A stretch of 64,000 nt of DNA from Bacteroidales bacterium (GTDB lineage: Bacteria > Bacteroidota > Bacteroidia > Bacteroidales > P3). Of the stretch, positions 1-64,000 are shown in pieces. Position 1 is the first letter of the stretch. Each line of letters starts with the position of its first letter. Where the stretch lies: contig JAFSPS010000007.1 in assembly GCA_017451385.1 (NCBI GenBank), positions 1 to 64,000 on the forward strand, read 5' to 3'. The translations under genes were made by a program, and so were the position numbers. The notes beneath the pieces are model-generated. The model ran no database searches, had not been told where the DNA came from, and worked only from the letters and a program-made list of their open reading frames with translations.

Positions 1-1
1 G

Positions 2-307
2 CAGGATAAGGCGGAGGCAGTGCGGTGGTACCGCAAGGCGGCGGAGCAGGGGTATGCGGCTGCGCAGAACAATCTTGGGCGGATGTATAAATATGGTGAG
101 GGCGTGGCGCAGGATAAGGCGGAGGCAGTGCGGTGGTTCCGCAAGGCGGCGGAGCAGGGGCATGCGGCTGCGCAGAACAATCTTGGGTGGATGTATGAAT
201 ATGGCGAGGGCGTGTCGCGGGACAAGGCGGAGGCAGTGCGGTGGTATCGCAAGGCGGCGGAGCGGGGGTATGAACAAGCTCAGGCAAGGCTGAAAGAATT
301 GGGATGA
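2..307 (+). CDS. Sel1-repeat (TPR-like) protein, C-terminal fragment
   Basis: The reading frame is open from the left edge, so only the C-terminal part is present. It holds almost three Sel1-like repeats of 36 residues, with the usual A-x-x-W-Y/F-R-K-A-A-E-x-G-x-A-x-A-Q-x-x-L-G pattern, and ends in a short tail rich in Lys and Glu. Sel1 repeats form alpha-solenoids that act as protein-binding scaffolds, often in the envelope or signalling complexes; the partner cannot be guessed here. The repeats are almost identical at DNA level with a 108-bp period, which points to recent expansion or gene conversion. It stops 22 bp before hutI. N-terminal domains and any signal peptide lie outside the window. 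Confidence 0.85.
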   Translation, partial: QDKAEAVRWYRKAAEQGYAAAQNNLGRMYKYGEGVAQDKAEAVRWFRKAAEQGHAAAQNNLGWMYEYGEGVSRDKAEAVRWYRKAAERGYEQAQARLKELG

Positions 308-329
308 TTTCTAAAAAAAATACAGATAT

Positions 330-1565
330 ATGCGAACAATCATAAAAAACATAAAAGAGTTGTGTCAGGTGGAGGAGGCTCCACGGCAGAAGGTTTGTGG
401 CAGCGAGATGGCTGCGATGCAGACAATAAAAGACGCCTACCTTATCATAGAAGATGATAAAATCCTTGACTTCGGTGGCATGAGTGCGCTGAAGGAGCAG
501 ACCTTCGACCACGAGGTGAATGCCGAGGGGCGCATGGTGTTTCCCTCGTTCTGCGATTCGCACACGCACCTCGTCTATGCCGGCAGCCGCGAGGTGGAGT
601 ATATAGACAAGATACGTGGTCTGAGCTATGAGGAGATAGCGCGTCGTGGCGGCGGCATCCTCAACAGTGCCAAGCGTGTGCAGGATGCCAGCGAGGAGGA
701 ATTGTACGACGATGCCATGATGCGGCTGCAGCAGATGATAGGCTACGGCAGTGGCGCCGTGGAGATAAAGAGTGGCTACGGCATGACGGTGGAGGCAGAG
801 ATGAAGATGCTGCGCGTCATCCGTCGTCTGCGCGAAACATCGCCGCTGACTATACGTGCCACGTTGCTGGGAGCCCACGGCGTGCCTATGGAGTATCGTG
901 GTCGTCAGGATGCTTTCGTGGACCTCGTGGTGAGGGAGATGATACCGCAGGCTGCCGCCGAAGGGTTGGCAGATTTCGTAGATGTATTCTGCGACGAAGG
1001 TTTCTTCACGGTGGGCGACACGGAGCGTATGTTGGAGGCTGGTGCCAAGTACGGGCTGCGGGCCAAAATCCATGCCAACGAGCTGGCCTGTTCGGGAGGC
1101 ATACAGGTGGCGGTGAAGTACGACGCCCTCTCGTGTGACCATCTGGAGTACACCGGCGAGGCGGAGATAGAATGTCTGAAAGGTAGCAACACCATGCCCA
1201 CGGTGCTGCCGGGTGCGGCATTCTTCCTCAATATGCGCCATGCCCCCGTCCGCCAGATGATAGATGCTGGACTGCCTGTGGCTATGGCGAGCGACTGCAA
1301 CCCGGGGTCGTCGCCGTCGCCCAATATGCAGCTGATACTCTCTATGGCCTGCGTCAACTACCGTATGCTGCCGGAGGAGGCGTTCAATGCTACCACCATC
1401 AACAGTGCTTACGCTATGGGCGTCAGCGACCAGCTGGGCAGCATAGCCCGTGGCAAGCGTGCCAACTTCTACATCACAAAGCCCATTTCTACCTATGAGT
1501 ATATGCCCTACGCCTACGGCGAGAACAAAGTCGATGTGGCTTTCCTGAACGGAAGGGTGTGTTAG
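330..1565 (+). CDS. hutI: Imidazolonepropionase
   Basis: This 411-aa protein matches HutI of the amidohydrolase superfamily. HutI hydrolyses imidazolone-5-propionate to N-formimino-glutamate, the third step of histidine degradation, in the cytosol. The metal-binding HxH motif is at about residues 78-80 (SHTH), in the normal place after the N-terminal beta-sandwich. A later conserved stretch (MASDCNPGSSPS, about residues 318-329) carries the catalytic/metal Asp. Length is normal for the family (about 410 aa). The other histidine-degradation genes (hutU, hutH, hutG/ftcD) are not adjacent, so the pathway is either dispersed or outside the window. The ATG at 330 leaves a 22-bp gap after the Sel1 gene. 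Confidence 0.93.
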   Translation: MRTIIKNIKELCQVEEAPRQKVCGSEMAAMQTIKDAYLIIEDDKILDFGGMSALKEQTFDHEVNAEGRMVFPSFCDSHTHLVYAGSREVEYIDKIRGLSYEEIARRGGGILNSAKRVQDASEEELYDDAMMRLQQMIGYGSGAVEIKSGYGMTVEAEMKMLRVIRRLRETSPLTIRATLLGAHGVPMEYRGRQDAFVDLVVREMIPQAAAEGLADFVDVFCDEGFFTVGDTERMLEAGAKYGLRAKIHANELACSGGIQVAVKYDALSCDHLEYTGEAEIECLKGSNTMPTVLPGAAFFLNMRHAPVRQMIDAGLPVAMASDCNPGSSPSPNMQLILSMACVNYRMLPEEAFNATTINSAYAMGVSDQLGSIARGKRANFYITKPISTYEYMPYAYGENKVDVAFLNGRVC

Positions 1566-1598
1566 GGGCACGACAAGAGAAAAAGCTATAGAAAGACC

Positions 1599-2249
1599 AT
1601 GCTAAAGATAGAAGAGATAAGCAAGAGCTACGGGCCGCTGAAGGTGCTCGACGATGTGTCACTTGTCGTAGAGCAAGGCGAGGTGGTTTCCGTGGTGGGT
1701 GCGTCGGGAGCCGGCAAGACAACGCTCTTGCAGATAATAGGCACCCTCGACCGTCCCGACAAAGGGCGCGTTATATATGACGACATTGATGTCACGCATT
1801 TGGGGGACAGGCAGATGGCACGTTTCCGCAACGAGCATATAGGCTTCGTGTTCCAGTTCCACAATCTGCTGCCGGAGTTCACGGCGTTGGAGAATGTCTG
1901 CATGCCAGCCTTCATCAAAGGTACGCCAGTGGAGGAGGCGCGGCGTGAGGGGATGAAACTCTTGGAGTTCCTCGGCGTTGCCGGCCGTGCGGACCATAAG
2001 CCGGCACAGCTGTCGGGTGGCGAGCAGCAGCGTATGGCTGTGGCGCGAGCCCTTATCAATCGTCCGTCGGTGGTGCTTGCCGATGAGCCGTCGGGCAACC
2101 TCGACTCGCATCATGCGCGCGAGCTGCACCAGCTCTTTTTCACGCTGCGCGACCAGTACCATCAGACATTCATCATAGTTACTCACAATCAAGAGTTGGC
2201 CGACATGGCTGACCGCAAAATCACTCTCAAAGATGGCAAAAAACTCTAA
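1599..2249 (+). CDS. ABC transporter ATP-binding protein, LolD/MacB type
   Basis: This 216-aa protein is an ABC ATPase. It has Walker A GASGAGKT at residues 34-41, a Q-loop (FQFHN) near residue 90, the signature LSGGEQQ at about 138-144, Walker B with catalytic Glu (VVLADEPSG) directly after, and an H-loop (VTHN) near the end. The spacing and short length fit the LolD/MacB/FtsE group, whose members pair with FtsX-fold permeases to move lipoproteins or other envelope substrates. No permease gene is adjacent, so LolD is the likeliest role but the substrate is open. The last 17 bp overlap the start of rlmB, which suggests translational coupling. Confidence 0.9.
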
Positions 2250-2973
2250 CCTCGTCTATGGCTTGCGCCCCGTCATGGAGGCTATAGCCGCCGGACAACA
2301 GATAGACCGCATATACATGCAGAGCGGCTTGCAGGGCTCGCTCGTAGGGCAGCTGCGTGCCATGATACGCGAAGCATCGATACCATTCCAATTTGTGCCG
2401 CAGGAGCGTCTGGACCACCTCGTGCAGGGCAACCATCAGGGCGTGGTGGCATCCATTGCTGCGGTGCGCTACCATGCGTTTGTTGATGTCATGGAACGCC
2501 TGCAGGAACAGGAGAGGCTGCCGCTGATAGTGCTGCTGGACCATGTCACCGATGTGCGCAATATGGGGGCCATAGCCCGTACGGCGGAGTGTGCTGGCGT
2601 TGACGCCATCGTGGTGCCCGACCGAGGGAGTGCGCAGATGGGGGAGGATGCCGTCAAGACCTCGTCGGGGGCGTTGCTGCGTCTGCCCGTCTGTCGCGAA
2701 ACCAACCTAAAGACCGTCATCAATATGGCTCATCAGTATGGTCTCAACGTGGTGGCGGCAACGGAAAAGGGCAGCATGCCATATACGCAGATTGACTTCC
2801 GTCAGCCTACGCTCCTTGTCATGGGTGCAGAGGAGACGGGCATCAGCAATGAGGTGCTGCGGCTGTGCGACCAGCGTGCCGCCATACCTATTCGTGGTGA
2901 GGTACAGTCGCTCAATGTGTCGGTGGCTGCGGGCGTGATGATTTATGAGGCTGTGCGGCAGAGAAGCGTCTGA
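2233..2973 (+). CDS. rlmB: 23S rRNA (guanosine-2'-O-)-methyltransferase, TrmH/SpoU family
   Basis: The 246-aa product has the RlmB layout: an N-terminal substrate-binding domain starting [11 protein letters not shown] (about residues 8-18), then the SPOUT methyltransferase domain with motif 1 [17 protein letters not shown] (about 103-119), motif 2 [11 protein letters not shown] and motif 3 [14 protein letters not shown] near the C-terminus. RlmB methylates the 2'-O of a guanosine in helix 92 of 23S rRNA in E. coli; related family members act on other RNAs, so the exact target is inferred. It begins inside the end of the ABC ATPase gene. The 160 bp after the stop contain no gene. Confidence 0.9.
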
Positions 2974-3133
2974 AGGAGTAACGAGGCGGGCATTTATCAG
3001 AGAGCAATATCTCTCCTATTTAGATGAACCCGTTATGGGGAATTATAGTATTGAACAGGTGTTTTAACTGCATGGTGTGACCAGCTCTCGCTCGAATGTG
3101 TGAGGCATCACTCGAAAAAAAACAGACAATATT

Positions 3134-4168
3134 ATGGTACGTTGTTTCTTGCTCGTAGCAATTATGATTTCCGCTCTCGCCATACCTGCAGTGGCGCAGG
3201 ATGACGAGGTGGCGGTAGATATGCGTGTGGCGAAAGTAGGAGTCTATCAGGTGCCGCGCTATCATCATTCATCGTATGTGTATGCTGTCGTTGTCAATGA
3301 GGGAAACGACACCTTGTGTGGTTTTGAGATGCTGCTCACCACTACGCTCAATCGTTGTGTGGTGCGTGAGCGTGTGGAGCAGTGTTTGGCTCCCGGGGAC
3401 ACGTTGCGAGTGGTGTATGGCACGCAGGTGGTGCCGGAAGACGAAAGCCTGACGATGGTGACTATCACCGCATCGGTTGCAGTGGCGGATGACGGGAACG
3501 AACGGAACGATAGCAAGAGCGCAGACTATGTGCTGTTGGCGGCAGACGATGATATTTCGGCAGAGCAGATGCTTGCCCCCGAGGGCGTAGAGACCATAGG
3601 CGACACTGTGGCTGTGGCGGTGCGTCTGTGCAATATGGGCGACTATGCGGTGACGGAAGTGCCATTGGCAATAAACTATAACAACCAGTTCTATGACACC
3701 GTCGTTGCGGATATGTTGTCAGCGGTTGGCATTGCAGGCTTGACGGCTGGGCAATGTGTTGACTACACTACTCCGCTGTTCTATCGTGTCACCGTGGGCT
3801 ATACTACCGTTGAGGTCATTGCTCTCGCGCCCTACGATGTTGACCACAGCAACGATACGCTTTTTGTCCTCTTTACTTCGGAGACAGGTTTTGAAGGCGT
3901 GGACGACGTGGAAGGCTACTTGCCAGACATGGCCCTTTACCCAAACCCTGCTACGGACAAGATACGCATAGCCTTCGGGACTGTCGCGCCTGTGGCATCC
4001 GATGTGCTTATTGTGGACGATTATGGCAGAGTGGTGCGGCGACGCAGGATTGCTGCCGGAGCCGATGGTTGTACTATTGATATAGGCGACCTTGCCGCAG
4101 GGCGTTATCATGTCGTTGTGGAATCGGCAGGACGCTGCCTGTCGAGGCCTCTTGTCGTTGTCAGATAG
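3134..4168 (+). CDS. Secreted protein with T9SS type A sorting domain
   Basis: The 344-aa protein begins with a Sec signal peptide (hydrophobic residues about 3-20, AVAQ before the predicted cleavage). The body has two regions resembling CARDB-type Ig folds: each has a stretch like 'V.N.GN/MGD....F/V..L......Y..T.V' followed by an 'N-D-S/T' loop. The C-terminal 80 residues are a T9SS type A sorting domain: LYPNPATDKIRI, a central 'VDDYGRVV' strand, then LAAGRYHVVVE and a terminal VVVR. The protein should be exported by Sec, passed across the outer membrane by T9SS, and released or anchored on the surface. No enzymatic motif is visible. It lies 21 bp before tilS and has no obvious functional link to it. 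Confidence 0.8.
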   Translation: MVRCFLLVAIMISALAIPAVAQDDEVAVDMRVAKVGVYQVPRYHHSSYVYAVVVNEGNDTLCGFEMLLTTTLNRCVVRERVEQCLAPGDTLRVVYGTQVVPEDESLTMVTITASVAVADDGNERNDSKSADYVLLAADDDISAEQMLAPEGVETIGDTVAVAVRLCNMGDYAVTEVPLAINYNNQFYDTVVADMLSAVGIAGLTAGQCVDYTTPLFYRVTVGYTTVEVIALAPYDVDHSNDTLFVLFTSETGFEGVDDVEGYLPDMALYPNPATDKIRIAFGTVAPVASDVLIVDDYGRVVRRRRIAAGADGCTIDIGDLAAGRYHVVVESAGRCLSRPLVVVR

Positions 4169-4189
4169 TTAACCAATAACTTCCGCACG

Positions 4190-5491
4190 ATGTTGTTGTC
4201 GCGTTTTGTAGAACAATGTGAGCAGCTTTTCGGCAGCGATGCGCGGCTGCTCCTTGCTGTCAGTGGTGGGCGCGACTCTATGGCGTTGGAGCATCTGTGC
4301 AAGCGTGCAGGATTCAACTATGCCATAGCGCATTGCAACTTCCATCTGCGTGGTGCCGACTCGGAACGCGACGAGCGTTTCGTAAGGCAGCTTGCTACGC
4401 AGCATCGGCGTGAAATATTTGTAGCCCAGTTTGATACCTCGTCGTATGCTGCTGAGCATGGTCTCTCAATAGAGGAGGCTGCACGCGAACAGCGATACGC
4501 GTTCTTCGAGCATGTGCGAAGCGAGCAAGGGTTTGACTACATCGTGGTGGCGCACCATCGAGACGACACCATCGAAACCTTTTTCATCAACCTCTTGCGT
4601 GGCACTGGCATATCGGGACTACGGGGCATGCGTGCGCTCAATGGCTTTGTGGCGCGTCCGTTGCTTGCCTTCGGGCGTGCTGAGATAGATGCATATATCG
4701 GAGAGCATAATATCGAATATGTAGAGGATGTCACCAACGCCGAGTTGGTCTATCGGCGCAACGAGATACGCCATAGGCTGTTGCCACTGTTACGCGAGAT
4801 GAGCCCGTCGTTCGACAGCACCATGCAGCGTACAATGAACTATCTGGCAGATGCCGAGCAGGTATATATGGATAGGGTGGGAGATTTGCGTGCTGCCATG
4901 ATAAAGAGCGATGCCGCTGAAAGCTATAGCATAGCGATAGATGATGTTCGCAGTCTGAAGCCTCAGTGCACCTTGCTCTACGAGTTGCTGAAACCTTTCG
5001 GTTTCAACGTGGCGCAAGTGGAGGACATCCTCTGTGCGCTCGATGCGCCGTCGGGGCGACGCTTTCTCACTGAGCAATATGTGCTGGTCAAGGACCGCGA
5101 GCGCTTGCTTATCGTCAGTCGTAAGGGTGATGGCGTCACTGACGTGGTACCGCAGATAGAGACTGATAGAATGCCGGTGCCGGCAGATATCTCCCTCTTA
5201 CGGAGCATGACTACTGCTACGACAGCATTCTTTGATGCTGACAAGGTGGCTTTGCCTATCCGTCTGCGTCATTGGCAGGAAGGCGACCGTTTCTGCCCCT
5301 TCGGGATGCGTGGGTCGCAACTTGTGTCGGACTATTTCTCGGACCACAAGTTGTCGCTCGTTGAGAAACGTGAGCAGTGGTTGCTGGTGGATGCCGACGA
5401 GAGGGTGCTGTGGATTGTGGGCCGACGCACCGACCGCCGAGCATCGGTAACGACGGAGACAGAGCAGATGCTGCGTGTCACGATATGCTGA
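4190..5491 (+). CDS. tilS: tRNA(Ile)-lysidine synthetase
   Basis: This 433-aa protein carries the PP-loop ATP pyrophosphatase motif SGGRDS at residues 25-30, followed by HCNFHLRG and the VAHHRDDTIETFFINLLRGTG segment, both typical of TilS. The C-terminal half contains the TilS substrate-binding domains, including 'RHWQEGDRFCPFGMRGSQLVSDYFSDHK'-like residues (about 360-388). TilS attaches lysine to C34 of tRNA-Ile(CAU), changing its codon reading from AUG to AUA; it is normally essential. Length is normal for Bacteroidetes TilS. About 470 bp without a gene follow. Confidence 0.93.
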   Translation: MLLSRFVEQCEQLFGSDARLLLAVSGGRDSMALEHLCKRAGFNYAIAHCNFHLRGADSERDERFVRQLATQHRREIFVAQFDTSSYAAEHGLSIEEAAREQRYAFFEHVRSEQGFDYIVVAHHRDDTIETFFINLLRGTGISGLRGMRALNGFVARPLLAFGRAEIDAYIGEHNIEYVEDVTNAELVYRRNEIRHRLLPLLREMSPSFDSTMQRTMNYLADAEQVYMDRVGDLRAAMIKSDAAESYSIAIDDVRSLKPQCTLLYELLKPFGFNVAQVEDILCALDAPSGRRFLTEQYVLVKDRERLLIVSRKGDGVTDVVPQIETDRMPVPADISLLRSMTTATTAFFDADKVALPIRLRHWQEGDRFCPFGMRGSQLVSDYFSDHKLSLVEKREQWLLVDADERVLWIVGRRTDRRASVTTETEQMLRVTIC

Positions 5492-5963
5492 AAAGCTCAT
5501 TTTTTTTGTTCACATGTTCCAACGATTTTGTGCCGAGGCGGCGTTCGCTGTCGTGGCTGGTCGGAATAGTACGACAATAGTTGAGCTATAAATCCTGTTA
5601 TTTGGATGCTGCATTGCTATGGCGGTGTAAATGTTTTTTGCACATAAACTTATCTGATGAAAACGTTTTTTGTTGTGATATGTTATTAACAAGATTGTAA
5701 TATGATGATGTGTTTATAACTTTTTGTAATTCTTTTAGTTTGTTAAAATATAGATGGTTATTAACAATTAAATGTGAACAATTATTGTTAATATTTTGTT
5801 GATAACTATTTGTATTTTATTGGAAAATTGTATTTTTGCAATGTGTTGTGTACTATCGCAACATAATGTAAGCACGAAATGAAAACGCCATAAACGGTTG
5901 AGAGACTGGTTTTTATGGAGTTGGTATGTAAAATGTAAAACAAAGAAACAAATACATCTAAAT
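5492..5963. other. 472-bp AT-rich intergenic region before the first giant gene
   Basis: No supported gene. The region becomes strongly AT-rich after about 5600. It contains one good Bacteroidetes-type promoter (5809-5838), leaving a leader of about 115-120 nt before the ATG at 5964. I see no stem-loop followed by a T-run that would clearly terminate tilS. Confidence 0.6.
5809..5838 (+). promoter_or_regulatory. Bacteroidetes-type promoter of the first giant gene
   Basis: TTTG at 5809-5812, 18 nt, then TATTTTTG at 5831-5838, matching the Bacteroidetes sigma-70 consensus (TTTG, about 19 nt, TAnnTTTG). Transcription would begin a few bases downstream, giving a leader of about 115-120 nt. Confidence 0.65.
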
Positions 5964-8900
5964 ATGTTGTACAATAGACCTTTTATTCGTGGCATCCTTT
6001 TGTTGCTCACGCTCATATTGTCTATGAGTGGAGCCAGTGCGCAGGGGGTATTCAAAGCCTGCGGACAGTTTCCGGACGACCCGACGAAAAGAACTGGTGA
6101 TATTGTGAATATACGAGGAGAAAACTACATCCTCGTAGTCATTTCGCAGGAGCCAGACACGGTGCCATTGCATCTTTATAGGCCATCAAGATATAGTGAT
6201 GACACCTTGTGGGGATGCCCACGCGACGGCATTACTTTCGGCACTTCGCCGTTCCAGCAATACTATTCGCGTGCGACCTCGGATGACATGGACATATATC
6301 AGAAGGTGGGTCAGCGCAATCAGGAGACCGACCTGCCGAGTGGCGGGACGATGCAGTGTCCTATTGATACGATAGTGTTCTTCCATACGATGTTCTTCAA
6401 CGCTCCTATATTATTTGATACTATCGACACCTGTCTCGCCAACCCCTCATACAGCTTCACATGGCGTGGCAGGAACTGTGGCACCACTATGCTTATCGGT
6501 GGCGACAGTATATATAAGGATACCGTGGCTGTGGGACGTCGCATAACCTGCTCTACCGATGTCAAGTTGCGTCTTGCACGAGGCAACTGGGAGTATGACA
6601 CCGCCATAGTGGATGCCTGCGATGAGTACCTCTGGACGCAGAACAACCAATCATACGTATATTCTGGCGTTAGCTCCTTCCGTCAGATATATGACTACGA
6701 CACCGTTGCTAATGGTTCGGCACCTGTAACGGGCTATCGAAACACGTTCAGATGCAACAAAGTCTATGAGCTTGACCTGAATATTTACAACACTCACAGT
6801 AGAGATACTTCCGTCACGGCGTGCGACTCCTTCCGATGGGACCGCACAGGGATGCTGTACAATAGCAGCAATCTGGCAAGGCAGAATGACCGCCGTTTTG
6901 AGTACGATTCTGTCCGTACCGCCTTCCGCGACCTTTCGCGTGCGGGCAGTCTGACCTGCCACGACACTATCTGGTTGAAGCTTACCAACGATACCACCAC
7001 TCATGCTATCGACTCAGTGGCTGCCTGCTGGAACAACGGCAGCACGTTCCGTTGGATAAACGGTGTGAACTATCCTAATGATGTGACGGATGGCAGCGTG
7101 GTAGATACCCTCGTCGGTGGCAACTACAAAGGCTGCGACAGTGTCGTTTCGCTATATCTACGTGTGTTCCATAATGATACGCTATATGATACCCTTCAGG
7201 CGTGTGGACATTATCAGTGGCGAGACGGGCAGCAGTACACTACCGACCAGATGCCTTTCCAGCCTGAATACCGTTCGCAGGGACGTACCCGCAACACTGG
7301 AATTTACGCCATACGCAGCTATGAAGATTCATACCATACGGCACATGGTGGAGACTACCGCGACGGTGTGTTCCGCTGCGACAGCCTCTTCTATCTTACC
7401 CTCACCATTGACCACACCTACTCTTTGAGCGACCGTATTGATATATGCGACTCGTTCTCTGTCATGGCTTTCCGCGAGGGTTTTGTGCCACCCACCAATA
7501 GGCAGTATGAGCAAAACCTTGCTGCCGACACCTTCCGTTATCAGTTCTTTTTTAATGACTATCAAGGTGCGCCGACGCATCATTATTTTGACACCTTGCT
7601 GCACCTGCCTACGGTGCGCCTTGGCTGCGACTCGGCTGTCACATACAACATACATCTATATCATTCGCCCGATACTACATGGCAGTCCGACATCACCATG
7701 TGCGCACTCGACGAATGGGCTGTTAACGGCACTATACGTCAGCAGGTGATGGACTCCGGCGTGAACGCCTATACCTTCGTCACGCCGTATGGATGCGATT
7801 CTGTCGTGGCGGTGCATATCAACTTCCGCCCCAGCTGGAACGACACAGTGGTGTACGGTCCAGTCTGTCGTAACGAGGGCTATCCCTACTTGAGCGACCT
7901 CGGCATGATCTATCAGCATGATACTATGGTGTTGCATGCACGCCGTCCGGTCGTTGACGACCCCTCCATGTGCGACAGCATGTGGTGGCGTATGTTCACC
8001 TTCTCGCCTGTCACCGACAGCGTCGTCACGGTGTCGGCGTGTGACACATTCTACTGGTACAATGCGTCGTTCACGGCGATGGATAGTGCCTATACCACCA
8101 CGCCTGCCACGCCTCCCAGCAAGACCTTTGCCGGTGCCGACCGTTATGGCTGCGACTCCACGCTGAGCCTCAATCTTACTATAAAATACAGCTTCCTGCG
8201 TATGCTGCCCATAGATACTGCTTGTACGCCGTTCAAGTGGGCACGCACAGGGGCTATAGAATACACGCGTACTCCTTTTGATACGGCACGTTTCGCCTTC
8301 GTTGGTGCGGCATCCAATGGCTGCGACAGCGTCGTGGCGCAGCCTATGCGACTGTACCCCTCATACGATGTGAGGGACACCATCGACGCTTGCGACAAGT
8401 ACGAGGAGATGGTTCGCGGCTCGTATGTGCGCACCATCTATCGCAATGCTTCGTCAGACTGGGCATTGAAGACTGCCGCGCCGGTACGCAATGGTGTCAA
8501 CATACCCGATGGGTGCGACAGCCTTGTCCATGCCCGTATCATCATCCACCACTCCGATACCAATCAGGTGGATGAGGCGCATACCTGCGACAGATACACA
8601 TGGTTTGACAGCACCTTCACCAGCGATACCGTTATCTCCCGTCGCCACACACTCTACGGCTCCAACGACAGCCTGCGCACCATACATGGTTGTGACAGCG
8701 CACGCTCGTTGCGGCTGACAGTGCATCATAGAGGCATAGACACAGCCATTGTCAATGCCTGCGACTACTACGATTGGAACCGTCAGAGCCAAGGCATGCG
8801 CCATTATGAGCTGGCTGCCGGTCAGACGGATACCAACATCATGGATAGCGTGACTACCGTAGCCCTCACGCGTTATGGCTGCGACTCTGTCTCGCTGCTG

Positions 8901-11900
8901 CGCCTCCATCTGCGTGCCAACTCCTATAAGCACATAGATACGGCTGCTTGCGGTATGTTGTCATATAACGGCTTCACCTATCATATCTCTGATTCCATCC
9001 CTGTGCGTCATGCCGGACAAGCTGCCAATGGTTGCGACAGTGTTGACCTTGTGAAGATTACTGTGCATAACGTGCCTGTTGTCGATACCGTGCGCAATAT
9101 GATAGACTGCGACACGTTGGTATGGAATGGACATACCCTTACGAGGGACACCATTGTCTCCGATACCCTTTATGCCGACAACGGCTGCGACAGCATCGTC
9201 AATCTGACGTTGCGTCTCCGTCATCGTGCCTATACTTATGTGGATTTGCAGTCGTGCGACAGCATGTTGTGGCATGGCCGTCAGTTCTACCATTCCACGT
9301 ATAATTTCACCGAGGAGCATCTGCGCACCAGCAGCAGTTACGTGGTTGGCGTGGCAGCCAACGGGTGCGACAGCATAGAGCTGCTGCGTCTGCAAGTGTT
9401 CCCCAGCCATGTCTCTGAGGATGCGGGACGCGATACCGTCATCGCTTGCGACAGCTATACATGGACTCTTAACGGCTCTACCTATACGACCTCAAACACT
9501 GATGCTATGGAGTCACGCAGTGCCGTCACGCAGACAGTGCACGGCTGCGACAGTCTCGTGTTCCTCTACCTTACAGTAAACCGTAGTCATCCCGACACCA
9601 CCAATCTTGCCCCTGCCAGCGGTTGCGGCAGCTATACATGGTATGACACCACCGTGGTACAGGACAATACGGGCAACCCTGTGGTTGCCAATCTCTACCA
9701 TGCGTTGCATAATGTTGTAGGCTGCGACAGCGTGCTGCATATCACTGTTACCGTCAATCCGGCTCCCGTTATCGTCGATGTGCGAGGTCGCCATCTGCAG
9801 GCCGACAGTGTCAGCTATTCGCCGTCGGTATGCGACAGCATCCTCTGGCGTGGACGCTACTTTACGCAGACGGGTGTCTATAGTGATACGGTGCATCTGG
9901 CAACTGGATGCGACAGCGTCATCACACTCGACTTGGTGGTCAGCGCACCATCCGATTCGGTACATTATCAGCATATATGCAATGGCACCTACACATGGCA
10001 TAACAACACCTACTCACACTCCACCAACACTGCTACTTTCAACGCCGGGCCCAATGCTCAGGGCTGCGACAGCACTATTCGTCTCAACCTCATCATCAAT
10101 GATGAGCAGCTATATGTAGATACCATTACCTCGTGTGTGAACTATACGTGGAATGGTGTGCTCTATACTCGTTCGGTCTCCCTTGCCGACAATGTCACGC
10201 ATCACGATGTCAGCACACATTCATGCGACAGCGTTACGCACCTCTTCCTCACCATCAACTATAACGACACCATTACCGATACCGTCACGGCGTGCGACAG
10301 TTACTTCTGGAGTGGTAATAACAACACCTATACCACGAGCACCGATGTGCATACCCTTTGGGGCGGGCGCAATGCCTATGGCTGCGACAGCGTGCGCCAT
10401 CTGATGCTGACGGTCAACTATTCATCCTCCTACGATGATGTAGTGCGCGCTTGTGAGGAATACACATGGAACGGACGCACTTCGCGCCAGAACCGCAACG
10501 GACATAACGAATATGACTGGCGTTATCATGTGCAGGGCGGCAATGCTGTAGGCTGCGACACCACGGCGTTCCTCATCTTGACTATTGATACAAACTCGCG
10601 TGGTGTTGACCATCGTGAGTTCTGCAACTCGATGACATGGCATGGCTACACTGTCTCTACCAACATCCTGCCCATCTTCCCCGAGTCGCCGCAGGGCATC
10701 TACGATACCATTCATGGTGTCGCTGTCAACGGCTGCGACAGTATCTATGCGCTTGAAGCCGTCTCGCGTGGCTCCTTCGTCAGGATAGACACCGTGCAGG
10801 CTTGCGACAGATATATGTGGCCGCGCAACAACGTGACCTATTTTGAGTCCAACCACCACGCCACCGACACGGTGCGCGGAGCCGATGCCGTCACGGGTTG
10901 CGACAGCATCTATGGTCTTTACCTCAATCTCTCGCACAGCACGCACAATGTTATTATGTCGAACGTTTGCGACAGCCTTATCTGGCATGGGAGCACCTAT
11001 CACATGGATGGTCGCTACACCTATGCATATATAGACAGCAATGGGTGCGCCAGCGTAGATACGCTTGTCTTCACGCCGCGCCATAGCACGGTCTTGCCAG
11101 TGGTCAATATGGGCGACCGTTGCAACTTCATCCGTTGGCAGGATACCACTATAACATCCTCAGGAACATACTACCGCGTCCTGCAGAATGCTGTGGGCTG
11201 TGACAGCGTGGTGTCCATGTCCATCGTTATCAACTATAGCGACTTCTATGATACGTTGACCTTCGTGGGCTGCGACAGCGCGCGCTACTACAATCGCTAC
11301 TATTTCCGCGACACCAATATCTTTATTGACCGCGGACATAGCAATCCGCAGCATTGCCCAGACTATGATGTCCATCGTATCATTGTCAATCGTTCCTATC
11401 ATGTGCTGCTTGACACTACCGTTTGCGACAGCTATACATGGCAGAACGGAGTAACATATACCGAATCGGTGGCTTCGGTTGTCGATGCACATGCTGCTCA
11501 GGGAGGTTGCGACAGTATCCTAACCCTACGTCTTGGTGTCAACTATGGTGTCTTTGACACCCTCGCACCTGTCACGGCGTGCGACACATTCCGTTGGCAA
11601 GGTACCTTGTATGCCAACACCACGATGGCGCAGTCGGTCTATGGCACTACCGTCGATGGCTGCGACAGCACCCATGTGTTGCCAGTCAATATAGTGCACC
11701 GCACTGTCGTGGAGACGCTGGATACTGCGTGTAGCAGATATACATGGCATGGCCGCAGCTATACGAGGTCTACAGTGGATTCGTTGAACCTCGGTACCAA
11801 TGCCTATGGCTGCGACAGCGTGGCGCATCTGAACGTCACTATCCTGCCGCTGGCATCGGGTAGCGTCACGCGTATCGTCTGTGACAGCCTGCGCTGGTAT

Positions 11901-14381
11901 GACTCGCTCTACACATCATCCAATACCTACCGCTACACCTTTGCTGGCGGTGCCGCCAACGGATGCGACAGCGTCGTCACGATAACCCTTACCGTCAATC
12001 AGAGTCCGACGACGACCTATAATGTGCGCGAGTGCGATAGTTACCTGTGGCCTATCAATGGCGAGACCTATCGTTCATCCAGTCGTGTTGTAGTACATTC
12101 CAACCCCGATGCTAATGGATGCGACAGCATACATCTGCTGAACCTCTCCATACGCACCAGCCCGGTTGCTAATATCTACCAACATGGTTGCGACAGTGTG
12201 CTCTTGAATGGTACCATGTATCGCACATCCAATACCTACACCAATGTTATCGCCCGTTCCTATACCGATGGGTGCGACAGCACTACCAATATACGCCTCG
12301 AGATAGGTACTACCACATATAACCGCGTAAATATCAATGCCTGTATGAGTTATACATGGTACGACACGCTGTTTACAGTCTCCGGCAACCACCGTCACGT
12401 CCTCTCCACGCCCAATGTGACAGGCTGCGATAGCGTGGCACTCCTCAGCCTTGTTATCAGTCAGAACGATACCTTGGTGCATGACACTGTGGCGTGCGAC
12501 AGCATGATGTGGCATGGCACAGTCTATCAGTGGTCGCAGCGTGGTATAGTACATACTTCGGTGCATCCCGTAACTGGCTGTACTCATTTCGACATCCTCA
12601 ACCTCCGCATGGGCTACCGCACCACACGCGACGTGCCTGCCGTCACTGCCTGCGAGACCTATACATGGCATGGACGGACATACACGGCATCTGCGTATGC
12701 CACCTTTGACACTCTGACGACTCTCGGGTGTGACAGCATCATCCGCATGAACCTCACCATCCATCGCCCATACAATGTCGACTACAATGCTGGCGAGTAC
12801 TGCGGCTCCTATCGTTGGCACGACAGCACCTACACTCGCTCCACCGACAACGCTTTCTACCGTTCCGGTAGCCGTGGTCCTAATGGTTGCGACAGTATCG
12901 TCACGCTGCATGTCACAATCCATCCGCAGGGACCGTTCTACGACACTGTGGTGGGGTGCAACAGCTACACCTACGACGGTCATGTTGTTACGCGCGACAG
13001 CATCGTCACCACTTCTGCATCCTCCATTCATGGCTGCGACAGCACGGTGCATCGTCTCTTCCTCATCGCTCATAGCTATAGCAAATCGTTAGACACCTCG
13101 GTGTGCGATGGCTATATGTGGGAGGGCAACAACTACACCAGTACGGGGGTCTATACGGTACGTCGCCCAACCTTCCTTACTGGATGCGACACAGTGTTGA
13201 GGCTCTCGCTCGCTGTACGCGGCAATACGGTTAATACGCCTATAACCATAGGCGAATGTCCCGGCTACGTGTGGCATGGCATACCGCTCGTCTATACGTT
13301 AGACACAAGCATCATGGTCGGCACGACACGCATGGGCTGCGACAGTATTGAGACCATACATTTTACCCCGTCAGACACTCCGAGAGTCAGCGATACCTCG
13401 ATACTTGCCTGCGATAACTATACCTATCAAGGAAACTATCGTAGATACTATGTCGTCCGCGATTCCATCATAAGAGAGAGCATACCTGTCTCGTCGTCGG
13501 GATGCGACAGCGTGTCGGTGGTACGTGTATTCATCTATCCCACGGTCAGTGCCAATGACAATGTTACGGCATGCGACAGCTATACGTGGCGCGACGGCAT
13601 CACATATACCGCTTCCAACAATACTGCCACATATACTGATTCTTCGGCTAATCTGTTATGCCCCAGCATCTATCGTCTCAATCTTCTCTTGAATTATTCG
13701 CATAGCTACTCGATGCGTGCTGTCGCTCAAGACTACTACCAGTGGGGCGATACGGTCATCGGTGTTTCGGGCATCTACACACGGCGTTATCCCAGCGTGC
13801 GAGGCTGCGACAGTGTTGTGACGCTCGACCTTACCATTACCGACCAGCCGTTGCCGCGTATTGTGTGCTACGATGGCCGCACCCTCATGGTCAACCATTA
13901 TCCCTATGGCCAGAACTACGAGCGTGTGGAGTATTACGCATATAGATGGTATCGCAACGGCGTGCTGATTGCTGGAGCCAATAGGGACAACTATAACGAG
14001 TACAACCATTCTCCACTTAATGGCTGCTACACCGTAGAGGTTGCCATAGACGAATCCCTCAACACGTGGTTGCCATCAGAACCCTATTGTCTTGGCACCT
14101 ATGGTATAGACGATGTAGAGGTAGAGGCGATAGACTTCAAGGTGATGCCTAATCCTGTCAGCGAAGGCAACAGCATCACAATCAGTACATCGCTTACCGA
14201 GCAACAACTATCGCAAGGCGTGGTCTTTGACCTGTATGACATGCAGGGTCGTAAGGTGTACAGCACACGGATGCAGAGTGCCGTAGAGCGCATGGCATTG
14301 CATCTGCCTGCCGGCATCTACACCGCTCGTCTGACTGTTGATGCGACACGTGTGATGACCAAAAAGCTTATCGTTCGTTAG
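5964..14381 (+). CDS. Giant Cys-repeat surface protein with T9SS type A sorting domain (first copy)
   Basis: The product is 2805 aa. I chose the ATG at 5964 over an in-frame TTG at 5898, because the ATG puts a Sec signal peptide (MLYNRPFIRGILLLL..., ending GASAQ) at the N-terminus. After a unique N-terminal region of about 130 residues, I count about 44 degenerate repeats of 55-80 residues. Each has a first Cys in a 'CDSYTWHG..YT.S' motif and a second in 'GCDSV..L.LTV', so one disulfide per repeat is likely. The repeats are rich in Asp, Ser, Thr, Asn and Tyr and very poor in Lys. They are followed by an Ig-like domain (about 2620-2700) and a sorting domain (MPNPVSEG..., DMQGRKVY, LPAGIYTARL, KKLIVR). 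It is probably a long adhesin-like surface fibre; the ligand is unknown. The barrel gene follows after a terminator. Confidence 0.85.
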   Translation: MLYNRPFIRGILLLLTLILSMSGASAQGVFKACGQFPDDPTKRTGDIVNIRGENYILVVISQEPDTVPLHLYRPSRYSDDTLWGCPRDGITFGTSPFQQYYSRATSDDMDIYQKVGQRNQETDLPSGGTMQCPIDTIVFFHTMFFNAPILFDTIDTCLANPSYSFTWRGRNCGTTMLIGGDSIYKDTVAVGRRITCSTDVKLRLARGNWEYDTAIVDACDEYLWTQNNQSYVYSGVSSFRQIYDYDTVANGSAPVTGYRNTFRCNKVYELDLNIYNTHSRDTSVTACDSFRWDRTGMLYNSSNLARQNDRRFEYDSVRTAFRDLSRAGSLTCHDTIWLKLTNDTTTHAIDSVAACWNNGSTFRWINGVNYPNDVTDGSVVDTLVGGNYKGCDSVVSLYLRVFHNDTLYDTLQACGHYQWRDGQQYTTDQMPFQPEYRSQGRTRNTGIYAIRSYEDSYHTAHGGDYRDGVFRCDSLFYLTLTIDHTYSLSDRIDICDSFSVMAFREGFVPPTNRQYEQNLAADTFRYQFFFNDYQGAPTHHYFDTLLHLPTVRLGCDSAVTYNIHLYHSPDTTWQSDITMCALDEWAVNGTIRQQVMDSGVNAYTFVTPYGCDSVVAVHINFRPSWNDTVVYGPVCRNEGYPYLSDLGMIYQHDTMVLHARRPVVDDPSMCDSMWWRMFTFSPVTDSVVTVSACDTFYWYNASFTAMDSAYTTTPATPPSKTFAGADRYGCDSTLSLNLTIKYSFLRMLPIDTACTPFKWARTGAIEYTRTPFDTARFAFVGAASNGCDSVVAQPMRLYPSYDVRDTIDACDKYEEMVRGSYVRTIYRNASSDWALKTAAPVRNGVNIPDGCDSLVHARIIIHHSDTNQVDEAHTCDRYTWFDSTFTSDTVISRRHTLYGSNDSLRTIHGCDSARSLRLTVHHRGIDTAIVNACDYYDWNRQSQGMRHYELAAGQTDTNIMDSVTTVALTRYGCDSVSLLRLHLRANSYKHIDTAACGMLSYNGFTYHISDSIPVRHAGQAANGCDSVDLVKITVHNVPVVDTVRNMIDCDTLVWNGHTLTRDTIVSDTLYADNGCDSIVNLTLRLRHRAYTYVDLQSCDSMLWHGRQFYHSTYNFTEEHLRTSSSYVVGVAANGCDSIELLRLQVFPSHVSEDAGRDTVIACDSYTWTLNGSTYTTSNTDAMESRSAVTQTVHGCDSLVFLYLTVNRSHPDTTNLAPASGCGSYTWYDTTVVQDNTGNPVVANLYHALHNVVGCDSVLHITVTVNPAPVIVDVRGRHLQADSVSYSPSVCDSILWRGRYFTQTGVYSDTVHLATGCDSVITLDLVVSAPSDSVHYQHICNGTYTWHNNTYSHSTNTATFNAGPNAQGCDSTIRLNLIINDEQLYVDTITSCVNYTWNGVLYTRSVSLADNVTHHDVSTHSCDSVTHLFLTINYNDTITDTVTACDSYFWSGNNNTYTTSTDVHTLWGGRNAYGCDSVRHLMLTVNYSSSYDDVVRACEEYTWNGRTSRQNRNGHNEYDWRYHVQGGNAVGCDTTAFLILTIDTNSRGVDHREFCNSMTWHGYTVSTNILPIFPESPQGIYDTIHGVAVNGCDSIYALEAVSRGSFVRIDTVQACDRYMWPRNNVTYFESNHHATDTVRGADAVTGCDSIYGLYLNLSHSTHNVIMSNVCDSLIWHGSTYHMDGRYTYAYIDSNGCASVDTLVFTPRHSTVLPVVNMGDRCNFIRWQDTTITSSGTYYRVLQNAVGCDSVVSMSIVINYSDFYDTLTFVGCDSARYYNRYYFRDTNIFIDRGHSNPQHCPDYDVHRIIVNRSYHVLLDTTVCDSYTWQNGVTYTESVASVVDAHAAQGGCDSILTLRLGVNYGVFDTLAPVTACDTFRWQGTLYANTTMAQSVYGTTVDGCDSTHVLPVNIVHRTVVETLDTACSRYTWHGRSYTRSTVDSLNLGTNAYGCDSVAHLNVTILPLASGSVTRIVCDSLRWYDSLYTSSNTYRYTFAGGAANGCDSVVTITLTVNQSPTTTYNVRECDSYLWPINGETYRSSSRVVVHSNPDANGCDSIHLLNLSIRTSPVANIYQHGCDSVLLNGTMYRTSNTYTNVIARSYTDGCDSTTNIRLEIGTTTYNRVNINACMSYTWYDTLFTVSGNHRHVLSTPNVTGCDSVALLSLVISQNDTLVHDTVACDSMMWHGTVYQWSQRGIVHTSVHPVTGCTHFDILNLRMGYRTTRDVPAVTACETYTWHGRTYTASAYATFDTLTTLGCDSIIRMNLTIHRPYNVDYNAGEYCGSYRWHDSTYTRSTDNAFYRSGSRGPNGCDSIVTLHVTIHPQGPFYDTVVGCNSYTYDGHVVTRDSIVTTSASSIHGCDSTVHRLFLIAHSYSKSLDTSVCDGYMWEGNNYTSTGVYTVRRPTFLTGCDTVLRLSLAVRGNTVNTPITIGECPGYVWHGIPLVYTLDTSIMVGTTRMGCDSIETIHFTPSDTPRVSDTSILACDNYTYQGNYRRYYVVRDSIIRESIPVSSSGCDSVSVVRVFIYPTVSANDNVTACDSYTWRDGITYTASNNTATYTDSSANLLCPSIYRLNLLLNYSHSYSMRAVAQDYYQWGDTVIGVSGIYTRRYPSVRGCDSVVTLDLTITDQPLPRIVCYDGRTLMVNHYPYGQNYERVEYYAYRWYRNGVLIAGANRDNYNEYNHSPLNGCYTVEVAIDESLNTWLPSEPYCLGTYGIDDVEVEAIDFKVMPNPVSEGNSITISTSLTEQQLSQGVVFDLYDMQGRKVYSTRMQSAVERMALHLPAGIYTARLTVDATRVMTKKLIVR

Positions 14382-14422
14382 CTGTCTCAATAATTGAGAA
14401 AATAAGTAGAACATACTTTCAT

Positions 14423-14455
14423 ACGCCACCGTTTTTTTTCGGTGGCGTTTTTTTA
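14423..14455 (+). terminator. Rho-independent terminator after the first giant gene
   Basis: A perfect 9-bp stem (ACGCCACCG / CGGTGGCGT) with an 8-T loop is followed by a run of T. It lies 42 bp after the stop codon. Confidence 0.88.
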
Positions 14456-14891
14456 TGCTTATTTTCTTTCTCCCTCATTTGCAAGGTTTCATCTGATATA
14501 TATGAATATCTGTGTTTTGTTATGGTATTATCACTTATAATATGTTCTGAATGATAATGTATGTGTTGCATATTTCTATAATGCAGCATTGGGGGATAGA
14601 ATCAAAAGCTGGGACAACTGCTGGAGTATAACGCCTCTATAAACACATTTTGATTTTTTTCATAAAAGTGTTTCACTTGGTATTTGCATCAATGCAAAGT
14701 GTAATGTGGTGGAATTTGTGGATTGCCATTTTCCGACTAATTAACAATCGATGTTGATAACTTGTTGGTGTAAATGCCTTTAATATAGTCTTTTTTGTTA
14801 ATTTTGCATTATGGTAAGTAATATGTAATTGTTGTAAAAGTATTAACGGCTTGCTGTGTATATCTTTTTGTAAATCATAATGTAAACATAT
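14456..14891. other. Intergenic region with palindrome and -7 box before the first barrel gene
   Basis: About 435 bp with no supported gene. It contains a perfect palindromic element (14683-14698, TTTGCAT-CA-ATGCAAA). It also has a TAATTTTG box at 14799-14806, matching the Bacteroidetes -7 consensus; I find no good -33 box at the right distance. The leader would be about 80 nt. Confidence 0.5.
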
Positions 14892-15800
14892 ATGAAAAAG
14901 CTCTTTGTACTATCGCTTTTCATCGTTCTTTTGATGCCTGCGTCCCAAGCTTCGGGCCCTTTTGTGGGTAGTTCTGTGGAGGTTGGCGGACATTTCGGTA
15001 TTGGTGCAATAATGCCTGTGGGTGCCATAGATGTGCTTTATACTCCGTCTTTTGCTGGCGGTTTCGACTTGTATTACACATATATGGCAAATCCCTATTT
15101 CGGTTTTACCACAGGTCTGAGTTTTCTGCGTCTCAATAGTTCGCTCTCTGGTCAGGACGTTGTTAGTACTTATCTTGGCGAGATGAAAATCGACCTGCCC
15201 TTTGAGGGTCTTGTGACGTCGCAGGTGCATTGTATTGGCACCACCACCACCGTCAAAGAGAGTTACCAACTCTCGTTCATTGAGATTCCGGCACTGCTCG
15301 CTATCCGCAATGGCAGGTGGTATTATGATTTGGGGTTGAAATTCGGCATCCCCATCAAGGCTAATGCCGATTATGAGTACGGCCGCACAGATTTCCTCGT
15401 CGATGAAATCTATCGTACGGGAACGGTCTTGGACGACCCTGTGCCGCAAGAGCCGGAGGCTGGCAGTCATGGCTCCTACGACCCGATGAAAGGCCGTTCG
15501 GCATCCATCTTCGTGCAGTGGTGTATGGAGATAGGCTTCTCTATCGACCTCGGCAGTTCCAGCGCCCTTTCGCTGGGAGCGTTCTTTGACTATGGTATGC
15601 ACGACGTTTCGCTCGACAATCCGCAGAATGCCGAACTGATGACCCTTAATGGTAGCAAGATAGAACAATATAATGGTGCTATCAATTCCAATATGATGAC
15701 CCATGTTCGCTACTACAAGGCCGGCATTCGATTGCACTTCAACTTCGGCTTCGGCTCCCATATAGGTGGCTCTGGTCGCAAATCCAAACGACTGATATAG
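14892..15800 (+). CDS. Outer-membrane beta-barrel protein, partner-type (first copy)
   Basis: The 302-aa protein has a Sec signal peptide (MKKLFVLSLFIVLLMP, cleavage near SQAS). The rest alternates short amphipathic strands, with Gly- and aromatic-rich segments such as FGFTTGLSFLRL and YYDLGLKFGIPI, and ends in strands YYKAGIRLHFNFGFG. This is the look of an 8-12-stranded outer-membrane barrel of the OmpA/PorT-like (OMP_b-brl) class. It is a clear paralogue of the product of 28829-29797: both share IGTT/VGTT, a 'V(K/R)E....(I/V)EIP.L' block, 'G.KF.IP', and '(I/V)D.(I/V)Y.TGT(V/L)LDD'. Each of the two genes directly follows or lies between giant T9SS cargo genes. A role in exporting or anchoring the giant proteins is an inference, by analogy with SprF for SprB. 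Confidence 0.72.
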   Translation: MKKLFVLSLFIVLLMPASQASGPFVGSSVEVGGHFGIGAIMPVGAIDVLYTPSFAGGFDLYYTYMANPYFGFTTGLSFLRLNSSLSGQDVVSTYLGEMKIDLPFEGLVTSQVHCIGTTTTVKESYQLSFIEIPALLAIRNGRWYYDLGLKFGIPIKANADYEYGRTDFLVDEIYRTGTVLDDPVPQEPEAGSHGSYDPMKGRSASIFVQWCMEIGFSIDLGSSSALSLGAFFDYGMHDVSLDNPQNAELMTLNGSKIEQYNGAINSNMMTHVRYYKAGIRLHFNFGFGSHIGGSGRKSKRLI

Positions 15801-15857
15801 TCCTGCGTTCGTATGTATTGATTTATAAGTAAGTGTATTAATATCCCATTATATATT

Positions 15858-18800
15858 ATGATGCTCTATTACTCAACTGGGAAGAATAAACAAAGTAAGG
15901 CCTTATTTTTTTCATCGCTAATGCAACATCGTGTTTTATTACGTGTGGCATTTGTTGTTGTCTTATTCTTGTCTTTTGTCCCGACAGTATCATTTGCTCA
16001 GTACACTCGTCCATGCGATGAGCAAGGTGCAACGATTGAGAATATAGGAGGCAATCCAGTTACAATACATGAGAGTATGTCACTGTCTCTTTGTATCACA
16101 TTGGATAGCACTCTTACTTATCGTGAAAGCGGATACGTGAATACTCCGCCGGTATTTGAGGCGACGTCTTTTCCGTCATCAACACAGATAAAGACGATAG
16201 ATATAGGCTCTGCTGATGATTATGGTACATGCAAACATACAAAAAAACTGATTGCGACCATTTATGCTCGTAATCGTCCACAGCCTTATCCTTTTGCTTG
16301 GTGTTATGATGGGGTGACTAATGACATGTCGATAGGTGTTTTGTCTATACACAGGGGAGACGTAACTGATGGGCAAACGCTATATAACAGAGTCATTGCG
16401 GAAGAACAACCAGAGCTTGGAATTTGTGCGCAACCTTATGATATAACCCTTAATATAGAGCCAACACCTCCAGCACAGAGTCATGATACAATGGTGTGTG
16501 AAAATATAGGTTCTAATATGTCGGGCTGGTCGTGGCACATCATACATGGGACGTTCAATAAGACCGTTACACCACGATACACCTATTCCAGTGGTCGGTA
16601 TATATATGATACGGTTAAGATTGCATCAGTTCGAGGCATCTGTGATACGTTACACTATGTTCAGGTATATTTGACCGATGTGAAGTTCTGTAGAGATACT
16701 GCACGTTTCATGGCGGGTTCTGGTGTTTGTGACACCTTTGTTTGGCAAAGAAATCCTACATTTGTTTATAGGGGTATAGGTGACATTACCGACAATCTTA
16801 CGACCACAGACAAGCAATGTGATATAAACAGTGCGATACATAGTGATAATAGTTACCTTCCATATCAAAATAGCTGGGATGATGGTCAAGGCAATGTTAT
16901 AACGTATGCTAATACTATGTGTGATAGTGTCCACCGACTCGAATTGCATATAGATAATGGTCTGCGTGATACACTTCGACCTAATGAGTGCGACACCGTT
17001 AGGCTGCTTGCAGACCGCACAATCTGGAACACGGACCCGACGATGGCAATCTCTGCTGAACAAGTATTCACCTCCAGCATGCCGCTCTCATCTGATAGTT
17101 CTATCTTTGTTACCAATGTGACTAATGGCTGTCGTGATACCATATATTTTGATGTCACGGTGCGTCATTCTACGGATAGCACGCTGGTGGTCACGGCATG
17201 TGAACAATATACATGGTATGTGAGGGACATCAATGTTACGGCTGACGACAGCATAGAGGTTGGCACGTGGACCTATCGCAACCTCTTCGGCGACCGTCGT
17301 GCCGACACTGTTGGCTATCAGCTGCCTGTCAACCCTGCGGCTCCTCTGCTTAATGCGGTAGGGTGCGACAGCATCGTCTCGCTACACCTCACGCTGGGTA
17401 TCAACGACACTACCTTGTCCGATGATGCGATGTGCCTGAGCCGCAATAGCGAGTACTATTGGGCTGACCGTAACCGCACCTATTCTGACCTGCCGTCGGA
17501 GCAGTCGTTGGTGCATCTCTATGACACTGTGAACGGTGCTACGAACAGCTTTGGTTTCGTCGGCGAGGCGTGGTGGGATGCCACAGCGTTCTCATGCGAT
17601 ATGATATACGACATGTCGCTGACGCTCTATTCAGACAGCGTCGTCAGCGAGGCCGATGCCGACCGCGCTGTGGCGTGTGGCTCCTATGAGTGGCGTGGCA
17701 ACACTGTAACAGAGGCGGATACCTATTATGACACTGTTGCCCTTGCTGTTCATGGCTATTGCGACAGCATCTACCGCCTTGATGTGAATGTCGCGGACAA
17801 TGACACTGTGGAACGCAATGAATGGGATGAGGTTTCATCATGCACGCAGTACTACTGGGAGCGTGCTGCCCAGTTTTATCCGCCCGATGTAACATCTGCT
17901 GATAATTGGATAGACGGACACCCTGCAATGGCTGCAGGTGCGGTTGATACGTTCTATTTCATCAAACGAGGGGTCGGCCCTCTTGTTGACGATGGGCATG
18001 GAAGCACTATGCGCTGTGACAGTGTTTACATCCTTAGCCTTACCACCTACGACAGTGTGCAACGCGTTCTTGACACTGCGTGGTGTGAAGGTGGTGAGCC
18101 GTTCACATGGCTTGATGGAACCCTTAGCGCATCGGTAATGGCCAATTTGAATGGTTCTCGTTCTGACTTGCTCGACAGTCTGGCTCATTTTCATGGCGAA
18201 ATGCTGCCCGATGATGTATGTCAGTCGGTATTTCTTGCCCGATTCAACCTTCTCCCAACGTACAATAGAGACTATCATCCGCAGAGTGTTGACGGTAGCG
18301 ACAGCATATTCTGTGATTTCTTCGAGTGGCAGCACACTCTTGACCCATCAGACCCGACGAATGTAACAAACACCATAATAAGATACGGGTCAGGACCTAC
18401 ATACAATGATTTGCTTGACAGCAATTTTACGGTGTCTTCGCGTGAGGCATACGCAAGTGGCGTGCTTGGCGTTGAGGGCTGCGACAGTGTTAATCATTTG
18501 GTGTTCGACTATGATGTTAATTTCTGTGATACAAGGATTAACGATGTCGTTGTAGACAGCACGGTGTGCGACAAAGTTGTCATAGCCTCGCATGGTGCGG
18601 GCGCTCATGTTACCAATCTCTTTACGGGTGCTGCTTTTGATGTTGCCTCTTCGTATGAGCTCAAGGTGGCAGACCGCGGCAGTTATATAAAAGGCACTCC
18701 GCTCTACGAGGTATGGGACACCATTCGCAATGGCAGTAGCAATGGCGTATGTGACTCCATCTCGCACTTCAAAGTGAGTTTCTATTATAATGTTAGTGAT

Positions 18801-21800
18801 ACTCTCGAGGCAGCGTTCTGCGATTCTACCAACACTATCTATGGCGCTGGCCTTATTACGAAAGACACCTTGGTCATCTATGCATGGCAGAGTGGCAATG
18901 CTCCCGGGATGTGCGACAGCATCCACTATTTAAGTGTAAAAATCAACTATACCAAGCGCGACACCCTCGCTCCCATCTATGCGTGCGACAGCATGATTTG
19001 GGGACATTATGACATTAATAGTGTTCCTGGCACCACGTGGGACCTCCGCACCAATCCTCCCACACGTAGCGCCGATGGTATATGGTACACTGACATTGCT
19101 GCTGGCGAGGTGGTGGACAGCCTCAAGCAGGAGAACAATACTTGTGACTCGCTCGTTTATCTGACGCTGCAGCTTTCGCATCATGCTGATGTCGTTTATG
19201 CTGACACTGTCGCTTGTGGTTTCTTCGAATGGTATGACAACGCGTCGTCAACTAATCATCTCTCACTCTATCTTAATGAGACCAATCACCCTATAGATAC
19301 TACGGCAACACATACATTCCGTTTTGGCTTCGAGAATAGCAGTGTGCGTGTGGGCAATAATATAGGACGGTGCGACAGTACTGTGGAGCTGACAATGCAC
19401 ATATACGATAATCAATATACTATGCATGATACCGCAGGCTGTGAGCGTGTTGCTATTCCCGGCTATGCTGGTGGATGGATTACTGCTACCGATACGGTTG
19501 TCTATACTTACGGCTCGCAGCAGCTACCCGCAATTCATGCTGGAACAGTTGCTTGCAGCACTGTGACCGCTTATCATGTGATTGTTACGCATCCCTCTCG
19601 TACGGTATATGACACTATGGTTTGCGAGCAGGTGCTTGATTTTATGGGCTCCGGCGTTGACTTTGTGTACGATTATGCTGCCCATAATGGCGATTTGCGT
19701 CCAGATACTATCGTGTATGAGTGGACCCACGCTTCTCTCGGCGGTTGCTATGATAATGATACGCTCAAAGTTGTGCTTGTCCCTAACGGACGCGACACTA
19801 CTTTTGCTGATACATGTGATACTTATACATGGCGTTCGCGTGGACGTGGACCTTACACTGTGTCTGGTACAGACAAGTATATTACTCGTGGCGTGCTGCC
19901 GAAGCAGACCTATCAGCGCAATAATGGTTCGATAGTAGAGCTTCAGTGCGATAGTATCAGCACATTGATTCTCACTATTCGCAACTCTGTAGCCAGCACA
20001 CTCGACACCGCAGTGTGTGGGTCGTTCACATGGACAGATGGCGACGGGCATACTTACGATACCACCAACTACGATACCGACCACCAGACTACAAAGGGGT
20101 TGCCCATAGATGGCCCTGTGAGTTATAAATATGCCGCTGCAGCAGCCAATGGATGTGATAGTACGGTTACGCTTCATCTCGCTATCAATCAGGCTAAGCG
20201 TAGTGTGGACCGTGCTAATCGTGGTTCTAATCTTATCATCTGCGATTCCTACGAGTGGAACGGACGTATGTACACCGAAAGTTCCCATACCGTCGATTCT
20301 ATCGTTTTCGCTGGTGGTGCTGCTGACGGGTGCGACAGCATAGTCTATCTCGACCTCACGATGGGGCATTCGAGCTATGACACCATCTATCTTGACTCGT
20401 GCCAGAAAGTGGACTGGCCTTTGCGTCGCTGGTTCTTTGAGAACTATCGCAATATGCCTGGTGACTCGGCTGTGATATATCACTCTGGCACCTACGAGGT
20501 ACACGTCCCCGGCTCGTCGGAGTATCATAATGTGGATTACTGCGACAGTATCGTTACTGCTGTCGTTACTATTCGTCATCATTCGCTTGATAATGTTGCC
20601 TACGCCGATGCCTGCGACAGTGTGGTGTGGAACGGACGCATCTATCGCAGCAGCTATGTGGCAGACGATGATTCACTCAAGATGGTGCTGTCCACAATTG
20701 TCCCAGAAGGTATGCAGGCATGCGACAGCGTCATCACGCTTCATCCTACCATTCGTCGCAGCTCGCCACGCACCGACACGGTGCTTTATGCTTGCGGCAG
20801 CGTGCGTTGGACCAATAGGTGGTATGACGAGAACGGTATCTTTGTTATCACGGATAGCATCTATCGTCATATTGAGGGGCGTGACACACAGTATGACACC
20901 GTACATGCACTCAACGTTGAGTCATGTGACAGTGCTATATATGCTGTACTTAATGTGCTTGACACGCGTCGTCACATGCTTACCACACCGCAGTATCATC
21001 CAGACCACATGTCGTGGTTCTGCGACAGCGTGGTATGGCGTGGACGTGTCATCACTGAAACGGGCATTTACGAGGACACTGTGTTCAATGCCACCACCAT
21101 TGATGGGCGTCAGCTCTGTGACAGCATCTATATCTTCGATGCTGTGGTACATCATTCCTCTGTCAAGGATTCCAATATCGTCTCTACGGGTTGCGACATC
21201 TATACATGGAACAATGTGCCGTACTATCAGTCAACAGTTGTTGACGACACGTTGCCCTTCCAGAATGAAGAGGGATGCGACAGCATAATGCGCGTGAACC
21301 TCACTGTCCGTCAGAGCACGCGCACTGTGGAACGTGACACTGCTTGCGACACCTATGTGTGGACAAGCAGCCGCTGGATACGTGGTCTTCGCAACCGCGA
21401 CACCATTGCTCACCACACGCATGCCGACGTGACGGTGGCTGAGTTCGACACCCTCACGCAGGCTTATATCAACAGTGCCGACTGCGAGAGTTTCGACACC
21501 CTGCTCCTCGTCCTCTATCCTACTGATACGACGATTGTTGATACCCATGCCTGCGAGCTCTTCCGTTGGCAGGCCTCTAATGCCGAGCATGGTACATATA
21601 TCAATGAGACCTTCCGTGATTCGGTCTATGCTATACGCCAGAGCGTCAACAACGCCTTCGGCTGTATGCATTACGACTCGCTGGCTCTCTTTATCCATCG
21701 CCCGCAGACAGAGGTCTTAGATACCGCCGTCTGCGACAGCATCAACTGGCACAACGAGGTACGCCTTGCCCGCGACACCGTAGCCTTCTACGAGACGGGA

Positions 21801-24800
21801 GTGCGAGACCAGTATGGATGCCACATTAACTTGCAGATTTCGCTCAGAGTGTATCCTACTGTACGCAGTACCGACGCGCAGCAGGCCTGCCGTCAGTACA
21901 CATGGTATGATATGGCTGATGAGTACGGCATAGCCCCTACGTTTACCGCCTCCGGAGTATATCATGACACGGCGAGCACCGTTTACGGATGCGACAGTAT
22001 AGTCACTCTGACACTTACTATCGACACCAATGCTGTGGCCTCTGTCACCTACGACACTATATGCGAAGGGACGACGACCTACGCATGGCGTATTATGCGC
22101 TATGGCAACGAGATGCCTCGCCGCATCTCTATTGTTGAAGGACAGGAGCATTATGTGTATAACGAGTCGTGGCCGGACCTTGCCAATCCCAACGGATGCG
22201 ACACGATGGCTCATCTCTATCTCACGACGAATAGCGTGGCGCGTGATACTATGACGGTTGACACTTGCGGCGTTTATAGATGGCGCGGTGGCAACGACGG
22301 CCGTTATGACCGTTCCACCACGGTGTCACACATCTTTGAGGAGCAGGCTGTCAACGGATGCGACAGCATTGTGACGCTCGTCCTCAACATCGGAACGCCT
22401 GAAATCACAAACACTGTGGAGTATGCGTGCGACACGTTCACATGGGTCAACCGTGGTCATGTCGTAGCACGCTATGATGAGAGCAATGTCAGCGGTCCTA
22501 TATTCCGCGCTGCCGACATCACGACGCGTCGTGGCGACTGTCCTATCATCGACTCGCTCGAGTTGCACATCCGCTTTGCCTCGCACAATACAGATACTGT
22601 TCGTCCTATAGCCTGCGACCGCTATACGTGGATTCCTTTCGAGGGCTTCCCCTCGGAGGAGTTCTCCAGCCCCATGCCTATTGCCACCACAGCACGCACC
22701 ATGCACCGCTCCTATATGCAAGGTTGTGACACCACCGTCTATCTCGACCTGCAGATGGGCTATTCGCAAAACCGTATAGACCGTCTGCCTGCTGCCTGCG
22801 ACAGTTTCTATTGGGCTCGTGGCGAGCGTTGGTTCTATCAGAATGTTGGTGGCGACACCGTGAGCTACCAGAGCGCGCGCAATGCCTATGGTTGCGATAC
22901 TACGGTGGTCATCAATCTCGTTGTCAATCATAGTACGCCGCAGGCCCTCGGCCTTCGCGAAGAATGTGACAGTATGGTGTTTACTCTCGGCGCTTGGGAC
23001 ACCAGCTTCGCGCAGCCAGGCCGCATCAACTTCTCGCATGGCGTCAATAGCAATGGTTGCCCTGTCAACTATAGCGTTGACCTCCATCTGCGCTACTCAC
23101 ATACCCTTGTCACCAACGAGGTGTTGTGCCAGCCCTACACGTGGTCTGTCAACAACGTGAACTATATTGAGACAACCCATGAGACGCTGCGTCGCAGACA
23201 TACCTACGCCGAAAACTGCGACACCACGTTTGTCCTTGACCTCACTATCGGCAGCGTAACTACGGGAACGACGGACACTACGGTATGCGACAGTATAGTT
23301 TGGCGTGGCATCACCTATACGCGTCCCACCGACGAGACAGGGCGTTTCCTGATTAGAGATACGATACACAGAGCCAACGGTCGTTGCGACAGCGTGCGCC
23401 GCTACCGCCTCTTTGTCAATGCCTCGCAGAATGTATATCATGACACTATCGTATGTGACTTCTACGATTGGCGTGGCTCGCACAACACTGATGGTGCTTT
23501 CATTAGTGAGATGCGCCCCGGTGTGAGCACCTCCAACGGGTGTGACAGCACTGCGTTCTTGCGCTTCCATGTCAACCATTCCACAACGATAGACAGTGTA
23601 GTGGCTCAGGCGTGCGACACCTTCTTCTTCGCCTTCAATGGTACCAACTACCAGTACACTGCCCCAGTGCAGCGCGAGTTCCTCATGGAGGGTGGCAACA
23701 GTGTGGGATGCGACAGCATTGTTCGTCTCGACTTGCAGGCTGTATATAACCATTCTGTTGGCGATTCCGTCGTCATGCTGTGCAATGATGCTAACCCCAA
23801 TCACTCCAATGTATGGAATGGTGCTTTGCAGACTGCCACACACTATGAGACCGTAAGGCTGCCTATGCTCAACCAGTATGGTTGTGACAGCCTGTCAAGA
23901 GTACATGTCGTTGTCCATGAGGCGACGAGGGGCATTGACCATCGCCGTGTGTGCGATGTCAGCTATCGCTGGGTTGACGGTGTAAGATACCACGACGATA
24001 TCGATGGCACTTCGCCCGATGCGCCTTCGGTCATCAGTGGTATAGAGAACATCTATGGCTGCGACAGCATTGTCTATCTGGACCTTGTCCTTGAGGACAC
24101 TATACGTCAGCCTCTCAACATAGAGGCCTGCAATGAGTACACATGGAGCAGTGGCAACGGACAGCGCTACACGCAGTCCACGGTACGTCCGTATCCCACC
24201 TATGCCTACCATCGTGGCGAAGGACTCTGCGACAGCATTGTTGAACTACGTCTCACCATCCATCGTTCCACCTATCAGCCTGTCTATGCGTCGAGCTGCG
24301 ACTACTATGAGTGGGCACGAAATGGCCACACCTACGCCACAACGGGTACCTACACTGCCGACTATCACAACGAATGGGGCTGTGAGAGCACCGACACCCT
24401 CCACCTGACTATCAACTCAGGACAGAACATGTCGGATACTGTCATCGCCTGCGACCGTTATGTATGGCATGGACGCTCCTATGCGGTGAGCGACCTGGGC
24501 GTGGGTGTAACCCATCGTGACATTATGCACTTCAACCAAGACCCCAGCTGCCGCCATACCGACACTCTAACAATAACACTCTATCGCACGCTAAGATATG
24601 TGGCTTCTCATGCCGTCTGCTCGCAATATACGTGGCAACGTCCTGTTCTTGGTGATACGCTGCTGACAACTTCTGGCGAATACACATTCTCCGTATATTT
24701 AGATGATGATGTTTGTCCGTCGCTCTTCAAATTAGATTTGGAGGTTATGGAGGACTATCAGCGTGATTTCGAGTTGTCCTTCTGCAACGACACAACTATC

Positions 24801-27800
24801 GTGCGCTATCTCCACGAGGGCGATGCCACGCCGCTCTACACCTACAACTATCCGCAGGATGGCACCAGCAAGGAGTATTTTGTCACCATTGAGAATGGCG
24901 GTCCTACCTGCACGCTGCACGATAACTTCAACTTACATGTGGGTCATTCGTCTCCGCATACCTATATGCGCGACACCGCTTGCAACAGTTATGAGTGGTG
25001 GCATGGCAACCAGCGTGCCGGTCGCTTCGACATGTCAGGCGACTACACATACACCTTCACCAACAGTGAGGGATGCGACAGCACTGTGACTATGTATCTC
25101 GTCGTCCATCAGGGTGACACTACGGCAAATGATACTACGGTATGTAACCATTTTGAATGGCAGGGTCGCACTTATACTGACAATCGCACCATCGTCAGCT
25201 TCTACACCAACGACGATGGGTGTGCATCGGTCGATACGCTCCGCTTCGCCGTTTATCATTCCTCTACGGGCTACGAGAACAGGGTGGTGTGCGACAGTCT
25301 GCGCTGGGACTTCGATGGCCAACTCTACACACGCACGCGTGTCATCACGCAGCATGGCGTTGCCGCCAACGGCATCTGCGACAGCACCGTGGTGCTCGAC
25401 CTGCGCGTCAACCGCAGTGCCAGCCATCCCATCCACGTCAATGCCTGCGACAGCTATGTGTGGCACGACCATGGCAACTATGGTGAAATCCTTGAAGCCT
25501 CGGGTACTTATATCGGGGTGCCCTACAATACTGCCGAGGGTTGCCGCAGCGTCGATACGCTACACCTCTCAATCCGTAATAGCGCACACTCGCGAACCTC
25601 GCGTTCCGAGTGCGACACTGCCGAGTGGTTCGGCTCCTTCTATACCACGTCAGGCATGAAGGTGCATAACGACACTACGCTCAACGGATGTCCTAAACTC
25701 GATACCCTCGACCTCATAATCTTCCATAGCCGCAACACCGTCATTCCCGCTGTGGCATGCGACAGTTATGAATGGAACGGACAGACCTTCACCAACTCCG
25801 ATACGGTGACCTACAGCAGCTCTACGGTCAACGGATGTGACAGCAATGTGACGCTCATGCTCACCGTCAATCACAACACTAATAGCGTTGTGCCTCTCAC
25901 TGTCTGCGACAGCGTGACCTATCGCGGCACCTATTTCGCTACATCTGGCGTTTACCGCATAGATTATCTCACGCCGGAGGGCTGCCCAAGCTTCGACACC
26001 CTCAATCTTACGGTGAACTACAACACCAACTCACGTACAGACACCACAGTGTGCGACAGCTACACATGGCACGGCACGCAGTACACCACTTCGGGCACAT
26101 ACACTTATCAGTACACCTCGCTCCAGACGGGCTGTCCCAGTGTCGATACGCTTGTCCTTACGGTGAACTACAGTGCTCTGCGCCATGAGGTTGTCCATGC
26201 CTGTGACTCTTTCGTATGGCGCGATGGCAACACCTACACCGCCAGCACTTATGGCGATGCGTCGTATCATCTGCAGACACCTGCCAACTGCGACAGCATC
26301 ATACTGCTCGACCTCACTCTTGGTTATACCTCAGTCAATCCTACACCTATACGCCGTGAGGCATGCGATGTCTATAACTGGGTGTACACCATAGGACACA
26401 TGAACGGACGCACCTTTGTCGCCGACAGCACAGGCTACATAAACGGCATCACGCAGTCGGGCAACTACTACGCTCGCTTCTGTACTAATGCCAGCGGATG
26501 CGACTCGTTGCAGCATCTCGTGCTTGCTATGGGCTATCGCGACACTGTGGAGACTGCCGTTGCCGCTTGCGGACAGTATTCATACAATGGAATCACTTAT
26601 TCCAACACTACCGGACGCGACACCTCTCTGTGGGTCTATAATACCATCCGTCGCACATATATTGATGGATGCGACTCAACGACCCACATGAATATAGTTC
26701 TCTATCCGGTACGCGACAACAACCCCACGGAGCATGCCACCGCCTGCGACGGCTACACATGGAATGGCACGCGCTACTCTGCTTCGGGCAACTATGTCTA
26801 TGAGGGCGTTACGGTGCATGGCTGCGACAGTGCTGTACGTCTCATCCTCGTTGTCAATCGTAGCAACTATCGCACTGTGACTTACGACACTATATGCGAG
26901 CGCATAAACTGGGGCGGCAGGATACTCAATGAGAACGGTATCTATCGCGACACCCTGCATACCGTACAAGGATGCGACTCGGTGCTCACGCTCAACCTCA
27001 CTGTCTATCATCGTTCCTTCACCAGCCAGACGCGCGAAGTGTGCGACCAGTATGTGTGGCCTAACGATAACCTTGCTGACACGCTGCGTCGCAGCACCAC
27101 CGTATGGCGTACCACGTATCCCGATATGCAGGGATGCCAGCATGTAGATACGTTGCACCTCATCGTCAAGTACTCTTCTGACGATGTCGTGGAGCGTACC
27201 GTGTGCGACAGCATCCGCTGGTACAGCAACAGCAGCACGCGTGGAGCCTACTACACCCGTTCGGGCATCTACCGCTACAATGTGCCTACACGCAACAGCG
27301 TAGGATGCGATAGTACCAAGACTTTGTACCTCACCGTGCATCCGACCCTGCGCATCAGTACTGTTGTTACGCAGTGCGAGCCTCTGACATGGCACGGACG
27401 CACCTATACGGCATCTGTCAGCACTGTGCGCACGTTTGACTCCGTATATAGCGACGGCCAGACCTGCCGTGTTACCGATACGTTGCGCTTTGTGCGTACG
27501 GGCAGCGATGTCCTCACGGAGACCACTTCGCAGGCAGCTTGCGACAGCTTCTATTGGAGCCGCACCAACATGGTCTATTACGCTTCGGCACGTCTCTCAG
27601 ACACGGTGCGCAACGCCAACGGATGCGACAGCAGCATAGCGACCCTCGTGCTCACCATAGCTACATCCAATAGCAGCCGCACCGATACGGTCACATGCAG
27701 CCCCGTGGTATGGATGGGCTCCACCTACACCACCTCAGGCACCTACAGCAAGCGGGTACATACCTCCAGCGGATGCGATGATGTTCATACGCTCGTTCTG

Positions 27801-28658
27801 CATGGCGTATATATGGATACGCTGCCCGACATCGTGGCTTGCGAGAGCTACCTGTGGAATGGCACACGCTATGACACCGAGGGCATACATACGGCCGTCG
27901 CAACCCATAGCTCCATCTACGGATGCGACAGCAATATCTATCAGCCTGTGCGTATCATCAAGAGTCTGCGTGGCTCGCTCGATACGCTTGTCATGGCGGA
28001 GAGCTTCTACTGGGAGTCGCACCGCAAGACCTTCACGCAGGGCGGCCGCTACATCGACACCGTCGATTTCACCCCTGCCGCTCGTTGCGGCCGTATCGAC
28101 ACACTGCGGCTAAGCCTCTCCACGTCGCGCCTGCCCGTCATCGGCATCAACCAGTCGCACACGCTGCTCATGGTCAACCACTATCCTGATGGTGAGAACG
28201 GCGAGCGTGTGGATTTCGATGAGTATCGTTGGTATATCGACGGCCGTATAGTCAACGGCTCACGCGGTGCTGGCGACAGCTATTCCAACTCCGACTTCAG
28301 GTCGCTCGACGGTCACTACTACTATGTAGAGGTGCTGGTTGACAATGTATGGCTACGCTCCAACGTCATAGACCTCCGCCGTGGCGTGGGCATAGACGAT
28401 GTGCAGTCGTCGCTTGCCTTCTCGCTCTATCCTAACCCGATACGTAGCGGCAGCATGCTCAATGTAGTCGTTGAGGGCGAAGAGAATGTCGGCGATGCCA
28501 CTCTTGAGTTCTACGACCTGCAGGGACGCTCACTGATGAGTAGTCTCCTCCACGCCGCACAGACCACTGTCGAGGTGACTCTGCCGGCAGGCGTCTATAG
28601 CGTGCGTCTCACCACAACAGATGGTCGCAAAGCTGTGCGCCGTATCGTAGTACGATAG
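15858..28658 (+). CDS. Giant Cys-repeat surface protein with T9SS type A sorting domain (second copy)
   Basis: The 4266-aa product is a paralogue of the first giant. Translation could begin at 15858, 15861 or 15921; all give a signal peptide (core VLLRVAFVVVLFLSF, ending VSFAQ). A unique N-terminal region of about 190 residues precedes about 64 repeats by my count, each with paired Cys in 'CDSY.W' and 'GCDS' motifs. The repeats in roughly the last third (about 3050-3500) are the most regular. They are followed by an Ig-like domain (HTLLMVNHYPDGENGERV...), homologous to that of the first giant, and a sorting domain (LYPNPIRSG, FYDLQGRSL, LPAGVYSVRL, RRIVVR). The final repeat lacks its first Cys. 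It starts 57 bp after the first barrel gene, so the two could share a transcript. The predicted role is a very long disulfide-stabilised surface protein. Confidence 0.85.
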   Translation: MMLYYSTGKNKQSKALFFSSLMQHRVLLRVAFVVVLFLSFVPTVSFAQYTRPCDEQGATIENIGGNPVTIHESMSLSLCITLDSTLTYRESGYVNTPPVFEATSFPSSTQIKTIDIGSADDYGTCKHTKKLIATIYARNRPQPYPFAWCYDGVTNDMSIGVLSIHRGDVTDGQTLYNRVIAEEQPELGICAQPYDITLNIEPTPPAQSHDTMVCENIGSNMSGWSWHIIHGTFNKTVTPRYTYSSGRYIYDTVKIASVRGICDTLHYVQVYLTDVKFCRDTARFMAGSGVCDTFVWQRNPTFVYRGIGDITDNLTTTDKQCDINSAIHSDNSYLPYQNSWDDGQGNVITYANTMCDSVHRLELHIDNGLRDTLRPNECDTVRLLADRTIWNTDPTMAISAEQVFTSSMPLSSDSSIFVTNVTNGCRDTIYFDVTVRHSTDSTLVVTACEQYTWYVRDINVTADDSIEVGTWTYRNLFGDRRADTVGYQLPVNPAAPLLNAVGCDSIVSLHLTLGINDTTLSDDAMCLSRNSEYYWADRNRTYSDLPSEQSLVHLYDTVNGATNSFGFVGEAWWDATAFSCDMIYDMSLTLYSDSVVSEADADRAVACGSYEWRGNTVTEADTYYDTVALAVHGYCDSIYRLDVNVADNDTVERNEWDEVSSCTQYYWERAAQFYPPDVTSADNWIDGHPAMAAGAVDTFYFIKRGVGPLVDDGHGSTMRCDSVYILSLTTYDSVQRVLDTAWCEGGEPFTWLDGTLSASVMANLNGSRSDLLDSLAHFHGEMLPDDVCQSVFLARFNLLPTYNRDYHPQSVDGSDSIFCDFFEWQHTLDPSDPTNVTNTIIRYGSGPTYNDLLDSNFTVSSREAYASGVLGVEGCDSVNHLVFDYDVNFCDTRINDVVVDSTVCDKVVIASHGAGAHVTNLFTGAAFDVASSYELKVADRGSYIKGTPLYEVWDTIRNGSSNGVCDSISHFKVSFYYNVSDTLEAAFCDSTNTIYGAGLITKDTLVIYAWQSGNAPGMCDSIHYLSVKINYTKRDTLAPIYACDSMIWGHYDINSVPGTTWDLRTNPPTRSADGIWYTDIAAGEVVDSLKQENNTCDSLVYLTLQLSHHADVVYADTVACGFFEWYDNASSTNHLSLYLNETNHPIDTTATHTFRFGFENSSVRVGNNIGRCDSTVELTMHIYDNQYTMHDTAGCERVAIPGYAGGWITATDTVVYTYGSQQLPAIHAGTVACSTVTAYHVIVTHPSRTVYDTMVCEQVLDFMGSGVDFVYDYAAHNGDLRPDTIVYEWTHASLGGCYDNDTLKVVLVPNGRDTTFADTCDTYTWRSRGRGPYTVSGTDKYITRGVLPKQTYQRNNGSIVELQCDSISTLILTIRNSVASTLDTAVCGSFTWTDGDGHTYDTTNYDTDHQTTKGLPIDGPVSYKYAAAAANGCDSTVTLHLAINQAKRSVDRANRGSNLIICDSYEWNGRMYTESSHTVDSIVFAGGAADGCDSIVYLDLTMGHSSYDTIYLDSCQKVDWPLRRWFFENYRNMPGDSAVIYHSGTYEVHVPGSSEYHNVDYCDSIVTAVVTIRHHSLDNVAYADACDSVVWNGRIYRSSYVADDDSLKMVLSTIVPEGMQACDSVITLHPTIRRSSPRTDTVLYACGSVRWTNRWYDENGIFVITDSIYRHIEGRDTQYDTVHALNVESCDSAIYAVLNVLDTRRHMLTTPQYHPDHMSWFCDSVVWRGRVITETGIYEDTVFNATTIDGRQLCDSIYIFDAVVHHSSVKDSNIVSTGCDIYTWNNVPYYQSTVVDDTLPFQNEEGCDSIMRVNLTVRQSTRTVERDTACDTYVWTSSRWIRGLRNRDTIAHHTHADVTVAEFDTLTQAYINSADCESFDTLLLVLYPTDTTIVDTHACELFRWQASNAEHGTYINETFRDSVYAIRQSVNNAFGCMHYDSLALFIHRPQTEVLDTAVCDSINWHNEVRLARDTVAFYETGVRDQYGCHINLQISLRVYPTVRSTDAQQACRQYTWYDMADEYGIAPTFTASGVYHDTASTVYGCDSIVTLTLTIDTNAVASVTYDTICEGTTTYAWRIMRYGNEMPRRISIVEGQEHYVYNESWPDLANPNGCDTMAHLYLTTNSVARDTMTVDTCGVYRWRGGNDGRYDRSTTVSHIFEEQAVNGCDSIVTLVLNIGTPEITNTVEYACDTFTWVNRGHVVARYDESNVSGPIFRAADITTRRGDCPIIDSLELHIRFASHNTDTVRPIACDRYTWIPFEGFPSEEFSSPMPIATTARTMHRSYMQGCDTTVYLDLQMGYSQNRIDRLPAACDSFYWARGERWFYQNVGGDTVSYQSARNAYGCDTTVVINLVVNHSTPQALGLREECDSMVFTLGAWDTSFAQPGRINFSHGVNSNGCPVNYSVDLHLRYSHTLVTNEVLCQPYTWSVNNVNYIETTHETLRRRHTYAENCDTTFVLDLTIGSVTTGTTDTTVCDSIVWRGITYTRPTDETGRFLIRDTIHRANGRCDSVRRYRLFVNASQNVYHDTIVCDFYDWRGSHNTDGAFISEMRPGVSTSNGCDSTAFLRFHVNHSTTIDSVVAQACDTFFFAFNGTNYQYTAPVQREFLMEGGNSVGCDSIVRLDLQAVYNHSVGDSVVMLCNDANPNHSNVWNGALQTATHYETVRLPMLNQYGCDSLSRVHVVVHEATRGIDHRRVCDVSYRWVDGVRYHDDIDGTSPDAPSVISGIENIYGCDSIVYLDLVLEDTIRQPLNIEACNEYTWSSGNGQRYTQSTVRPYPTYAYHRGEGLCDSIVELRLTIHRSTYQPVYASSCDYYEWARNGHTYATTGTYTADYHNEWGCESTDTLHLTINSGQNMSDTVIACDRYVWHGRSYAVSDLGVGVTHRDIMHFNQDPSCRHTDTLTITLYRTLRYVASHAVCSQYTWQRPVLGDTLLTTSGEYTFSVYLDDDVCPSLFKLDLEVMEDYQRDFELSFCNDTTIVRYLHEGDATPLYTYNYPQDGTSKEYFVTIENGGPTCTLHDNFNLHVGHSSPHTYMRDTACNSYEWWHGNQRAGRFDMSGDYTYTFTNSEGCDSTVTMYLVVHQGDTTANDTTVCNHFEWQGRTYTDNRTIVSFYTNDDGCASVDTLRFAVYHSSTGYENRVVCDSLRWDFDGQLYTRTRVITQHGVAANGICDSTVVLDLRVNRSASHPIHVNACDSYVWHDHGNYGEILEASGTYIGVPYNTAEGCRSVDTLHLSIRNSAHSRTSRSECDTAEWFGSFYTTSGMKVHNDTTLNGCPKLDTLDLIIFHSRNTVIPAVACDSYEWNGQTFTNSDTVTYSSSTVNGCDSNVTLMLTVNHNTNSVVPLTVCDSVTYRGTYFATSGVYRIDYLTPEGCPSFDTLNLTVNYNTNSRTDTTVCDSYTWHGTQYTTSGTYTYQYTSLQTGCPSVDTLVLTVNYSALRHEVVHACDSFVWRDGNTYTASTYGDASYHLQTPANCDSIILLDLTLGYTSVNPTPIRREACDVYNWVYTIGHMNGRTFVADSTGYINGITQSGNYYARFCTNASGCDSLQHLVLAMGYRDTVETAVAACGQYSYNGITYSNTTGRDTSLWVYNTIRRTYIDGCDSTTHMNIVLYPVRDNNPTEHATACDGYTWNGTRYSASGNYVYEGVTVHGCDSAVRLILVVNRSNYRTVTYDTICERINWGGRILNENGIYRDTLHTVQGCDSVLTLNLTVYHRSFTSQTREVCDQYVWPNDNLADTLRRSTTVWRTTYPDMQGCQHVDTLHLIVKYSSDDVVERTVCDSIRWYSNSSTRGAYYTRSGIYRYNVPTRNSVGCDSTKTLYLTVHPTLRISTVVTQCEPLTWHGRTYTASVSTVRTFDSVYSDGQTCRVTDTLRFVRTGSDVLTETTSQAACDSFYWSRTNMVYYASARLSDTVRNANGCDSSIATLVLTIATSNSSRTDTVTCSPVVWMGSTYTTSGTYSKRVHTSSGCDDVHTLVLHGVYMDTLPDIVACESYLWNGTRYDTEGIHTAVATHSSIYGCDSNIYQPVRIIKSLRGSLDTLVMAESFYWESHRKTFTQGGRYIDTVDFTPAARCGRIDTLRLSLSTSRLPVIGINQSHTLLMVNHYPDGENGERVDFDEYRWYIDGRIVNGSRGAGDSYSNSDFRSLDGHYYYVEVLVDNVWLRSNVIDLRRGVGIDDVQSSLAFSLYPNPIRSGSMLNVVVEGEENVGDATLEFYDLQGRSLMSSLLHAAQTTVEVTLPAGVYSVRLTTTDGRKAVRRIVVR

Positions 28659-28666
28659 TTATCTCC

Positions 28667-28703
28667 AATCCAAGGTGAGCACCATGGCTCACCTTGGATT
28701 TTA
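28667..28703 (+). terminator. Rho-independent terminator after the second giant gene
   Basis: A perfect 14-bp inverted repeat (28667-28680 with 28687-28700) with a 6-nt loop ends in a short T-run. It starts 8 bp after the stop codon. Confidence 0.85.
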
Positions 28704-28828
28704 ATTGAAAGCGAATAGTAGAAAAGTATTATAAGGATGTGGCAATAACGCCCTCGCAAAAAAAATGTTTGTCGTTCACATGGCTATTTGCTGATAAATG
28801 AACACCACTTAACAATGCAAGTCCTGCA

Positions 28829-29797
28829 ATGAAAACAATCAACCATAATACCCCTGTACTTCGCAGTCTGGCTGTCGTCATGCTGACGTGTGTTGTCTTG
28901 TTCTCTTCTTTCAATGTCTCGGCAGAGCGGGGCAGCTCGTGGCGCAACACTTTCTCTGATTCCTATATCGGTGTCGGTCTGCGTGGCGGCCTGGCGGGGA
29001 TGACCATCTCCGGCGACCTCAAGACTACGACGCATCCCGGTTTCACCTACGGCCTCGACCTATGCTATATGGGCGAGATGGGGCGTTTCTATGGTTTCAT
29101 TGTTGGCATCAGCTACGTGGAGACCAATTTCTCTTTAGAGGCTTCCGATGTTAAGTCTGAATTTGACGGCATTTTGCGCTATGGCTCCTATGGTTACGGC
29201 GATGCCTTTGAACTTGAGGCACACTATGTAGGTACAACCTCTTCTGTACGCGAGGTGATGAAGGCGAATATTGTCGAGATACCGGTACTGTTCACCTTTG
29301 CACGCGATAATTTTTATTTGGGGGCTGGTGTCAAGTTTGCCATACCGTTCAATATGTCTTCGCGCTATACCGTGGGCGAGACATCGAAGATAATAGACCG
29401 TGTATATACCACGGGCACGCTCCTTGATGATGACCTTGCTCTCGATGCCGGAACCGTGCAGGGCTTTGATGGTCGCTACACCATCTTTGGCTCCAACGGC
29501 AAGATGGTCCCTGTTGCCGTCATGGCTGCTGTGGAGGTGGGCTATCGCATGCATTTTGGTATCAACAACAGCTTGCAGTTCTCGCTTTATGGCGAGTTCC
29601 CCCTCGGCTCTCTGTCGCTCAACAATGCCACAACCGACATGCTTGTCACCCTCGACGAAGAGGAGTTAAAATATCGTGGCATTGCTAATGCCGGCTCTAT
29701 AACGGGCCTCAACTATTTCAAATATGGTCTCCGCGTGCAGTATAATTTTGGCCTCGGCAAAGCCCCCCGCAGCGGACATCCTCTCCACATCTGGTAG
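28829..29797 (+). CDS. Outer-membrane beta-barrel protein, partner-type (second copy)
   Basis: The 322-aa protein has a signal peptide (hydrophobic stretch about residues 13-29, cleavage near VSAE) and a beta-barrel body (YIGVGLRGGLAG, YGFIVGISYVET, FYLGAGVKFAIPF, final strand YFKYGLRVQYNFGLG). It shares blocks with the 14892-15800 product along most of its length, so the two barrels are paralogues, as are the giants before them. A terminator separates it from the second giant gene, so it is probably expressed from its own promoter, which I could not identify with confidence. Its function is unknown; export, anchoring or assembly of the giant cargo is the best inference from position. Confidence 0.72.
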   Translation: MKTINHNTPVLRSLAVVMLTCVVLFSSFNVSAERGSSWRNTFSDSYIGVGLRGGLAGMTISGDLKTTTHPGFTYGLDLCYMGEMGRFYGFIVGISYVETNFSLEASDVKSEFDGILRYGSYGYGDAFELEAHYVGTTSSVREVMKANIVEIPVLFTFARDNFYLGAGVKFAIPFNMSSRYTVGETSKIIDRVYTTGTLLDDDLALDAGTVQGFDGRYTIFGSNGKMVPVAVMAAVEVGYRMHFGINNSLQFSLYGEFPLGSLSLNNATTDMLVTLDEEELKYRGIANAGSITGLNYFKYGLRVQYNFGLGKAPRSGHPLHIW

Positions 29798-29898
29798 TTT
29801 TCAGAAGAGAGCTCTATCCCCAATAGTGTCAAGCATTAGTATAATAGTGTGACGAGCTTATTTTTATGCTTTTATTTGCTGACTAACTATAAATAACT

Positions 29899-30636
29899 AT
29901 GAAAACGACAAGATTTTTTATTGCAGCATTGCTGCTCATGGCATCCTTTTTTGTTGTGGGATGCGGCAAGGAGTCGAATGAATCGGATGTTACTCCTTCG
30001 GATTCTATTCCTAATAATACGGAAAACCCTACTTCGGCCCCTATCTCCAATGACTATTGGGTGGACCTCGGGTTGCCGAGTGGCCTGCTGTGGGCTACGT
30101 GCAATGTGGGGGCTACTAAGCCCGAGGACTATGGCGACTACTTCGCTTGGGGCGAGACGCAGCCGAAGAGAACGTACACATGGGGAAATTACAAATACTA
30201 TCGTTCAGATGACAACGGAGATGGATTTACCAAGTACTGCCCAAAATCAAGCTATGGCTACAATGGTTATCATGACAACCTTTTTACCTTGCAGTCGTCC
30301 GATGATGCTGCAGCGGCAAACGTACCAGGTTCGAGGATGCCCACGCGAGCCGAATGGGAGGAGTTAGGAGAGAATTGCACATGGAAGTGGATAACGTTGA
30401 ATGGCGTGAACGGGATGTGCGTTACTGGACCGAGTGGCAAGTCCCTTTTCCTGCCTGCGGCAGGCAACCGCTTGGGCGATGAGACGGACGGCGTTGGCTA
30501 CGACGGCTACTACTGGTCTTCGTCGCTCAACGAGGACTACCCGCGCCTCGCGTGGTACCTGGACTTTTACTCGGACGGCCGCAGCATGCACTACTACAAC
30601 CGCACGTACGGGTTCTCTGTGCGTCCTGTTCGTTAG
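29899..30636 (+). CDS. FISUMP-domain lipoprotein with hypervariable C-terminus (array copy 1)
   Basis: The 245-aa product is a lipoprotein: the signal peptide MKTTRFFIAALLLMASFFV runs into lipobox VVGC (Cys22). After a Ser/Pro/Asn linker comes the FISUMP domain, from WVDLGLPSGLLWATCNVGA (about residue 54) through DYGDYFAWGE, MPTRAEWEEL and SLFLPAAG. The C-terminus (about residues 190-237) has the form YWSSS...AWYLDFYS...GFSVRPVR. This fold class (C-type-lectin-like) is a known DGR target class in Bacteroidetes. Codons that differ between the four array copies in this last section nearly all end in C. Copy 1 is the only array member with an intact lipobox, so it should be the surface-exposed, functional form. 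Its ligand is unknown. Confidence 0.82.
   Translation: MKTTRFFIAALLLMASFFVVGCGKESNESDVTPSDSIPNNTENPTSAPISNDYWVDLGLPSGLLWATCNVGATKPEDYGDYFAWGETQPKRTYTWGNYKYYRSDDNGDGFTKYCPKSSYGYNGYHDNLFTLQSSDDAAAANVPGSRMPTRAEWEELGENCTWKWITLNGVNGMCVTGPSGKSLFLPAAGNRLGDETDGVGYDGYYWSSSLNEDYPRLAWYLDFYSDGRSMHYYNRTYGFSVRPVR
30466..30609 (+). repeat. Putative DGR variable region, copy 1
   Basis: The region runs from the codon after LPAAG to the conserved GFSVRPVR block. Compared with the other three copies, differences sit in codons such as TAC, GAC, GGC, CGC, AGC, CAC and AAC. The shared codons (TGG TCT TCG TCG CTC, CCG, GCG TGG, CTG, TCG) mostly lack A. A 39-bp block identical in all four copies follows (30610-30648). 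Confidence 0.6.
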
Positions 30637-30682
30637 AACATTACCCTTTTGCTCCTCATTAGGCATCACGGACAGGAGAAAA

Positions 30683-30714
30683 CTGGCTGGCGCGGGCGCG
30701 CACGGAGTGCACCA
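30683..30714 (+). repeat. GC-rich 32-bp downstream element, copy A
   Basis: A 32-bp sequence starting CTGGCTGGCGCG is identical at 31579-31610 and 33243-33274. The flanks form an outer stem (AACTGGC ... GCCAGTT) followed by T-run 30729-30736, so the whole may act as a terminator. It is missing after copy 3. Confidence 0.65.
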
Positions 30715-30811
30715 GTCCTCGTCTGCCAGTTTTTTTCTCGACGTATAAAGTGCGGAAGAAGAAATTGTAACTATTTGACATTCTTTTTTTGCTGACTAAC
30801 TATAAATAATG

Positions 30812-31543
30812 ATGAAAACAACAAGATTTTTTGTTGCGGCATTGAAGTTTATTGAATCCTTCTTTATTGTAGGAGGTGGCAAGAAGTCGAAAGAATCGGA
30901 GGGTACTCCTTCGGATTCTATTCCTAATAATACAGAAAACCCTCCTTCAGACTCTATCTCCAATGACGATTGGGTGGACCTCGGGTTGCCGAGCGGTCTG
31001 TTGTGGGCTTCGCGCAATGTGGGGGCTACGAAGCCCGAGGACTATGGCGACTACTTCGCTTGGGGCGAGACGCAGCCGGAGGGTATGTACATAGGGCTAG
31101 ATTACAAATACCATCGTTCAGATGACAACGGAAGCGGATTTACCAAGTACTGTTCAGATTCATACTATGGCTACAATGGTTATCATGACAACCTTGTCTC
31201 CTTGCAGTCGTCCGACGATGCTGCTGCGGCAAACGTATCAGGCGCAAGGATGCCCACGCGAGCCGAATGGAAAGAGTTGAGAGATAATTGCACATGGAAG
31301 TGGATAAAGCTGAATGGCGTGAACGGGATGTGCGTTACTGGACCGAGTGGCAAGTCCCTTTTCTTGCCTGCGGCGGGCAGCCGCTTGGACGGTGAGACGA
31401 ACGGCGTTGGCGGCGACTACTGGTCTTCGTCGCTCTACGAGGTCACCCCGGACGACGCGTGGGGCCTGTACTTCTACTCGGACAGCCACGGCATGGACAG
31501 CTACTACCGCGGACTCGGGTTCTCTGTGCGTCCTGTTCGTTAG
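30812..31543 (+). CDS. FISUMP-domain protein lacking a lipobox (array copy 2)
   Basis: This 243-aa paralogue of copy 1 is reached from either ATG of an ATGATG (30809 or 30812). The N-terminus keeps MKTTRFF but reads VAALKFIESFFIVGGGKKS: the Leu-Leu-Leu-Met-Ala core of copy 1 is replaced by Leu-Lys-Phe-Ile-Glu, and the lipobox Cys by Gly. The protein is therefore unlikely to be exported and lipidated. The FISUMP domain is otherwise intact (DWVDLGLPSGLLWASRNVG, DYGDYFAWGE, MPTRAEWKEL, YWSSS, GFSVRPVR). The C-terminal variable part is two codons shorter before YWSSS than in copies 1, 3 and 4. It may be a silent sequence donor or a cytoplasmic relic. Confidence 0.72.
   Translation: MKTTRFFVAALKFIESFFIVGGGKKSKESEGTPSDSIPNNTENPPSDSISNDDWVDLGLPSGLLWASRNVGATKPEDYGDYFAWGETQPEGMYIGLDYKYHRSDDNGSGFTKYCSDSYYGYNGYHDNLVSLQSSDDAAAANVSGARMPTRAEWKELRDNCTWKWIKLNGVNGMCVTGPSGKSLFLPAAGSRLDGETNGVGGDYWSSSLYEVTPDDAWGLYFYSDSHGMDSYYRGLGFSVRPVR
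31379..31516 (+). repeat. Putative DGR variable region, copy 2
   Basis: Same position as in copy 1, two codons shorter before the YWSSS motif. Variable codons are again NNC (TAC, GTC, ACC, GAC, GGC, AGC, CAC, CTC), apart from one GGA. The conserved block at 31517-31555 follows. Confidence 0.6.
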
Positions 31544-31578
31544 AACATTACCCTTGCCCCAAACGGGCAGGGAAAAAG

Positions 31579-31610
31579 CTGGCTGGCGCGGGCGCGCACG
31601 GAGTGCACCA
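31579..31610 (+). repeat. GC-rich 32-bp downstream element, copy B
   Basis: Identical to 30683-30714. The flanking AAAAAGCTGGC...GCCAGTTTTTT bases make a terminator-like hairpin. Confidence 0.65.
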
Positions 31611-31705
31611 GTCCTCGTCTGCCAGTTTTTTCTCGACGTATAAAGTGCGGAAGAAGAAAATGTAACTATTTGACATTCTTTTTTGCTGACTAACTATAAA
31701 TAACG

Positions 31706-32443
31706 ATGAAAACGACAAGATTATTTATTGCGGCATTGAAGTTTATTGAATCCCTCTTTATTGTAGGAGGTGGCAAGAAGTCGAAAGAATCGGAAGGTAC
31801 TCCTTCGGATTCTATTCCTAATAATATAGAAAACCCTCCTTCGGCCCCTATCTCCAATGACGATTGGGTGGACCTCGGGTTGCCGAGCGGTCTGTTGTGG
31901 GCTTCGCGCAATGTGGGGGCTACGAAGCCCGAGGACTATGGCGACTACTTCGCTTGGGGCGAGACGCAGCCGAAGAGTACGTACACATGGGAAAATTATA
32001 AATACTATCGTCCTGATGACAACAGAGGCGAATATACCAAGTACTGCCCAAAATCAAGTTTTGGCTACAACGGTTATGTCGATAACCTTGTTACCTTGCA
32101 GTCGTCCGACGATGCTGCTGCGGCAAACGTATCAGGCGCAAGGATGCCCACGCGAGCCGAATGGGAGGAGTTAGAAGATAATTGCACATGGAAGTGGATA
32201 ACGCTGAACGGCGTGAACGGGATGTGCGTTACTGGACCGAGTGGCAAGTCCCTTTTCCTGCCTGCGGCAGGCGAACGCTGGGACGATGAGACGTACGGCG
32301 TTGGCAGCCGCGGCCTCTACTGGTCTTCGTCGCTCTTCGAGGACTACCCGAACGGCGCGTGGTACCTGGGCTTCGGCTCGGGCTTCCACTACGTGGACAA
32401 CGGCTACCGCGACTACGGGTTCTCTGTGCGTCCTGTTCGTTAG
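31706..32443 (+). CDS. FISUMP-domain protein lacking a lipobox (array copy 3)
   Basis: The 245-aa product shares the altered N-terminus of copy 2 (MKTTRLFIAALKFIESLFIVGGGKKS): charged Lys and Glu break the hydrophobic core, and Gly stands where copy 1 has the lipobox Cys. The FISUMP domain is complete, with DYGDYFAWGETQPK, MPTRAEWEEL, LFLPAAGERW, YWSSS and GFSVRPVR. In the C-terminal variable part it shows GLY, FEDYPNGAWYLGFGS and FHYVDNGYRDY instead of copy 1 residues. One ATG codon is changed to GTG, an A-to-G change. The leader before the ATG is nearly identical to those of copies 1 and 2. The GC-rich downstream element is absent, leaving only about 60 bp to copy 4. Confidence 0.72.
   Translation: MKTTRLFIAALKFIESLFIVGGGKKSKESEGTPSDSIPNNIENPPSAPISNDDWVDLGLPSGLLWASRNVGATKPEDYGDYFAWGETQPKSTYTWENYKYYRPDDNRGEYTKYCPKSSFGYNGYVDNLVTLQSSDDAAAANVSGARMPTRAEWEELEDNCTWKWITLNGVNGMCVTGPSGKSLFLPAAGERWDDETYGVGSRGLYWSSSLFEDYPNGAWYLGFGSGFHYVDNGYRDYGFSVRPVR
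32273..32416 (+). repeat. Putative DGR variable region, copy 3
   Basis: Variable codons include AGC, CGC, CTC, TTC, AAC, GGC, TAC, CAC and GAC, all NNC. One column reads GTG where the others have ATG. The conserved block at 32417-32455 follows. Confidence 0.6.
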
Positions 32444-32505
32444 AACATTACCCTTGCCCCACACTGGCATCACGGGCAATAACTAATAACTAATTATAAA
32501 TAACG

Positions 32506-33207
32506 ATGAAAACAACAAGATTTTTTGTTGCAGCGTTGAAGTTTATTGAATCCTTCTTTATTGTAGGAGGTGGCAAGAAGTCGAAAGAATCGGAGGGTAA
32601 TTCTTCCGATACTATCTCCAATGACGATTGGGTGGACCTCGGGTTGCCGAGCGGCCTGCTGTGGGCTACGTGCAATGTGGGGGCTACTAAGCCAGAGGAC
32701 TATGGTGACTACTTCGCTTGGGGCGAGATGCAGCCGAAGAGTGCGTACACAGATAATTACAAATACTATCGTTCAGATGGCAACGGAAGCGGATATACCA
32801 AGTATTGCACGCTATCAAGCGCTGGCTACAAAGGTTATCATGATAACCTTGTTACCTTGCAGTCCTCCGACGATGCTGCAGCGGCAAACGTATCAGGGTC
32901 AAGGATGCCCACGCGAGCCGAATGGGAGGAGTTGACAGATAATTGCACATGGAAGTGGATAACGCTGAATGGCGTGAAAGGATGGCGTGTTACTGGGCGG
33001 AATGGCAAGTCGATTTTCCTGCCTGCGGCAGGCGGCCGCTGGGGCGGTGTGACGAACGACGTTGGCCTCAGCGGCTACTACTGGTCTTCGTCGCTCTACG
33101 AGGACTACCCGGACTACGCGTGGTACCTGGACTTCTACTCGGGCTACCGCCGCATGAGCTACTACGACTACCGCATCTTCGGGTTCTCTGTGCGTCCTGT
33201 TCGTTAG
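32506..33207 (+). CDS. FISUMP-domain protein lacking a lipobox (array copy 4)
   Basis: The 233-aa product has the same altered N-terminus as copies 2 and 3 (MKTTRFFVAALKFIESFFI, then VGGGKKS) and a linker shortened by about 13 residues. The FISUMP domain is intact: DWVDLGLPSGLLWATCNVG, DYGDYFAWGEMQPK, MPTRAEWEEL, IFLPAAGGRW, YWSSS, GFSVRPVR. The variable part carries one extra codon compared with copy 1. Some central residues differ from the other copies (KGWRVTGRNGKS in place of NGMCVTGPSGKS), so it has diverged outside the hypervariable region too. Like copies 2 and 3 it is probably not a lipoprotein. Confidence 0.72.
   Translation: MKTTRFFVAALKFIESFFIVGGGKKSKESEGNSSDTISNDDWVDLGLPSGLLWATCNVGATKPEDYGDYFAWGEMQPKSAYTDNYKYYRSDGNGSGYTKYCTLSSAGYKGYHDNLVTLQSSDDAAAANVSGSRMPTRAEWEELTDNCTWKWITLNGVKGWRVTGRNGKSIFLPAAGGRWGGVTNDVGLSGYYWSSSLYEDYPDYAWYLDFYSGYRRMSYYDYRIFGFSVRPVR
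33034..33180 (+). repeat. Putative DGR variable region, copy 4
   Basis: Variable codons are CTC, AGC, TAC, GAC, GGC, CGC, ATC and TTC, again NNC, with one codon more than copy 1. The conserved block at 33181-33219 follows. Confidence 0.6.
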
Positions 33208-33242
33208 AACATTACCCTTGCCCCAAACGGACAGAGAAAAAA

Positions 33243-33274
33243 CTGGCTGGCGCGGGCGCGCACGGAGTGCACCA
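33243..33274 (+). repeat. GC-rich 32-bp downstream element, copy C
   Basis: Identical to the elements at 30683-30714 and 31579-31610, but the right flank has diverged (CATCCAGCCCGC) and the T-run is lost. Confidence 0.6.
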
Positions 33275-33401
33275 TCCAGCCCGCATCTGCCAACTGTTAC
33301 TCAAAGCAAACAAATCAAGATGACCGAGGTGAGGAGGAAGAAAACAAAAACGACAGGGCACAAATGCGTCATTTCCACCTTCATGTTTTTGAGCGGTAGG
33401 G

Positions 33402-34670
33402 CTACAGCCCTCGTCGCATCCAGTCTATGACTTTCGGAGTTATTGTTGTCAGCAGCAGGCTGACGGTTAATGCTGCCATGCCCCACAGTATGCTGTGGAT
33501 GATGCTGACGGTGACAAATAGAGCTATCATATAGATGATGGATAGCAGCAGGCGCACTCCGAAGTTGATAGAGCTGCGGAATTGGCTGTCCTCGATGGCG
33601 TGGTGCACGGCTATGTGCGTGGGCAGCAGGGGCAGGGGATAGCAGACGAGGAGAGTCAGCAATATGGTGCGTGTGAATGTTGGTATGAGCAAAAGGACAG
33701 CGGCAAGGATTGCTCCAATGCGTAGCAGGCGAGCTGTGGTCGAAGGAGGTTCTGCAAGGCGGGAGACGGAGGTGTGGTGCTGTGTGGCGTAGTTGCGTCG
33801 TCCGTGGGCAAAGGCGAGCAGGCGTTGCAGTTCGTCGGCATCGGTGGATGATGGTGCCGCTGCGGCAGCGCGTTCAAGAGCATCAAGGCGTTGTGCAATC
33901 TTTTGGCGTGCCACGAAGCGGTTGAAAGGCGTGTCGTTAATGTCGAGGCGTTGGCGTTCCTCGCGGTTAAGGAGGAGGCAGAGGTCGGCAAACTCGTCAT
34001 AATGCTCGTGGCTGTCGATGTTGTGCATCACGGCTTTCAGCCTTGTCGTGAGCTCGTCGCGCATAGCGTTGAGTGCCACGGGTTCGTCGTTGCTGGCGAT
34101 AGTCAGGAAAGGGCGCACATCTATCGGCTCGCCAACGTTGAGCACGGCATGGCTGTAGGGACGCTCGTAGTGGTCGAGGTCGATGCCGAGAGGTACGATA
34201 AACAGGGGAGCGTCGCCCATCTGGTGCTGGGTCTGCAGTGCAATGCGGAACATGCCTTTCACCAGTGGCAGCAGTTGGTGGCGGTCGTTGTGGCGTCCCT
34301 CTGCCATCATGCTCAGCGGGAAGCCGTCGAGCAGCACCTGTCGCGAGCGGTTGAAGGTATCCTCGTTGCGTGAGAGCGCTTTCAGCCCGTCGCGCCGGCG
34401 GAAAATAGGGAAGATTTTCAGGAAGTCGAAAAGGCGTGCCAGAGTAGGGTTCTCAAAGATGTCGCCTCGGCAGATGTGATAGACAGGGCCCGGGGTGAGC
34501 AGCATAATCAGCAGCGGCTCCATCATGCCGTTCTGATGGCATGGCGCAATGATATAGCCACCCTCTTGTGGCAGCCGTTCTGCGCCGCGGATGCTGACGG
34601 ATGCGTAGTGGCATCGGGTGGCATACTCTACCAGCGGACGGAGGGTGTTGTATAGTGCGTCGTTTGCCAT
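33402..34670 (-). CDS. Membrane acyltransferase, PlsC-like
   Basis: The 422-aa protein has an N-terminal glycerolipid acyltransferase domain. It has the acceptor motif PCHQNGMMEPL (His about residue 45), a variant of the HX4D box with one extra residue and Glu for Asp; related Bacteroidetes proteins often read NHQNxxMD. Later motifs are IFRRRDG and MMAEGRHNDRHQLLPLVKG, the latter corresponding to the E-G block that binds the phosphate. The C-terminal 130 residues contain about four hydrophobic helices (LRIGAILAAVLLLIPTF, LLTLLVCYPLPLL, LLLSIIYMIALFVTVSII, ILWGMAALTVSLLL). It probably makes phosphatidic acid or another acylated lipid at the inner membrane. It is divergent from the glycosyltransferase gene. 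A TATTTTTG -7 box lies at 34694-34701 on the minus strand. Confidence 0.8.
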   Translation of the reverse strand: MANDALYNTLRPLVEYATRCHYASVSIRGAERLPQEGGYIIAPCHQNGMMEPLLIMLLTPGPVYHICRGDIFENPTLARLFDFLKIFPIFRRRDGLKALSRNEDTFNRSRQVLLDGFPLSMMAEGRHNDRHQLLPLVKGMFRIALQTQHQMGDAPLFIVPLGIDLDHYERPYSHAVLNVGEPIDVRPFLTIASNDEPVALNAMRDELTTRLKAVMHNIDSHEHYDEFADLCLLLNREERQRLDINDTPFNRFVARQKIAQRLDALERAAAAAPSSTDADELQRLLAFAHGRRNYATQHHTSVSRLAEPPSTTARLLRIGAILAAVLLLIPTFTRTILLTLLVCYPLPLLPTHIAVHHAIEDSQFRSSINFGVRLLLSIIYMIALFVTVSIIHSILWGMAALTVSLLLTTITPKVIDWMRRGL

Positions 34671-34693
34671 GACATGCTTTTTTTTTGCGAGTG

Positions 34694-34701
34694 CAAAAAT
34701 A
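34694..34701 (-). promoter_or_regulatory. -7 box for the acyltransferase gene
   Basis: TATTTTTG on the minus strand matches TAnnTTTG and lies 23 bp before the ATG. The TTTG upstream is only 12 nt away, so the -33 element is unclear. Confidence 0.4.
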
Positions 34702-34766
34702 CTACTTTTATTTCAAATTGTTGATAAAACACTTATCGTTATACTGCGTATATCAGTGTAAATTGT

Positions 34767-34774
34767 TACATTTG
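34767..34774 (+). promoter_or_regulatory. -7 box for the glycosyltransferase-sigma cluster
   Basis: TACATTTG matches TAnnTTTG, 25 bp before the ATG at 34800. No convincing -33 box is found at 19-20 nt. Confidence 0.4.
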
Positions 34775-34799
34775 CAATGCTGTAAATGCATCTTGAAAT

Positions 34800-35972
34800 A
34801 TGGATTTTGCACACCTACTAACTGATACTTATGCTGTTGTGGCGTTGTCTGTCGCTATGCTGGCACTCATATACCTCGCCATATACTACGGTCTCACGTT
34901 CCTTAAAATAGGACTAAAGTCTAAGAAGTATGCACCGGTCGATGATGAATCTGAGGATGATATGCAGTTTGCTGAGGGCTGCCCATCAACAACGGTAGTC
35001 ATGGTGGCGCATAACAATGCGCAGTCTATGCGTGAGCACATGCCGAATATTCTTGTCCAGAATGTATATGACTATGAGATTATCGTTGTAGATTACCATA
35101 GTGTTGACGATACCAATTTCGTGATACAGGTATGCTCTGCGGACTATCCTAACCTCAAGTGTATCAGCATGCAGAACGATGTCAATTTCTTTCAGGGCAA
35201 GAAATATCCGCTTTCTATGGGCATACGTTCAGCTACTGGCGAGGTAGTGCTGCTCACCGACCCCGACTGCGAGCCAATCCATTACAGCTGGGTGCAGCAC
35301 ATGGCGGAACCATTTACCAATAGCAATATACAGATGGTGCTCGGCGTGACACGCCTGCGCACCAAGCACAACCTCTTGGGGGCTTTGCAGCAGTACCATA
35401 ACATGGCCTATAGCTGCAGTTTCCTCTCGTCAGCCCTCATGGGGCATCCTTATACCGGCATGGGCACCAATATGGCTCTTCGTCGCTCCTTCTTCTTTGA
35501 GAGAGATGGATTTATCAACCACTATATAGAACCTGCTGGTGCTGATGATATATTCGTCAACCGCAATGCGACCAAGACCAACACGGCGGTATGCCTTGAC
35601 CCCAAGGCAGCCGTGACGACAGAAGGGGCTTTCTCATTCTTCACATGGCGTTACCAGCGTCGTCAGATGTATTCCACCCGATGCTACTACAGCTTGATGC
35701 AGCGTCTGCGTCTTGTCCTGCGCCCGCTCATGGTGATGGTGTTCTATCTGGCGTGTGTGGTGATGTTTTTGCTGCCGTCGGTGCCGTGGGTTATTCCCGT
35801 AGCTCTGTTGCTGCTCAAGGTGGTATGGCAAATAGTGTGTGTGGGCTATGCGCAGTCGCTCTTCGCCCTACGCAACTATCATTGGTTCGCGCCATTGCTG
35901 GAACTTTATTTTGTGTTTTCAAATACTTTTTTGAGTATTATTTCGTTACATCCTAAAAGATGCAACCCGTAG
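34800..35972 (+). CDS. Family 2 glycosyltransferase, membrane-anchored
   Basis: The 390-aa protein has an N-terminal transmembrane helix (about residues 15-37), a GT-A domain and two or three C-terminal helices (RLVLRPLMVMVFYLACVVMFLL, IPVALLLLKVVWQIV). In the GT domain, TTVVMVAHNNAQS begins the nucleotide-binding fold, VVDYHSVDDT is the first Asp region, LLTDPDCEP is the DxD-type metal site, and QRRQM is a Q-x-x-R-W-like motif. The combination fits a processive or lipid-linked sugar transferase of GT2 at the inner membrane; donor and acceptor are unknown. The last 13 bp overlap the sigma-factor gene, so the two are probably translated together. Confidence 0.85.
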   Translation: MDFAHLLTDTYAVVALSVAMLALIYLAIYYGLTFLKIGLKSKKYAPVDDESEDDMQFAEGCPSTTVVMVAHNNAQSMREHMPNILVQNVYDYEIIVVDYHSVDDTNFVIQVCSADYPNLKCISMQNDVNFFQGKKYPLSMGIRSATGEVVLLTDPDCEPIHYSWVQHMAEPFTNSNIQMVLGVTRLRTKHNLLGALQQYHNMAYSCSFLSSALMGHPYTGMGTNMALRRSFFFERDGFINHYIEPAGADDIFVNRNATKTNTAVCLDPKAAVTTEGAFSFFTWRYQRRQMYSTRCYYSLMQRLRLVLRPLMVMVFYLACVVMFLLPSVPWVIPVALLLLKVVWQIVCVGYAQSLFALRNYHWFAPLLELYFVFSNTFLSIISLHPKRCNP

Positions 35973-36619
35973 TGACTTGTAACGAAAATAGCTCTTTGCC
36001 CGAGGGTCGTATAGTCGATGAGTCTAAACTCATGACTGAGAAGGCGCGTCGCGACTACAAGTTGGTCCGTCTTGCGCTTCACGAAGGCGACGAGTCGGCC
36101 TATGCCAAGCTCCTCAAGCTCTATAAGGAGCCTTTGTTCCAGATGCTCTACAAGATGATAGGCAATGTCGATGAGGCCGACGACCTCACTATGGAGACCT
36201 TTGGCAAGGCTTTCTGCCAGTTGGACCGCTACACTCCTACCAATGCTTTCAGCACGTGGCTCTTCTCCATAGGCTCCAACTGTTGCATAGACCTTATCCG
36301 TCGTCGTCGTCTGCAGACAGTCTCTATGTCGTCCTTCACCGATAGTGACGACGAGGTCTATGAGCTGCCCATGCCGTCCAACAGTCCTACGCCCGAAGAG
36401 GAGGTGATAGCCTCGCAGCGCGCGGTGCGTATGCGTGATGTCATCAGCCAGCTGAAGCCTGCCTACCGTCGAGTGATAGAGATGCGCTATTTTGAGGAGT
36501 TGAGCTATGAGGAGATAGCCGAGCGGCTACAGTTGCCTATGGGTACCGTGAAAGTGCACCTGCTGCGTGCCCGTCAGCTGTTGGCAAGCATCATAGGCAG
36601 CCAGAGTGAGCCTATATGA
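35960..36619 (+). CDS. ECF-type RNA polymerase sigma factor
   Basis: This 219-aa protein has region 2 (DYKLVRLALHEGDESAYAKL, YKMIGNVDEADDLTMETF) and region 4 (QLKPAYRRVIEMRYFEELSYEEIAERLQLPMGTVKVHLLRARQLL) of the sigma-70 ECF group, joined by an acidic Ser-rich linker (about residues 120-150). No anti-sigma gene is adjacent. The gene begins inside the end of the glycosyltransferase gene and is followed 26 bp later by an outer-membrane barrel gene, so the three may form one operon. In P. gingivalis an ECF factor (SigP) drives T9SS genes. Whether this one has a similar role cannot be told from the sequence. Confidence 0.9.
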   Translation: MQPVVTCNENSSLPEGRIVDESKLMTEKARRDYKLVRLALHEGDESAYAKLLKLYKEPLFQMLYKMIGNVDEADDLTMETFGKAFCQLDRYTPTNAFSTWLFSIGSNCCIDLIRRRRLQTVSMSSFTDSDDEVYELPMPSNSPTPEEEVIASQRAVRMRDVISQLKPAYRRVIEMRYFEELSYEEIAERLQLPMGTVKVHLLRARQLLASIIGSQSEPI

Positions 36620-36645
36620 AAAATGAAAAATAACTATAACAAGCA

Positions 36646-37620
36646 ATGAAACACAGGCATAGGCATAAGACAATGTGTGATTCGGCATCAAACGATGATG
36701 CTGGAGGTAGTACGCCACGCTTGTGGTATGTGGCATTGCTGTTGGTGGCGATGCTTGCTACCGGTGGCGTGGCACAAGCAAAGAAGAGACCCCAAGGGTT
36801 CGGGTTGTCGGGATTGGCGGTGAGCGTTGATGCAGGGCTGCTAATACCGAGCGATAAGCAAGCTTTTTTATACGATGGGCGCGATGAGCGTCTCAACACT
36901 ATACGTCGTCTGCTCGGCAGTCAGACCTATGGCGAGCAGATATGGAACGCGTTGCAGAACAGCAGTACGCCGCTGGTTGGCGTGGGCAGCTACTCGCAGA
37001 TTACTATAGCCGAATATCCTACAATGGATTTTCGTCTCACCTACCAGATAGGTCTCGGTTTGCGGTACGACTATGATGGTGGCTGGGGCTGGTTTCTGCG
37101 GTTTGACTATAGCCGCGTGAGGGCTACGGGGCAGTTCCTTATCAATCGTACCGCCTCGCCAGCCTCTATGACTAATCAAGGGTCTTATGTGGTATGCGAC
37201 ATGGTGGGGCAGGAGAACCGCATATACATTGATTTGGGGCTTGACAAACGCTTCCTCCTCGGCAACGGATTTGAGCTTGAGATAGGTGGCGGACTGAACG
37301 TCAACAACACGAAGGTGCAGAAACAATATATGGTCATAGCGGGACAGTCGTTCAGCATCCTCAATGTGTGGGACGGCGATGTCGTGCAGGCTGGTGCCGG
37401 CAGCTACGAATATCAGAACCAAGGGCGCCTCGGCATAGGCTTCTTCGGCAGCGTCGCCTTGTGCTATGCCATAGCCAATATGGGCAGTGTGGATGTGGGC
37501 TACACCCTCTATCGCACTCAGACGCGCTATATAGACATCAGCGGAGATGAGGCTACAGCACTGCAGCATGTGGTCTTTCTGCGCATGAGCCTTAACAATT
37601 TCTCCTTCTTCGGCAGTTGA
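36646..37620 (+). CDS. Outer-membrane beta-barrel protein of unknown function
   Basis: The 324-aa protein has a polar start (MKHRHRHKTMCDS...), a hydrophobic signal core (LWYVALLLVAMLATGGVAQA, about residues 26-45), and a body of alternating beta strands rich in Gly and aromatics (LTYQIGLGLRYDYDGG, WFLRFDYSRVRATG, IYIDLGLDKRFLLG, FELEIGGGLNVNNT, LGIGFFGSVALCYAIA, VDVGYTLYRTQTRYI, VVFLRMSLNNFSFFG). It looks like an outer-membrane barrel, with the last strand ending near the C-terminus. It is not an obvious paralogue of the two barrels near the giant genes. Position suggests co-expression with the sigma factor. Confidence 0.7.
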   Translation: MKHRHRHKTMCDSASNDDAGGSTPRLWYVALLLVAMLATGGVAQAKKRPQGFGLSGLAVSVDAGLLIPSDKQAFLYDGRDERLNTIRRLLGSQTYGEQIWNALQNSSTPLVGVGSYSQITIAEYPTMDFRLTYQIGLGLRYDYDGGWGWFLRFDYSRVRATGQFLINRTASPASMTNQGSYVVCDMVGQENRIYIDLGLDKRFLLGNGFELEIGGGLNVNNTKVQKQYMVIAGQSFSILNVWDGDVVQAGAGSYEYQNQGRLGIGFFGSVALCYAIANMGSVDVGYTLYRTQTRYIDISGDEATALQHVVFLRMSLNNFSFFGS

Positions 37621-37679
37621 TGGTGGCGTAGGAGGAGTAGCATACAAAAAGGAAAACAATATAGAATAAAAAATATAAG

Positions 37680-38201
37680 ATGATAACCTTTACAGAATTA
37701 AGAGATTCAGACCATGTTCATTTCGCCCGCGACCTTTTCGAGTCGGCTTTCCCCGAGGTGGAGCGTCCCGATTTTGACAAGTTGAAGCGTCGCGATAAGC
37801 GTTTCCATTTCCTTGTTGCCACTACTGCCGATGACGACCAGCCTGTTGGCATCCTCTCGTACTGGGATTTTGAAGACTACACGTACGTCGAGCATTTCGC
37901 TATCGATGAGGCGTTGCGTGGACAGGGCTTGGGTAAGGCTGTGTTTCTCAACTTTATGTCGCAGCGTACGGGGCAGGTGCTCTTAGAGGTGGAATTGCCG
38001 CACGATGAGGTGTCAGAGCATCGCATAGAGTTTTATGCCACAATGGGTTTTGACAGCAATCCGCAGGCCTACGAGCAACCCTCCTATCATAACGACAACA
38101 GCAGGGTGCCTATGCTTATCATGTCAAAGCTGCCTCTGGACGATGAGGAATTTGAGGAGATGCGACAGCAGCTGGCACGTGAAGTATATAAGGTAAAATG
38201 A
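37680..38201 (+). CDS. GNAT family N-acetyltransferase
   Basis: The 173-aa protein has the GNAT core: beta strands with VGILSYWDFEDYTYVEHFAID (about residues 60-80), then the acetyl-CoA loop as ALRGQGLGKAVF (R-x-x-G-x-G, about 82-93), and a last core strand HRIEFYATMGF. It should transfer an acetyl group from acetyl-CoA to an amine; the substrate is not predictable. The C-terminal 40 residues are acidic. A gap of 59 bp separates it from the preceding barrel gene. Confidence 0.82.
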   Translation: MITFTELRDSDHVHFARDLFESAFPEVERPDFDKLKRRDKRFHFLVATTADDDQPVGILSYWDFEDYTYVEHFAIDEALRGQGLGKAVFLNFMSQRTGQVLLEVELPHDEVSEHRIEFYATMGFDSNPQAYEQPSYHNDNSRVPMLIMSKLPLDDEEFEEMRQQLAREVYKVK

Positions 38202-38319
38202 CCATGTTCGCTTCTCGTCAGCATGCTCATGTACCTTTTAGTATGGGGAAAAAAACGTTTTTGTAATGGTTTGAAACGTGGTTAGATATGAATTAAAATT
38301 GGGGAAAAAGAAAAAAATA

Positions 38320-38351
38320 TTTGGTGGGGAACAAAAAACTTCGTACTTTTG
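38320..38351 (+). promoter_or_regulatory. Promoter of tRNA-Arg
   Basis: TTTG at 38320-38323, 20 nt, TACTTTTG at 38344-38351, about 35 bp before the tRNA. Confidence 0.7.
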
Positions 38352-38386
38352 CAACCGCTTTCGGGAAGAGAAAAGCAAGTTAGATT

Positions 38387-38460
38387 GGCTCCTTAGCTCA
38401 ACTGAATAGAGCATCTGACTACGGATCAGAAGGTTGCAGGTTTGAATCCTGCAGGAGTCA
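38387..38460 (+). tRNA. tRNA-Arg (anticodon ACG)
   Basis: The 74-nt gene folds into a standard cloverleaf. The acceptor stem GGCTCCT pairs with AGGAGTC (one G-U). The anticodon stem TCTGA/TCAGA encloses loop CTACGGA, with ACG at 38421-38423. The T arm TGCAGG-TTTGAATC-CTGCA is normal. The 3' CCA is not encoded. It reads CGN Arg codons (A34 is normally deaminated to inosine by TadA). Confidence 0.95.
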
Positions 38461-38462
38461 CA

Positions 38463-38500
38463 AAAAGAGGAATCTCAGATAGTGAGATTCCTCTTTTCCT
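38463..38500 (+). terminator. Rho-independent terminator of tRNA-Arg
   Basis: A perfect 15-bp inverted repeat (38463-38477 with 38483-38497) with 5-nt loop GATAG has its final bases forming a T-run. It starts 3 bp after the tRNA. Confidence 0.9.
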
Positions 38501-38608
38501 TTGTGTGCGACGACTTTCTGGTTCTTGATAACGATATTTTTTTTTCTGTCGTCGCGGATGCTGGTGGCATCCTGTTGTCTTTTAGTTACTGGAAGTAGAT
38601 GTCGGTGC

Positions 38609-39262
38609 TTAGTTGAGTGTCACGGAACCTACGTAGGCGGTTGGTGCTATCAGCAGTCCGTCGGCGCTGCGTGTGATGATGAAAACCTCAACGGTATGTC
38701 CGCTCCATGTGGCTGGGTAGCTGATAGTGCCTGTCTGGTCGCGACGAGTGTATGCTCCGTTGTTGTAGGTAGATGCCATCATCGTTGGGTTGAAGACGCA
38801 TATCATCACAACGTCGTTGGAGGCAATGCTTTGGTCGCTACTGGAGTTGTCGGTCCATGAGACATTGATGGTGTTGGAGCCGTCGCCACTCATGGCGGCA
38901 CCCATACCAGTAGGGTTCACATGGTGGCCGTGAGAGAGAGACACTTTGCTGTAGTCGAGGGAGAAAGAGCCCACGGTGCCCTGAATACATCCGTTGCTGA
39001 GGTTGTCGCGGACGGCGACGTTCATCTCGCTGATGTTGCCGGCGCTGTTGGCGTAGCCAGCCTGCACAGCGGAGAGACATGCCGACACAAAGCGGCCGAT
39101 GAGAGCGAAGCGTTCGCGTTGAGCTATCTGTGCTTCTGTTTGAGGGTTGTGCACATGGGTTGCTACGCTGCGCATAACGTCGCGTCCTTTCCATGTGGTG
39201 CCGATGACGGTACCTACTTTGCCTTTGAATCCACCGAGGATGCCTTTTTTGAATGTTGCCAT
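38609..39262 (-). CDS. DUF6266 family protein
   Basis: The 217-aa protein begins MATFKKGILGGFKGKVGTVI, the typical opening of DUF6266 proteins (short Lys/Gly-rich start followed by GT..G..WKG). I chose the ATG at 39262, which gives this normal start; the frame can be extended 48 codons upstream, but with an atypical Cys-rich sequence. The N-terminal half has VHNPQTEAQIAQRERF, and the C-terminal half looks like a beta-sandwich ending in TAYVGSVTLN. No signal peptide is visible. The function of the family is unknown. A TACTTTTG -7 box lies on the minus strand at 39375-39382. Confidence 0.8.
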   Translation of the reverse strand: MATFKKGILGGFKGKVGTVIGTTWKGRDVMRSVATHVHNPQTEAQIAQRERFALIGRFVSACLSAVQAGYANSAGNISEMNVAVRDNLSNGCIQGTVGSFSLDYSKVSLSHGHHVNPTGMGAAMSGDGSNTINVSWTDNSSSDQSIASNDVVMICVFNPTMMASTYNNGAYTRRDQTGTISYPATWSGHTVEVFIITRSADGLLIAPTAYVGSVTLN

Positions 39263-39645
39263 AATAAATTGTTTTTTTAGAGTTAGTAATTGATTTGTTC
39301 TTTTTGCCCATAGGCTGCGGCACGTCTGCTTGAGCTTTCGGACAGAGGCTGTGTTATCGCGACAAACACAGTTGCAAAAGTATGGCGAAAGGGCACCGGA
39401 CAGCATCGGATAGTGCAGGGTAGATGATTGGATAGCATGAAAGGATGGCGTATGGATTGTTTGTGGAGGCGGGGGGAAAGAGGATTATATAAACTGTTTG
39501 TATAAATGTATCAAGCGTTAGAGTAAAATAAATTTTTTAGAAAAAAAAGGTGTATATTTGCAAAAATACAATTCATTCGATTATGGACGTAATATTCGTC
39601 TCTCTAATGATAGAGAGAAAGATAGATATATAAATAAGAGCAAAG
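39263..39645. other. Divergent intergenic region with two -7 boxes
   Basis: No gene is seen in these 383 bp. On the minus strand TACTTTTG (39375-39382) should serve the DUF6266 gene; on the plus strand TATATTTG (39553-39560) should serve the next gene. Neither has a clear -33 TTTG at the usual distance. Confidence 0.45.
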
Positions 39646-40479
39646 ATGAATACCTTGAAAGAAGTAGAGCACAACGAGCAAGAAATAGAAGGCATAGAGT
39701 ACAAAGGAGTATTCTATCCTTATGATTTTAAGGAGTTAAAGCGCAGGGCTGATGCGCTGATGGTGCCAGTGGATAGCAGGATAGAATATCTGCAAGGTGC
39801 GATGATGGCATATAGTATAGAGCGGCGAGATATGACGGAGCTGATGTGCTATATAGGGGAGTTGCAGGACGAGTATGACAGGATAGTAACGATGATGGCG
39901 CGTACCGAAGAGCTGAACAGTAGGTGTACTATCCGAACGGATACTTATGGATATGGCGAAAGCGGCGGTTCGTATATGGCGAGATTTGGCTTTCCGATGA
40001 ATTTGCGACGTGATGCGGAGCGAGTGCCAATGGGTCTCAATATAGCGATGATGGGACGAATAGGAGAGGCGTTCAGGGTTGCAGATGATATAGAAGAGGG
40101 CGATGTGCGGTCGTTGCAGAACAGCCTTGTCAGCAGTAGGCTGCTGTCGGTTGGAGAGGGATGTCCGTATAAGGACCCGCTGCTGGTGTGTTTCGGCACG
40201 AAAAACAATGCAGGCAAAACGCCGTACAAGTTGCAATGGCTGGGGAGGAATAATCAGCTGAGGTGTCTCATAGACACGCTCTATTGTAATAAAGTTATAT
40301 CGTGTGCTAAGGACCGTAAATGGGCTATCACGTCGCAGCTCTTCGTCAAAGGGCATGAACGCGTGCCCTATACGAGCAAACAGATATCGAACGCAAAGGA
40401 TATAAACATTGATGACGAGCGTGAGGTGGTGAAGTGTATTCCTAAATTGTGGATTTCTGGCAAACTAAGAAATATATGA
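39646..40479 (+). CDS. Unknown protein coupled to a Fur-family regulator
   Basis: I do not recognise this 277-aa protein. It has no signal peptide or membrane segment. The first third is charged and probably helical (KELKRRADALM, ELMCYIGELQDEYDRIVTMM). The middle holds GYGESGGSYMARFGFPMNL and MGLNIAMMGRIGEAF. The C-terminal third has CFGTKNNAGKTPYKLQWLG, LYCNKVISCAKDRKWAITSQLF, and ends in KCIPKLWISGKL. The 'LQWLG...L..LID.LY' region hints at a helical, phage- or element-type regulatory domain common in Bacteroidetes, but this is weak. Its stop codon overlaps the next ATG (ATGA), so it is translated with the Fur gene. Confidence 0.6.
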   Translation: MNTLKEVEHNEQEIEGIEYKGVFYPYDFKELKRRADALMVPVDSRIEYLQGAMMAYSIERRDMTELMCYIGELQDEYDRIVTMMARTEELNSRCTIRTDTYGYGESGGSYMARFGFPMNLRRDAERVPMGLNIAMMGRIGEAFRVADDIEEGDVRSLQNSLVSSRLLSVGEGCPYKDPLLVCFGTKNNAGKTPYKLQWLGRNNQLRCLIDTLYCNKVISCAKDRKWAITSQLFVKGHERVPYTSKQISNAKDINIDDEREVVKCIPKLWISGKLRNI

Positions 40480-40892
40480 GTGCAGAAATAGAAGGTCTCC
40501 TTGTAGAGGCAGGGATAAGAGTTACGGCAATACGCCTGCTGGTGTTGCGTACGATACGTGATGAGGTGGAGGGCGTTTTCTCGCTTGCCGATTTGGGTGA
40601 GAAGCTGTCGTCGGTGGACGAGTCAACGCTCTTCCGCACGTTGACGCTATTTTCCGAACGTCATTTGGTGCATAATGTTGATGACGGTTCAGGCGTGGCG
40701 AAATACTGCGTGTGCCGTTGTGAGAAGCATGACCACACGCACGGGCATATCCATTTGACCTGTACGCGATGCCATAGAACATACTGTCTTACTGGTGTGA
40801 TGATACCTGCCGTGGCGTTGCCGTCGGGCTTTGTAGCCGAGGAGGCGGAGTATGTGGTGAAGGGGTGTTGCCCTCATTGTGCGGGGCGATAG
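40476..40892 (+). CDS. Fur-family metalloregulator (Fur/Zur)
   Basis: The 138-aa protein is a Fur-family repressor: a winged helix (ALRVLRTIRDE-like residues, LADLGEKLSSVDESTLFRTLTLF) followed by a metal-binding dimerisation domain. It has a His-rich HDHTHGHIH stretch and two CxxC pairs (CTRC near residue 93 and CPHC at the C-terminus), which form the structural zinc site in Fur and Zur. I chose the ATG at 40476, which overlaps the previous stop by 4 bp, over the upstream GTG at 40449. The next gene is a His-rich zinc/cadmium-type P-type ATPase, which favours a zinc-sensing role. Candidate operators lie between the two genes. Confidence 0.82.
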   Translation: MSAEIEGLLVEAGIRVTAIRLLVLRTIRDEVEGVFSLADLGEKLSSVDESTLFRTLTLFSERHLVHNVDDGSGVAKYCVCRCEKHDHTHGHIHLTCTRCHRTYCLTGVMIPAVALPSGFVAEEAEYVVKGCCPHCAGR

Positions 40893-40898
40893 GCTAAC

Positions 40899-40917
40899 TT
40901 TGCATATAACTTGCAAA
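40899..40917 (+). promoter_or_regulatory. Inverted repeat upstream of the metal ATPase gene (first)
   Basis: TTTGCA - 7 nt - TGCAAA. It lies directly after the regulator's stop codon and before the -7 box. Possible binding site for the Fur-family protein. Confidence 0.4.
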
Positions 40918-40927
40918 AAGGATGTGC

Positions 40928-40935
40928 TACTTTTG
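40928..40935 (+). promoter_or_regulatory. -7 box of the metal ATPase gene
   Basis: TACTTTTG, matching TAnnTTTG, 24 bp before the ATG at 40959. It touches the second inverted repeat. Confidence 0.5.
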
Positions 40936-40955
40936 CAATGTGAAAAAAACATTGC
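40935..40955 (+). promoter_or_regulatory. Inverted repeat overlapping the metal ATPase start region (second)
   Basis: GCAATGT - 7 nt - ACATTGC, a perfect 7-bp dyad with A-rich spacer. Repressor binding here would cover the -7 box and transcription start. This is the likeliest operator for the adjacent Fur-family gene, by position only. Confidence 0.5.
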
Positions 40956-40958
40956 GAT

Positions 40959-42893
40959 ATGGCACATCATCACGAACACCAACATACGCATGCTCACGAA
41001 CATGAGCACTCCCACGGGATGACGAGGCAGATTGCTGTCATCGTCGTTGCCTCCTTGCTGCTTGCTGTGGCGGCGTGGATAGAGCATCATTTCTCTTTGC
41101 CTACATATCAGCTTTTGCTAATATATCTGGTGCCGTACCTGCTTGTTGGATATGGCACAATCTGTGAGGCTGTGGAGGGCTTGTTGCATGGTGATGCTTT
41201 CAACGAGCATTTCCTAATGACTATAGCCACCCTCGGGGCCTTGGCGATAGCCTTCATGCCGGGCGGTGAGAGTGAGTTTGCCGAGGCAGTGTTCGTCATG
41301 TTGTTCTTCCAGATAGGGGAGCTCTTCGAAGGATATGCCGAGGGGCGCAGTCGCGACAGTATCTCACATCTTGTAGCGTTGCGACCAGACCGAGCCTCGG
41401 TGGAGCGTGGTGGTGCTGTAGTAGAGGTGCGGCCAGAGGAGGTGAATGTGGGCGAGACGATAGTGGTGCGAGTTGGCGAGCGGGTGCCGATAGATGGTGT
41501 GGTGGTTGAGGGGGCATCGGCGCTCAACACCGTTGCGCTGACAGGCGAGAGTCTGCCTCGCAGTGTAGAGGTGGGAGATGACGTGATGTCGGGATGCGTC
41601 AATATGTCTGGCGTGTTGCGTGTGCGCACCATTAAGGCGTATGGCGAAAGCGCGGTCAATCGCATCATAGAGCTGGTGGAGCATGCGACGGACCGTAAGT
41701 CGCACAGCGAGACCTTTATAGCACGTTTTGCGCACATATATACACCTGTTGTGGTGGCGTGTGCCGTAGTGTTGGCATTGGTGCCACCGCTGGTGCAGGG
41801 TGATTTTGTCGGCTTGTTGCCGTTGTGGCTGCATAGGGCGTTGATATTCCTTGTCGTATCGTGTCCTTGTGCGTTGGTAATCAGTGTGCCGCTGACTTTT
41901 TTTGGAGGCATAGGAGCTGCCAGTCGTCATGGTATTTTGGTTAAGGGTTCCAGTTATATTGATGTGCTGTCAAAGGTTGACACAATGGTGTTTGACAAGA
42001 CAGGCACGCTCACGCGCGGCACCTTTAGTGTTGTTGCAGTGCATCCGGAGCGGTGCGACGAGCAGCGTCTGCTGCACCTTGCGGCGCATGTGGAGCACTA
42101 TTCGACGCATCCTGTAGCTGCGGCCTTGCGCGAGGCTTTCCCCGACGAGGCGACGGATGGCTGTGAGGTGGCAGAGGTGGTAGAAACGGCAGGACAAGGG
42201 GTGAGTGCCTTGGTGGGAGGCGAGCGCGTCAGCGTGGGCAACAGCAAGATGATGGAAGCAATGGGCGTGGCATGGCATGACTGCCATGAGATAGGCACAA
42301 TAGTGCATGTGGCTATTGACGGTGTTTATGCGGGACATGTGGTGATAAGTGATAGTGTGAAGGAAGAGAGTCGAGCTGCCGTGGAGCGTCTGCGCAGTAT
42401 GGGTGTGCGTCGCATGGTGATGCTGACGGGTGACCGAGGCGAGGTGGCAGAGGCTGTGGCTGGCGAGGTGGCTGTGGACGAATGGCATGGCGACCTGATG
42501 CCGTCCGACAAGCTGTTGCACGTGGAGCACCTGATGACGGGTGAAAAGTCGGCTGTTGCGTTTGTTGGCGACGGCATCAACGACGCGCCGGTGCTGGCGC
42601 GAGCTGATGTTGGTATTGCTATGGGCGGGCTTGGCAGCGAGGCTGCCATAGAGGCTGCCGACGTGGTGCTGATGGATGACAATCCGTCGCGTCTGCCTAC
42701 GGCTATAGCTATAGCGCGACGAACGCTTAGAATAGCGCGAGAGAACGTGTGGTTTGCCATAGGCGTAAAACTTTTAGTCCTGCTTCTTGCTGCAGTGGGA
42801 TATGCTACGATGTGGATGGCGGTTTTTGCTGATGTAGGTGTCACTGTGCTGGCTGTAATCAATGCCATGCGAGCGCTGCGGTATAGGGAATAG
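40959..42893 (+). CDS. Heavy-metal translocating P-type ATPase (Zn/Cd/Co type)
   Basis: The 644-aa protein is a P1B-type ATPase. The N-terminus is a His-rich tail (13 of the first 22 residues are His or Glu) instead of a folded HMA domain. It has the actuator TGES (about 195-198), the CPC metal-site motif at 302-304, the phosphorylation motif DKTGT at 346-350, the HP motif (STHPVAAAL), TGDRGE and the hinge GDGINDAP. The CPC motif and the context place it with zinc, cadmium or lead exporters of the ZntA/CadA type. It should export metal to the periplasm using ATP. The neighbouring Fur-family gene and operator-like dyads fit metal-induced expression. Confidence 0.9.
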   Translation: MAHHHEHQHTHAHEHEHSHGMTRQIAVIVVASLLLAVAAWIEHHFSLPTYQLLLIYLVPYLLVGYGTICEAVEGLLHGDAFNEHFLMTIATLGALAIAFMPGGESEFAEAVFVMLFFQIGELFEGYAEGRSRDSISHLVALRPDRASVERGGAVVEVRPEEVNVGETIVVRVGERVPIDGVVVEGASALNTVALTGESLPRSVEVGDDVMSGCVNMSGVLRVRTIKAYGESAVNRIIELVEHATDRKSHSETFIARFAHIYTPVVVACAVVLALVPPLVQGDFVGLLPLWLHRALIFLVVSCPCALVISVPLTFFGGIGAASRHGILVKGSSYIDVLSKVDTMVFDKTGTLTRGTFSVVAVHPERCDEQRLLHLAAHVEHYSTHPVAAALREAFPDEATDGCEVAEVVETAGQGVSALVGGERVSVGNSKMMEAMGVAWHDCHEIGTIVHVAIDGVYAGHVVISDSVKEESRAAVERLRSMGVRRMVMLTGDRGEVAEAVAGEVAVDEWHGDLMPSDKLLHVEHLMTGEKSAVAFVGDGINDAPVLARADVGIAMGGLGSEAAIEAADVVLMDDNPSRLPTAIAIARRTLRIARENVWFAIGVKLLVLLLAAVGYATMWMAVFADVGVTVLAVINAMRALRYRE

Positions 42894-42943
42894 CCTCACG
42901 GTGGTGCTATGTGTGGTAGGTGAAAGGCGGCGGGTTAAGTTTT

Positions 42944-42975
42944 TTTGTCCAATTGCTTATTTATTTGTAATTTTG
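42944..42975 (+). promoter_or_regulatory. Promoter of the SulP transporter gene
   Basis: TTTG at 42944-42947, 20 nt, TAATTTTG at 42968-42975. Transcription should start around 42982, just before the hairpin at 42991. Confidence 0.7.
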
Positions 42976-42990
42976 CAATATATAAAGTGT

Positions 42991-43018
42991 GCATTCTCAT
43001 GCTCCGGCATGAGAATGC
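42991..43018 (+). promoter_or_regulatory. Perfect 12-bp stem-loop in the SulP leader
   Basis: GCATTCTCATGC pairs with GCATGAGAATGC around a 4-nt loop (TCCG). It begins near the predicted transcript 5' end and ends 45 bp before the ATG. It is not followed by a T-run, so it is not a terminator. It may be an operator or an mRNA-stabilising 5' hairpin. Confidence 0.7.
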
Positions 43019-43063
43019 GCGAGATTTATAGGGCTGAAAAACTAACAATTACTATACAAAACA

Positions 43064-44812
43064 ATGTCGTTTATTAAGACAGATAATATTAAGGGAGATG
43101 TCTTTGGAGGCATCACTGCGGGCATCGTTGCCTTGCCTTTGGCGTTGGCATTCGGTATTCAGGCTTTTGGCGGCATCGACGACCCTGCCGCTTCGTCCAT
43201 AGGAGCAGTGGCGGGATTGGTAGGAGCCACCATGCTGGGATTTTTTGCATCGCTTTTTGGCGGCACGCATAGCCAGATAAGTGGTCCTACGGGGCCGATG
43301 ACAGTGATTACAGCATCGCTGATAAGCGGTGTGTGGGCGTCGTCGCAGGGCAACATTTCGGCAGTGCTCATCAGTATGTCGATGGCTGGCCTGTTTTGCG
43401 GCTTGTTTCAGATACTGTTTGGCATCATCAAGATAGGCAAGTATGTGCGCTACATACCGTATCCCGTTTTGTCGGGATTCATGAGCGGCATAGGTGTTAT
43501 CATCATATTGCAGCAGCTATACCCACTGATAGGGCAGAAATCGCCCGTGCTGGTGGTTGACATGGTCATGCAGCTGCCGGAGCGTGTGGCTGATGGTATG
43601 TCGCTGACGGCGTTGCTGCTTGGGCTGGGGACAATAGCCATCATATATCTTTTCCCGCTGATTACCAAGAAGGTGCCGGCGACGTTGGTAGCACTTATCG
43701 TTATGACGGTGGTGTCGCTCTTCTGCAATCTTGACGAGCGGCTGCTGATAGGCAGCATCCCGTCGGGGCTGCCGATGCCGTTCTTTGCCAAGGAGGGCGT
43801 TTCGTTGGATGGCATCAATTGGATGTCGCTCATAGTGGCGAGTCTTGTGCCAGGCCTGACGCTGGCGGGTTTGGGCAGCATCGATACGCTGCTTACATCG
43901 GTGGTGGCGGACAACATCACGAAGACCAAGCATAACAGCAACCGCGAGTTGATAGGGCAGGGCATAGGCAATGCTGTGGCAGGAATGTTCTGTGGCATCG
44001 CTGGTGCCGGGGCTACGATGCGAACTGTTGTCAATGTGAAGAGTGGCGGTAGGACACAGATAAGCGGCATGGTCCATTCGTTGCTGCTGCTGGCTATCAT
44101 GCTGGGGCTTGGGAGCTTGGTGAGATATGTGCCGTTGTCGGTGCTGGCAGGCATCCTGCTTACCGTTGGTGTTGGCATCATCGACATACGAGGATTTAAG
44201 GACCTGCTGAAGATACCGCGAGCCGATGCCGTGGTGCTGATTACGGTGTTCTTGATGACGGTGTTTGTCGATTTGCTTACTGCCGTAGGCATAGGCATGG
44301 TGATAGCCTGCGTGCTCTTCATGAAGCGTGCGAGCGACCTGGTGGAGGGCGGTTACAGCTCGTCGCCGATGACCTCTGCCGACCTTCGTAAGGGCCTTCC
44401 TGCGCCAGCGGTGGATAATTTTGACAAAACGGTGCCGTGGCAAGATGAGGGTGGTATCAATGAAGAGATATTGGCACACACATACATACAGCGTTTGAAT
44501 GGTCCAATATTCTTTGGCACTATCACCAAGTTTCAGGATGTGATGCACGATGTGCCGGACGATGTGCGCATAGTGATTATCCGTATGCGTTTGGTTAGTT
44601 TTATGGACCAGAGCGGACTCTACGCTATGGAGACGGCCATCAAGGACTTGCAGGAGCGTGGCGTGATGGTGTTGATGACCATCATACAGCCTCAGCCTAT
44701 GTATATGCTCAAGACTATGAACGTGATACCTAACGTGGTGCCGGAAGAGCATACCTTCAAGACTTTTGAGGATTGCACAGTGTTCTTGAACAGTCTGCCG
44801 GTGCTGAAATAG
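43064..44812 (+). CDS. SulP family anion transporter with STAS domain
   Basis: The 582-aa membrane protein belongs to the SulP/SLC26 family. It has 12-14 hydrophobic helices starting with FGGITAGIVALPLALAFGI, the helix-3 region GGTHSQISGPTGPMTVI, and later segments ending about residue 430. The C-terminal 130 residues form a cytosolic STAS domain (IQRLNGPIFFGTI, VVIIRMR-like, LVSFMDQSGLYAME, GVMVLMTII). It should carry sulfate, bicarbonate or another inorganic anion, usually by proton or sodium symport; the substrate is not resolved. It has its own promoter with a leader hairpin. The STAS segment is in frame and complete. Confidence 0.9.
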   Translation: MSFIKTDNIKGDVFGGITAGIVALPLALAFGIQAFGGIDDPAASSIGAVAGLVGATMLGFFASLFGGTHSQISGPTGPMTVITASLISGVWASSQGNISAVLISMSMAGLFCGLFQILFGIIKIGKYVRYIPYPVLSGFMSGIGVIIILQQLYPLIGQKSPVLVVDMVMQLPERVADGMSLTALLLGLGTIAIIYLFPLITKKVPATLVALIVMTVVSLFCNLDERLLIGSIPSGLPMPFFAKEGVSLDGINWMSLIVASLVPGLTLAGLGSIDTLLTSVVADNITKTKHNSNRELIGQGIGNAVAGMFCGIAGAGATMRTVVNVKSGGRTQISGMVHSLLLLAIMLGLGSLVRYVPLSVLAGILLTVGVGIIDIRGFKDLLKIPRADAVVLITVFLMTVFVDLLTAVGIGMVIACVLFMKRASDLVEGGYSSSPMTSADLRKGLPAPAVDNFDKTVPWQDEGGINEEILAHTYIQRLNGPIFFGTITKFQDVMHDVPDDVRIVIIRMRLVSFMDQSGLYAMETAIKDLQERGVMVLMTIIQPQPMYMLKTMNVIPNVVPEEHTFKTFEDCTVFLNSLPVLK

Positions 44813-44813
44813 G

Positions 44814-45037
44814 GTGAGTTGTGAATAGTGAATGGTGAGTAGTGAATGGTGAGTAGTGAATGGTGAGTAGTGAATAGTGAATGGTGAGTAGTGAATGGTG
44901 AGTAGTGAATGGTGAGTGGTGAGTAGTGAATGGTGAGTAGTGAATGGTGAGTGGTGAGTGGTGAATAGTGAGTAGTGAGTAGTGAATGGTGAGTAGTGAA
45001 TAGTGAGTGGTGAGTAGTGAGTTGTGAATGGTGAGTA
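44814..45037 (+). repeat. Array of 32 heptamers (GTGARTN) before yebC
   Basis: Thirty-two units of exactly 7 bp follow the SulP stop codon with no break. Units read GTGAATA, GTGAATG, GTGAGTA, GTGAGTG or GTGAGTT; only positions 5 and 7 vary. One of the last units supplies the TTG of the putative yebC -33 box. Such arrays expand and contract by replication slippage. Confidence 0.95.
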
Positions 45038-45051
45038 GTGAAATATTTTTG
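45022..45051 (+). promoter_or_regulatory. Putative promoter of yebC, partly inside the heptamer array
   Basis: TTG at 45022-45024 (inside heptamer GTGAGTT), 19 nt, TATTTTTG at 45044-45051, 36 bp before the ATG. Confidence 0.5.
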
Positions 45052-45087
45052 ATAATCAAAGTACAACAATAAACAACATAAAAAACA

Positions 45088-45798
45088 ATGGGTCGCGCAT
45101 TTGAATATCGCAAAGCGAGAAAACTGAAACGGTGGGGCAATATGGCTCGCACCTTTACACGCATAGGCAAAGAGATAGAGATGGCAGTAAAAGCTGGAGG
45201 ACCGGACCCAGCAAGCAACCTGCGTCTGCGTCTGCTCATGCAGAATGCCAAGAACGAGAGCATGCCGAAGGAGAACGTGGAACGCGCCATAAAGCGTGCT
45301 ATCAGCAAGGATACTACCGACTATAAGGAGGTGGTGTATGACGGCAAAGGCCCTCACGGCATCGCTGTGGTGGTGGAGACGGCGACGGACAATCCGACGC
45401 GTACCGTCGCCAACCTGCGCGCTGCATTTGTGCGTGGCAAAGGCGAGTTGGGCACTATGGGCATGAACGATTTTCTCTTTGAGCGTAAATGCTCCTTCGT
45501 GGTAGCCTATAATGACAGTATCGATATGGACGAGTTGGAGCTGGAGCTCTGCGACTATGATATCGACGAGGTGTTCCGCGATGAGGATGAGATAATGATA
45601 TACGCAGATTTCAAGAACTATGGTCCTATATCCAAGTATCTGGAAGACCATAACCTTGAAATCAAGTCGTTCAAGTTTGAACGCATACCGCTGACCATGC
45701 GCGAGCTTACGGCAGAAGAGCAGGAGGATGTCAACGGACTGCTGGAACGCCTTGAGAACGATGACGATGTTGTCAACGTGTTTCACAATATGGCGTAA
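45088..45798 (+). CDS. yebC: YebC/PmpR family DNA-binding protein
   Basis: The 236-aa protein matches the YebC/PmpR family, widespread in bacteria. It has the N-terminal Lys-rich segment (RKLKRWGNMARTFTRIGKE), a core with NLRLRLLMQNAKNESMPKENVERAIKRA (about residues 46-73), DYKEVVYDGKGPHGIAVVVE, TDNPTRTVANLR, and the acidic C-terminus typical of the family. Members bind DNA as transcriptional regulators, and recent work also links some to translation of proline-rich proteins; the target here is unknown. It starts 50 bp after the heptamer array. Confidence 0.9.
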   Translation: MGRAFEYRKARKLKRWGNMARTFTRIGKEIEMAVKAGGPDPASNLRLRLLMQNAKNESMPKENVERAIKRAISKDTTDYKEVVYDGKGPHGIAVVVETATDNPTRTVANLRAAFVRGKGELGTMGMNDFLFERKCSFVVAYNDSIDMDELELELCDYDIDEVFRDEDEIMIYADFKNYGPISKYLEDHNLEIKSFKFERIPLTMRELTAEEQEDVNGLLERLENDDDVVNVFHNMA

Positions 45799-45813
45799 AC
45801 AATCAGAAAGTCT

Positions 45814-46977
45814 ATGAAAAATAATTGTTGCAGGATGAAGAAATTGCACAAAATATTCGAAGAGCGATTTGGCGAGGGCGGGGTGCATTATAGTGCGCCC
45901 GGGCGTATCAATCTGATAGGTGAGCACACCGACTACAATGGTGGCTTTGTGTTTCCCGGAGCAGTGGTGCAGGGCATACATGCTGTGCTGAAACCCAACG
46001 GGATGGCAATGGTGAGGCTCTATGCGGCAGACCTTGACAAATACTGCGAATTTGCTATCGACGACGAGCAAGGTCCATCGGATATCAATTTCCGCTATGT
46101 TTATGGTGTGGTGCGCGAGATGGTGGCCAAAGGAGTTGCTGTCAAAGGTTTTGATGCCGTATATGGAGGCGATGTTCCGCTTGGAGCAGGCATGTCGTCG
46201 TCAGCGGCTCTGGAGAGTTGCTTCGCTTTCGCGCTGAACGATATTTATCACGGCACGCTCGACCGGATGACGCTTGCCAAGATAGGGCAGGCTACGGAGC
46301 ATAAATATGTGGGAGTGAACTGCGGCATCATGGACCAGTTTGCCTCCATGCATGGTCGCCGCAACTGCCTGATGCGTCTGGACTGCCGCAGTGGCGAGTT
46401 TGAATACTTCCCGTGGCAACCTGATGGCTATCGACTTGTGCTTGTCAATTCGTGTGTCAAGCATGAGTTGGTAGGTTCGCCCTACAACGACCGTCGTCGC
46501 AGCTGTGAGCATGTGGCGTCGGAGATAGGCAAAAACAAGGGCGGCGTGGAGACGCTACGTGACTGCACATGGGACGACCTTGAGCGCGTCCGCGGTGTGG
46601 TGGGGGATGAGGATTATCGTCGTGCACGCTATGTGCTGGGCGAGGTGGACCGCGTGCTGGCGGTGTGTGATGCCCTCAACCGAGGCGACTATGAGACCGT
46701 AGGGCGACAGATGTATGCTACGCATGACGGATTGAGCAAAGACTACGAGGTGAGCTGTGACGAGATAGACTTCCTCGTGGATGTGGCGCGCCGCTGCGGT
46801 GTTACGGGAGCCCGCATCATGGGGGGAGGCTTCGGCGGATGCACTATCAACCTCGTTTCGGACACGGTGTATCAGCATTTTGTGGAAACGGTGCAGCACG
46901 AATACAAAGAACGTTTCGGCATAGAGTGCAAGGTGATAGATGTGGAGATAGGTGACGGTGCCAGAAGGGTGGAGTAG
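45814..46977 (+). CDS. galK: Galactokinase
   Basis: The 387-aa protein (or 380 aa from the second ATG at 45835) carries all three GHMP-kinase motifs of GalK: the galactose-binding signature PGRINLIGEHTDYNGG (about residues 29-44), the ATP motif PLGAGMSSSAALE (about 121-133), and the C-terminal GGGFGGCTINL. It phosphorylates alpha-D-galactose to galactose-1-phosphate with ATP, the first step of the Leloir pathway. It lies between yebC (15 bp upstream) and a galactose mutarotase gene, which fits a galactose-use cluster. The start at 45835 gives a length closer to the family norm. Confidence 0.92.
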   Translation: MKNNCCRMKKLHKIFEERFGEGGVHYSAPGRINLIGEHTDYNGGFVFPGAVVQGIHAVLKPNGMAMVRLYAADLDKYCEFAIDDEQGPSDINFRYVYGVVREMVAKGVAVKGFDAVYGGDVPLGAGMSSSAALESCFAFALNDIYHGTLDRMTLAKIGQATEHKYVGVNCGIMDQFASMHGRRNCLMRLDCRSGEFEYFPWQPDGYRLVLVNSCVKHELVGSPYNDRRRSCEHVASEIGKNKGGVETLRDCTWDDLERVRGVVGDEDYRRARYVLGEVDRVLAVCDALNRGDYETVGRQMYATHDGLSKDYEVSCDEIDFLVDVARRCGVTGARIMGGGFGGCTINLVSDTVYQHFVETVQHEYKERFGIECKVIDVEIGDGARRVE

Positions 46978-47044
46978 TGAGAGAAAAAAAGGTAAGTCAA
47001 CTATTAGCGGATAATATCACCATATAGAAAAAAAAACAAAATCA

Positions 47045-48202
47045 ATGAAACTAAGAAACATTATGGCAGCAGCAGTTGTGTCGGCGGCAATGCTTGGCGC
47101 GTGTGGTGGCGAGCAGCCGAAGCCGATATCGGGCATAGAACCCAGCGATTTTGAAACAACATATAGAGATGCGTTGCGTGGCGAGAAAGCCGTTCATCTC
47201 TACACCCTAAGGAATGCCAACGGCATGGAGGTTTGCATCACCAATTTTGGCGGACGCATAGTGTCGCTCATGGTTCCAGACCGTGAGGGGACGATGCGCG
47301 ATGTGGTGCTGGGCTTTGACAATGCCAAGGATTTCTTTCCCGAAAACCATTCGTCGGATTTTGGTGCCATCATAGGGCGTTATGCTAACCGTCTAAACCA
47401 AGGACGGATAGTGATAGACGGTGACACCATCCAGCTGCCGCAGAACAACGGTCCGCACTGCCTTCATGGCGGTACGACGGGGTGGCAGTATCAGGTATAT
47501 GATGCGAAGCCGGATGGCAACGTGCTGGTGCTGACACAGGTAAGCCCTGATGGCGACAACAATTTCCCTGGAGAGATGACTGTGAAGGTGACCTATACGC
47601 TGACAGATGACAATGCTTTGGAGATAGCCTATGAGGCAACCACCGACAAGCGCACTGTTATCAATATGACCAATCATGCCTACTTCAACCTAAATGGTGA
47701 CGGCAGCACGCAGATAACTAACCACCTGCTGACGATAGATGCCGACAGCTATACGCCGATAGATAGTACCTTCATGACGACGGGAGAGATAGCAACGGTG
47801 GAATATACCCCGATGGATTTTCGCACGGCGAAGGCCATAGGGGAAGAGATAGACAACTATGAATTTCAGCAGCTCAAGAACGGCAACGGCTACGACCATA
47901 ACTGGGTGCTCAATACGCGTGGCGACGCTACGCGTGCGGCAGCCCGTCTGGTGAGTCCGACAACGGGCATAGTCCTTGAAGTCTATACCACAGAGCCTGG
48001 CATGCAGGTTTATACGGGCAATTTCTTGGACGGCACAGTGAAAGGCAAACATGGAATAGTCTATCCTCAGCGTTCGGCAGTATGTCTTGAGACGCAGAAA
48101 TATCCCGACTCGCCGAATAAACAATGGGAGGAAAGCAACGCCTATCTGAATGCCGGCGAGGTGTATCATAGCTACTGCAAATTCAAATTCTCTGTGGAGT
48201 AG
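47045..48202 (+). CDS. galM: Aldose 1-epimerase (galactose mutarotase), lipoprotein form
   Basis: The 385-aa protein has a lipoprotein signal peptide (MKLRNIMAAAVVSAAMLGA then Cys; lipobox LGAC, Cys20) and a galactose mutarotase domain: VCITNFGGRIVSLMVPDREG, GFDNAKDF, GAIIGRYANRLNQG, NNGPHCLHGGTTGW (substrate His), MTNHAYFNLNGDGS (catalytic His), and NGYDHNW near residue 285. A late Glu (VCLETQKYPDSPN) supplies the catalytic base region. It interconverts alpha and beta anomers of galactose or related sugars, probably in the periplasm on an inner- or outer-membrane anchor. It follows galK by 67 bp. Confidence 0.9.
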   Translation: MKLRNIMAAAVVSAAMLGACGGEQPKPISGIEPSDFETTYRDALRGEKAVHLYTLRNANGMEVCITNFGGRIVSLMVPDREGTMRDVVLGFDNAKDFFPENHSSDFGAIIGRYANRLNQGRIVIDGDTIQLPQNNGPHCLHGGTTGWQYQVYDAKPDGNVLVLTQVSPDGDNNFPGEMTVKVTYTLTDDNALEIAYEATTDKRTVINMTNHAYFNLNGDGSTQITNHLLTIDADSYTPIDSTFMTTGEIATVEYTPMDFRTAKAIGEEIDNYEFQQLKNGNGYDHNWVLNTRGDATRAAARLVSPTTGIVLEVYTTEPGMQVYTGNFLDGTVKGKHGIVYPQRSAVCLETQKYPDSPNKQWEESNAYLNAGEVYHSYCKFKFSVE

Positions 48203-48227
48203 AAAGGTTCTGAAAAGAAGAGAAAAC

Positions 48228-48257
48228 TTTGAAATTCAAAAAAAAATAATATCTTTG
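48228..48257 (+). promoter_or_regulatory. Promoter upstream of the unknown lipoprotein gene
   Basis: TTTG at 48228-48231, 18 nt, TATCTTTG at 48250-48257. It leaves a leader of about 170 nt before the ATG at 48433, in which I see no recognised riboswitch. Confidence 0.6.
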
Positions 48258-48432
48258 CATCGTGTAACGAACAAAACGAATTGTTGTCTGAAAGGGATTG
48301 ACGGATGTTCAAATGGTGCTTGAAATGTGATGAAACGATGATTAAAGAGTGAATGTAGGACAATTAATAGAAAAACTGATTTATTTCAAATAAGAAACCT
48401 TAATTCAATTATTAACCACAAAAACAAACAAC

Positions 48433-49425
48433 ATGAAAAAGATTTTAATGTTAGCATTTGCTGCAACGGCATTGCTGTGTGCTACCTCATGCACAAAGGA
48501 TGATGACGACAGTGGAGACGGCAACTATCCAGAGAACCTCACCGGTGTGTGGACTCCAGAGGATGAAGCTATTACAGCAGCTATAGCTGTGCAGGCTCCT
48601 GATGCCGCCGGCGTGTCTGAATTTGAGGCCAAACTGCCCCTGATGAACCTCCCCGTAACCGAAATCAACAGCACTGTAACCTACGATGCGACTACTGGTA
48701 TTGGTACTGTTCCCGAGCAGACTTTTGAACTTTCGTCAGAGCTGCTGGCAATGCTGCAGACCACTGGTAATCCCGTTTTCGTTATCGAAATAAAGGGTAT
48801 TGGTGCCAACAAAATAAATGTGAAATTGCGCATAAAGGGTGAAGAGAATACGTTGTTCTCTAAGAACTTCAAGCGTGAGTCTCGCTATCCTGAGTATATG
48901 GACAGTGTAGTGATAGTACCTGTTAACCCTGGCACTGACCCCGAACCCCAACCGGAGCCTGGCTTCATTCCTCCTGAGGATGCAAGTGGAACGTATGTGT
49001 ACCACGATTCTCTCGACTTCGGCGTTGTAAAGGGTACTGTGAGAGCAACGGTCACGCTGCGTCAGCTCCCGACAGCTGCAAACCAGTATTTCTTCCTTCT
49101 TGTTATTAATGATATATCAGAGGATTTGGGTAATATGTTTGTGAAGTCGGGCAACCAATATGCCGGTCTCGCAGAATATGATGCAGAGAATGGCACTTTC
49201 ACTTTCGACAAAGACCTTGCCAAGCAGCAGTATCCTGAGTATGCAGCAGGTATTGACCTCATTAAGACTCTCAACGCAAAGTTTACTAACACGGATAAAC
49301 TGCACGTGAGCCTTGTGTTGGATGTTACTGGCAACGAGGAGATTATGAACCAGATACCCGAGCAATATCGTGGCTATGCTTCTAATTTCCCATTGTTCAA
49401 CAATGATTTTATTCGTCAGAGATAA
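48433..49425 (+). CDS. Lipoprotein of unknown function
   Basis: The 330-aa protein has a lipoprotein signal peptide (MKKILMLAFAATALLCATS, Cys20) followed by an acidic TKDDDDSGDGN start. The first half contains NLTGVWTPEDEAITAAIAV and a beta-rich stretch; the second half begins after a Pro-rich linker (PGTDPEPQPEPG, about residues 170-181) and contains SGTYVYHDSLDFGVVKGTVRATVTL. These look like two related beta domains, each starting with a G-x-W/Y motif, but I do not recognise the family. It is probably anchored at the outer membrane, since the Cys is followed by acidic residues as in Bacteroidetes lipoproteins exported to the surface. Confidence 0.75.
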   Translation: MKKILMLAFAATALLCATSCTKDDDDSGDGNYPENLTGVWTPEDEAITAAIAVQAPDAAGVSEFEAKLPLMNLPVTEINSTVTYDATTGIGTVPEQTFELSSELLAMLQTTGNPVFVIEIKGIGANKINVKLRIKGEENTLFSKNFKRESRYPEYMDSVVIVPVNPGTDPEPQPEPGFIPPEDASGTYVYHDSLDFGVVKGTVRATVTLRQLPTAANQYFFLLVINDISEDLGNMFVKSGNQYAGLAEYDAENGTFTFDKDLAKQQYPEYAAGIDLIKTLNAKFTNTDKLHVSLVLDVTGNEEIMNQIPEQYRGYASNFPLFNNDFIRQR

Positions 49426-49437
49426 GATAATTTTTTC

Positions 49438-49480
49438 AAAAAAGCAGCGGCTGTCAGGTTTGATAGCCGCTGCTTTTTTT
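49438..49480 (+). terminator. Rho-independent terminator after the unknown lipoprotein gene
   Basis: An approximately 19-bp stem (49438-49456 with 49461-49479; one G-T pair) with a 4-nt loop, rich in A on the left and T on the right. Confidence 0.9.
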
Positions 49481-49497
49481 TATTTATATGTGACATC

Positions 49498-49885
49498 CGA
49501 ATACGAATGGAGTTCAATAAACAAAGGGATTTGTTTTTTTATTCGAATACGAAAGAGGACGAGGGCAGCATAATTTTTTTTCGACCACGAAATAAACGAA
49601 AGGGACGAATGTTTTTTTCCGAATACGAAATAAACGAAAGGGACGAAAGGATTTTGGATTTTTTTTTCGAATATGAAATAAACGAAAGGGACGAAAGTAT
49701 TTTGGAATTTTTTTTTTCGACCACGAAATAAACGAAAGGGACGAAAGGATTTTGGAATTTTTTTTCGAATACGAAAGAAACGAAAGGGACGATTTTTTTT
49801 TCCCGAATACGAAATAAACGAAAGGGACGAATGGATTTTGGTTAAATTTTCGAATACGAAGTAAACGAAAGGAATGAATGTTTTT
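49498..49885 (+). repeat. Nine-unit noncoding repeat array (CGAATACGAAATAAACG type)
   Basis: Units begin at 49498, 49544, 49582, 49620, 49668, 49718, 49766, 49804 and 49851. Each reads about CGAATACGAAATAAACG, then AAAGGGACGAA, and most end in a T-run of 7-9. The long units (46-50 bp) include an extra GGATTTTGGAA-like insert; the short ones (38 bp) do not. The short ORFs here are repeat translations and not supported as genes. Confidence 0.85.
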
Positions 49886-50115
49886 TTAGTGTTTTCTATT
49901 ACCTTTTTTGAGGAAGGTAAAGCGACAAATGTCTATATATTGCTAATTTAGTTATCTATAGTGAATTATATGCAGTATGCGAGTTTTCTTTTGGCGGACA
50001 GCTGTTTGTATTGAGAGGAGTCTTGTCTGTTGCTAAAAGCCAATAAAGTTAGACCCCAAGGCACTTTTTGTGGACACCGATATAATAGAATGAGCCTTGT
50101 CGGAGAGTAAAGGGT
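49886..50115. other. Intergenic region without clear features
   Basis: AT-rich and partly unremarkable. It lies between the repeat array and the convergent symporter gene; no promoter, RNA or gene could be supported. Confidence 0.5.
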
Positions 50116-51285
50116 TTATTGTTGTTTTTCTTTTGTGAGGCTGTTGATGATGGTGGTCAGTGCACCATCGCCCATGACGTTGCAGGCAGTGCCGAAGCTG
50201 TCCATGGCGATGTAGAGAGAGACCATGAGAGCCTGCATCTCAGGTGTAAAGCCCAGCACTGATGCCAGCAGTGGCAGCGCCGCCATGATGGCACCGCCTG
50301 GGACGCCTGGGGCAGCCACGAGAGTGATGGCGAGTAGGCAGATGAGGCCGAAGAAGAGGCCGAAGGAGAAGGGCTGGCCGAGCATAATCATCAGAGCCAA
50401 AGAGCAGGCGACAATCTTGAGGCAGGAGCCTGAGAGGTGTATGTTGGCACAGAGTGGCACCACGAAGTCCACGACGCTGGGACGTGCGCCAGTGAGTTTG
50501 GCTTGACGCAGGGTGACGGGGATGGTGGCGGCTGATGACGAGGTGGCGAGAGCGGTAAGGTAGGCGGGCAGCATGGTGTACATGAGACGGAAGGGATTGC
50601 GACGAGCCACGGCACCGGCGATGAGATAGAGCCCAACGAGCCACAAAACATGAAGGGCAAAGATTATGAGGACGACATAAAGGAAGGTGTGCAGCACGCT
50701 GCCAATTTCGCCTTTGCTGGTCATGGTGAGGAATATGCCGAAGATGTAGAGCGGCAGCAGAGGCACGACGGCTTTCTCTATGACGAGCATGATGATGTCG
50801 CGCAGTTCGCACATGAAGTTCTGAATGGTATGGGCATGGGTGTGGACAATGCCGAGTCCGAGCATGAAAGCGAGCACGAGAGCCGATAGCACGTCGAGTG
50901 TGGGAGGCAGCTTGATGGAGAAGTAAGAAGAGAGGTCGATGTCTGAGGCTGTGGCGGCATGGAGGTCGGTTGGAGAAATCCAGCGAGGGAAGAGCCACGC
51001 TCCGGTGCCATAGGAGACGAGGCCAGCCACTACGGTGCTGAGATAGGCCAGAGCGAGGGTGAGGAGCAACATGCGTCCGGCGTTGCCGTGCGTGTCGGCA
51101 ATGGCGGCACTGACGAGTGCGAGGATGATGAGCGGCACGCAGAAGTTGATAAGCTGTCCGAAGAAGTCATTGAAGGTGGCGAAGATACGCACAATCCATG
51201 TCGGAGTGATGAAACCGAGGGAGATGCCGAGTACGATGGCGATGAGGACGCGCCAGATGAGTGGAAGACGTAATAATTTTTGCAT
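50116..51285 (-). CDS. Dicarboxylate/amino acid:cation symporter (DAACS family)
   Basis: The 389-aa protein (from ATG at 51285; the frame can be extended 22 codons with an unlikely N-terminus) is a DAACS member related to GltP/SstT. It has eight or more hydrophobic helices (LIWRVLIAIVLGISLGFI at the N-terminus), the hairpin-loop motif TSSSAATIPVTLRQA, a later 'PLCANIHLSGSCLK' segment, and GVPGGAIMAALPLLASVLG with PGGAIM, typical of substrate/Na+ binding in HP2-TM8. It likely imports C4-dicarboxylates or amino acids such as glutamate, aspartate or serine with Na+ or H+. It lies 38 bp after the ThrE gene in the same orientation, so the two may share a transcript. Confidence 0.88.
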   Translation of the reverse strand: MQKLLRLPLIWRVLIAIVLGISLGFITPTWIVRIFATFNDFFGQLINFCVPLIILALVSAAIADTHGNAGRMLLLTLALAYLSTVVAGLVSYGTGAWLFPRWISPTDLHAATASDIDLSSYFSIKLPPTLDVLSALVLAFMLGLGIVHTHAHTIQNFMCELRDIIMLVIEKAVVPLLPLYIFGIFLTMTSKGEIGSVLHTFLYVVLIIFALHVLWLVGLYLIAGAVARRNPFRLMYTMLPAYLTALATSSSAATIPVTLRQAKLTGARPSVVDFVVPLCANIHLSGSCLKIVACSLALMIMLGQPFSFGLFFGLICLLAITLVAAPGVPGGAIMAALPLLASVLGFTPEMQALMVSLYIAMDSFGTACNVMGDGALTTIINSLTKEKQQ

Positions 51286-51322
51286 GAGAGGAATGAGTGT
51301 GAAAGGGTGTAACGAAAGGTGA

Positions 51323-52561
51323 TTATTGTTGTTCTTTCTTGCGCTTTGCAAGCTGGAAGAGTTCGAAGAGTACGATGATGCCGAGAACGATGGCTACGCA
51401 AACTTTGATGGCGGTGAAGCCTGTGGCGAGAGCTGCGGTGTGCTGAGCAGAGACGATGTAGTATGACGTCCAGAAGATGCCGGCTCCGGGGATGAGAGGG
51501 AAGATGCCGCAGATGAGGAATACAGTGACAGGACAACGCCGCCAGACTGCCATGAAACGGGAGAGGAGAGCCACGAGCATGGTGGCAAAGAACGTGGCTT
51601 CGGCAGGCGAGAGGTGCAGCAGGTGGCATAGAGGTAGGTAGAGCATCCATCCAGCCATCCCCACAATGCCGCATCCTGCGGCGTGGCGGTGCGGCACGCC
51701 GAAGAGGATGGCGAAAGCCACGGTGCCGAGGAATGCTGCGGCACACTGAATGGCATAGTGTGCCGTTGCTGGGTTGGTCTGCATCCCGTTGAGAGGAATG
51801 ATGCTGCCTTCTATATGGCTGTCAATAAGGAACACCAGCACTACGCCGAGTGCTATACAGAAGAAAACGAGAATGGCGTCGAGGAGGCGTGTGGTGCCAG
51901 CGATGTAGTCCTCGTTGGCGAGGTCGCGTACGCCATTGGTGAAGGGGACGCCAGGGATGAGAGGGATGATGGCGCCGATAATCATGTTGCCAAGACTCTG
52001 CCCGAAGCCTACGGAGTAGGCGACGAAGCAGAGGAGGGTGACGAGCGCGCCGCCGCAGATGTTGCCCATAAGTTTAGACATGCGTGGTGCGCTGACGTAG
52101 AGTACGAAGAGGTAGAGCAGAATGCCGACAATGAAGGATACAAGGCTGTCAATCCATCCGCCGCCGAAGATGATGCAGAAAGCCGCGCTGCCCAATCCGG
52201 AGGCGAGAATCTGCTCGTAGGCGGGGAATCCGCTATAGGAGCGTATGGCATCGAGGCGTTGGCGCACCACGTCGAGAGGCGGGTGGTCGTGTTCGATGTC
52301 GCGCGAGAGTTGGTTGACGGCTACCACTTTGGCAAGCTGTGTGCCTTTGAAGGGGATGAATTTCACTTTGGCATAGCCGTGTGCCGTGGCGAAGATGCCG
52401 TTGCTGAGGACGAAGAAGTCGCTGTCCGCCACGCCGTAGGCTGCGGCGATGCGTGCCGTGGTCTCCTCCACGCGTGCTATTTCGGCCCCGTTCTCGAGCA
52501 GAATGTTGCCTGCCTCGTAGGCCACTTCGAGTACTTGCTGTGTCTCGCTGTCGGTCATCAT
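51323..52561 (-). CDS. Threonine/serine exporter family protein, fused ThrE type
   Basis: The 412-aa protein combines both halves of the ThrE family. A cytosolic, protease-like N-terminal domain (residues about 1-120, with GAEIARVEETTARIA and the region around residue 50) is followed by two sets of about five hydrophobic helices, the second with FGVPHRHAAGCGIVGMAGW and ICGIFPLIPGAGIF. In Corynebacterium glutamicum ThrE exports threonine and serine by proton antiport. Here the exact substrate is inferred. In many Bacteroidetes the two halves are separate genes; here they are fused. The next gene, an amino acid symporter, follows in the same direction. Confidence 0.88.
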   Translation of the reverse strand: MMTDSETQQVLEVAYEAGNILLENGAEIARVEETTARIAAAYGVADSDFFVLSNGIFATAHGYAKVKFIPFKGTQLAKVVAVNQLSRDIEHDHPPLDVVRQRLDAIRSYSGFPAYEQILASGLGSAAFCIIFGGGWIDSLVSFIVGILLYLFVLYVSAPRMSKLMGNICGGALVTLLCFVAYSVGFGQSLGNMIIGAIIPLIPGVPFTNGVRDLANEDYIAGTTRLLDAILVFFCIALGVVLVFLIDSHIEGSIIPLNGMQTNPATAHYAIQCAAAFLGTVAFAILFGVPHRHAAGCGIVGMAGWMLYLPLCHLLHLSPAEATFFATMLVALLSRFMAVWRRCPVTVFLICGIFPLIPGAGIFWTSYYIVSAQHTAALATGFTAIKVCVAIVLGIIVLFELFQLAKRKKEQQ

Positions 52562-52568
52562 GCGTTAT

Positions 52569-52978
52569 TTATTGTTCTTGAACGATGTACTGTTTGATGT
52601 TTCTTCTTTCGCTGGATATGTTTACCCCAATCTTGAAAGTCTTTCGGTCGTGGTCGGCGGCAAAAGGTAGGGGATAGTCCGTGCTGTCAATCTGCTGCAG
52701 AGCCTCTTGCGCCGAACGGTCGAACTTGAACTCGAGGATGTATCTGTAGCTGTCGGTAGCGATAGTCATGTTGATACAGTATTACTACCTTTTCTGCCCT
52801 CGAAGTAAGCCTTCATGGTGGAGACTGTGAGGCTTTTGCCAAAACGTTGCGGACGCGAGAGAAAGAAATAATTGCTGGAAGATATAAGACGGAAGATAAT
52901 GGCGGTCTTATCTATATAATAGTAGTCCCCCGTGCGTATTTTTGAGAAACTCTGTAGGCCTATAGGTAGTCGCTTCAT
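52569..52978 (-). pseudogene. Remnant of an AAA-ATPase-like / PD-(D/E)XK nuclease-like protein
   Basis: Two short overlapping frames give the two ends of one family. The first (52978 to 52766) is the N-terminal part of an AAA-ATPase-like protein: RLPIGLQSFSKIRTGDYYYIDKTA, then SRPQRFGKSL, which is the Walker A region of the family. The second (52769 to 52569) is the C-terminal PDDEXK-type part: YRYILEFKFDRSAQEALQQI and PFAADHDRKTFKIGV. Intact members are about 500-570 aa, so several hundred residues are missing between them, and the frames are not in register. The gene is therefore a decayed remnant. A TACCTTTG -7 box survives upstream at 53008-53015 on the minus strand. Confidence 0.85.
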
Positions 52979-53549
52979 GATAAAATAGTTGACGAGTTAT
53001 CCGCCTGCAAAGGTACAAAAAATAGTCAAATGACATAAGATTGGAAAATGCTGAAAGTATTTACTACGAAAAACACATTATTTTACTGAAACACAAGTGT
53101 GAAAAGCAAGAAAAATACATTTTTCCAATGCGAATTGTCTTTGTTTTTTACATTTTTCCAATTTAATAATGTTAAAAAAATGACATTTTTCCAAGATTTG
53201 AAGATGGTGTTTTCGATGAATAGAAGTATTTTGTTGTTGAAGAATAGCGTTGCATTTCATGGCTCCGTTTTGCGGCTCGGAAATGTAAACTGGTTTACAT
53301 TTCTCTCGCTCTTGCAAAAATGGTTCGGCAAAAATTGGCTATTTATTTCGGCATCAACGGTTGCTGATTATTTCAAACTCGAATGTTTATTTGTTTCCAC
53401 GGATAACCATGAATGGTTGATAAAATACCCTGTTTGTGGGGTAAAATAGCGAAATGTATTATGTCCAATCATACAACTCCGTCGGTGTTGCATGAGACAT
53501 GAATGTTCGTGGTGACTTATGGGTGGTGTGTTTTTCCTGAATAACTGTC
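52979..53549. other. 571-bp intergenic region with a 33-bp-period repeat
   Basis: No supported gene. A three-unit array lies at 53117-53194. A plus-strand frame at 53099-53449 starts with GTG and a minus-strand frame at 53078-53317 crosses the array; both look like repeat translations with no recognisable domain or reliable start. The remainder is AT-rich. Confidence 0.5.
53117..53194. repeat. Three 12-bp repeats at exact 33-bp spacing
   Basis: ACATTTTTCCAA (TTGGAAAAATGT on the minus strand) starts at 53117, 53150 and 53183, with unrelated 21-bp sequences between. Confidence 0.8.
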
Positions 53550-54797
53550 TCAAAATTCGTCCACTACGTGGTCGATGCGGTATAGCTTGTCGCCACGGTG
53601 GAGCACATCACTGGTCTTGAAACTGAAGGTGTCGCCTTGTTTCACCTCGTTGACGGTGCCGCGGTCGAGGCGCATTTCGTCGAGGGTGTCGGTATATACG
53701 CCGGTGGTCTGTCCGGTGACCATGATGCGGTCGCCTTTTTTTAGTTCTTGCGCTGTCTGAATGCGTGCTTCGGCGACGCTAATTTTGGAGAAGAAGTTGG
53801 TGATGGTGCCGAGATATACTTTGTTTTCTGTGGCTTGCGAGCCGTAGCGGTCGCTCCATTCGCCCATGGTGCGCCCCAGATAGTAGCCGTCCCAGAAGCC
53901 GCGGTTGAAGACGGTGCGCAGGCGTTCGGTCCAAGCGGCGATGCGTTCTTGGCAGTAGGTGCCGTCGGCTATGGCATCGACGGCTTCGCGATAACATTCG
54001 GTGACGGTGCGCACATAGTCGGCACTGCGTCCTCGTCCTTCGATTTTAAGCACACGGACGCCGGCTTTGACGATTTTGTCGAGGAAGCCGATGGTGCAGA
54101 GGTCTTTGGGCGACATGATGTATTGGTTGTCCACCACCAGTTCGGTGTCGCTCTCGAGGTCTTTGACCAGATACTGACGGCGGCAGAGTTGGAGGCAGGC
54201 GCCGCGGTTGGCACTGTAGTTGTAGTGGTCGAGGCTGAGGTAGCACTTGCCGCTCACTGACATGCAGAGTGCGCCGTGGGCGAAAATCTCTATCTGTACG
54301 AGGTCTCCGTGCGGGCCGCGGATGTTGTTATCGCGTATATATTGTGTTATTTCAGCCACCTGCGCCAGCGACAGTTCGCGTGCTGTCACCATGACATCGG
54401 CATAACGGGCGAAGAAGCGCACGGCCTCGGTGTTGGATATGTTGCACTGCGTGGAGATGTGCACTTCGAGTCCAATCTCGTAGGCGTACTGTATGACGGC
54501 AAGGTCTGAGGCAATGATTGCTGTGATGCCGGCGTTGAGTGCGGCATGGAGAAGGTGTCGCATCTCGTCGAGTTCGTGGTTGTAGATGATGGTGTTTACC
54601 GTCAGATAGGTGCGCACGCCATGTTCTTGTGCGATAGCGACAATCTTTTTGATGTCTTCCTCTTGGAAGTTGGCAGCGGAGCGCGACCGCATGTTGAGGT
54701 TGCCCACGCCAAAATAGACTGCGTTGGCGCCACCTTGTATGGCAGCCATGAGGCTCTCGTAGGAGCCTACTGGCGACATTATTTCAATTTTGTTCAT
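53550..54797 (-). CDS. U32 family peptidase (TrhP/YegQ-like)
   Basis: The 415-aa protein (ATG at 54797, giving the usual MNKIEIMSPVGSYESLMAA start; the longer frame upstream is not supported) has the U32 TIM-barrel domain. Its signature is EIFAHGALCMSVSGKCYLS (about residues 165-183), followed by the CLQLCRR Cys cluster and IMSPKDLC. The C-terminal domain (about 330-415) is the beta-barrel of the collagenase-like family. E. coli homologues TrhP and RlhA act in tRNA U34 or rRNA hydroxylation with an iron-sulfur cluster and prephenate, so RNA modification is likelier than proteolysis. A good promoter lies upstream on the minus strand. Confidence 0.87.
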   Translation of the reverse strand: MNKIEIMSPVGSYESLMAAIQGGANAVYFGVGNLNMRSRSAANFQEEDIKKIVAIAQEHGVRTYLTVNTIIYNHELDEMRHLLHAALNAGITAIIASDLAVIQYAYEIGLEVHISTQCNISNTEAVRFFARYADVMVTARELSLAQVAEITQYIRDNNIRGPHGDLVQIEIFAHGALCMSVSGKCYLSLDHYNYSANRGACLQLCRRQYLVKDLESDTELVVDNQYIMSPKDLCTIGFLDKIVKAGVRVLKIEGRGRSADYVRTVTECYREAVDAIADGTYCQERIAAWTERLRTVFNRGFWDGYYLGRTMGEWSDRYGSQATENKVYLGTITNFFSKISVAEARIQTAQELKKGDRIMVTGQTTGVYTDTLDEMRLDRGTVNEVKQGDTFSFKTSDVLHRGDKLYRIDHVVDEF

Positions 54798-54865
54798 TAT
54801 TATTGATATGGTGAATAGTTGATAGGGGTGAGGATAAACGTTGCTTAGATGATGAGTAAGGAGTG

Positions 54866-54897
54866 CAAAACTACTATTTTTATTGTTATCAGACAAA
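54866..54897 (-). promoter_or_regulatory. Promoter of the U32 peptidase gene
   Basis: On the minus strand, TTTG (54894-54897), 20 nt, TAGTTTTG (54866-54873). Confidence 0.65.
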
Positions 54898-54991
54898 CTT
54901 TTTTTGTTGGTGTAGCAATGGAGGAGAAACGTTGAAAATGTGGGATGTGAAAATATTGTTAATAATCTTTGATTCTTTTTGATTTCATTAT

Positions 54992-55022
54992 TTTGTCGTA
55001 TGGTGAAAAAAAATTATATTTG
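54992..55022 (+). promoter_or_regulatory. aspA: Promoter of aspA
   Basis: TTTG (54992-54995), 19 nt, TATATTTG (55015-55022), matching the Bacteroidetes consensus at its usual spacing. Confidence 0.7.
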
Positions 55023-55157
55023 CAATCTGAAATAACGGAGCAGAGTGCTTGGGCGAATCTGTTAGATTGCGAGAAATCAATAGTTTGTGCAGCACCTTTG
55101 TTCAATTATTTTCGTTGAGAAAAAAAGTTAATCATTAATAAACAAAAAACAAAAACA

Positions 55158-56579
55158 ATGAGCAATTATCGTATCGAAAGCGACCTTCTGGGCGAGAAAC
55201 AAGTCCCTTGCGAGGCCCTCTACGGCGTACAGACCGCACGTGCTATTGAGAACTTCAAAATCAGCGGACGCAAGCTGAGCGAGTTCCCCAACTTTATCAA
55301 AGGCTTGGCTATCACCAAGAAGGCAGCCGCTATAGCCAATGAGAAAGTCGGCATGATAACCCCCGAGCAGAGCAAGGCCATCCAGGCTGCTTGCGACGAC
55401 CTGCTTGCTGGCAAATATCATGAGCATTTCCCCGTCGATATGATTCAAGGTGGTGCTGGTACTTCTACCAACATGAACGCCAATGAGGTTATTGCCAACC
55501 TCGCATTGGAGCGCATGGGTCATGAGCGTGGCGAGTACAAATATTGCATGCCCAACGACCATGTGAACGGTTCGCAGTCAACCAACGATGCTTATCCTAC
55601 CGCTATCCACATGGGTATGTATCTCGAGCACCTCGAGTTCATCCCCCACATGGAGAAACTGGCCGAGTCTTTGGAGAAGAAAGCCAAAGAGTTCGCACAT
55701 ATCATCAAGATGGGTCGTACCCAGCTTCAGGATGCCGTTCCCATGACCCTTGGTCAGACTTTCGGCGGCTTTGCTGCTACTATCCGCATGGAAATTGAGA
55801 ATATGAACCATGCTGCTGAGGAGTTCCTGATTCACAACATGGGTGCCACCGCTATCGGAACCGGCATTTGCGCATGGCCTGGCTACAAAGAGGCTTGCGA
55901 CAAGGCCCTTCGCGACATCACTGGATGGAACACTCGTCTGGCCGACAACCTCATCGAGGCTACCAGCGCAACGACCTGCATGATTCAGTATCATGGTGCC
56001 ATGAAACGTCTGGCTCTGAAACTCAACAAGATTTGCAACGACCTGCGTCTCATGGGCAGCGGTCCCCGTTGCGGTCTGATGGAAGTGCATCTGCCAGAGC
56101 GTCAGCCCGGTTCGAGCATCATGCCCGGCAAGGTGAACCCCGTTATCCCCGAGGTGATGAACCAGGTGAACTACAAGGTCATCGGCAACGATACCTGCAT
56201 CGCTATGGGTGCTGACAACGCACAGCTCGAGCTCAACGTTATGGAGCCCGTTATGGCTTACACGCTCTTCGAGAGCATCCATCTGCTCGCTAACGGTATG
56301 GACACCCTCCGCACGCTCTGCATCGATGGCATCGAGGCCAACGAGAAGCGTTGCAAGGAGCTCGTGGAGAACAGCATCGGCATCGTGACGATGCTCAACC
56401 CCTACATCGGCTACAAGCAGTCCACCAAGGTTGCCAAAGAGGCTACCAAGACTGGTCGCGGCGTTTACGAGCTGGTTGTTGAGATGGGCTTCCTCACGAA
56501 GGAGGACCTCGACAAGATTATGAAGCCCGAGAACATGCTCGAGCCTGTCAAAATCGAGGGTCTGTCTATTCAGAAATAA
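55158..56579 (+). CDS. aspA: Aspartate ammonia-lyase
   Basis: The 473-aa protein belongs to the aspartase/fumarase superfamily and resembles E. coli AspA along its full length: RIESDLLGEKQVPCEALYGVQT start, MGRTQLQDAVPMTLGQ, and the flexible catalytic loop GSSIMPGKVNPVIPEVMNQV (about residues 317-336) with the catalytic Ser. Residues such as VIPEVMNQV and VIGND favour aspartase over class II fumarase, which reads PTQCEA in this place; some uncertainty remains. It removes ammonia from L-aspartate to give fumarate, the electron acceptor for fumarate reductase encoded downstream. It has its own promoter and terminator. Confidence 0.85.
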   Translation: MSNYRIESDLLGEKQVPCEALYGVQTARAIENFKISGRKLSEFPNFIKGLAITKKAAAIANEKVGMITPEQSKAIQAACDDLLAGKYHEHFPVDMIQGGAGTSTNMNANEVIANLALERMGHERGEYKYCMPNDHVNGSQSTNDAYPTAIHMGMYLEHLEFIPHMEKLAESLEKKAKEFAHIIKMGRTQLQDAVPMTLGQTFGGFAATIRMEIENMNHAAEEFLIHNMGATAIGTGICAWPGYKEACDKALRDITGWNTRLADNLIEATSATTCMIQYHGAMKRLALKLNKICNDLRLMGSGPRCGLMEVHLPERQPGSSIMPGKVNPVIPEVMNQVNYKVIGNDTCIAMGADNAQLELNVMEPVMAYTLFESIHLLANGMDTLRTLCIDGIEANEKRCKELVENSIGIVTMLNPYIGYKQSTKVAKEATKTGRGVYELVVEMGFLTKEDLDKIMKPENMLEPVKIEGLSIQK

Positions 56580-56591
56580 ATAACAACACGC

Positions 56592-56634
56592 AAAAGTGGC
56601 GTGCCGACTAATCAGCGCGCCACTTTTCTTTTTT
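56592..56634 (+). terminator. Rho-independent terminator after aspA
   Basis: A 13-bp stem (56592-56604 with 56615-56627; one G-T pair) with a 10-nt loop, followed by CTTTTTTG. It ends 28 bp before the nqrA ATG. Confidence 0.85.
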
Positions 56635-56661
56635 GTTTTCATCTATATCAAAGATTTTATC

Positions 56662-58038
56662 ATGTCTGATGTTATCAAGATAAAAAAAGGTCTTGACCTT
56701 CCCATCAGCGGTGTCGCAGAGCAGAAGACGAGCGAGGCACTGGACATCAGGCGATACGCAGTGAAGCCGACGGATTTCGTCGGTCTGATGCCGAGACTTT
56801 TAGTCCAAGAGGGAGACGAGGTGCAAGCTGGGTCGCCCTTGTTTTGTGAAAAGAAAGATACTCGCATCGTTTTCACATCGCCTGTGGCTGGCAAGGTGGC
56901 AGCAGTGGTGCGTGGCGAGAAGCGTGCGCTGCTGGCTGTCGTGGTTGAGACTGCTGATGCTGAGCTCCATACGATGAAGGTGGAGTCTCAGATGACTGAT
57001 GCCGAGAGCATCAAGAAGGTGATGTTGGAGACAGGTCTGTGGACCGCGTTGCGCCAGCGTCCTTTTGGCACTGTGGCATCGCCTGATGCAAAGCCGAAGA
57101 ACATCTTTGTCTCCGCCTTTGATTCGGCTCCATTAGCTGCCGATATGGACTACTGCCTGAAAGGCCGCGAGGCTGATTTCGCCAAAGGTATAGAACTGTT
57201 GTCCAAACTGACTGGCGGCAAGCTCCATGTCAGCTTCCGTCAGGGGCAGAAGTTGGAGAGCGCCGTGGCAGAGAAGGGCAATGTGGTGAAGCACATCGTT
57301 GCTGGACCTCATCCCGCCGGCCTCATCGGCACGCAGATTGCCGCCATCGAGCCTATCAACAAGGGCGATGTGGTGTGGACCATGAATGCGCAGGATGTTG
57401 CTGTGCTGGGCCATATAGCTAATGCCGGCGAATATAAGCCTGAGAGGGTCATTGCCGTAGCAGGTCCGCAGGTGAAGAATGCTCAGTACTATCATGTCAT
57501 GGCAGGTGCACAGGTTAGCGGCATCATCGCTGGACTGAAGATGGAAGAGAACCCCGAGGGCAACGGTTTCCGTTACATATCGGGCAACGTGCTTTCGGGC
57601 GTGCAGATTGCTGCCGACAGCTACATCGGCGCGTACGACAGCCTGCTGACGGTGCTTCCGGAGGGCGACCACTATGATTTCATGGGCTGGCTGTTCCCCA
57701 AACGCGGACGTTTCAGCTTCTCGCGCACCTTCCTCAGTGGCTTCACAGCCAAATGCAGCAAGAAGTGTGGCAAGTCAACCTTCGACACCAACCTGCATGG
57801 TGGTGTGCGTCCGTTCATTTTTACGGGTGCTTTTGAGCAGGTGTTCCCCATGGACATCTACCCGCTGCATCTTATCAAAGCCTGTATCGTGGGCGACATA
57901 GAGCTCATGGAGAACCTCGGAATCTACGAAGTGGAGCCGGAGGATTTCGCACTATGCGAGTTTGTTGATGTCTCGAAGACAGAGATACAGACCATCGTGC
58001 GTCAGGCTCTTGAACAATTAAGAAAGGAGGCCATGTGA
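56662..58038 (+). CDS. nqrA: Na+-translocating NADH:quinone reductase subunit A
   Basis: The 458-aa protein matches NqrA, the soluble subunit of the six-subunit sodium pump (Na+-NQR). The ATG at 56662 gives the typical start MSDVIKIKKGLDLPISG; the upstream extension reads through the aspA terminator and is not used. NqrA has a biotinyl/lipoyl-like N-terminal fold and binds quinone in related systems; no catalytic motif is needed for its recognition. The last codon overlaps the start of nqrB. Promoter not identified; the space after the aspA terminator is only about 30 bp, so some read-through from aspA is possible. Confidence 0.92.
   Translation: MSDVIKIKKGLDLPISGVAEQKTSEALDIRRYAVKPTDFVGLMPRLLVQEGDEVQAGSPLFCEKKDTRIVFTSPVAGKVAAVVRGEKRALLAVVVETADAELHTMKVESQMTDAESIKKVMLETGLWTALRQRPFGTVASPDAKPKNIFVSAFDSAPLAADMDYCLKGREADFAKGIELLSKLTGGKLHVSFRQGQKLESAVAEKGNVVKHIVAGPHPAGLIGTQIAAIEPINKGDVVWTMNAQDVAVLGHIANAGEYKPERVIAVAGPQVKNAQYYHVMAGAQVSGIIAGLKMEENPEGNGFRYISGNVLSGVQIAADSYIGAYDSLLTVLPEGDHYDFMGWLFPKRGRFSFSRTFLSGFTAKCSKKCGKSTFDTNLHGGVRPFIFTGAFEQVFPMDIYPLHLIKACIVGDIELMENLGIYEVEPEDFALCEFVDVSKTEIQTIVRQALEQLRKEAM
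58023..58038 (+). promoter_or_regulatory. Strong Shine-Dalgarno site of nqrB
   Basis: AAAGGAGG at 58023-58030, 7 nt before the nqrB ATG at 58038. Strong SD sites are uncommon in Bacteroidetes, so this one stands out and fixes the start. It lies inside the end of nqrA. Confidence 0.6.
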
Positions 58039-59186
58039 TGAAAGCATTGCGTAATTTTATAGATAAGATAAAGCCCACTTTCAGCGAGGGTGGCAAGCTT
58101 TCGTGGCTTGGCAGCACCTTCGAGGGGTTTGAGACTTTTGCTTTTTCGCCTAACACGGTGACGCGCAAGGGCAGCCATGTGCGTGATGCCGTTGATAGCA
58201 AGCGTGCTATCTTCACGGTCATCATAGCCCTGCTGCCAGCCCTGTTGTTTGGCATGTGGAACATTGGACATCAGACCAATATCGCCACTAATGCCGACTG
58301 GGGTTTCTGGTATGAGTTCTGGTTTGGCTTCGTGCGTATGCTGCCGCTCATCGTGGTCAGCTATGTTGTCGGTCTTGGCATAGAGTTCACATTTGCCCAG
58401 ATACGTCATCATGAGGTCTATGAGGGCTATCTTGTGTCGGGTCTTATCATCCCCATGATTGTCCCTGTAACTACTCCGTTGTGGCAGCTGGCTTTGGCTG
58501 TTGCTTTTGCCGTCATCCTTGGCAAGGAGGTGTTCGGTGGCACGGGAATGAACTTCCTCAACCCTGCCCTTGTGGCGCGTGCCTTCCTCTTCTTCAGCTA
58601 TCCTACGCACATGTCGGGCGACAAGGTGTGGATTGCTGCCGATATGTGGGGCACTGATGCCATTACGGGTTCTACGCCCCTTGGCGATATGGCCGTTAAC
58701 GGCAGCACGCAGGCTTCGGCCCTCGACATGTTCCTTGGTACCATCGCCGGCTCCACTTGTGAGACCTCGGTGCTGGCCATCCTTATCGGTGCTGTCATCC
58801 TGCTGTGCACGGGCATAGCCTCGTGGCGCATCATGCTTAGCGTAGTTCTTGGCGGCGGCCTGATGGGCCTGCTCTTCAATGCTATTGGCGGCACGCCCTA
58901 TCTCGACATGCCTTTCTACTATCACTATCTGATGGGTGGTTTCATGTTCGGCGCAGTCTTTATGGCTACCGACCCTGTCACCGCTGCTCAGACCAACTGT
59001 GGCAAGTGGATATACGGTCTGTTAATAGGTATCTTCGCAGTGCTGTTGCGCGTTGTTAACCCCGCCTATCCGGAGGGCATGATGCTCAGCATCCTGCTGC
59101 TCAACTGCTTTGCCCCGCTCATTGACCACTGTGTCGTGGCTGGCAACATCAAACGTCGTAAGAAAAGAATGGAGGTAAAGGCATGA
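58038..59186 (+). CDS. nqrB: Na+-translocating NADH:quinone reductase subunit B
   Basis: The 382-aa membrane subunit carries about ten hydrophobic helices. It has the covalent FMN attachment motif as ITGSTPL (about residues 212-218; FMN is bound to the Thr through phosphoester, consensus SGAT) and GTGMNFLNPALVARAFLFFS. NqrB also binds riboflavin and is part of the sodium channel. The start is the ATG at 58038, which shares one base with the nqrA stop (TGATG); the annotated frame also opens with GTG at 58035. It overlaps nqrC by 4 bp. Confidence 0.92.
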   Translation: MKALRNFIDKIKPTFSEGGKLSWLGSTFEGFETFAFSPNTVTRKGSHVRDAVDSKRAIFTVIIALLPALLFGMWNIGHQTNIATNADWGFWYEFWFGFVRMLPLIVVSYVVGLGIEFTFAQIRHHEVYEGYLVSGLIIPMIVPVTTPLWQLALAVAFAVILGKEVFGGTGMNFLNPALVARAFLFFSYPTHMSGDKVWIAADMWGTDAITGSTPLGDMAVNGSTQASALDMFLGTIAGSTCETSVLAILIGAVILLCTGIASWRIMLSVVLGGGLMGLLFNAIGGTPYLDMPFYYHYLMGGFMFGAVFMATDPVTAAQTNCGKWIYGLLIGIFAVLLRVVNPAYPEGMMLSILLLNCFAPLIDHCVVAGNIKRRKKRMEVKA

Positions 59187-60013
59187 AAAATTTTAGCAAC
59201 AAATACATGTTCCTCTACTCGGCTGCCCTCGTGGCCGTAGTGGCTGTGCTGTTGGCTTTCGTAGCCATGAGCCTCAAAGAGCGTCAGGATAAGAATATCC
59301 GTAATGAGAAGATGCAGTCGCTCCTCAAGTCTATTGACATTGTTGTCGAGGCTGACGGGGCCGAGGCTGCCTATATGCAGTACTTCAAGCAAGAGCTTAC
59401 CGTCAAGACCGATGGCAGCATCGTGACGGACTATCCTGTTGAAGAGTTTGCCAAGATGCCTGCCGACCGTGCTTTCAACGTCAAGCTGCGCGACGAGCAG
59501 AAACGAGGAGACGAGGGTGCTTTCCCTGTCTATGTCTTCGAGAAAGACGGGCAGACTGGATATGTCATCCCCATGCAGGGTAATGGATTGTGGGGTGCTG
59601 TCTATGCCAACGTGGCATTGCAGGCCGACCTCAACACCATCATCGGTGTGACATTCAGCCATGACAGTGAGACCCCCGGATTGGGCGACAAGATTACCAC
59701 GCCGGAGTTTCAAGCTCAGTTTGTTGGCAAGCAGATACTTGACGAGAACGGACAGGTGGTGTCTGTCAAGGTCAAGAAGAATGCCGACAAGGGCAGCATG
59801 CACGAGGTGGATGCTATCTCTGGTGGCACGATGACCAGCAACGGCGTTGACGCTATGCTCCTTGCCGACCTTGGTCGTTATCAGAAATTTATCGACAGCC
59901 GTCGTTCGGGTATGCAGGTTGAGGAGGCCGAGGTGCCTGCCGACCTTATAGCCCAAGAGATGACGGAGGAAGAAATAGAAAAAGAAGAAGGAAAGGAGGC
60001 AAACAATGAGTAG
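59183..60013 (+). CDS. nqrC: Na+-translocating NADH:quinone reductase subunit C
   Basis: The 276-aa subunit has one N-terminal transmembrane helix (YSAALVAVVAVLLAFVAM) and a periplasmic FMN-binding domain with SGGTMTSNGVDAM, where Thr (consensus SGAT) carries a covalently bound FMN. It passes electrons between NqrB and the membrane subunits. The C-terminus is unusually acidic and Lys-rich (EEEIEKEEGKE). The start overlaps the nqrB stop by 4 bp (ATGA), and its end overlaps nqrD by 8 bp. Confidence 0.92.
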   Translation: MKNFSNKYMFLYSAALVAVVAVLLAFVAMSLKERQDKNIRNEKMQSLLKSIDIVVEADGAEAAYMQYFKQELTVKTDGSIVTDYPVEEFAKMPADRAFNVKLRDEQKRGDEGAFPVYVFEKDGQTGYVIPMQGNGLWGAVYANVALQADLNTIIGVTFSHDSETPGLGDKITTPEFQAQFVGKQILDENGQVVSVKVKKNADKGSMHEVDAISGGTMTSNGVDAMLLADLGRYQKFIDSRRSGMQVEEAEVPADLIAQEMTEEEIEKEEGKEANNE

Positions 60014-60629
60014 TAAGAACAGCAGCCTTATCACTAACCCGTTCAGCAAGAACAACCCCATTACCGTTCAGATACTGGGTATCTGCTCGGCCTTGGCCGT
60101 TACGGCGCAGCTCAAGCCTGCCGTGGTTATGGCTATAAGCGTTACCGTTGTGGTGGCTCTTGCCAACTTGATTATCTCGCTCATGCGCAACACTATCCCG
60201 CCGCGCATTCGTATCATTGTGCAGCTTGTGGTAGTGTCGGCATTGGTGGTTTTGGTCAATCAGGTGCTGATGGCTTTCGTCTATGACGTCAGTAAGCAGC
60301 TGTCGGTCTATGTGGGCCTTATCATCACAAACTGTATTGTGATGGGACGTCTCGAGGCTTTTGCCATGACCAACAAGCCGTGGGATTCGCTCCTTGATGG
60401 TATAGGCAACGGATTGGGATATGCCATAATCCTTGTCATCCTCGGCTTCGTGCGCGAGCTGTTTGGCAGCGGAAGCATCTGGGGCTATCCTATTTGCGAG
60501 AAATTGGGTCTTTACAATATTGGTTATGAGAACAATGGTCTTGTGATTCTTGCTCCTATGGCTCTTATCCTTGTGGGCATCATCATCTGGATACAGCGTT
60601 CGTCGGATAAAACACTTCAAGAGAAATAA
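60006..60629 (+). CDS. nqrD: Na+-translocating NADH:quinone reductase subunit D
   Basis: The 207-aa subunit is a six-helix membrane protein of the NqrD/RnfE family. It has the LIITNCIVMGRLEAFAMTN motif (about residues 108-126), whose Cys ligates the membrane-embedded iron centre shared with NqrE. Charged segments face the cytoplasm, and the protein pairs with NqrE in an inverted repeat of helices. It begins inside nqrC, 3 bp before nqrE. Confidence 0.93.
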   Translation: MSSKNSSLITNPFSKNNPITVQILGICSALAVTAQLKPAVVMAISVTVVVALANLIISLMRNTIPPRIRIIVQLVVVSALVVLVNQVLMAFVYDVSKQLSVYVGLIITNCIVMGRLEAFAMTNKPWDSLLDGIGNGLGYAIILVILGFVRELFGSGSIWGYPICEKLGLYNIGYENNGLVILAPMALILVGIIIWIQRSSDKTLQEK

Positions 60630-60632
60630 GCC

Positions 60633-61250
60633 ATGTTAGAGTTTTTCAATATCTTTGTTAAGTCGATATTTATCGACAACATGATCTTCGCATTCTTCTT
60701 GGGAATGTGCTCCTTCTTGGCTGTTTCCAAGACTGTGAAGACCTCCGCCGGTCTGGGCATCGCCGTCACCTTCGTGCTGCTCGTCACCGTGCCTGTCAAC
60801 TATCTGCTCAACAAGTATGTGCTGCAGCCTGGCGCACTTACTTGGATTAGCGACTCGCTGGCCAATGTGGACCTGTCGTTCTTGAGCCTCATACTCTTTA
60901 TTGCCGTTATTGCTGCTATAGTGCAGATTGTGGAGATGGTGGTGGAGAAATATTCTCCTTCGCTCTACAACTCGCTGGGTATCTTCCTGCCCCTTATAGC
61001 TGTTAACTGTGCCGTGATGGGTGCTTCGCTCTTCATGCAGCAGCGCGACTATAGCAATATAGGCGATGTGTTTGCCTTCTCGTTGGGTTCGGGTATAGGC
61101 TGGTTCCTTGCTATCGTTGGCATTGCTGCCATACGAGAGAAACTACGCTATTCTCACATCCCCGCCCCTCTCAAGGGTGTTGGCATCACGTTCATCATCA
61201 CCGGCTTGATGGCTATTGCTTTCATGTCGTTTATGGGTATCAAGTTATAA
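60633..61250 (+). CDS. nqrE: Na+-translocating NADH:quinone reductase subunit E
   Basis: The 205-aa subunit is a six-helix membrane protein homologous to NqrD and RnfA. It has [21 protein letters not shown] near the N-terminus and [16 protein letters not shown] (about residues 113-128). The Cys in the MCSF and VNC motifs are the iron ligands known in NqrE. It starts 3 bp after the nqrD stop and 35 bp before nqrF. Confidence 0.93.
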
Positions 61251-61285
61251 TTATTGTCTAACATCTAAAAAACTATATACGCTAT

Positions 61286-62563
61286 ATGTCACAAACAATT
61301 ATAACAGCCCTTATTGTTTTCTTGGTAGTCGTTTTGCTGCTGGTGGCGCTGCTTCTTTTCCTGCGTGCCAAGCTGGTGGCTACGGGCAATGTCAAGATAA
61401 ACATCAATGACGACAAAGAACTCGACGTCCCTGCTGGCGGCACCCTCATCAGCACACTCGGCGAAGCCGGCATCCACCTGCCTTCGGCATGTGGCGGCAA
61501 AGGCAGCTGCGGACAGTGCAAATGCCGTGTCGTTGCTGGTGGTGGCAGCATCCTTCCTACCGAGGTCAACTTCTTCAGCCGCAAGCAGCAGCAGGAGGGA
61601 TGGCGTCTCGGATGCCAAGTGAAGGTCAAAGAGGATATGAAGACCATACTGCCCAAGTCTATCCTCGACATCAAGGAGTACGAGTGTACCGTTATCTCCA
61701 ACAGCAATGTGGCTACCTTTATCAAGGAGTTCAAGGTGCAGCTGCCCGCAGGTGCTCACATGGACTTCGAACCGGGTAGCTATTCGCAAATCAAGATTCC
61801 TAAATTTGACATCAAATACTCTGATTTTGACAAGTCTCTGATAGGCGAAGAGTATCTGCCTGCTTGGGAGAAGTTCAAGATGTTCGACCTCCGCTGCGTC
61901 AATACGGAGGAGACCGTCCGTGCCTATTCTATGGCCAACTATCCTGCTGAGGGCGATGTCTTCATGCTCACCGTGCGTATTGCTACGCCGCCGTTCAAGC
62001 CGGACCGCAGTGGCTTTATGGAGGTCAATCCCGGTATTGCATCCAGCTACATCTTCTCGCTCAAGCCGGGCGACAAGGTCATCATGTCGGGTCCTTATGG
62101 CGACTTCCACGTCAAGCAGCATGCTGCCGACGAGAAGGACAAGCCCGAGATGATATGGATAGGTGGCGGTGCCGGTATGGCTCCGTTGCGTGCACAGATT
62201 ATGCACCTTACGCGCACCCTCCACACTACGGACCGCGCTATGCACTATTTCTATGGCGCTCGCGCCTTGAACGAGGTGTTCTATCTCGACGATTTCCACA
62301 AACTGGAGAAAGACTATCCCAACTTCCACTTCCACCTTGCCCTCGACCGTCCCGACCCGGCAGCCGAGGCAGCGGGAGTGCCCTACACTGCAGGCTTCGT
62401 CCACAATGTGATGTACGAGACCTATCTGAAGGACCACAAGGCTCCGGAAGATATCGAGTACTACATGTGCGGTCCTGGCCCTATGAGCAAAGCTGTAGAG
62501 GGCTTGCTGGATAGCCTTGGCGTGCCTTCCGAGAACCTGTTGTATGACAATTTCGGCGGCTGA
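61286..62563 (+). CDS. nqrF: Na+-translocating NADH:quinone reductase subunit F
   Basis: The 425-aa subunit is the NADH-oxidising entry point of the pump. It has an N-terminal membrane helix (about residues 5-27), a ferredoxin-type 2Fe-2S domain with CGGKGSCGQCKC (about 71-82) and a further Cys near CQV, an FAD domain with RAYSMANYP (about 211-219) and an NADH domain with GGGAGMAP and CGPGPMSKA. All cofactor motifs are present and length is normal. It takes electrons from NADH into FAD, then 2Fe-2S, then the membrane subunits. It is the last nqr gene; a stem-loop follows. Confidence 0.94.
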   Translation: MSQTIITALIVFLVVVLLLVALLLFLRAKLVATGNVKININDDKELDVPAGGTLISTLGEAGIHLPSACGGKGSCGQCKCRVVAGGGSILPTEVNFFSRKQQQEGWRLGCQVKVKEDMKTILPKSILDIKEYECTVISNSNVATFIKEFKVQLPAGAHMDFEPGSYSQIKIPKFDIKYSDFDKSLIGEEYLPAWEKFKMFDLRCVNTEETVRAYSMANYPAEGDVFMLTVRIATPPFKPDRSGFMEVNPGIASSYIFSLKPGDKVIMSGPYGDFHVKQHAADEKDKPEMIWIGGGAGMAPLRAQIMHLTRTLHTTDRAMHYFYGARALNEVFYLDDFHKLEKDYPNFHFHLALDRPDPAAEAAGVPYTAGFVHNVMYETYLKDHKAPEDIEYYMCGPGPMSKAVEGLLDSLGVPSENLLYDNFGG

Positions 62564-62578
62564 TGAAAATGCTCTTCA

Positions 62579-62620
62579 TGTCCGGCAGCGTGTCTGATGA
62601 TGGCACGCCGCTGGACATTT
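62579..62620 (+). terminator. Probable terminator or attenuator after nqrF
   Basis: TGTCCGGCAGCGTG (62579-62592) pairs with CACGCCGCTGGACA (62604-62617), with one mismatch and one G-T pair. The T-run is only 3 nt, so termination may be partial and allow read-through to the next genes. Confidence 0.55.
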
Positions 62621-62657
62621 AATGAAAAACAAAACAAATCAATAAAAATTAACCATA

Positions 62658-63578
62658 ATGAACTTAAACCAATTTCATTCCATCTCGAAGAAGATCACTG
62701 TTGCTCTGCTGGGAGGTTTTCTGCTCATTTTTGTCCTCTTCCATGCAGGTGCCAACCTCTGCATCTTACGCAATGACGACGGTGCTTGGTATAGCGCTTT
62801 CTGTCATTTCATGGGCACCAACTATATAGTAAAGGTGTTCGAGGTCATCCTTATGGCTACCATTTTCTTCCACATCTGCCTGACCCTCTGGTTGGCTTAT
62901 ACCAACTATAAGGCTCGTGGCACTGTGCGCTACCACCATGCCAGCAAGACCAAGACCCACACTGGGTCAAAGCTTATGGCTTGGACGGGCGGTTTTCTGC
63001 TTGTTTTGCTTGTCATGCACTTCTGCGATTTCTATTTTGTTAAACTCGGATGGGTCGAAGGTAAATATATGGTCAAGACCGAAGAGATAAACAAAATAGC
63101 TCAAGATGAGAACGCTATGACTATGCTGCAGGTTGCACAGTATGCTGATGTTGATGAGTATCTTAACAATCTGGAGAAAACCGATACGCAGAAAGCTGCC
63201 AAACTAAGGGAGTATATTCCGCTGGTTGATGTTATCAAAAATATGGAGAGCAAACTCTCTGAGGATAAGAAATATATGAAGAACCTATCGGTTGAAGAAA
63301 AGGAGGCTCTGAGTGTTATCAATGGAGTTGATGTAGAGCCCGACTTCTACACCATGGCACGTGGGAAATTTAAGACATGGTGGGTCTCAGTGCTCTATCT
63401 TATCCTTTTCGCACTCTTATGGTTCCATCTCCGCCACGGTTTCCCCTCGGTGTTCCAGACCCTTGGTTGGAACAACTACACCTATAGCAAGGCCATAGAC
63501 GTCATAGGCATCTGCTATGCCTGTCTCGTGTTCCTGATGTTTGCGGCTGTTCCTATCGGAGTATATTTTTTCCTTTAA
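62658..63578 (+). CDS. sdhC: Succinate dehydrogenase/fumarate reductase cytochrome b subunit
   Basis: The 306-aa membrane subunit is the single large haem-b anchor found in Bacteroidetes (TIGR02046-like). It has five helices; conserved pieces are FVLFHAGANLCIL (haem His, about residues 29), FHICLTLWLAYTNYKARG (about 71-88), FLLVLLVMHFCDFYFVKLGW, LLWFHLRHGFPSVFQTLGW (about 253-271) and a last helix ending in VYFFL. Homologues are typically near 225-235 aa. This one has about 75-90 extra charged residues between helices three and four (about 135-225, with many Glu, Lys and Asp). It is followed 34 bp later by the flavoprotein gene. The direction of catalysis (fumarate reduction or succinate oxidation) is not set by sequence. 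Confidence 0.88.
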   Translation: MNLNQFHSISKKITVALLGGFLLIFVLFHAGANLCILRNDDGAWYSAFCHFMGTNYIVKVFEVILMATIFFHICLTLWLAYTNYKARGTVRYHHASKTKTHTGSKLMAWTGGFLLVLLVMHFCDFYFVKLGWVEGKYMVKTEEINKIAQDENAMTMLQVAQYADVDEYLNNLEKTDTQKAAKLREYIPLVDVIKNMESKLSEDKKYMKNLSVEEKEALSVINGVDVEPDFYTMARGKFKTWWVSVLYLILFALLWFHLRHGFPSVFQTLGWNNYTYSKAIDVIGICYACLVFLMFAAVPIGVYFFL

Positions 63579-63612
63579 TCATTGTCTAACCTGAAGAAAT
63601 ATTACCATAGAA

Positions 63613-64000
63613 ATGACTTTAGATTCCAAAATACCTGAGGGTCCTATAGCTGAAAAATGGACCAACTATAAAGCCCACCAGAAACTGGTTAACCCTGCCA
63701 ACAAGCGCAAACTCGACATTATCGTCGTAGGTACCGGTCTTGCTGGTGGCGCCGCTGCTGCATCTCTCGGTGCGCTTGGCTTCCATGTCGATGTGTTCTG
63801 CATCCAGGATTCGCCTCGCCGTGCCCACTCTATCGCAGCACAGGGCGGTATCAATGCAGCCAAGAATTATCAGAATGACGGCGACAGCATCTATCGCCTC
63901 TTCTACGATACCATCAAGGGTGGCGACTACCGTGCCCGCGAGGCCAACGTCTATCGTCTTGCCGAGGTCAGTGGCAATATCATCGACCAGTGCGTGGCAC
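63613..64000 (+). CDS. sdhA: Succinate dehydrogenase/fumarate reductase flavoprotein subunit, N-terminal part
   Basis: The first 129 residues of the flavoprotein are present before the window ends. The FAD-binding dinucleotide motif is [15 protein letters not shown] (about residues 38-52). The His that binds FAD covalently is His72 in [15 protein letters not shown]. These fix it as the SdhA/FrdA family. In this gene order (C-A, followed by B outside the window) it matches the Bacteroides-type enzyme that reduces fumarate to succinate in anaerobic respiration. The start ATG at 63613 follows the usual [12 protein letters not shown]... opening. Confidence 0.92.

Follow-up and report, generated by a model that had tools for sequence, protein, structure and literature searches.

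Why do four neighbouring genes on a Bacteroidales contig differ from one another at their C-terminal ends almost only within codons that end in C? The window, a 64,000-nucleotide stretch (contig JAFSPS010000007.1 of Bacteroidales bacterium assembly GCA_017451385.1, which comprises 54 contigs and is 94.5% complete), contains w1–w4, four intact open reading frames in tandem on the plus strand (Table 1). An initial annotation of this DNA had attributed the pattern to a diversity-generating retroelement (DGR), in which AAC codons of a template repeat (TR) are randomised at their adenines, and, seeing neither a reverse transcriptase (RT) nor a TR or Avd gene, had proposed that the element acts in trans or lies outside the window.

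Table 1. Coordinates of the target genes, their variable regions (VRs) and associated 3′ features in the window
Feature	Coordinates	Strand	Remark
w1	29899..30636	+	FISUMP/Lcl_C-like lipoprotein gene, lipobox Cys present; putative DGR target
w1 variable region	30466..30609	+	hypervariable block
w1 invariant 24-nt VR 3′ end	30610..30633	+	candidate IMH-like end
w2	30809..31543	+	w1 paralogue without lipobox Cys; putative DGR target
w2 variable region	31379..31516	+	shorter by two codons than the other copies
w2 invariant 24-nt VR 3′ end	31517..31540	+	candidate IMH-like end
Candidate target hairpin TGCCC-N5-GGGCA	31555..31569	+	11 nt past w2 stop codon; suggestive only
w3	31706..32443	+	w1 paralogue without lipobox Cys; putative DGR target
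w3 variable region	32273..32416	+	hypervariable block
w3 invariant 24-nt VR 3′ end	32417..32440	+	candidate IMH-like end
w4	32506..33207	+	w1 paralogue without lipobox Cys; putative DGR target
w4 variable region	33034..33180	+	longer by one codon, within the stretch where the G050 and G028 templates have AAC x4
w4 invariant 24-nt VR 3′ end	33181..33204	+	candidate IMH-like end

Four tandem genes share a C-ending hypervariable block

The name FISUMP given to these genes stands as a family likeness, although every score is under its curated cut-off: all four match Lcl_C (PF07603) at 28.2–34.5 bits (cut-off 34.9), and two of the four match TIGR02145 (FISUMP) at 25.4 and 23.2 bits (cut-off 41.65). 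Three of them (w2, w3 and w4) are missing the lipobox cysteine, which counts against reading them as DGR-target lipoproteins. As a test for a C-type-lectin-like fold of the variable domain, a structure model was of low confidence and gave weak structural matches only; those listed included no DGR variable proteins, and the sole C-type-lectin entry was intimin, which has a lectin-like domain. A PDB sequence search returned no match at E ≤ 0.01, an Rfam scan of positions 28500–36000 returned no match at gathering score, and a text search of one paper collection returned no paper joining ‘diversity-generating retroelement’ with ‘FISUMP’.

The codon counts that had been made by hand between YWSSS and GFSVRPVR all survived a recount. 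Exactly 19 columns vary in amino acid among w1–w4, 17 of which carry an NNC codon in every copy, the remaining two being an ATG/GTG column and a mixed one (ACG/GGA/GAC/ATC); in the shared codons, adenine occurs solely in TAC and GAG. Ten further variable columns lie upstream, still within the VR coordinates of Table 1, and in the block as a whole every copy has NNC at 23 of the 29 variable columns; the third bases of the variable columns total 95 C, 13 G, 4 T and 2 A. Third bases outside the block are mixed, as had been stated: codons for Y, D, N, H, F and C end in C 61 times and in T twice in the variable columns, against 87 C and 97 T in the rest of w1–w4 (Fisher 4e-14, a value that is too small because the gene copies are related, though the effect is nonetheless large). 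The sites that violate the adenine rule in the window are a TTG/TGG column, GAA, ACG, GGA and TTT/TTC.

Elsewhere in the same genome there are three further targets of this family (c38a, c38b and c30) and probably a second target family, formed by two domains of one protein. In all, nine VRs are counted in the genome, those of w1–w4, c38a, c38b and c30 and two on C10. Summed over the six w1–w4 pairs, third bases differ in 108 of 777 codons upstream, and within the variable block in 11 of 330. Between w4 and the unlinked c38a, positions 1 and 2 differ at 21 of 258 sites upstream and at 33 of 114 in the block, while third bases differ at 19 of 129 upstream and at 0 of 57 in the block. At least five genes (w1–w4 and c38a) were rewritten after their upstream parts had diverged; c38b is less clear.

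All four VRs reach the stop codon at the 3′-end of their gene, as the location of a DGR target would have it. The 24-nt end has the same letters in all four copies, and that of w1 aligns with the 3′-end of the TR. Phage DGRs are described as having an IMH-like constant 3′-end and, 4–34 bp downstream, a GC-rich hairpin with a stem of 7–10 bp and a 4-nt loop (PMC3240598). The perfect stem of the candidate hairpin is just 5 bp, with a loop of 5 nt; its spacing fits in w2, c38a and c38b, while it has a longer loop in w3 and is degenerate in w1, w4 and c30. Folding z-scores were below −2 in 7 of 31 cases versus 7 of 61 controls, scores that are barely above the controls.

Templates in congeners predict the variable columns

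Two congeners, G050 and G028, have whole DGR cassettes, each consisting of a variable gene, a MutS_I-like accessory gene, an AAC-rich TR and an RT. The order in G050 (locus L091) is variable gene, 178-aa accessory, 196-nt TR and RT; its accessory gives a weak match to MutS_I (PF01624), just below the cut-off (E 7e-4; 20.2 against 20.6 bits), and its RT matches that of Bacteroides phage F2 at 36.5% (E 3e-58). Compared with the G050 TR, four VRs on four contigs are changed at 27, 29, 23 and 30 of 48 adenines (109/192 in total) and at none of 96 non-adenine core sites each (0/384 in total), a count that omits a fifth, divergent VR on contig C42, where 29 of 51 adenines and 30 of 145 other sites are changed over the full TR. 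Having RT, TR, VR, accessory and adenine-restricted change, G050 holds a complete DGR. The same process has acted on its VRs on four contigs. In G028, the VR beside the cassette is changed at 32 of 51 adenines versus 3 of 99 other sites, and a VR on another contig at 20 of 51 versus 2 of 99. Two other cassette bearers, G059 and G070, fit less well: their VRs have only 13/19 and 12/18 NNC codons, and the G059 VR is changed at 17 of 94 non-adenine sites.

Every comparable AAY codon of the two complete templates falls on a column that is variable in the window (18/18 for G050, 20/20 for G028). Site by site, the window copies vary at 40 of 47 adenines versus 8 of 133 other sites of the G050 TR, and at 38 of 48 versus 10 of 132 of the G028 TR; this coincidence with adenines, as looked for in a DGR target, is judged on congener TRs and not on the window genome's own. 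The base pattern matches real templates, column by column, that stand beside genes of the same family. This supports the adenine-mutagenesis reading, and we regard the congener cassettes as decisive evidence for a putative DGR origin of the window pattern.

Relatives whose variable codons end freely in any base had been named as evidence that would tell against a DGR, and for the most part they were not found. Of the 33 congeners with a row in this comparison, 24 have one or more VRs in which NNC codons occupy 15 or more of the 18–19 template-AAC columns. In the other nine, which include G059 and G070, every row has 10–14 NNC codons (one row set being of 15 columns). FISUMP-like genes taken as non-targets lack the pattern, with NNC at 8/19 and 10/18 columns in the window genome (contig C4 and C38:43–53 kb), 5/19 and 6/19 at L029 and 6/19 at L031; this comparison covers those four places, L030 having no row.

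Because no close sister of the window genome was found for a before-and-after comparison (for the genes next to the array, the best DNA match has 72% identity over 792 bases, in G078), no change in time could be observed for the window genes themselves. Among species pairs elsewhere in the genus, the VRs of G096 and G073 differ by one silent change and those of G007 and G076 by three changes, and none of these four genomes has an RVT_1 match. The G113/G116 pair differs more, at 8/60, 11/60 and 19/57 in 60-base windows of the VR, with flanking windows on both sides at 0–7 of 50–60 (up to 12/60 at the edge) and no alignment past ∼480 bases upstream. Since third-base changes also occur within this VR, exchange between paralogues may account for the difference, and we do not use the pair as a clean example of DGR change.

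No DGR cassette is found in the window genome

The expected RT and TR were not found in the assembly. The TR pattern had no matches, and a DNA search with the VRs at E ≤ 10 gave nine matches with E < 0.01, all of them coding VRs, and 13 weaker matches, of which four loci were inspected. No DGR-type RT was found, as there was no match to the G050 RT at E ≤ 1e-5. The single RVT_1 match, on contig C49, is AbiP2-like (PADLOC E 6e-155); given that score and the lack of a VR-search match on C49, it is unlikely to be the missing DGR enzyme. Of the DGR accessory types, MSL and Avd were looked for. The G050 MSL-like gene had no match, and a bAvd match on contig C35 was rejected as a DGR accessory: it scores 21.7 bits where the cut-off is 40, its neighbours are unrelated and there is no RT nearby, and by eye it looks like a stand-alone four-helix protein. 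The idea of a phage as carrier of a cassette close to the window likewise found no support, viral_contigs having no relative of the targets and no exact TR pattern.

The initial annotation had named a genome with neither RT nor TR as grounds for rejecting its reading. A DGR-type RT and a TR are both missing from the assembly here, but this is no refutation of the origin, since the variable columns are predicted by the templates of other species. In the genus, of 47 genomes with a VR-like DNA match (the window genome included, and some matches short and possibly not true VRs), 41 have no RT match of at least 250 aa to the G050 RT, 38 have no G050-RT match at E ≤ 1e-5, and 28 have no RVT_1 match. 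The corresponding numbers for the 30 good-quality genomes among them are 24, 23 and 17. Other RTs occur in 13 of the 47, with the type assigned in the window genome only.

Origin of the variable regions and fate of the cassette

The C-terminal ends of w1–w4 are very probably DGR variable regions of FISUMP/Lcl_C (DUF1566)-type surface lipoprotein paralogues. It is highly improbable that no retroelement was involved and that diversifying selection on binding residues, a preference for C-ending codons and exchange between paralogues produced the pattern. NNC codons exist for all of Y, D, G, S, N, R and H, residues typical of binding faces, but the mixed third bases elsewhere in w1–w4, the prediction of variable sites by congener TR adenines and the absence of non-adenine changes at 384 sites in four G050 VRs all argue against it, and paralogue exchange would homogenise every position, not just the non-adenine ones. 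In the DGR reading, an AAC-rich TR would be copied by an error-prone RT that misreads template adenines, and the cDNA would replace several target genes at their 3′-ends, randomising positions 1 and 2 of AAC codons and leaving almost all other bases as in the template. We infer that a cassette of this type, with an RT, a MutS_I-like accessory and a TR, rewrote the window genes in the past and in trans.

The likeliest reason why that cassette is missing from the assembly is loss; failing that, it lies in a gap. Loss from the lineage, with the window genes left as orphan, frozen targets, has in our judgement about an even chance of being correct. It fits the 41 of 47 genomes with a VR-like match (24 of 30 good-quality) that have no long RT match, the nearly identical VRs kept by the G096/G073 and G007/G076 pairs, the degenerate candidate hairpin in w1 and w4, and Treponema denticola, in which 8 of 17 isolates have targets with no RT or TR, read as leftovers (PMC4891356). 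The third bases of the window VRs are nearly intact relative to upstream, however, and therefore the loss cannot be old; the short matches and largely untyped RTs noted above also weaken the genome counts. A cassette present in the organism yet unassembled or unbinned is a tentative alternative of lesser probability. The G105 cassette illustrates it, broken at its TR between contigs C27, which ends within the TR adjoining the RT, and C36, which has the accessory and then a repeat that is half TR-like, half VR-like (10/19 AAY). In the window genome, itself in 54 contigs and incomplete, the c30 target is 145 bp from the end of its contig, C46 ends in the same repeat as that contig, and C10 starts inside its target gene. 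With 24 of 30 good-quality genomes also without the RT, gaps alone are hardly sufficient, and the DNA search at E ≤ 10 would probably have picked up a sizeable TR piece lying at the end of a contig. An RT and template carried in and out by a mobile element or prophage, from which they would act in trans on chromosomal targets, are quite unlikely here. The cassettes on G042 C17 and G070 C27 do adjoin genes that are phage-like by eye, but the G042/G070 type does not include the closest templates, those of G050 and G028, viral_contigs yielded neither target relative nor exact TR pattern, and the phage and plasmid records found (6 and 1) are distant target relatives matching almost wholly outside the VR.

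A broader picture is one that we consider rather unlikely as a whole: chromosomal target arrays in the genus could be long-lived substrates, with the cassette repeatedly lost and regained or visiting on mobile DNA. The repertoire would then stay fixed from one visit to the next, and the presence of a cassette would rewrite it in bulk, including copies without a lipoprotein signal. More generally, the codon pattern is enough to recognise DGR targets, which a congener template can then confirm where no cassette is found. A genus such as this, in which some species bear a cassette and others apparently do not, with frozen and changed species pairs and multi-target genomes, would make it possible to trace directly how targeted hypermutation is gained and lost and what becomes of a repertoire after loss.

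Comparison with known systems

Several described DGRs share parts of this arrangement. The G050 accessory, lying between variable gene and TR with its weak PF01624 match, resembles MSL, a DGR accessory protein assigned to that Pfam family (PMC10053308), although here it is seen in congeners and not in the window genome. The Bacuni phage DGR, described in Bacteroides phage F2, has the RT homologous to that of G050 at 36.5%, but unlike the window genes it is phage-borne, with a putative phage tail target (PMC8143477). In human-microbiome DGRs, DUF1566 is the commonest target domain, with 47 proteins, and Fib_succ_major accounts for 9 (Ye 2014, PMC4159848); the window genes are like these in target domain type, C-terminal VR and adenine-restricted change, whereas RT/TR context was part of detection there and the window targets are seen without a cassette in the assembly. 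In Treponema denticola, as many as seven DGR targets lie far from the core and many of these are lipoproteins; there, as in this assembly, targets occur without RT or TR (PMC4891356). Its targets are of FGE-sulfatase type, whereas those of the window appear to be of FISUMP/Lcl_C type and form a tandem array with further unlinked copies.

Variable codons of the four tandem genes

The initial annotation had described four tandem ORFs (w1–w4) carrying the adenine-mutagenesis signature of a diversity-generating retroelement (DGR) in the variable region (VR) at their 3′-ends. All four are present as described, and our codon alignment of w1–w4 gave exactly its count of 19 variable columns from YWSSS to GFSVRPVR, of which 17 have an NNC codon in all four genes; across the whole variable block, NNC is found in every copy at 23 of 29 variable columns. 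Its remark that third bases are mixed elsewhere in the same genes was also borne out, with two-fold codons ending in 61 C and 2 T in variable columns versus 87 C and 97 T outside the block. The 24-nt 3′ end has the same sequence in w1, w2, w3 and w4. Length differences among the copies are whole codons: w2 is two codons short, and the ATG-to-CGC stretch has five codons in w4 and four in w1–w3 and in the template repeats (TRs) of two congeners, G050 and G028. These differences in codon number may reflect slippage or loss in an AAC-rich template.

We compared w1–w4 with the G050 and G028 templates, which belong to other species, counting only gap-free comparable codons. Every AAY codon of either template is variable among w1–w4 (18/18 for G050, 20/20 for G028). 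Adenine sites vary at 40/47 and 38/48 positions, respectively, versus 8/133 and 10/132 non-adenine sites; the Fisher p-values (1e-24 and 1e-20) ignore kinship, and it is the proportions that carry the weight. FISUMP-like genes assumed to be non-targets lack the pattern, with NNC at 8/19 (contig C4), 10/18 (C38:43–53 kb) and 5–6/19 columns (loci L029 and L031). The expectation that variable codons of relatives would not end freely held in 24 of 33 congeners, which have a VR with at least 15 NNC columns, but less clearly in the other nine, which have only 10–14 and include the cassette-bearing G059 and G070.

Further targets and timing of rewriting

The window corresponds to C20:1–64000 of the own assembly, which has 2.57 Mb in 54 contigs and is 94.5% complete. 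With the w4 VR as DNA query, this assembly gave 22 matches at E ≤ 10 and nine at E < 0.01, the latter being w1–w4, c38a and c38b on C38, c30 close to where C30 ends, and two short matches on C10. At template-AAC columns, NNC occurs at 19/19 in c38a, 17/19 in c38b and 16/19 in c30. Both C10 matches fall within one long repeat protein, whose two FISUMP-like domains differ from each other at 29/126 first and second positions and 1/63 third positions, while just upstream the figures are 19/200 and 22/100; two-fold codons end in C 41 times and in T twice within the domain stretches, compared with 137 C and 112 T over the remainder of the frame. The protein, with its two variable domains, probably belongs to a second family of DGR targets that has a template of its own.

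Between w4 and c38a, on different contigs, third bases differ at 19/129 positions upstream and at none of 57 in the VR, while first and second positions show the reverse (21/258 upstream, 33/114 in the VR). Pooled pairs of window genes behave similarly in their third bases (108/777 upstream, 11/330 in the VR); pairs with c38b (15–24 of 129–130 upstream, 3–5 of 54–57 in the VR) and w1 versus c38a (8/130, 2/56) are less clear-cut. Because third bases have diverged upstream and hardly in the VRs, five VRs or more were presumably written once the genes had already diverged, using a single template or nearly identical ones.

The lipobox cysteine is kept in w1, c38a, c38b and c30 and absent in w2–w4, which have a common N-terminus and intact frames. 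Since they also have K and E inside the hydrophobic stretch, their export as lipoproteins is doubtful; their VRs have been rewritten despite the missing cysteine. Of 21 N-termini, 14 fit the lipobox pattern. Three of the seven misses are w2–w4; L065 and L079 do have a cysteine at that position, and L069 and L077 were read from a wrong start.

Features of the window, the own genome and congener cassettes
Feature	Location	Remarks
Giant ORF, 2827 aa	window 5898–14381	then an ORF of ~300 aa at 14892–15800
Giant ORF, 4266 aa	window 15858–28658	many CDSxxW-type repeats by eye; then an ORF of ~300 aa at 28829–29797
w2–w4	window 30809–33207	
Two-FISUMP-domain repeat protein (L026)	own genome, C10:3–3101	one long polypeptide, truncated by contig start
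AbiP2-like (DRT) reverse transcriptase, 678 aa	own genome, L001:1081–3117	sole RVT_1 match of the assembly
82-bp sequence, same at both contig ends	own genome, C30:77608–77689 and C46:144087–144168	presumably one end of an insertion element missing from the assembly
G050 cassette	contig C37	VR-like gene, 178-aa accessory gene, 196-nt template, reverse transcriptase
G105 repeat	C36 (L140:1138–1326)	behind accessory gene; first half template-like (AAC codons), second half variable-like

Cassettes in congeners

RVT_1 is matched in 46 of the 120 genomes of the genus (own genome included) and a VR-like DNA sequence in 47. Matches of at least 250 aa to the G050 reverse transcriptase (RT) occur in 11 (G011, G017, G023, G027, G028, G036, G042, G050, G059, G070 and G105), and templates with 14–19 AAY codons at variable columns in G027, G028, G042, G050, G059, G070 and G105. 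In G050, the accessory protein matches MutS_I weakly (20.2 bits, below the cut-off of 20.6). The G050 VRs on C37, C26, C6 and C20 have 27, 29, 23 and 30 changes at the 48 core adenines of the template and none at the 96 other core sites; a fifth, divergent VR on C42, outside this count, has 29/51 adenine and 30/145 other changes. As the four VRs sit on four contigs, action in trans is the most likely mode of the element within G050. G028 has the same cassette layout, with 32/51 adenine versus 3/99 other changes in the adjacent VR and 20/51 versus 2/99 in one on another contig; G059 is weaker (27/50 versus 17/94). In G105 a contig breaks off within the TR and so interrupts the cassette, and the half-and-half repeat on C36 could be either an assembly chimera or a genuine hybrid. 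Neighbours of some congener cassettes look phage-like by eye.

Possible loss of the cassette or a possible assembly gap

The initial annotation had proposed a genome-wide search for a DGR RT and template; neither turned up in the own assembly, and nor did the accessory, when the congener DGR RT, its MutS_I-like accessory and the TR pattern were searched for. Loss of the cassette from this lineage is the likelier explanation, because few VR-bearing genomes of the genus have a long match to the G050 RT, RT-free species pairs keep their VRs and left-over targets have a precedent. A match of at least 250 aa to the G050 RT is present in just 6 of the 47 genomes that bear a VR, and 28 of the 47 are without any RVT_1 match; restricting the set to the 30 genomes with completeness of 90% or more and contamination of 5% or less leaves counts of 6 and 17. 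The RT-free pairs G096/G073 and G007/G076 keep nearly unchanged VRs, with a single silent difference and three differences, respectively, and in Treponema denticola eight isolates are reported to have left-over targets without RT or TR (PMC4891356). In the pair G113/G116 (L077/L078), with no DGR RT match in either, the target VR has changed amid conserved surroundings (8/60, 11/60 and 19/57 versus 0–5 of ~60 bases in most flanking windows). It is also possible that the cassette sits in an assembly gap, because the G105 cassette is itself split at its TR and the mixed repeat lies on C36, a different contig, and because C30 and C46 have the same repeat at their ends. Loss nevertheless remains the likelier of the two.

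Comparison with known DGRs

A candidate hairpin, TGCCC-N5-GGGCA, lies 11 nt past the stop codon in w2, c38a and c38b, and 4–11 nt past the stop in G007, G039, G113, G116 and G117; w3 has it with a longer loop, and the copies in w1, w4 and c30 are degenerate. In total it is present in 9 of 31 stretches, one of the 31 being behind the G059 template. Because folding scores are barely better than those behind other ORFs (z < −2 in 7/31 versus 7/61; median −1.1 versus −0.26), we regard the hairpin as a lead and not a result. Its perfect stem has 5 bp, in contrast to the 7–10 bp given for phage DGRs (PMC3240598).

That FISUMP domains are DGR targets, as the initial annotation stated, agrees with published accounts, in which they and DUF1566 domains are established targets (PMC4159848, PMC6642488, PMC8143477). 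The accessory MSL (PF01624) has likewise been described for DGRs (PMC10053308), as have remote and left-over targets (PMC4891356). Closest to new is the genus-wide picture, in which targets are many and cassettes few.
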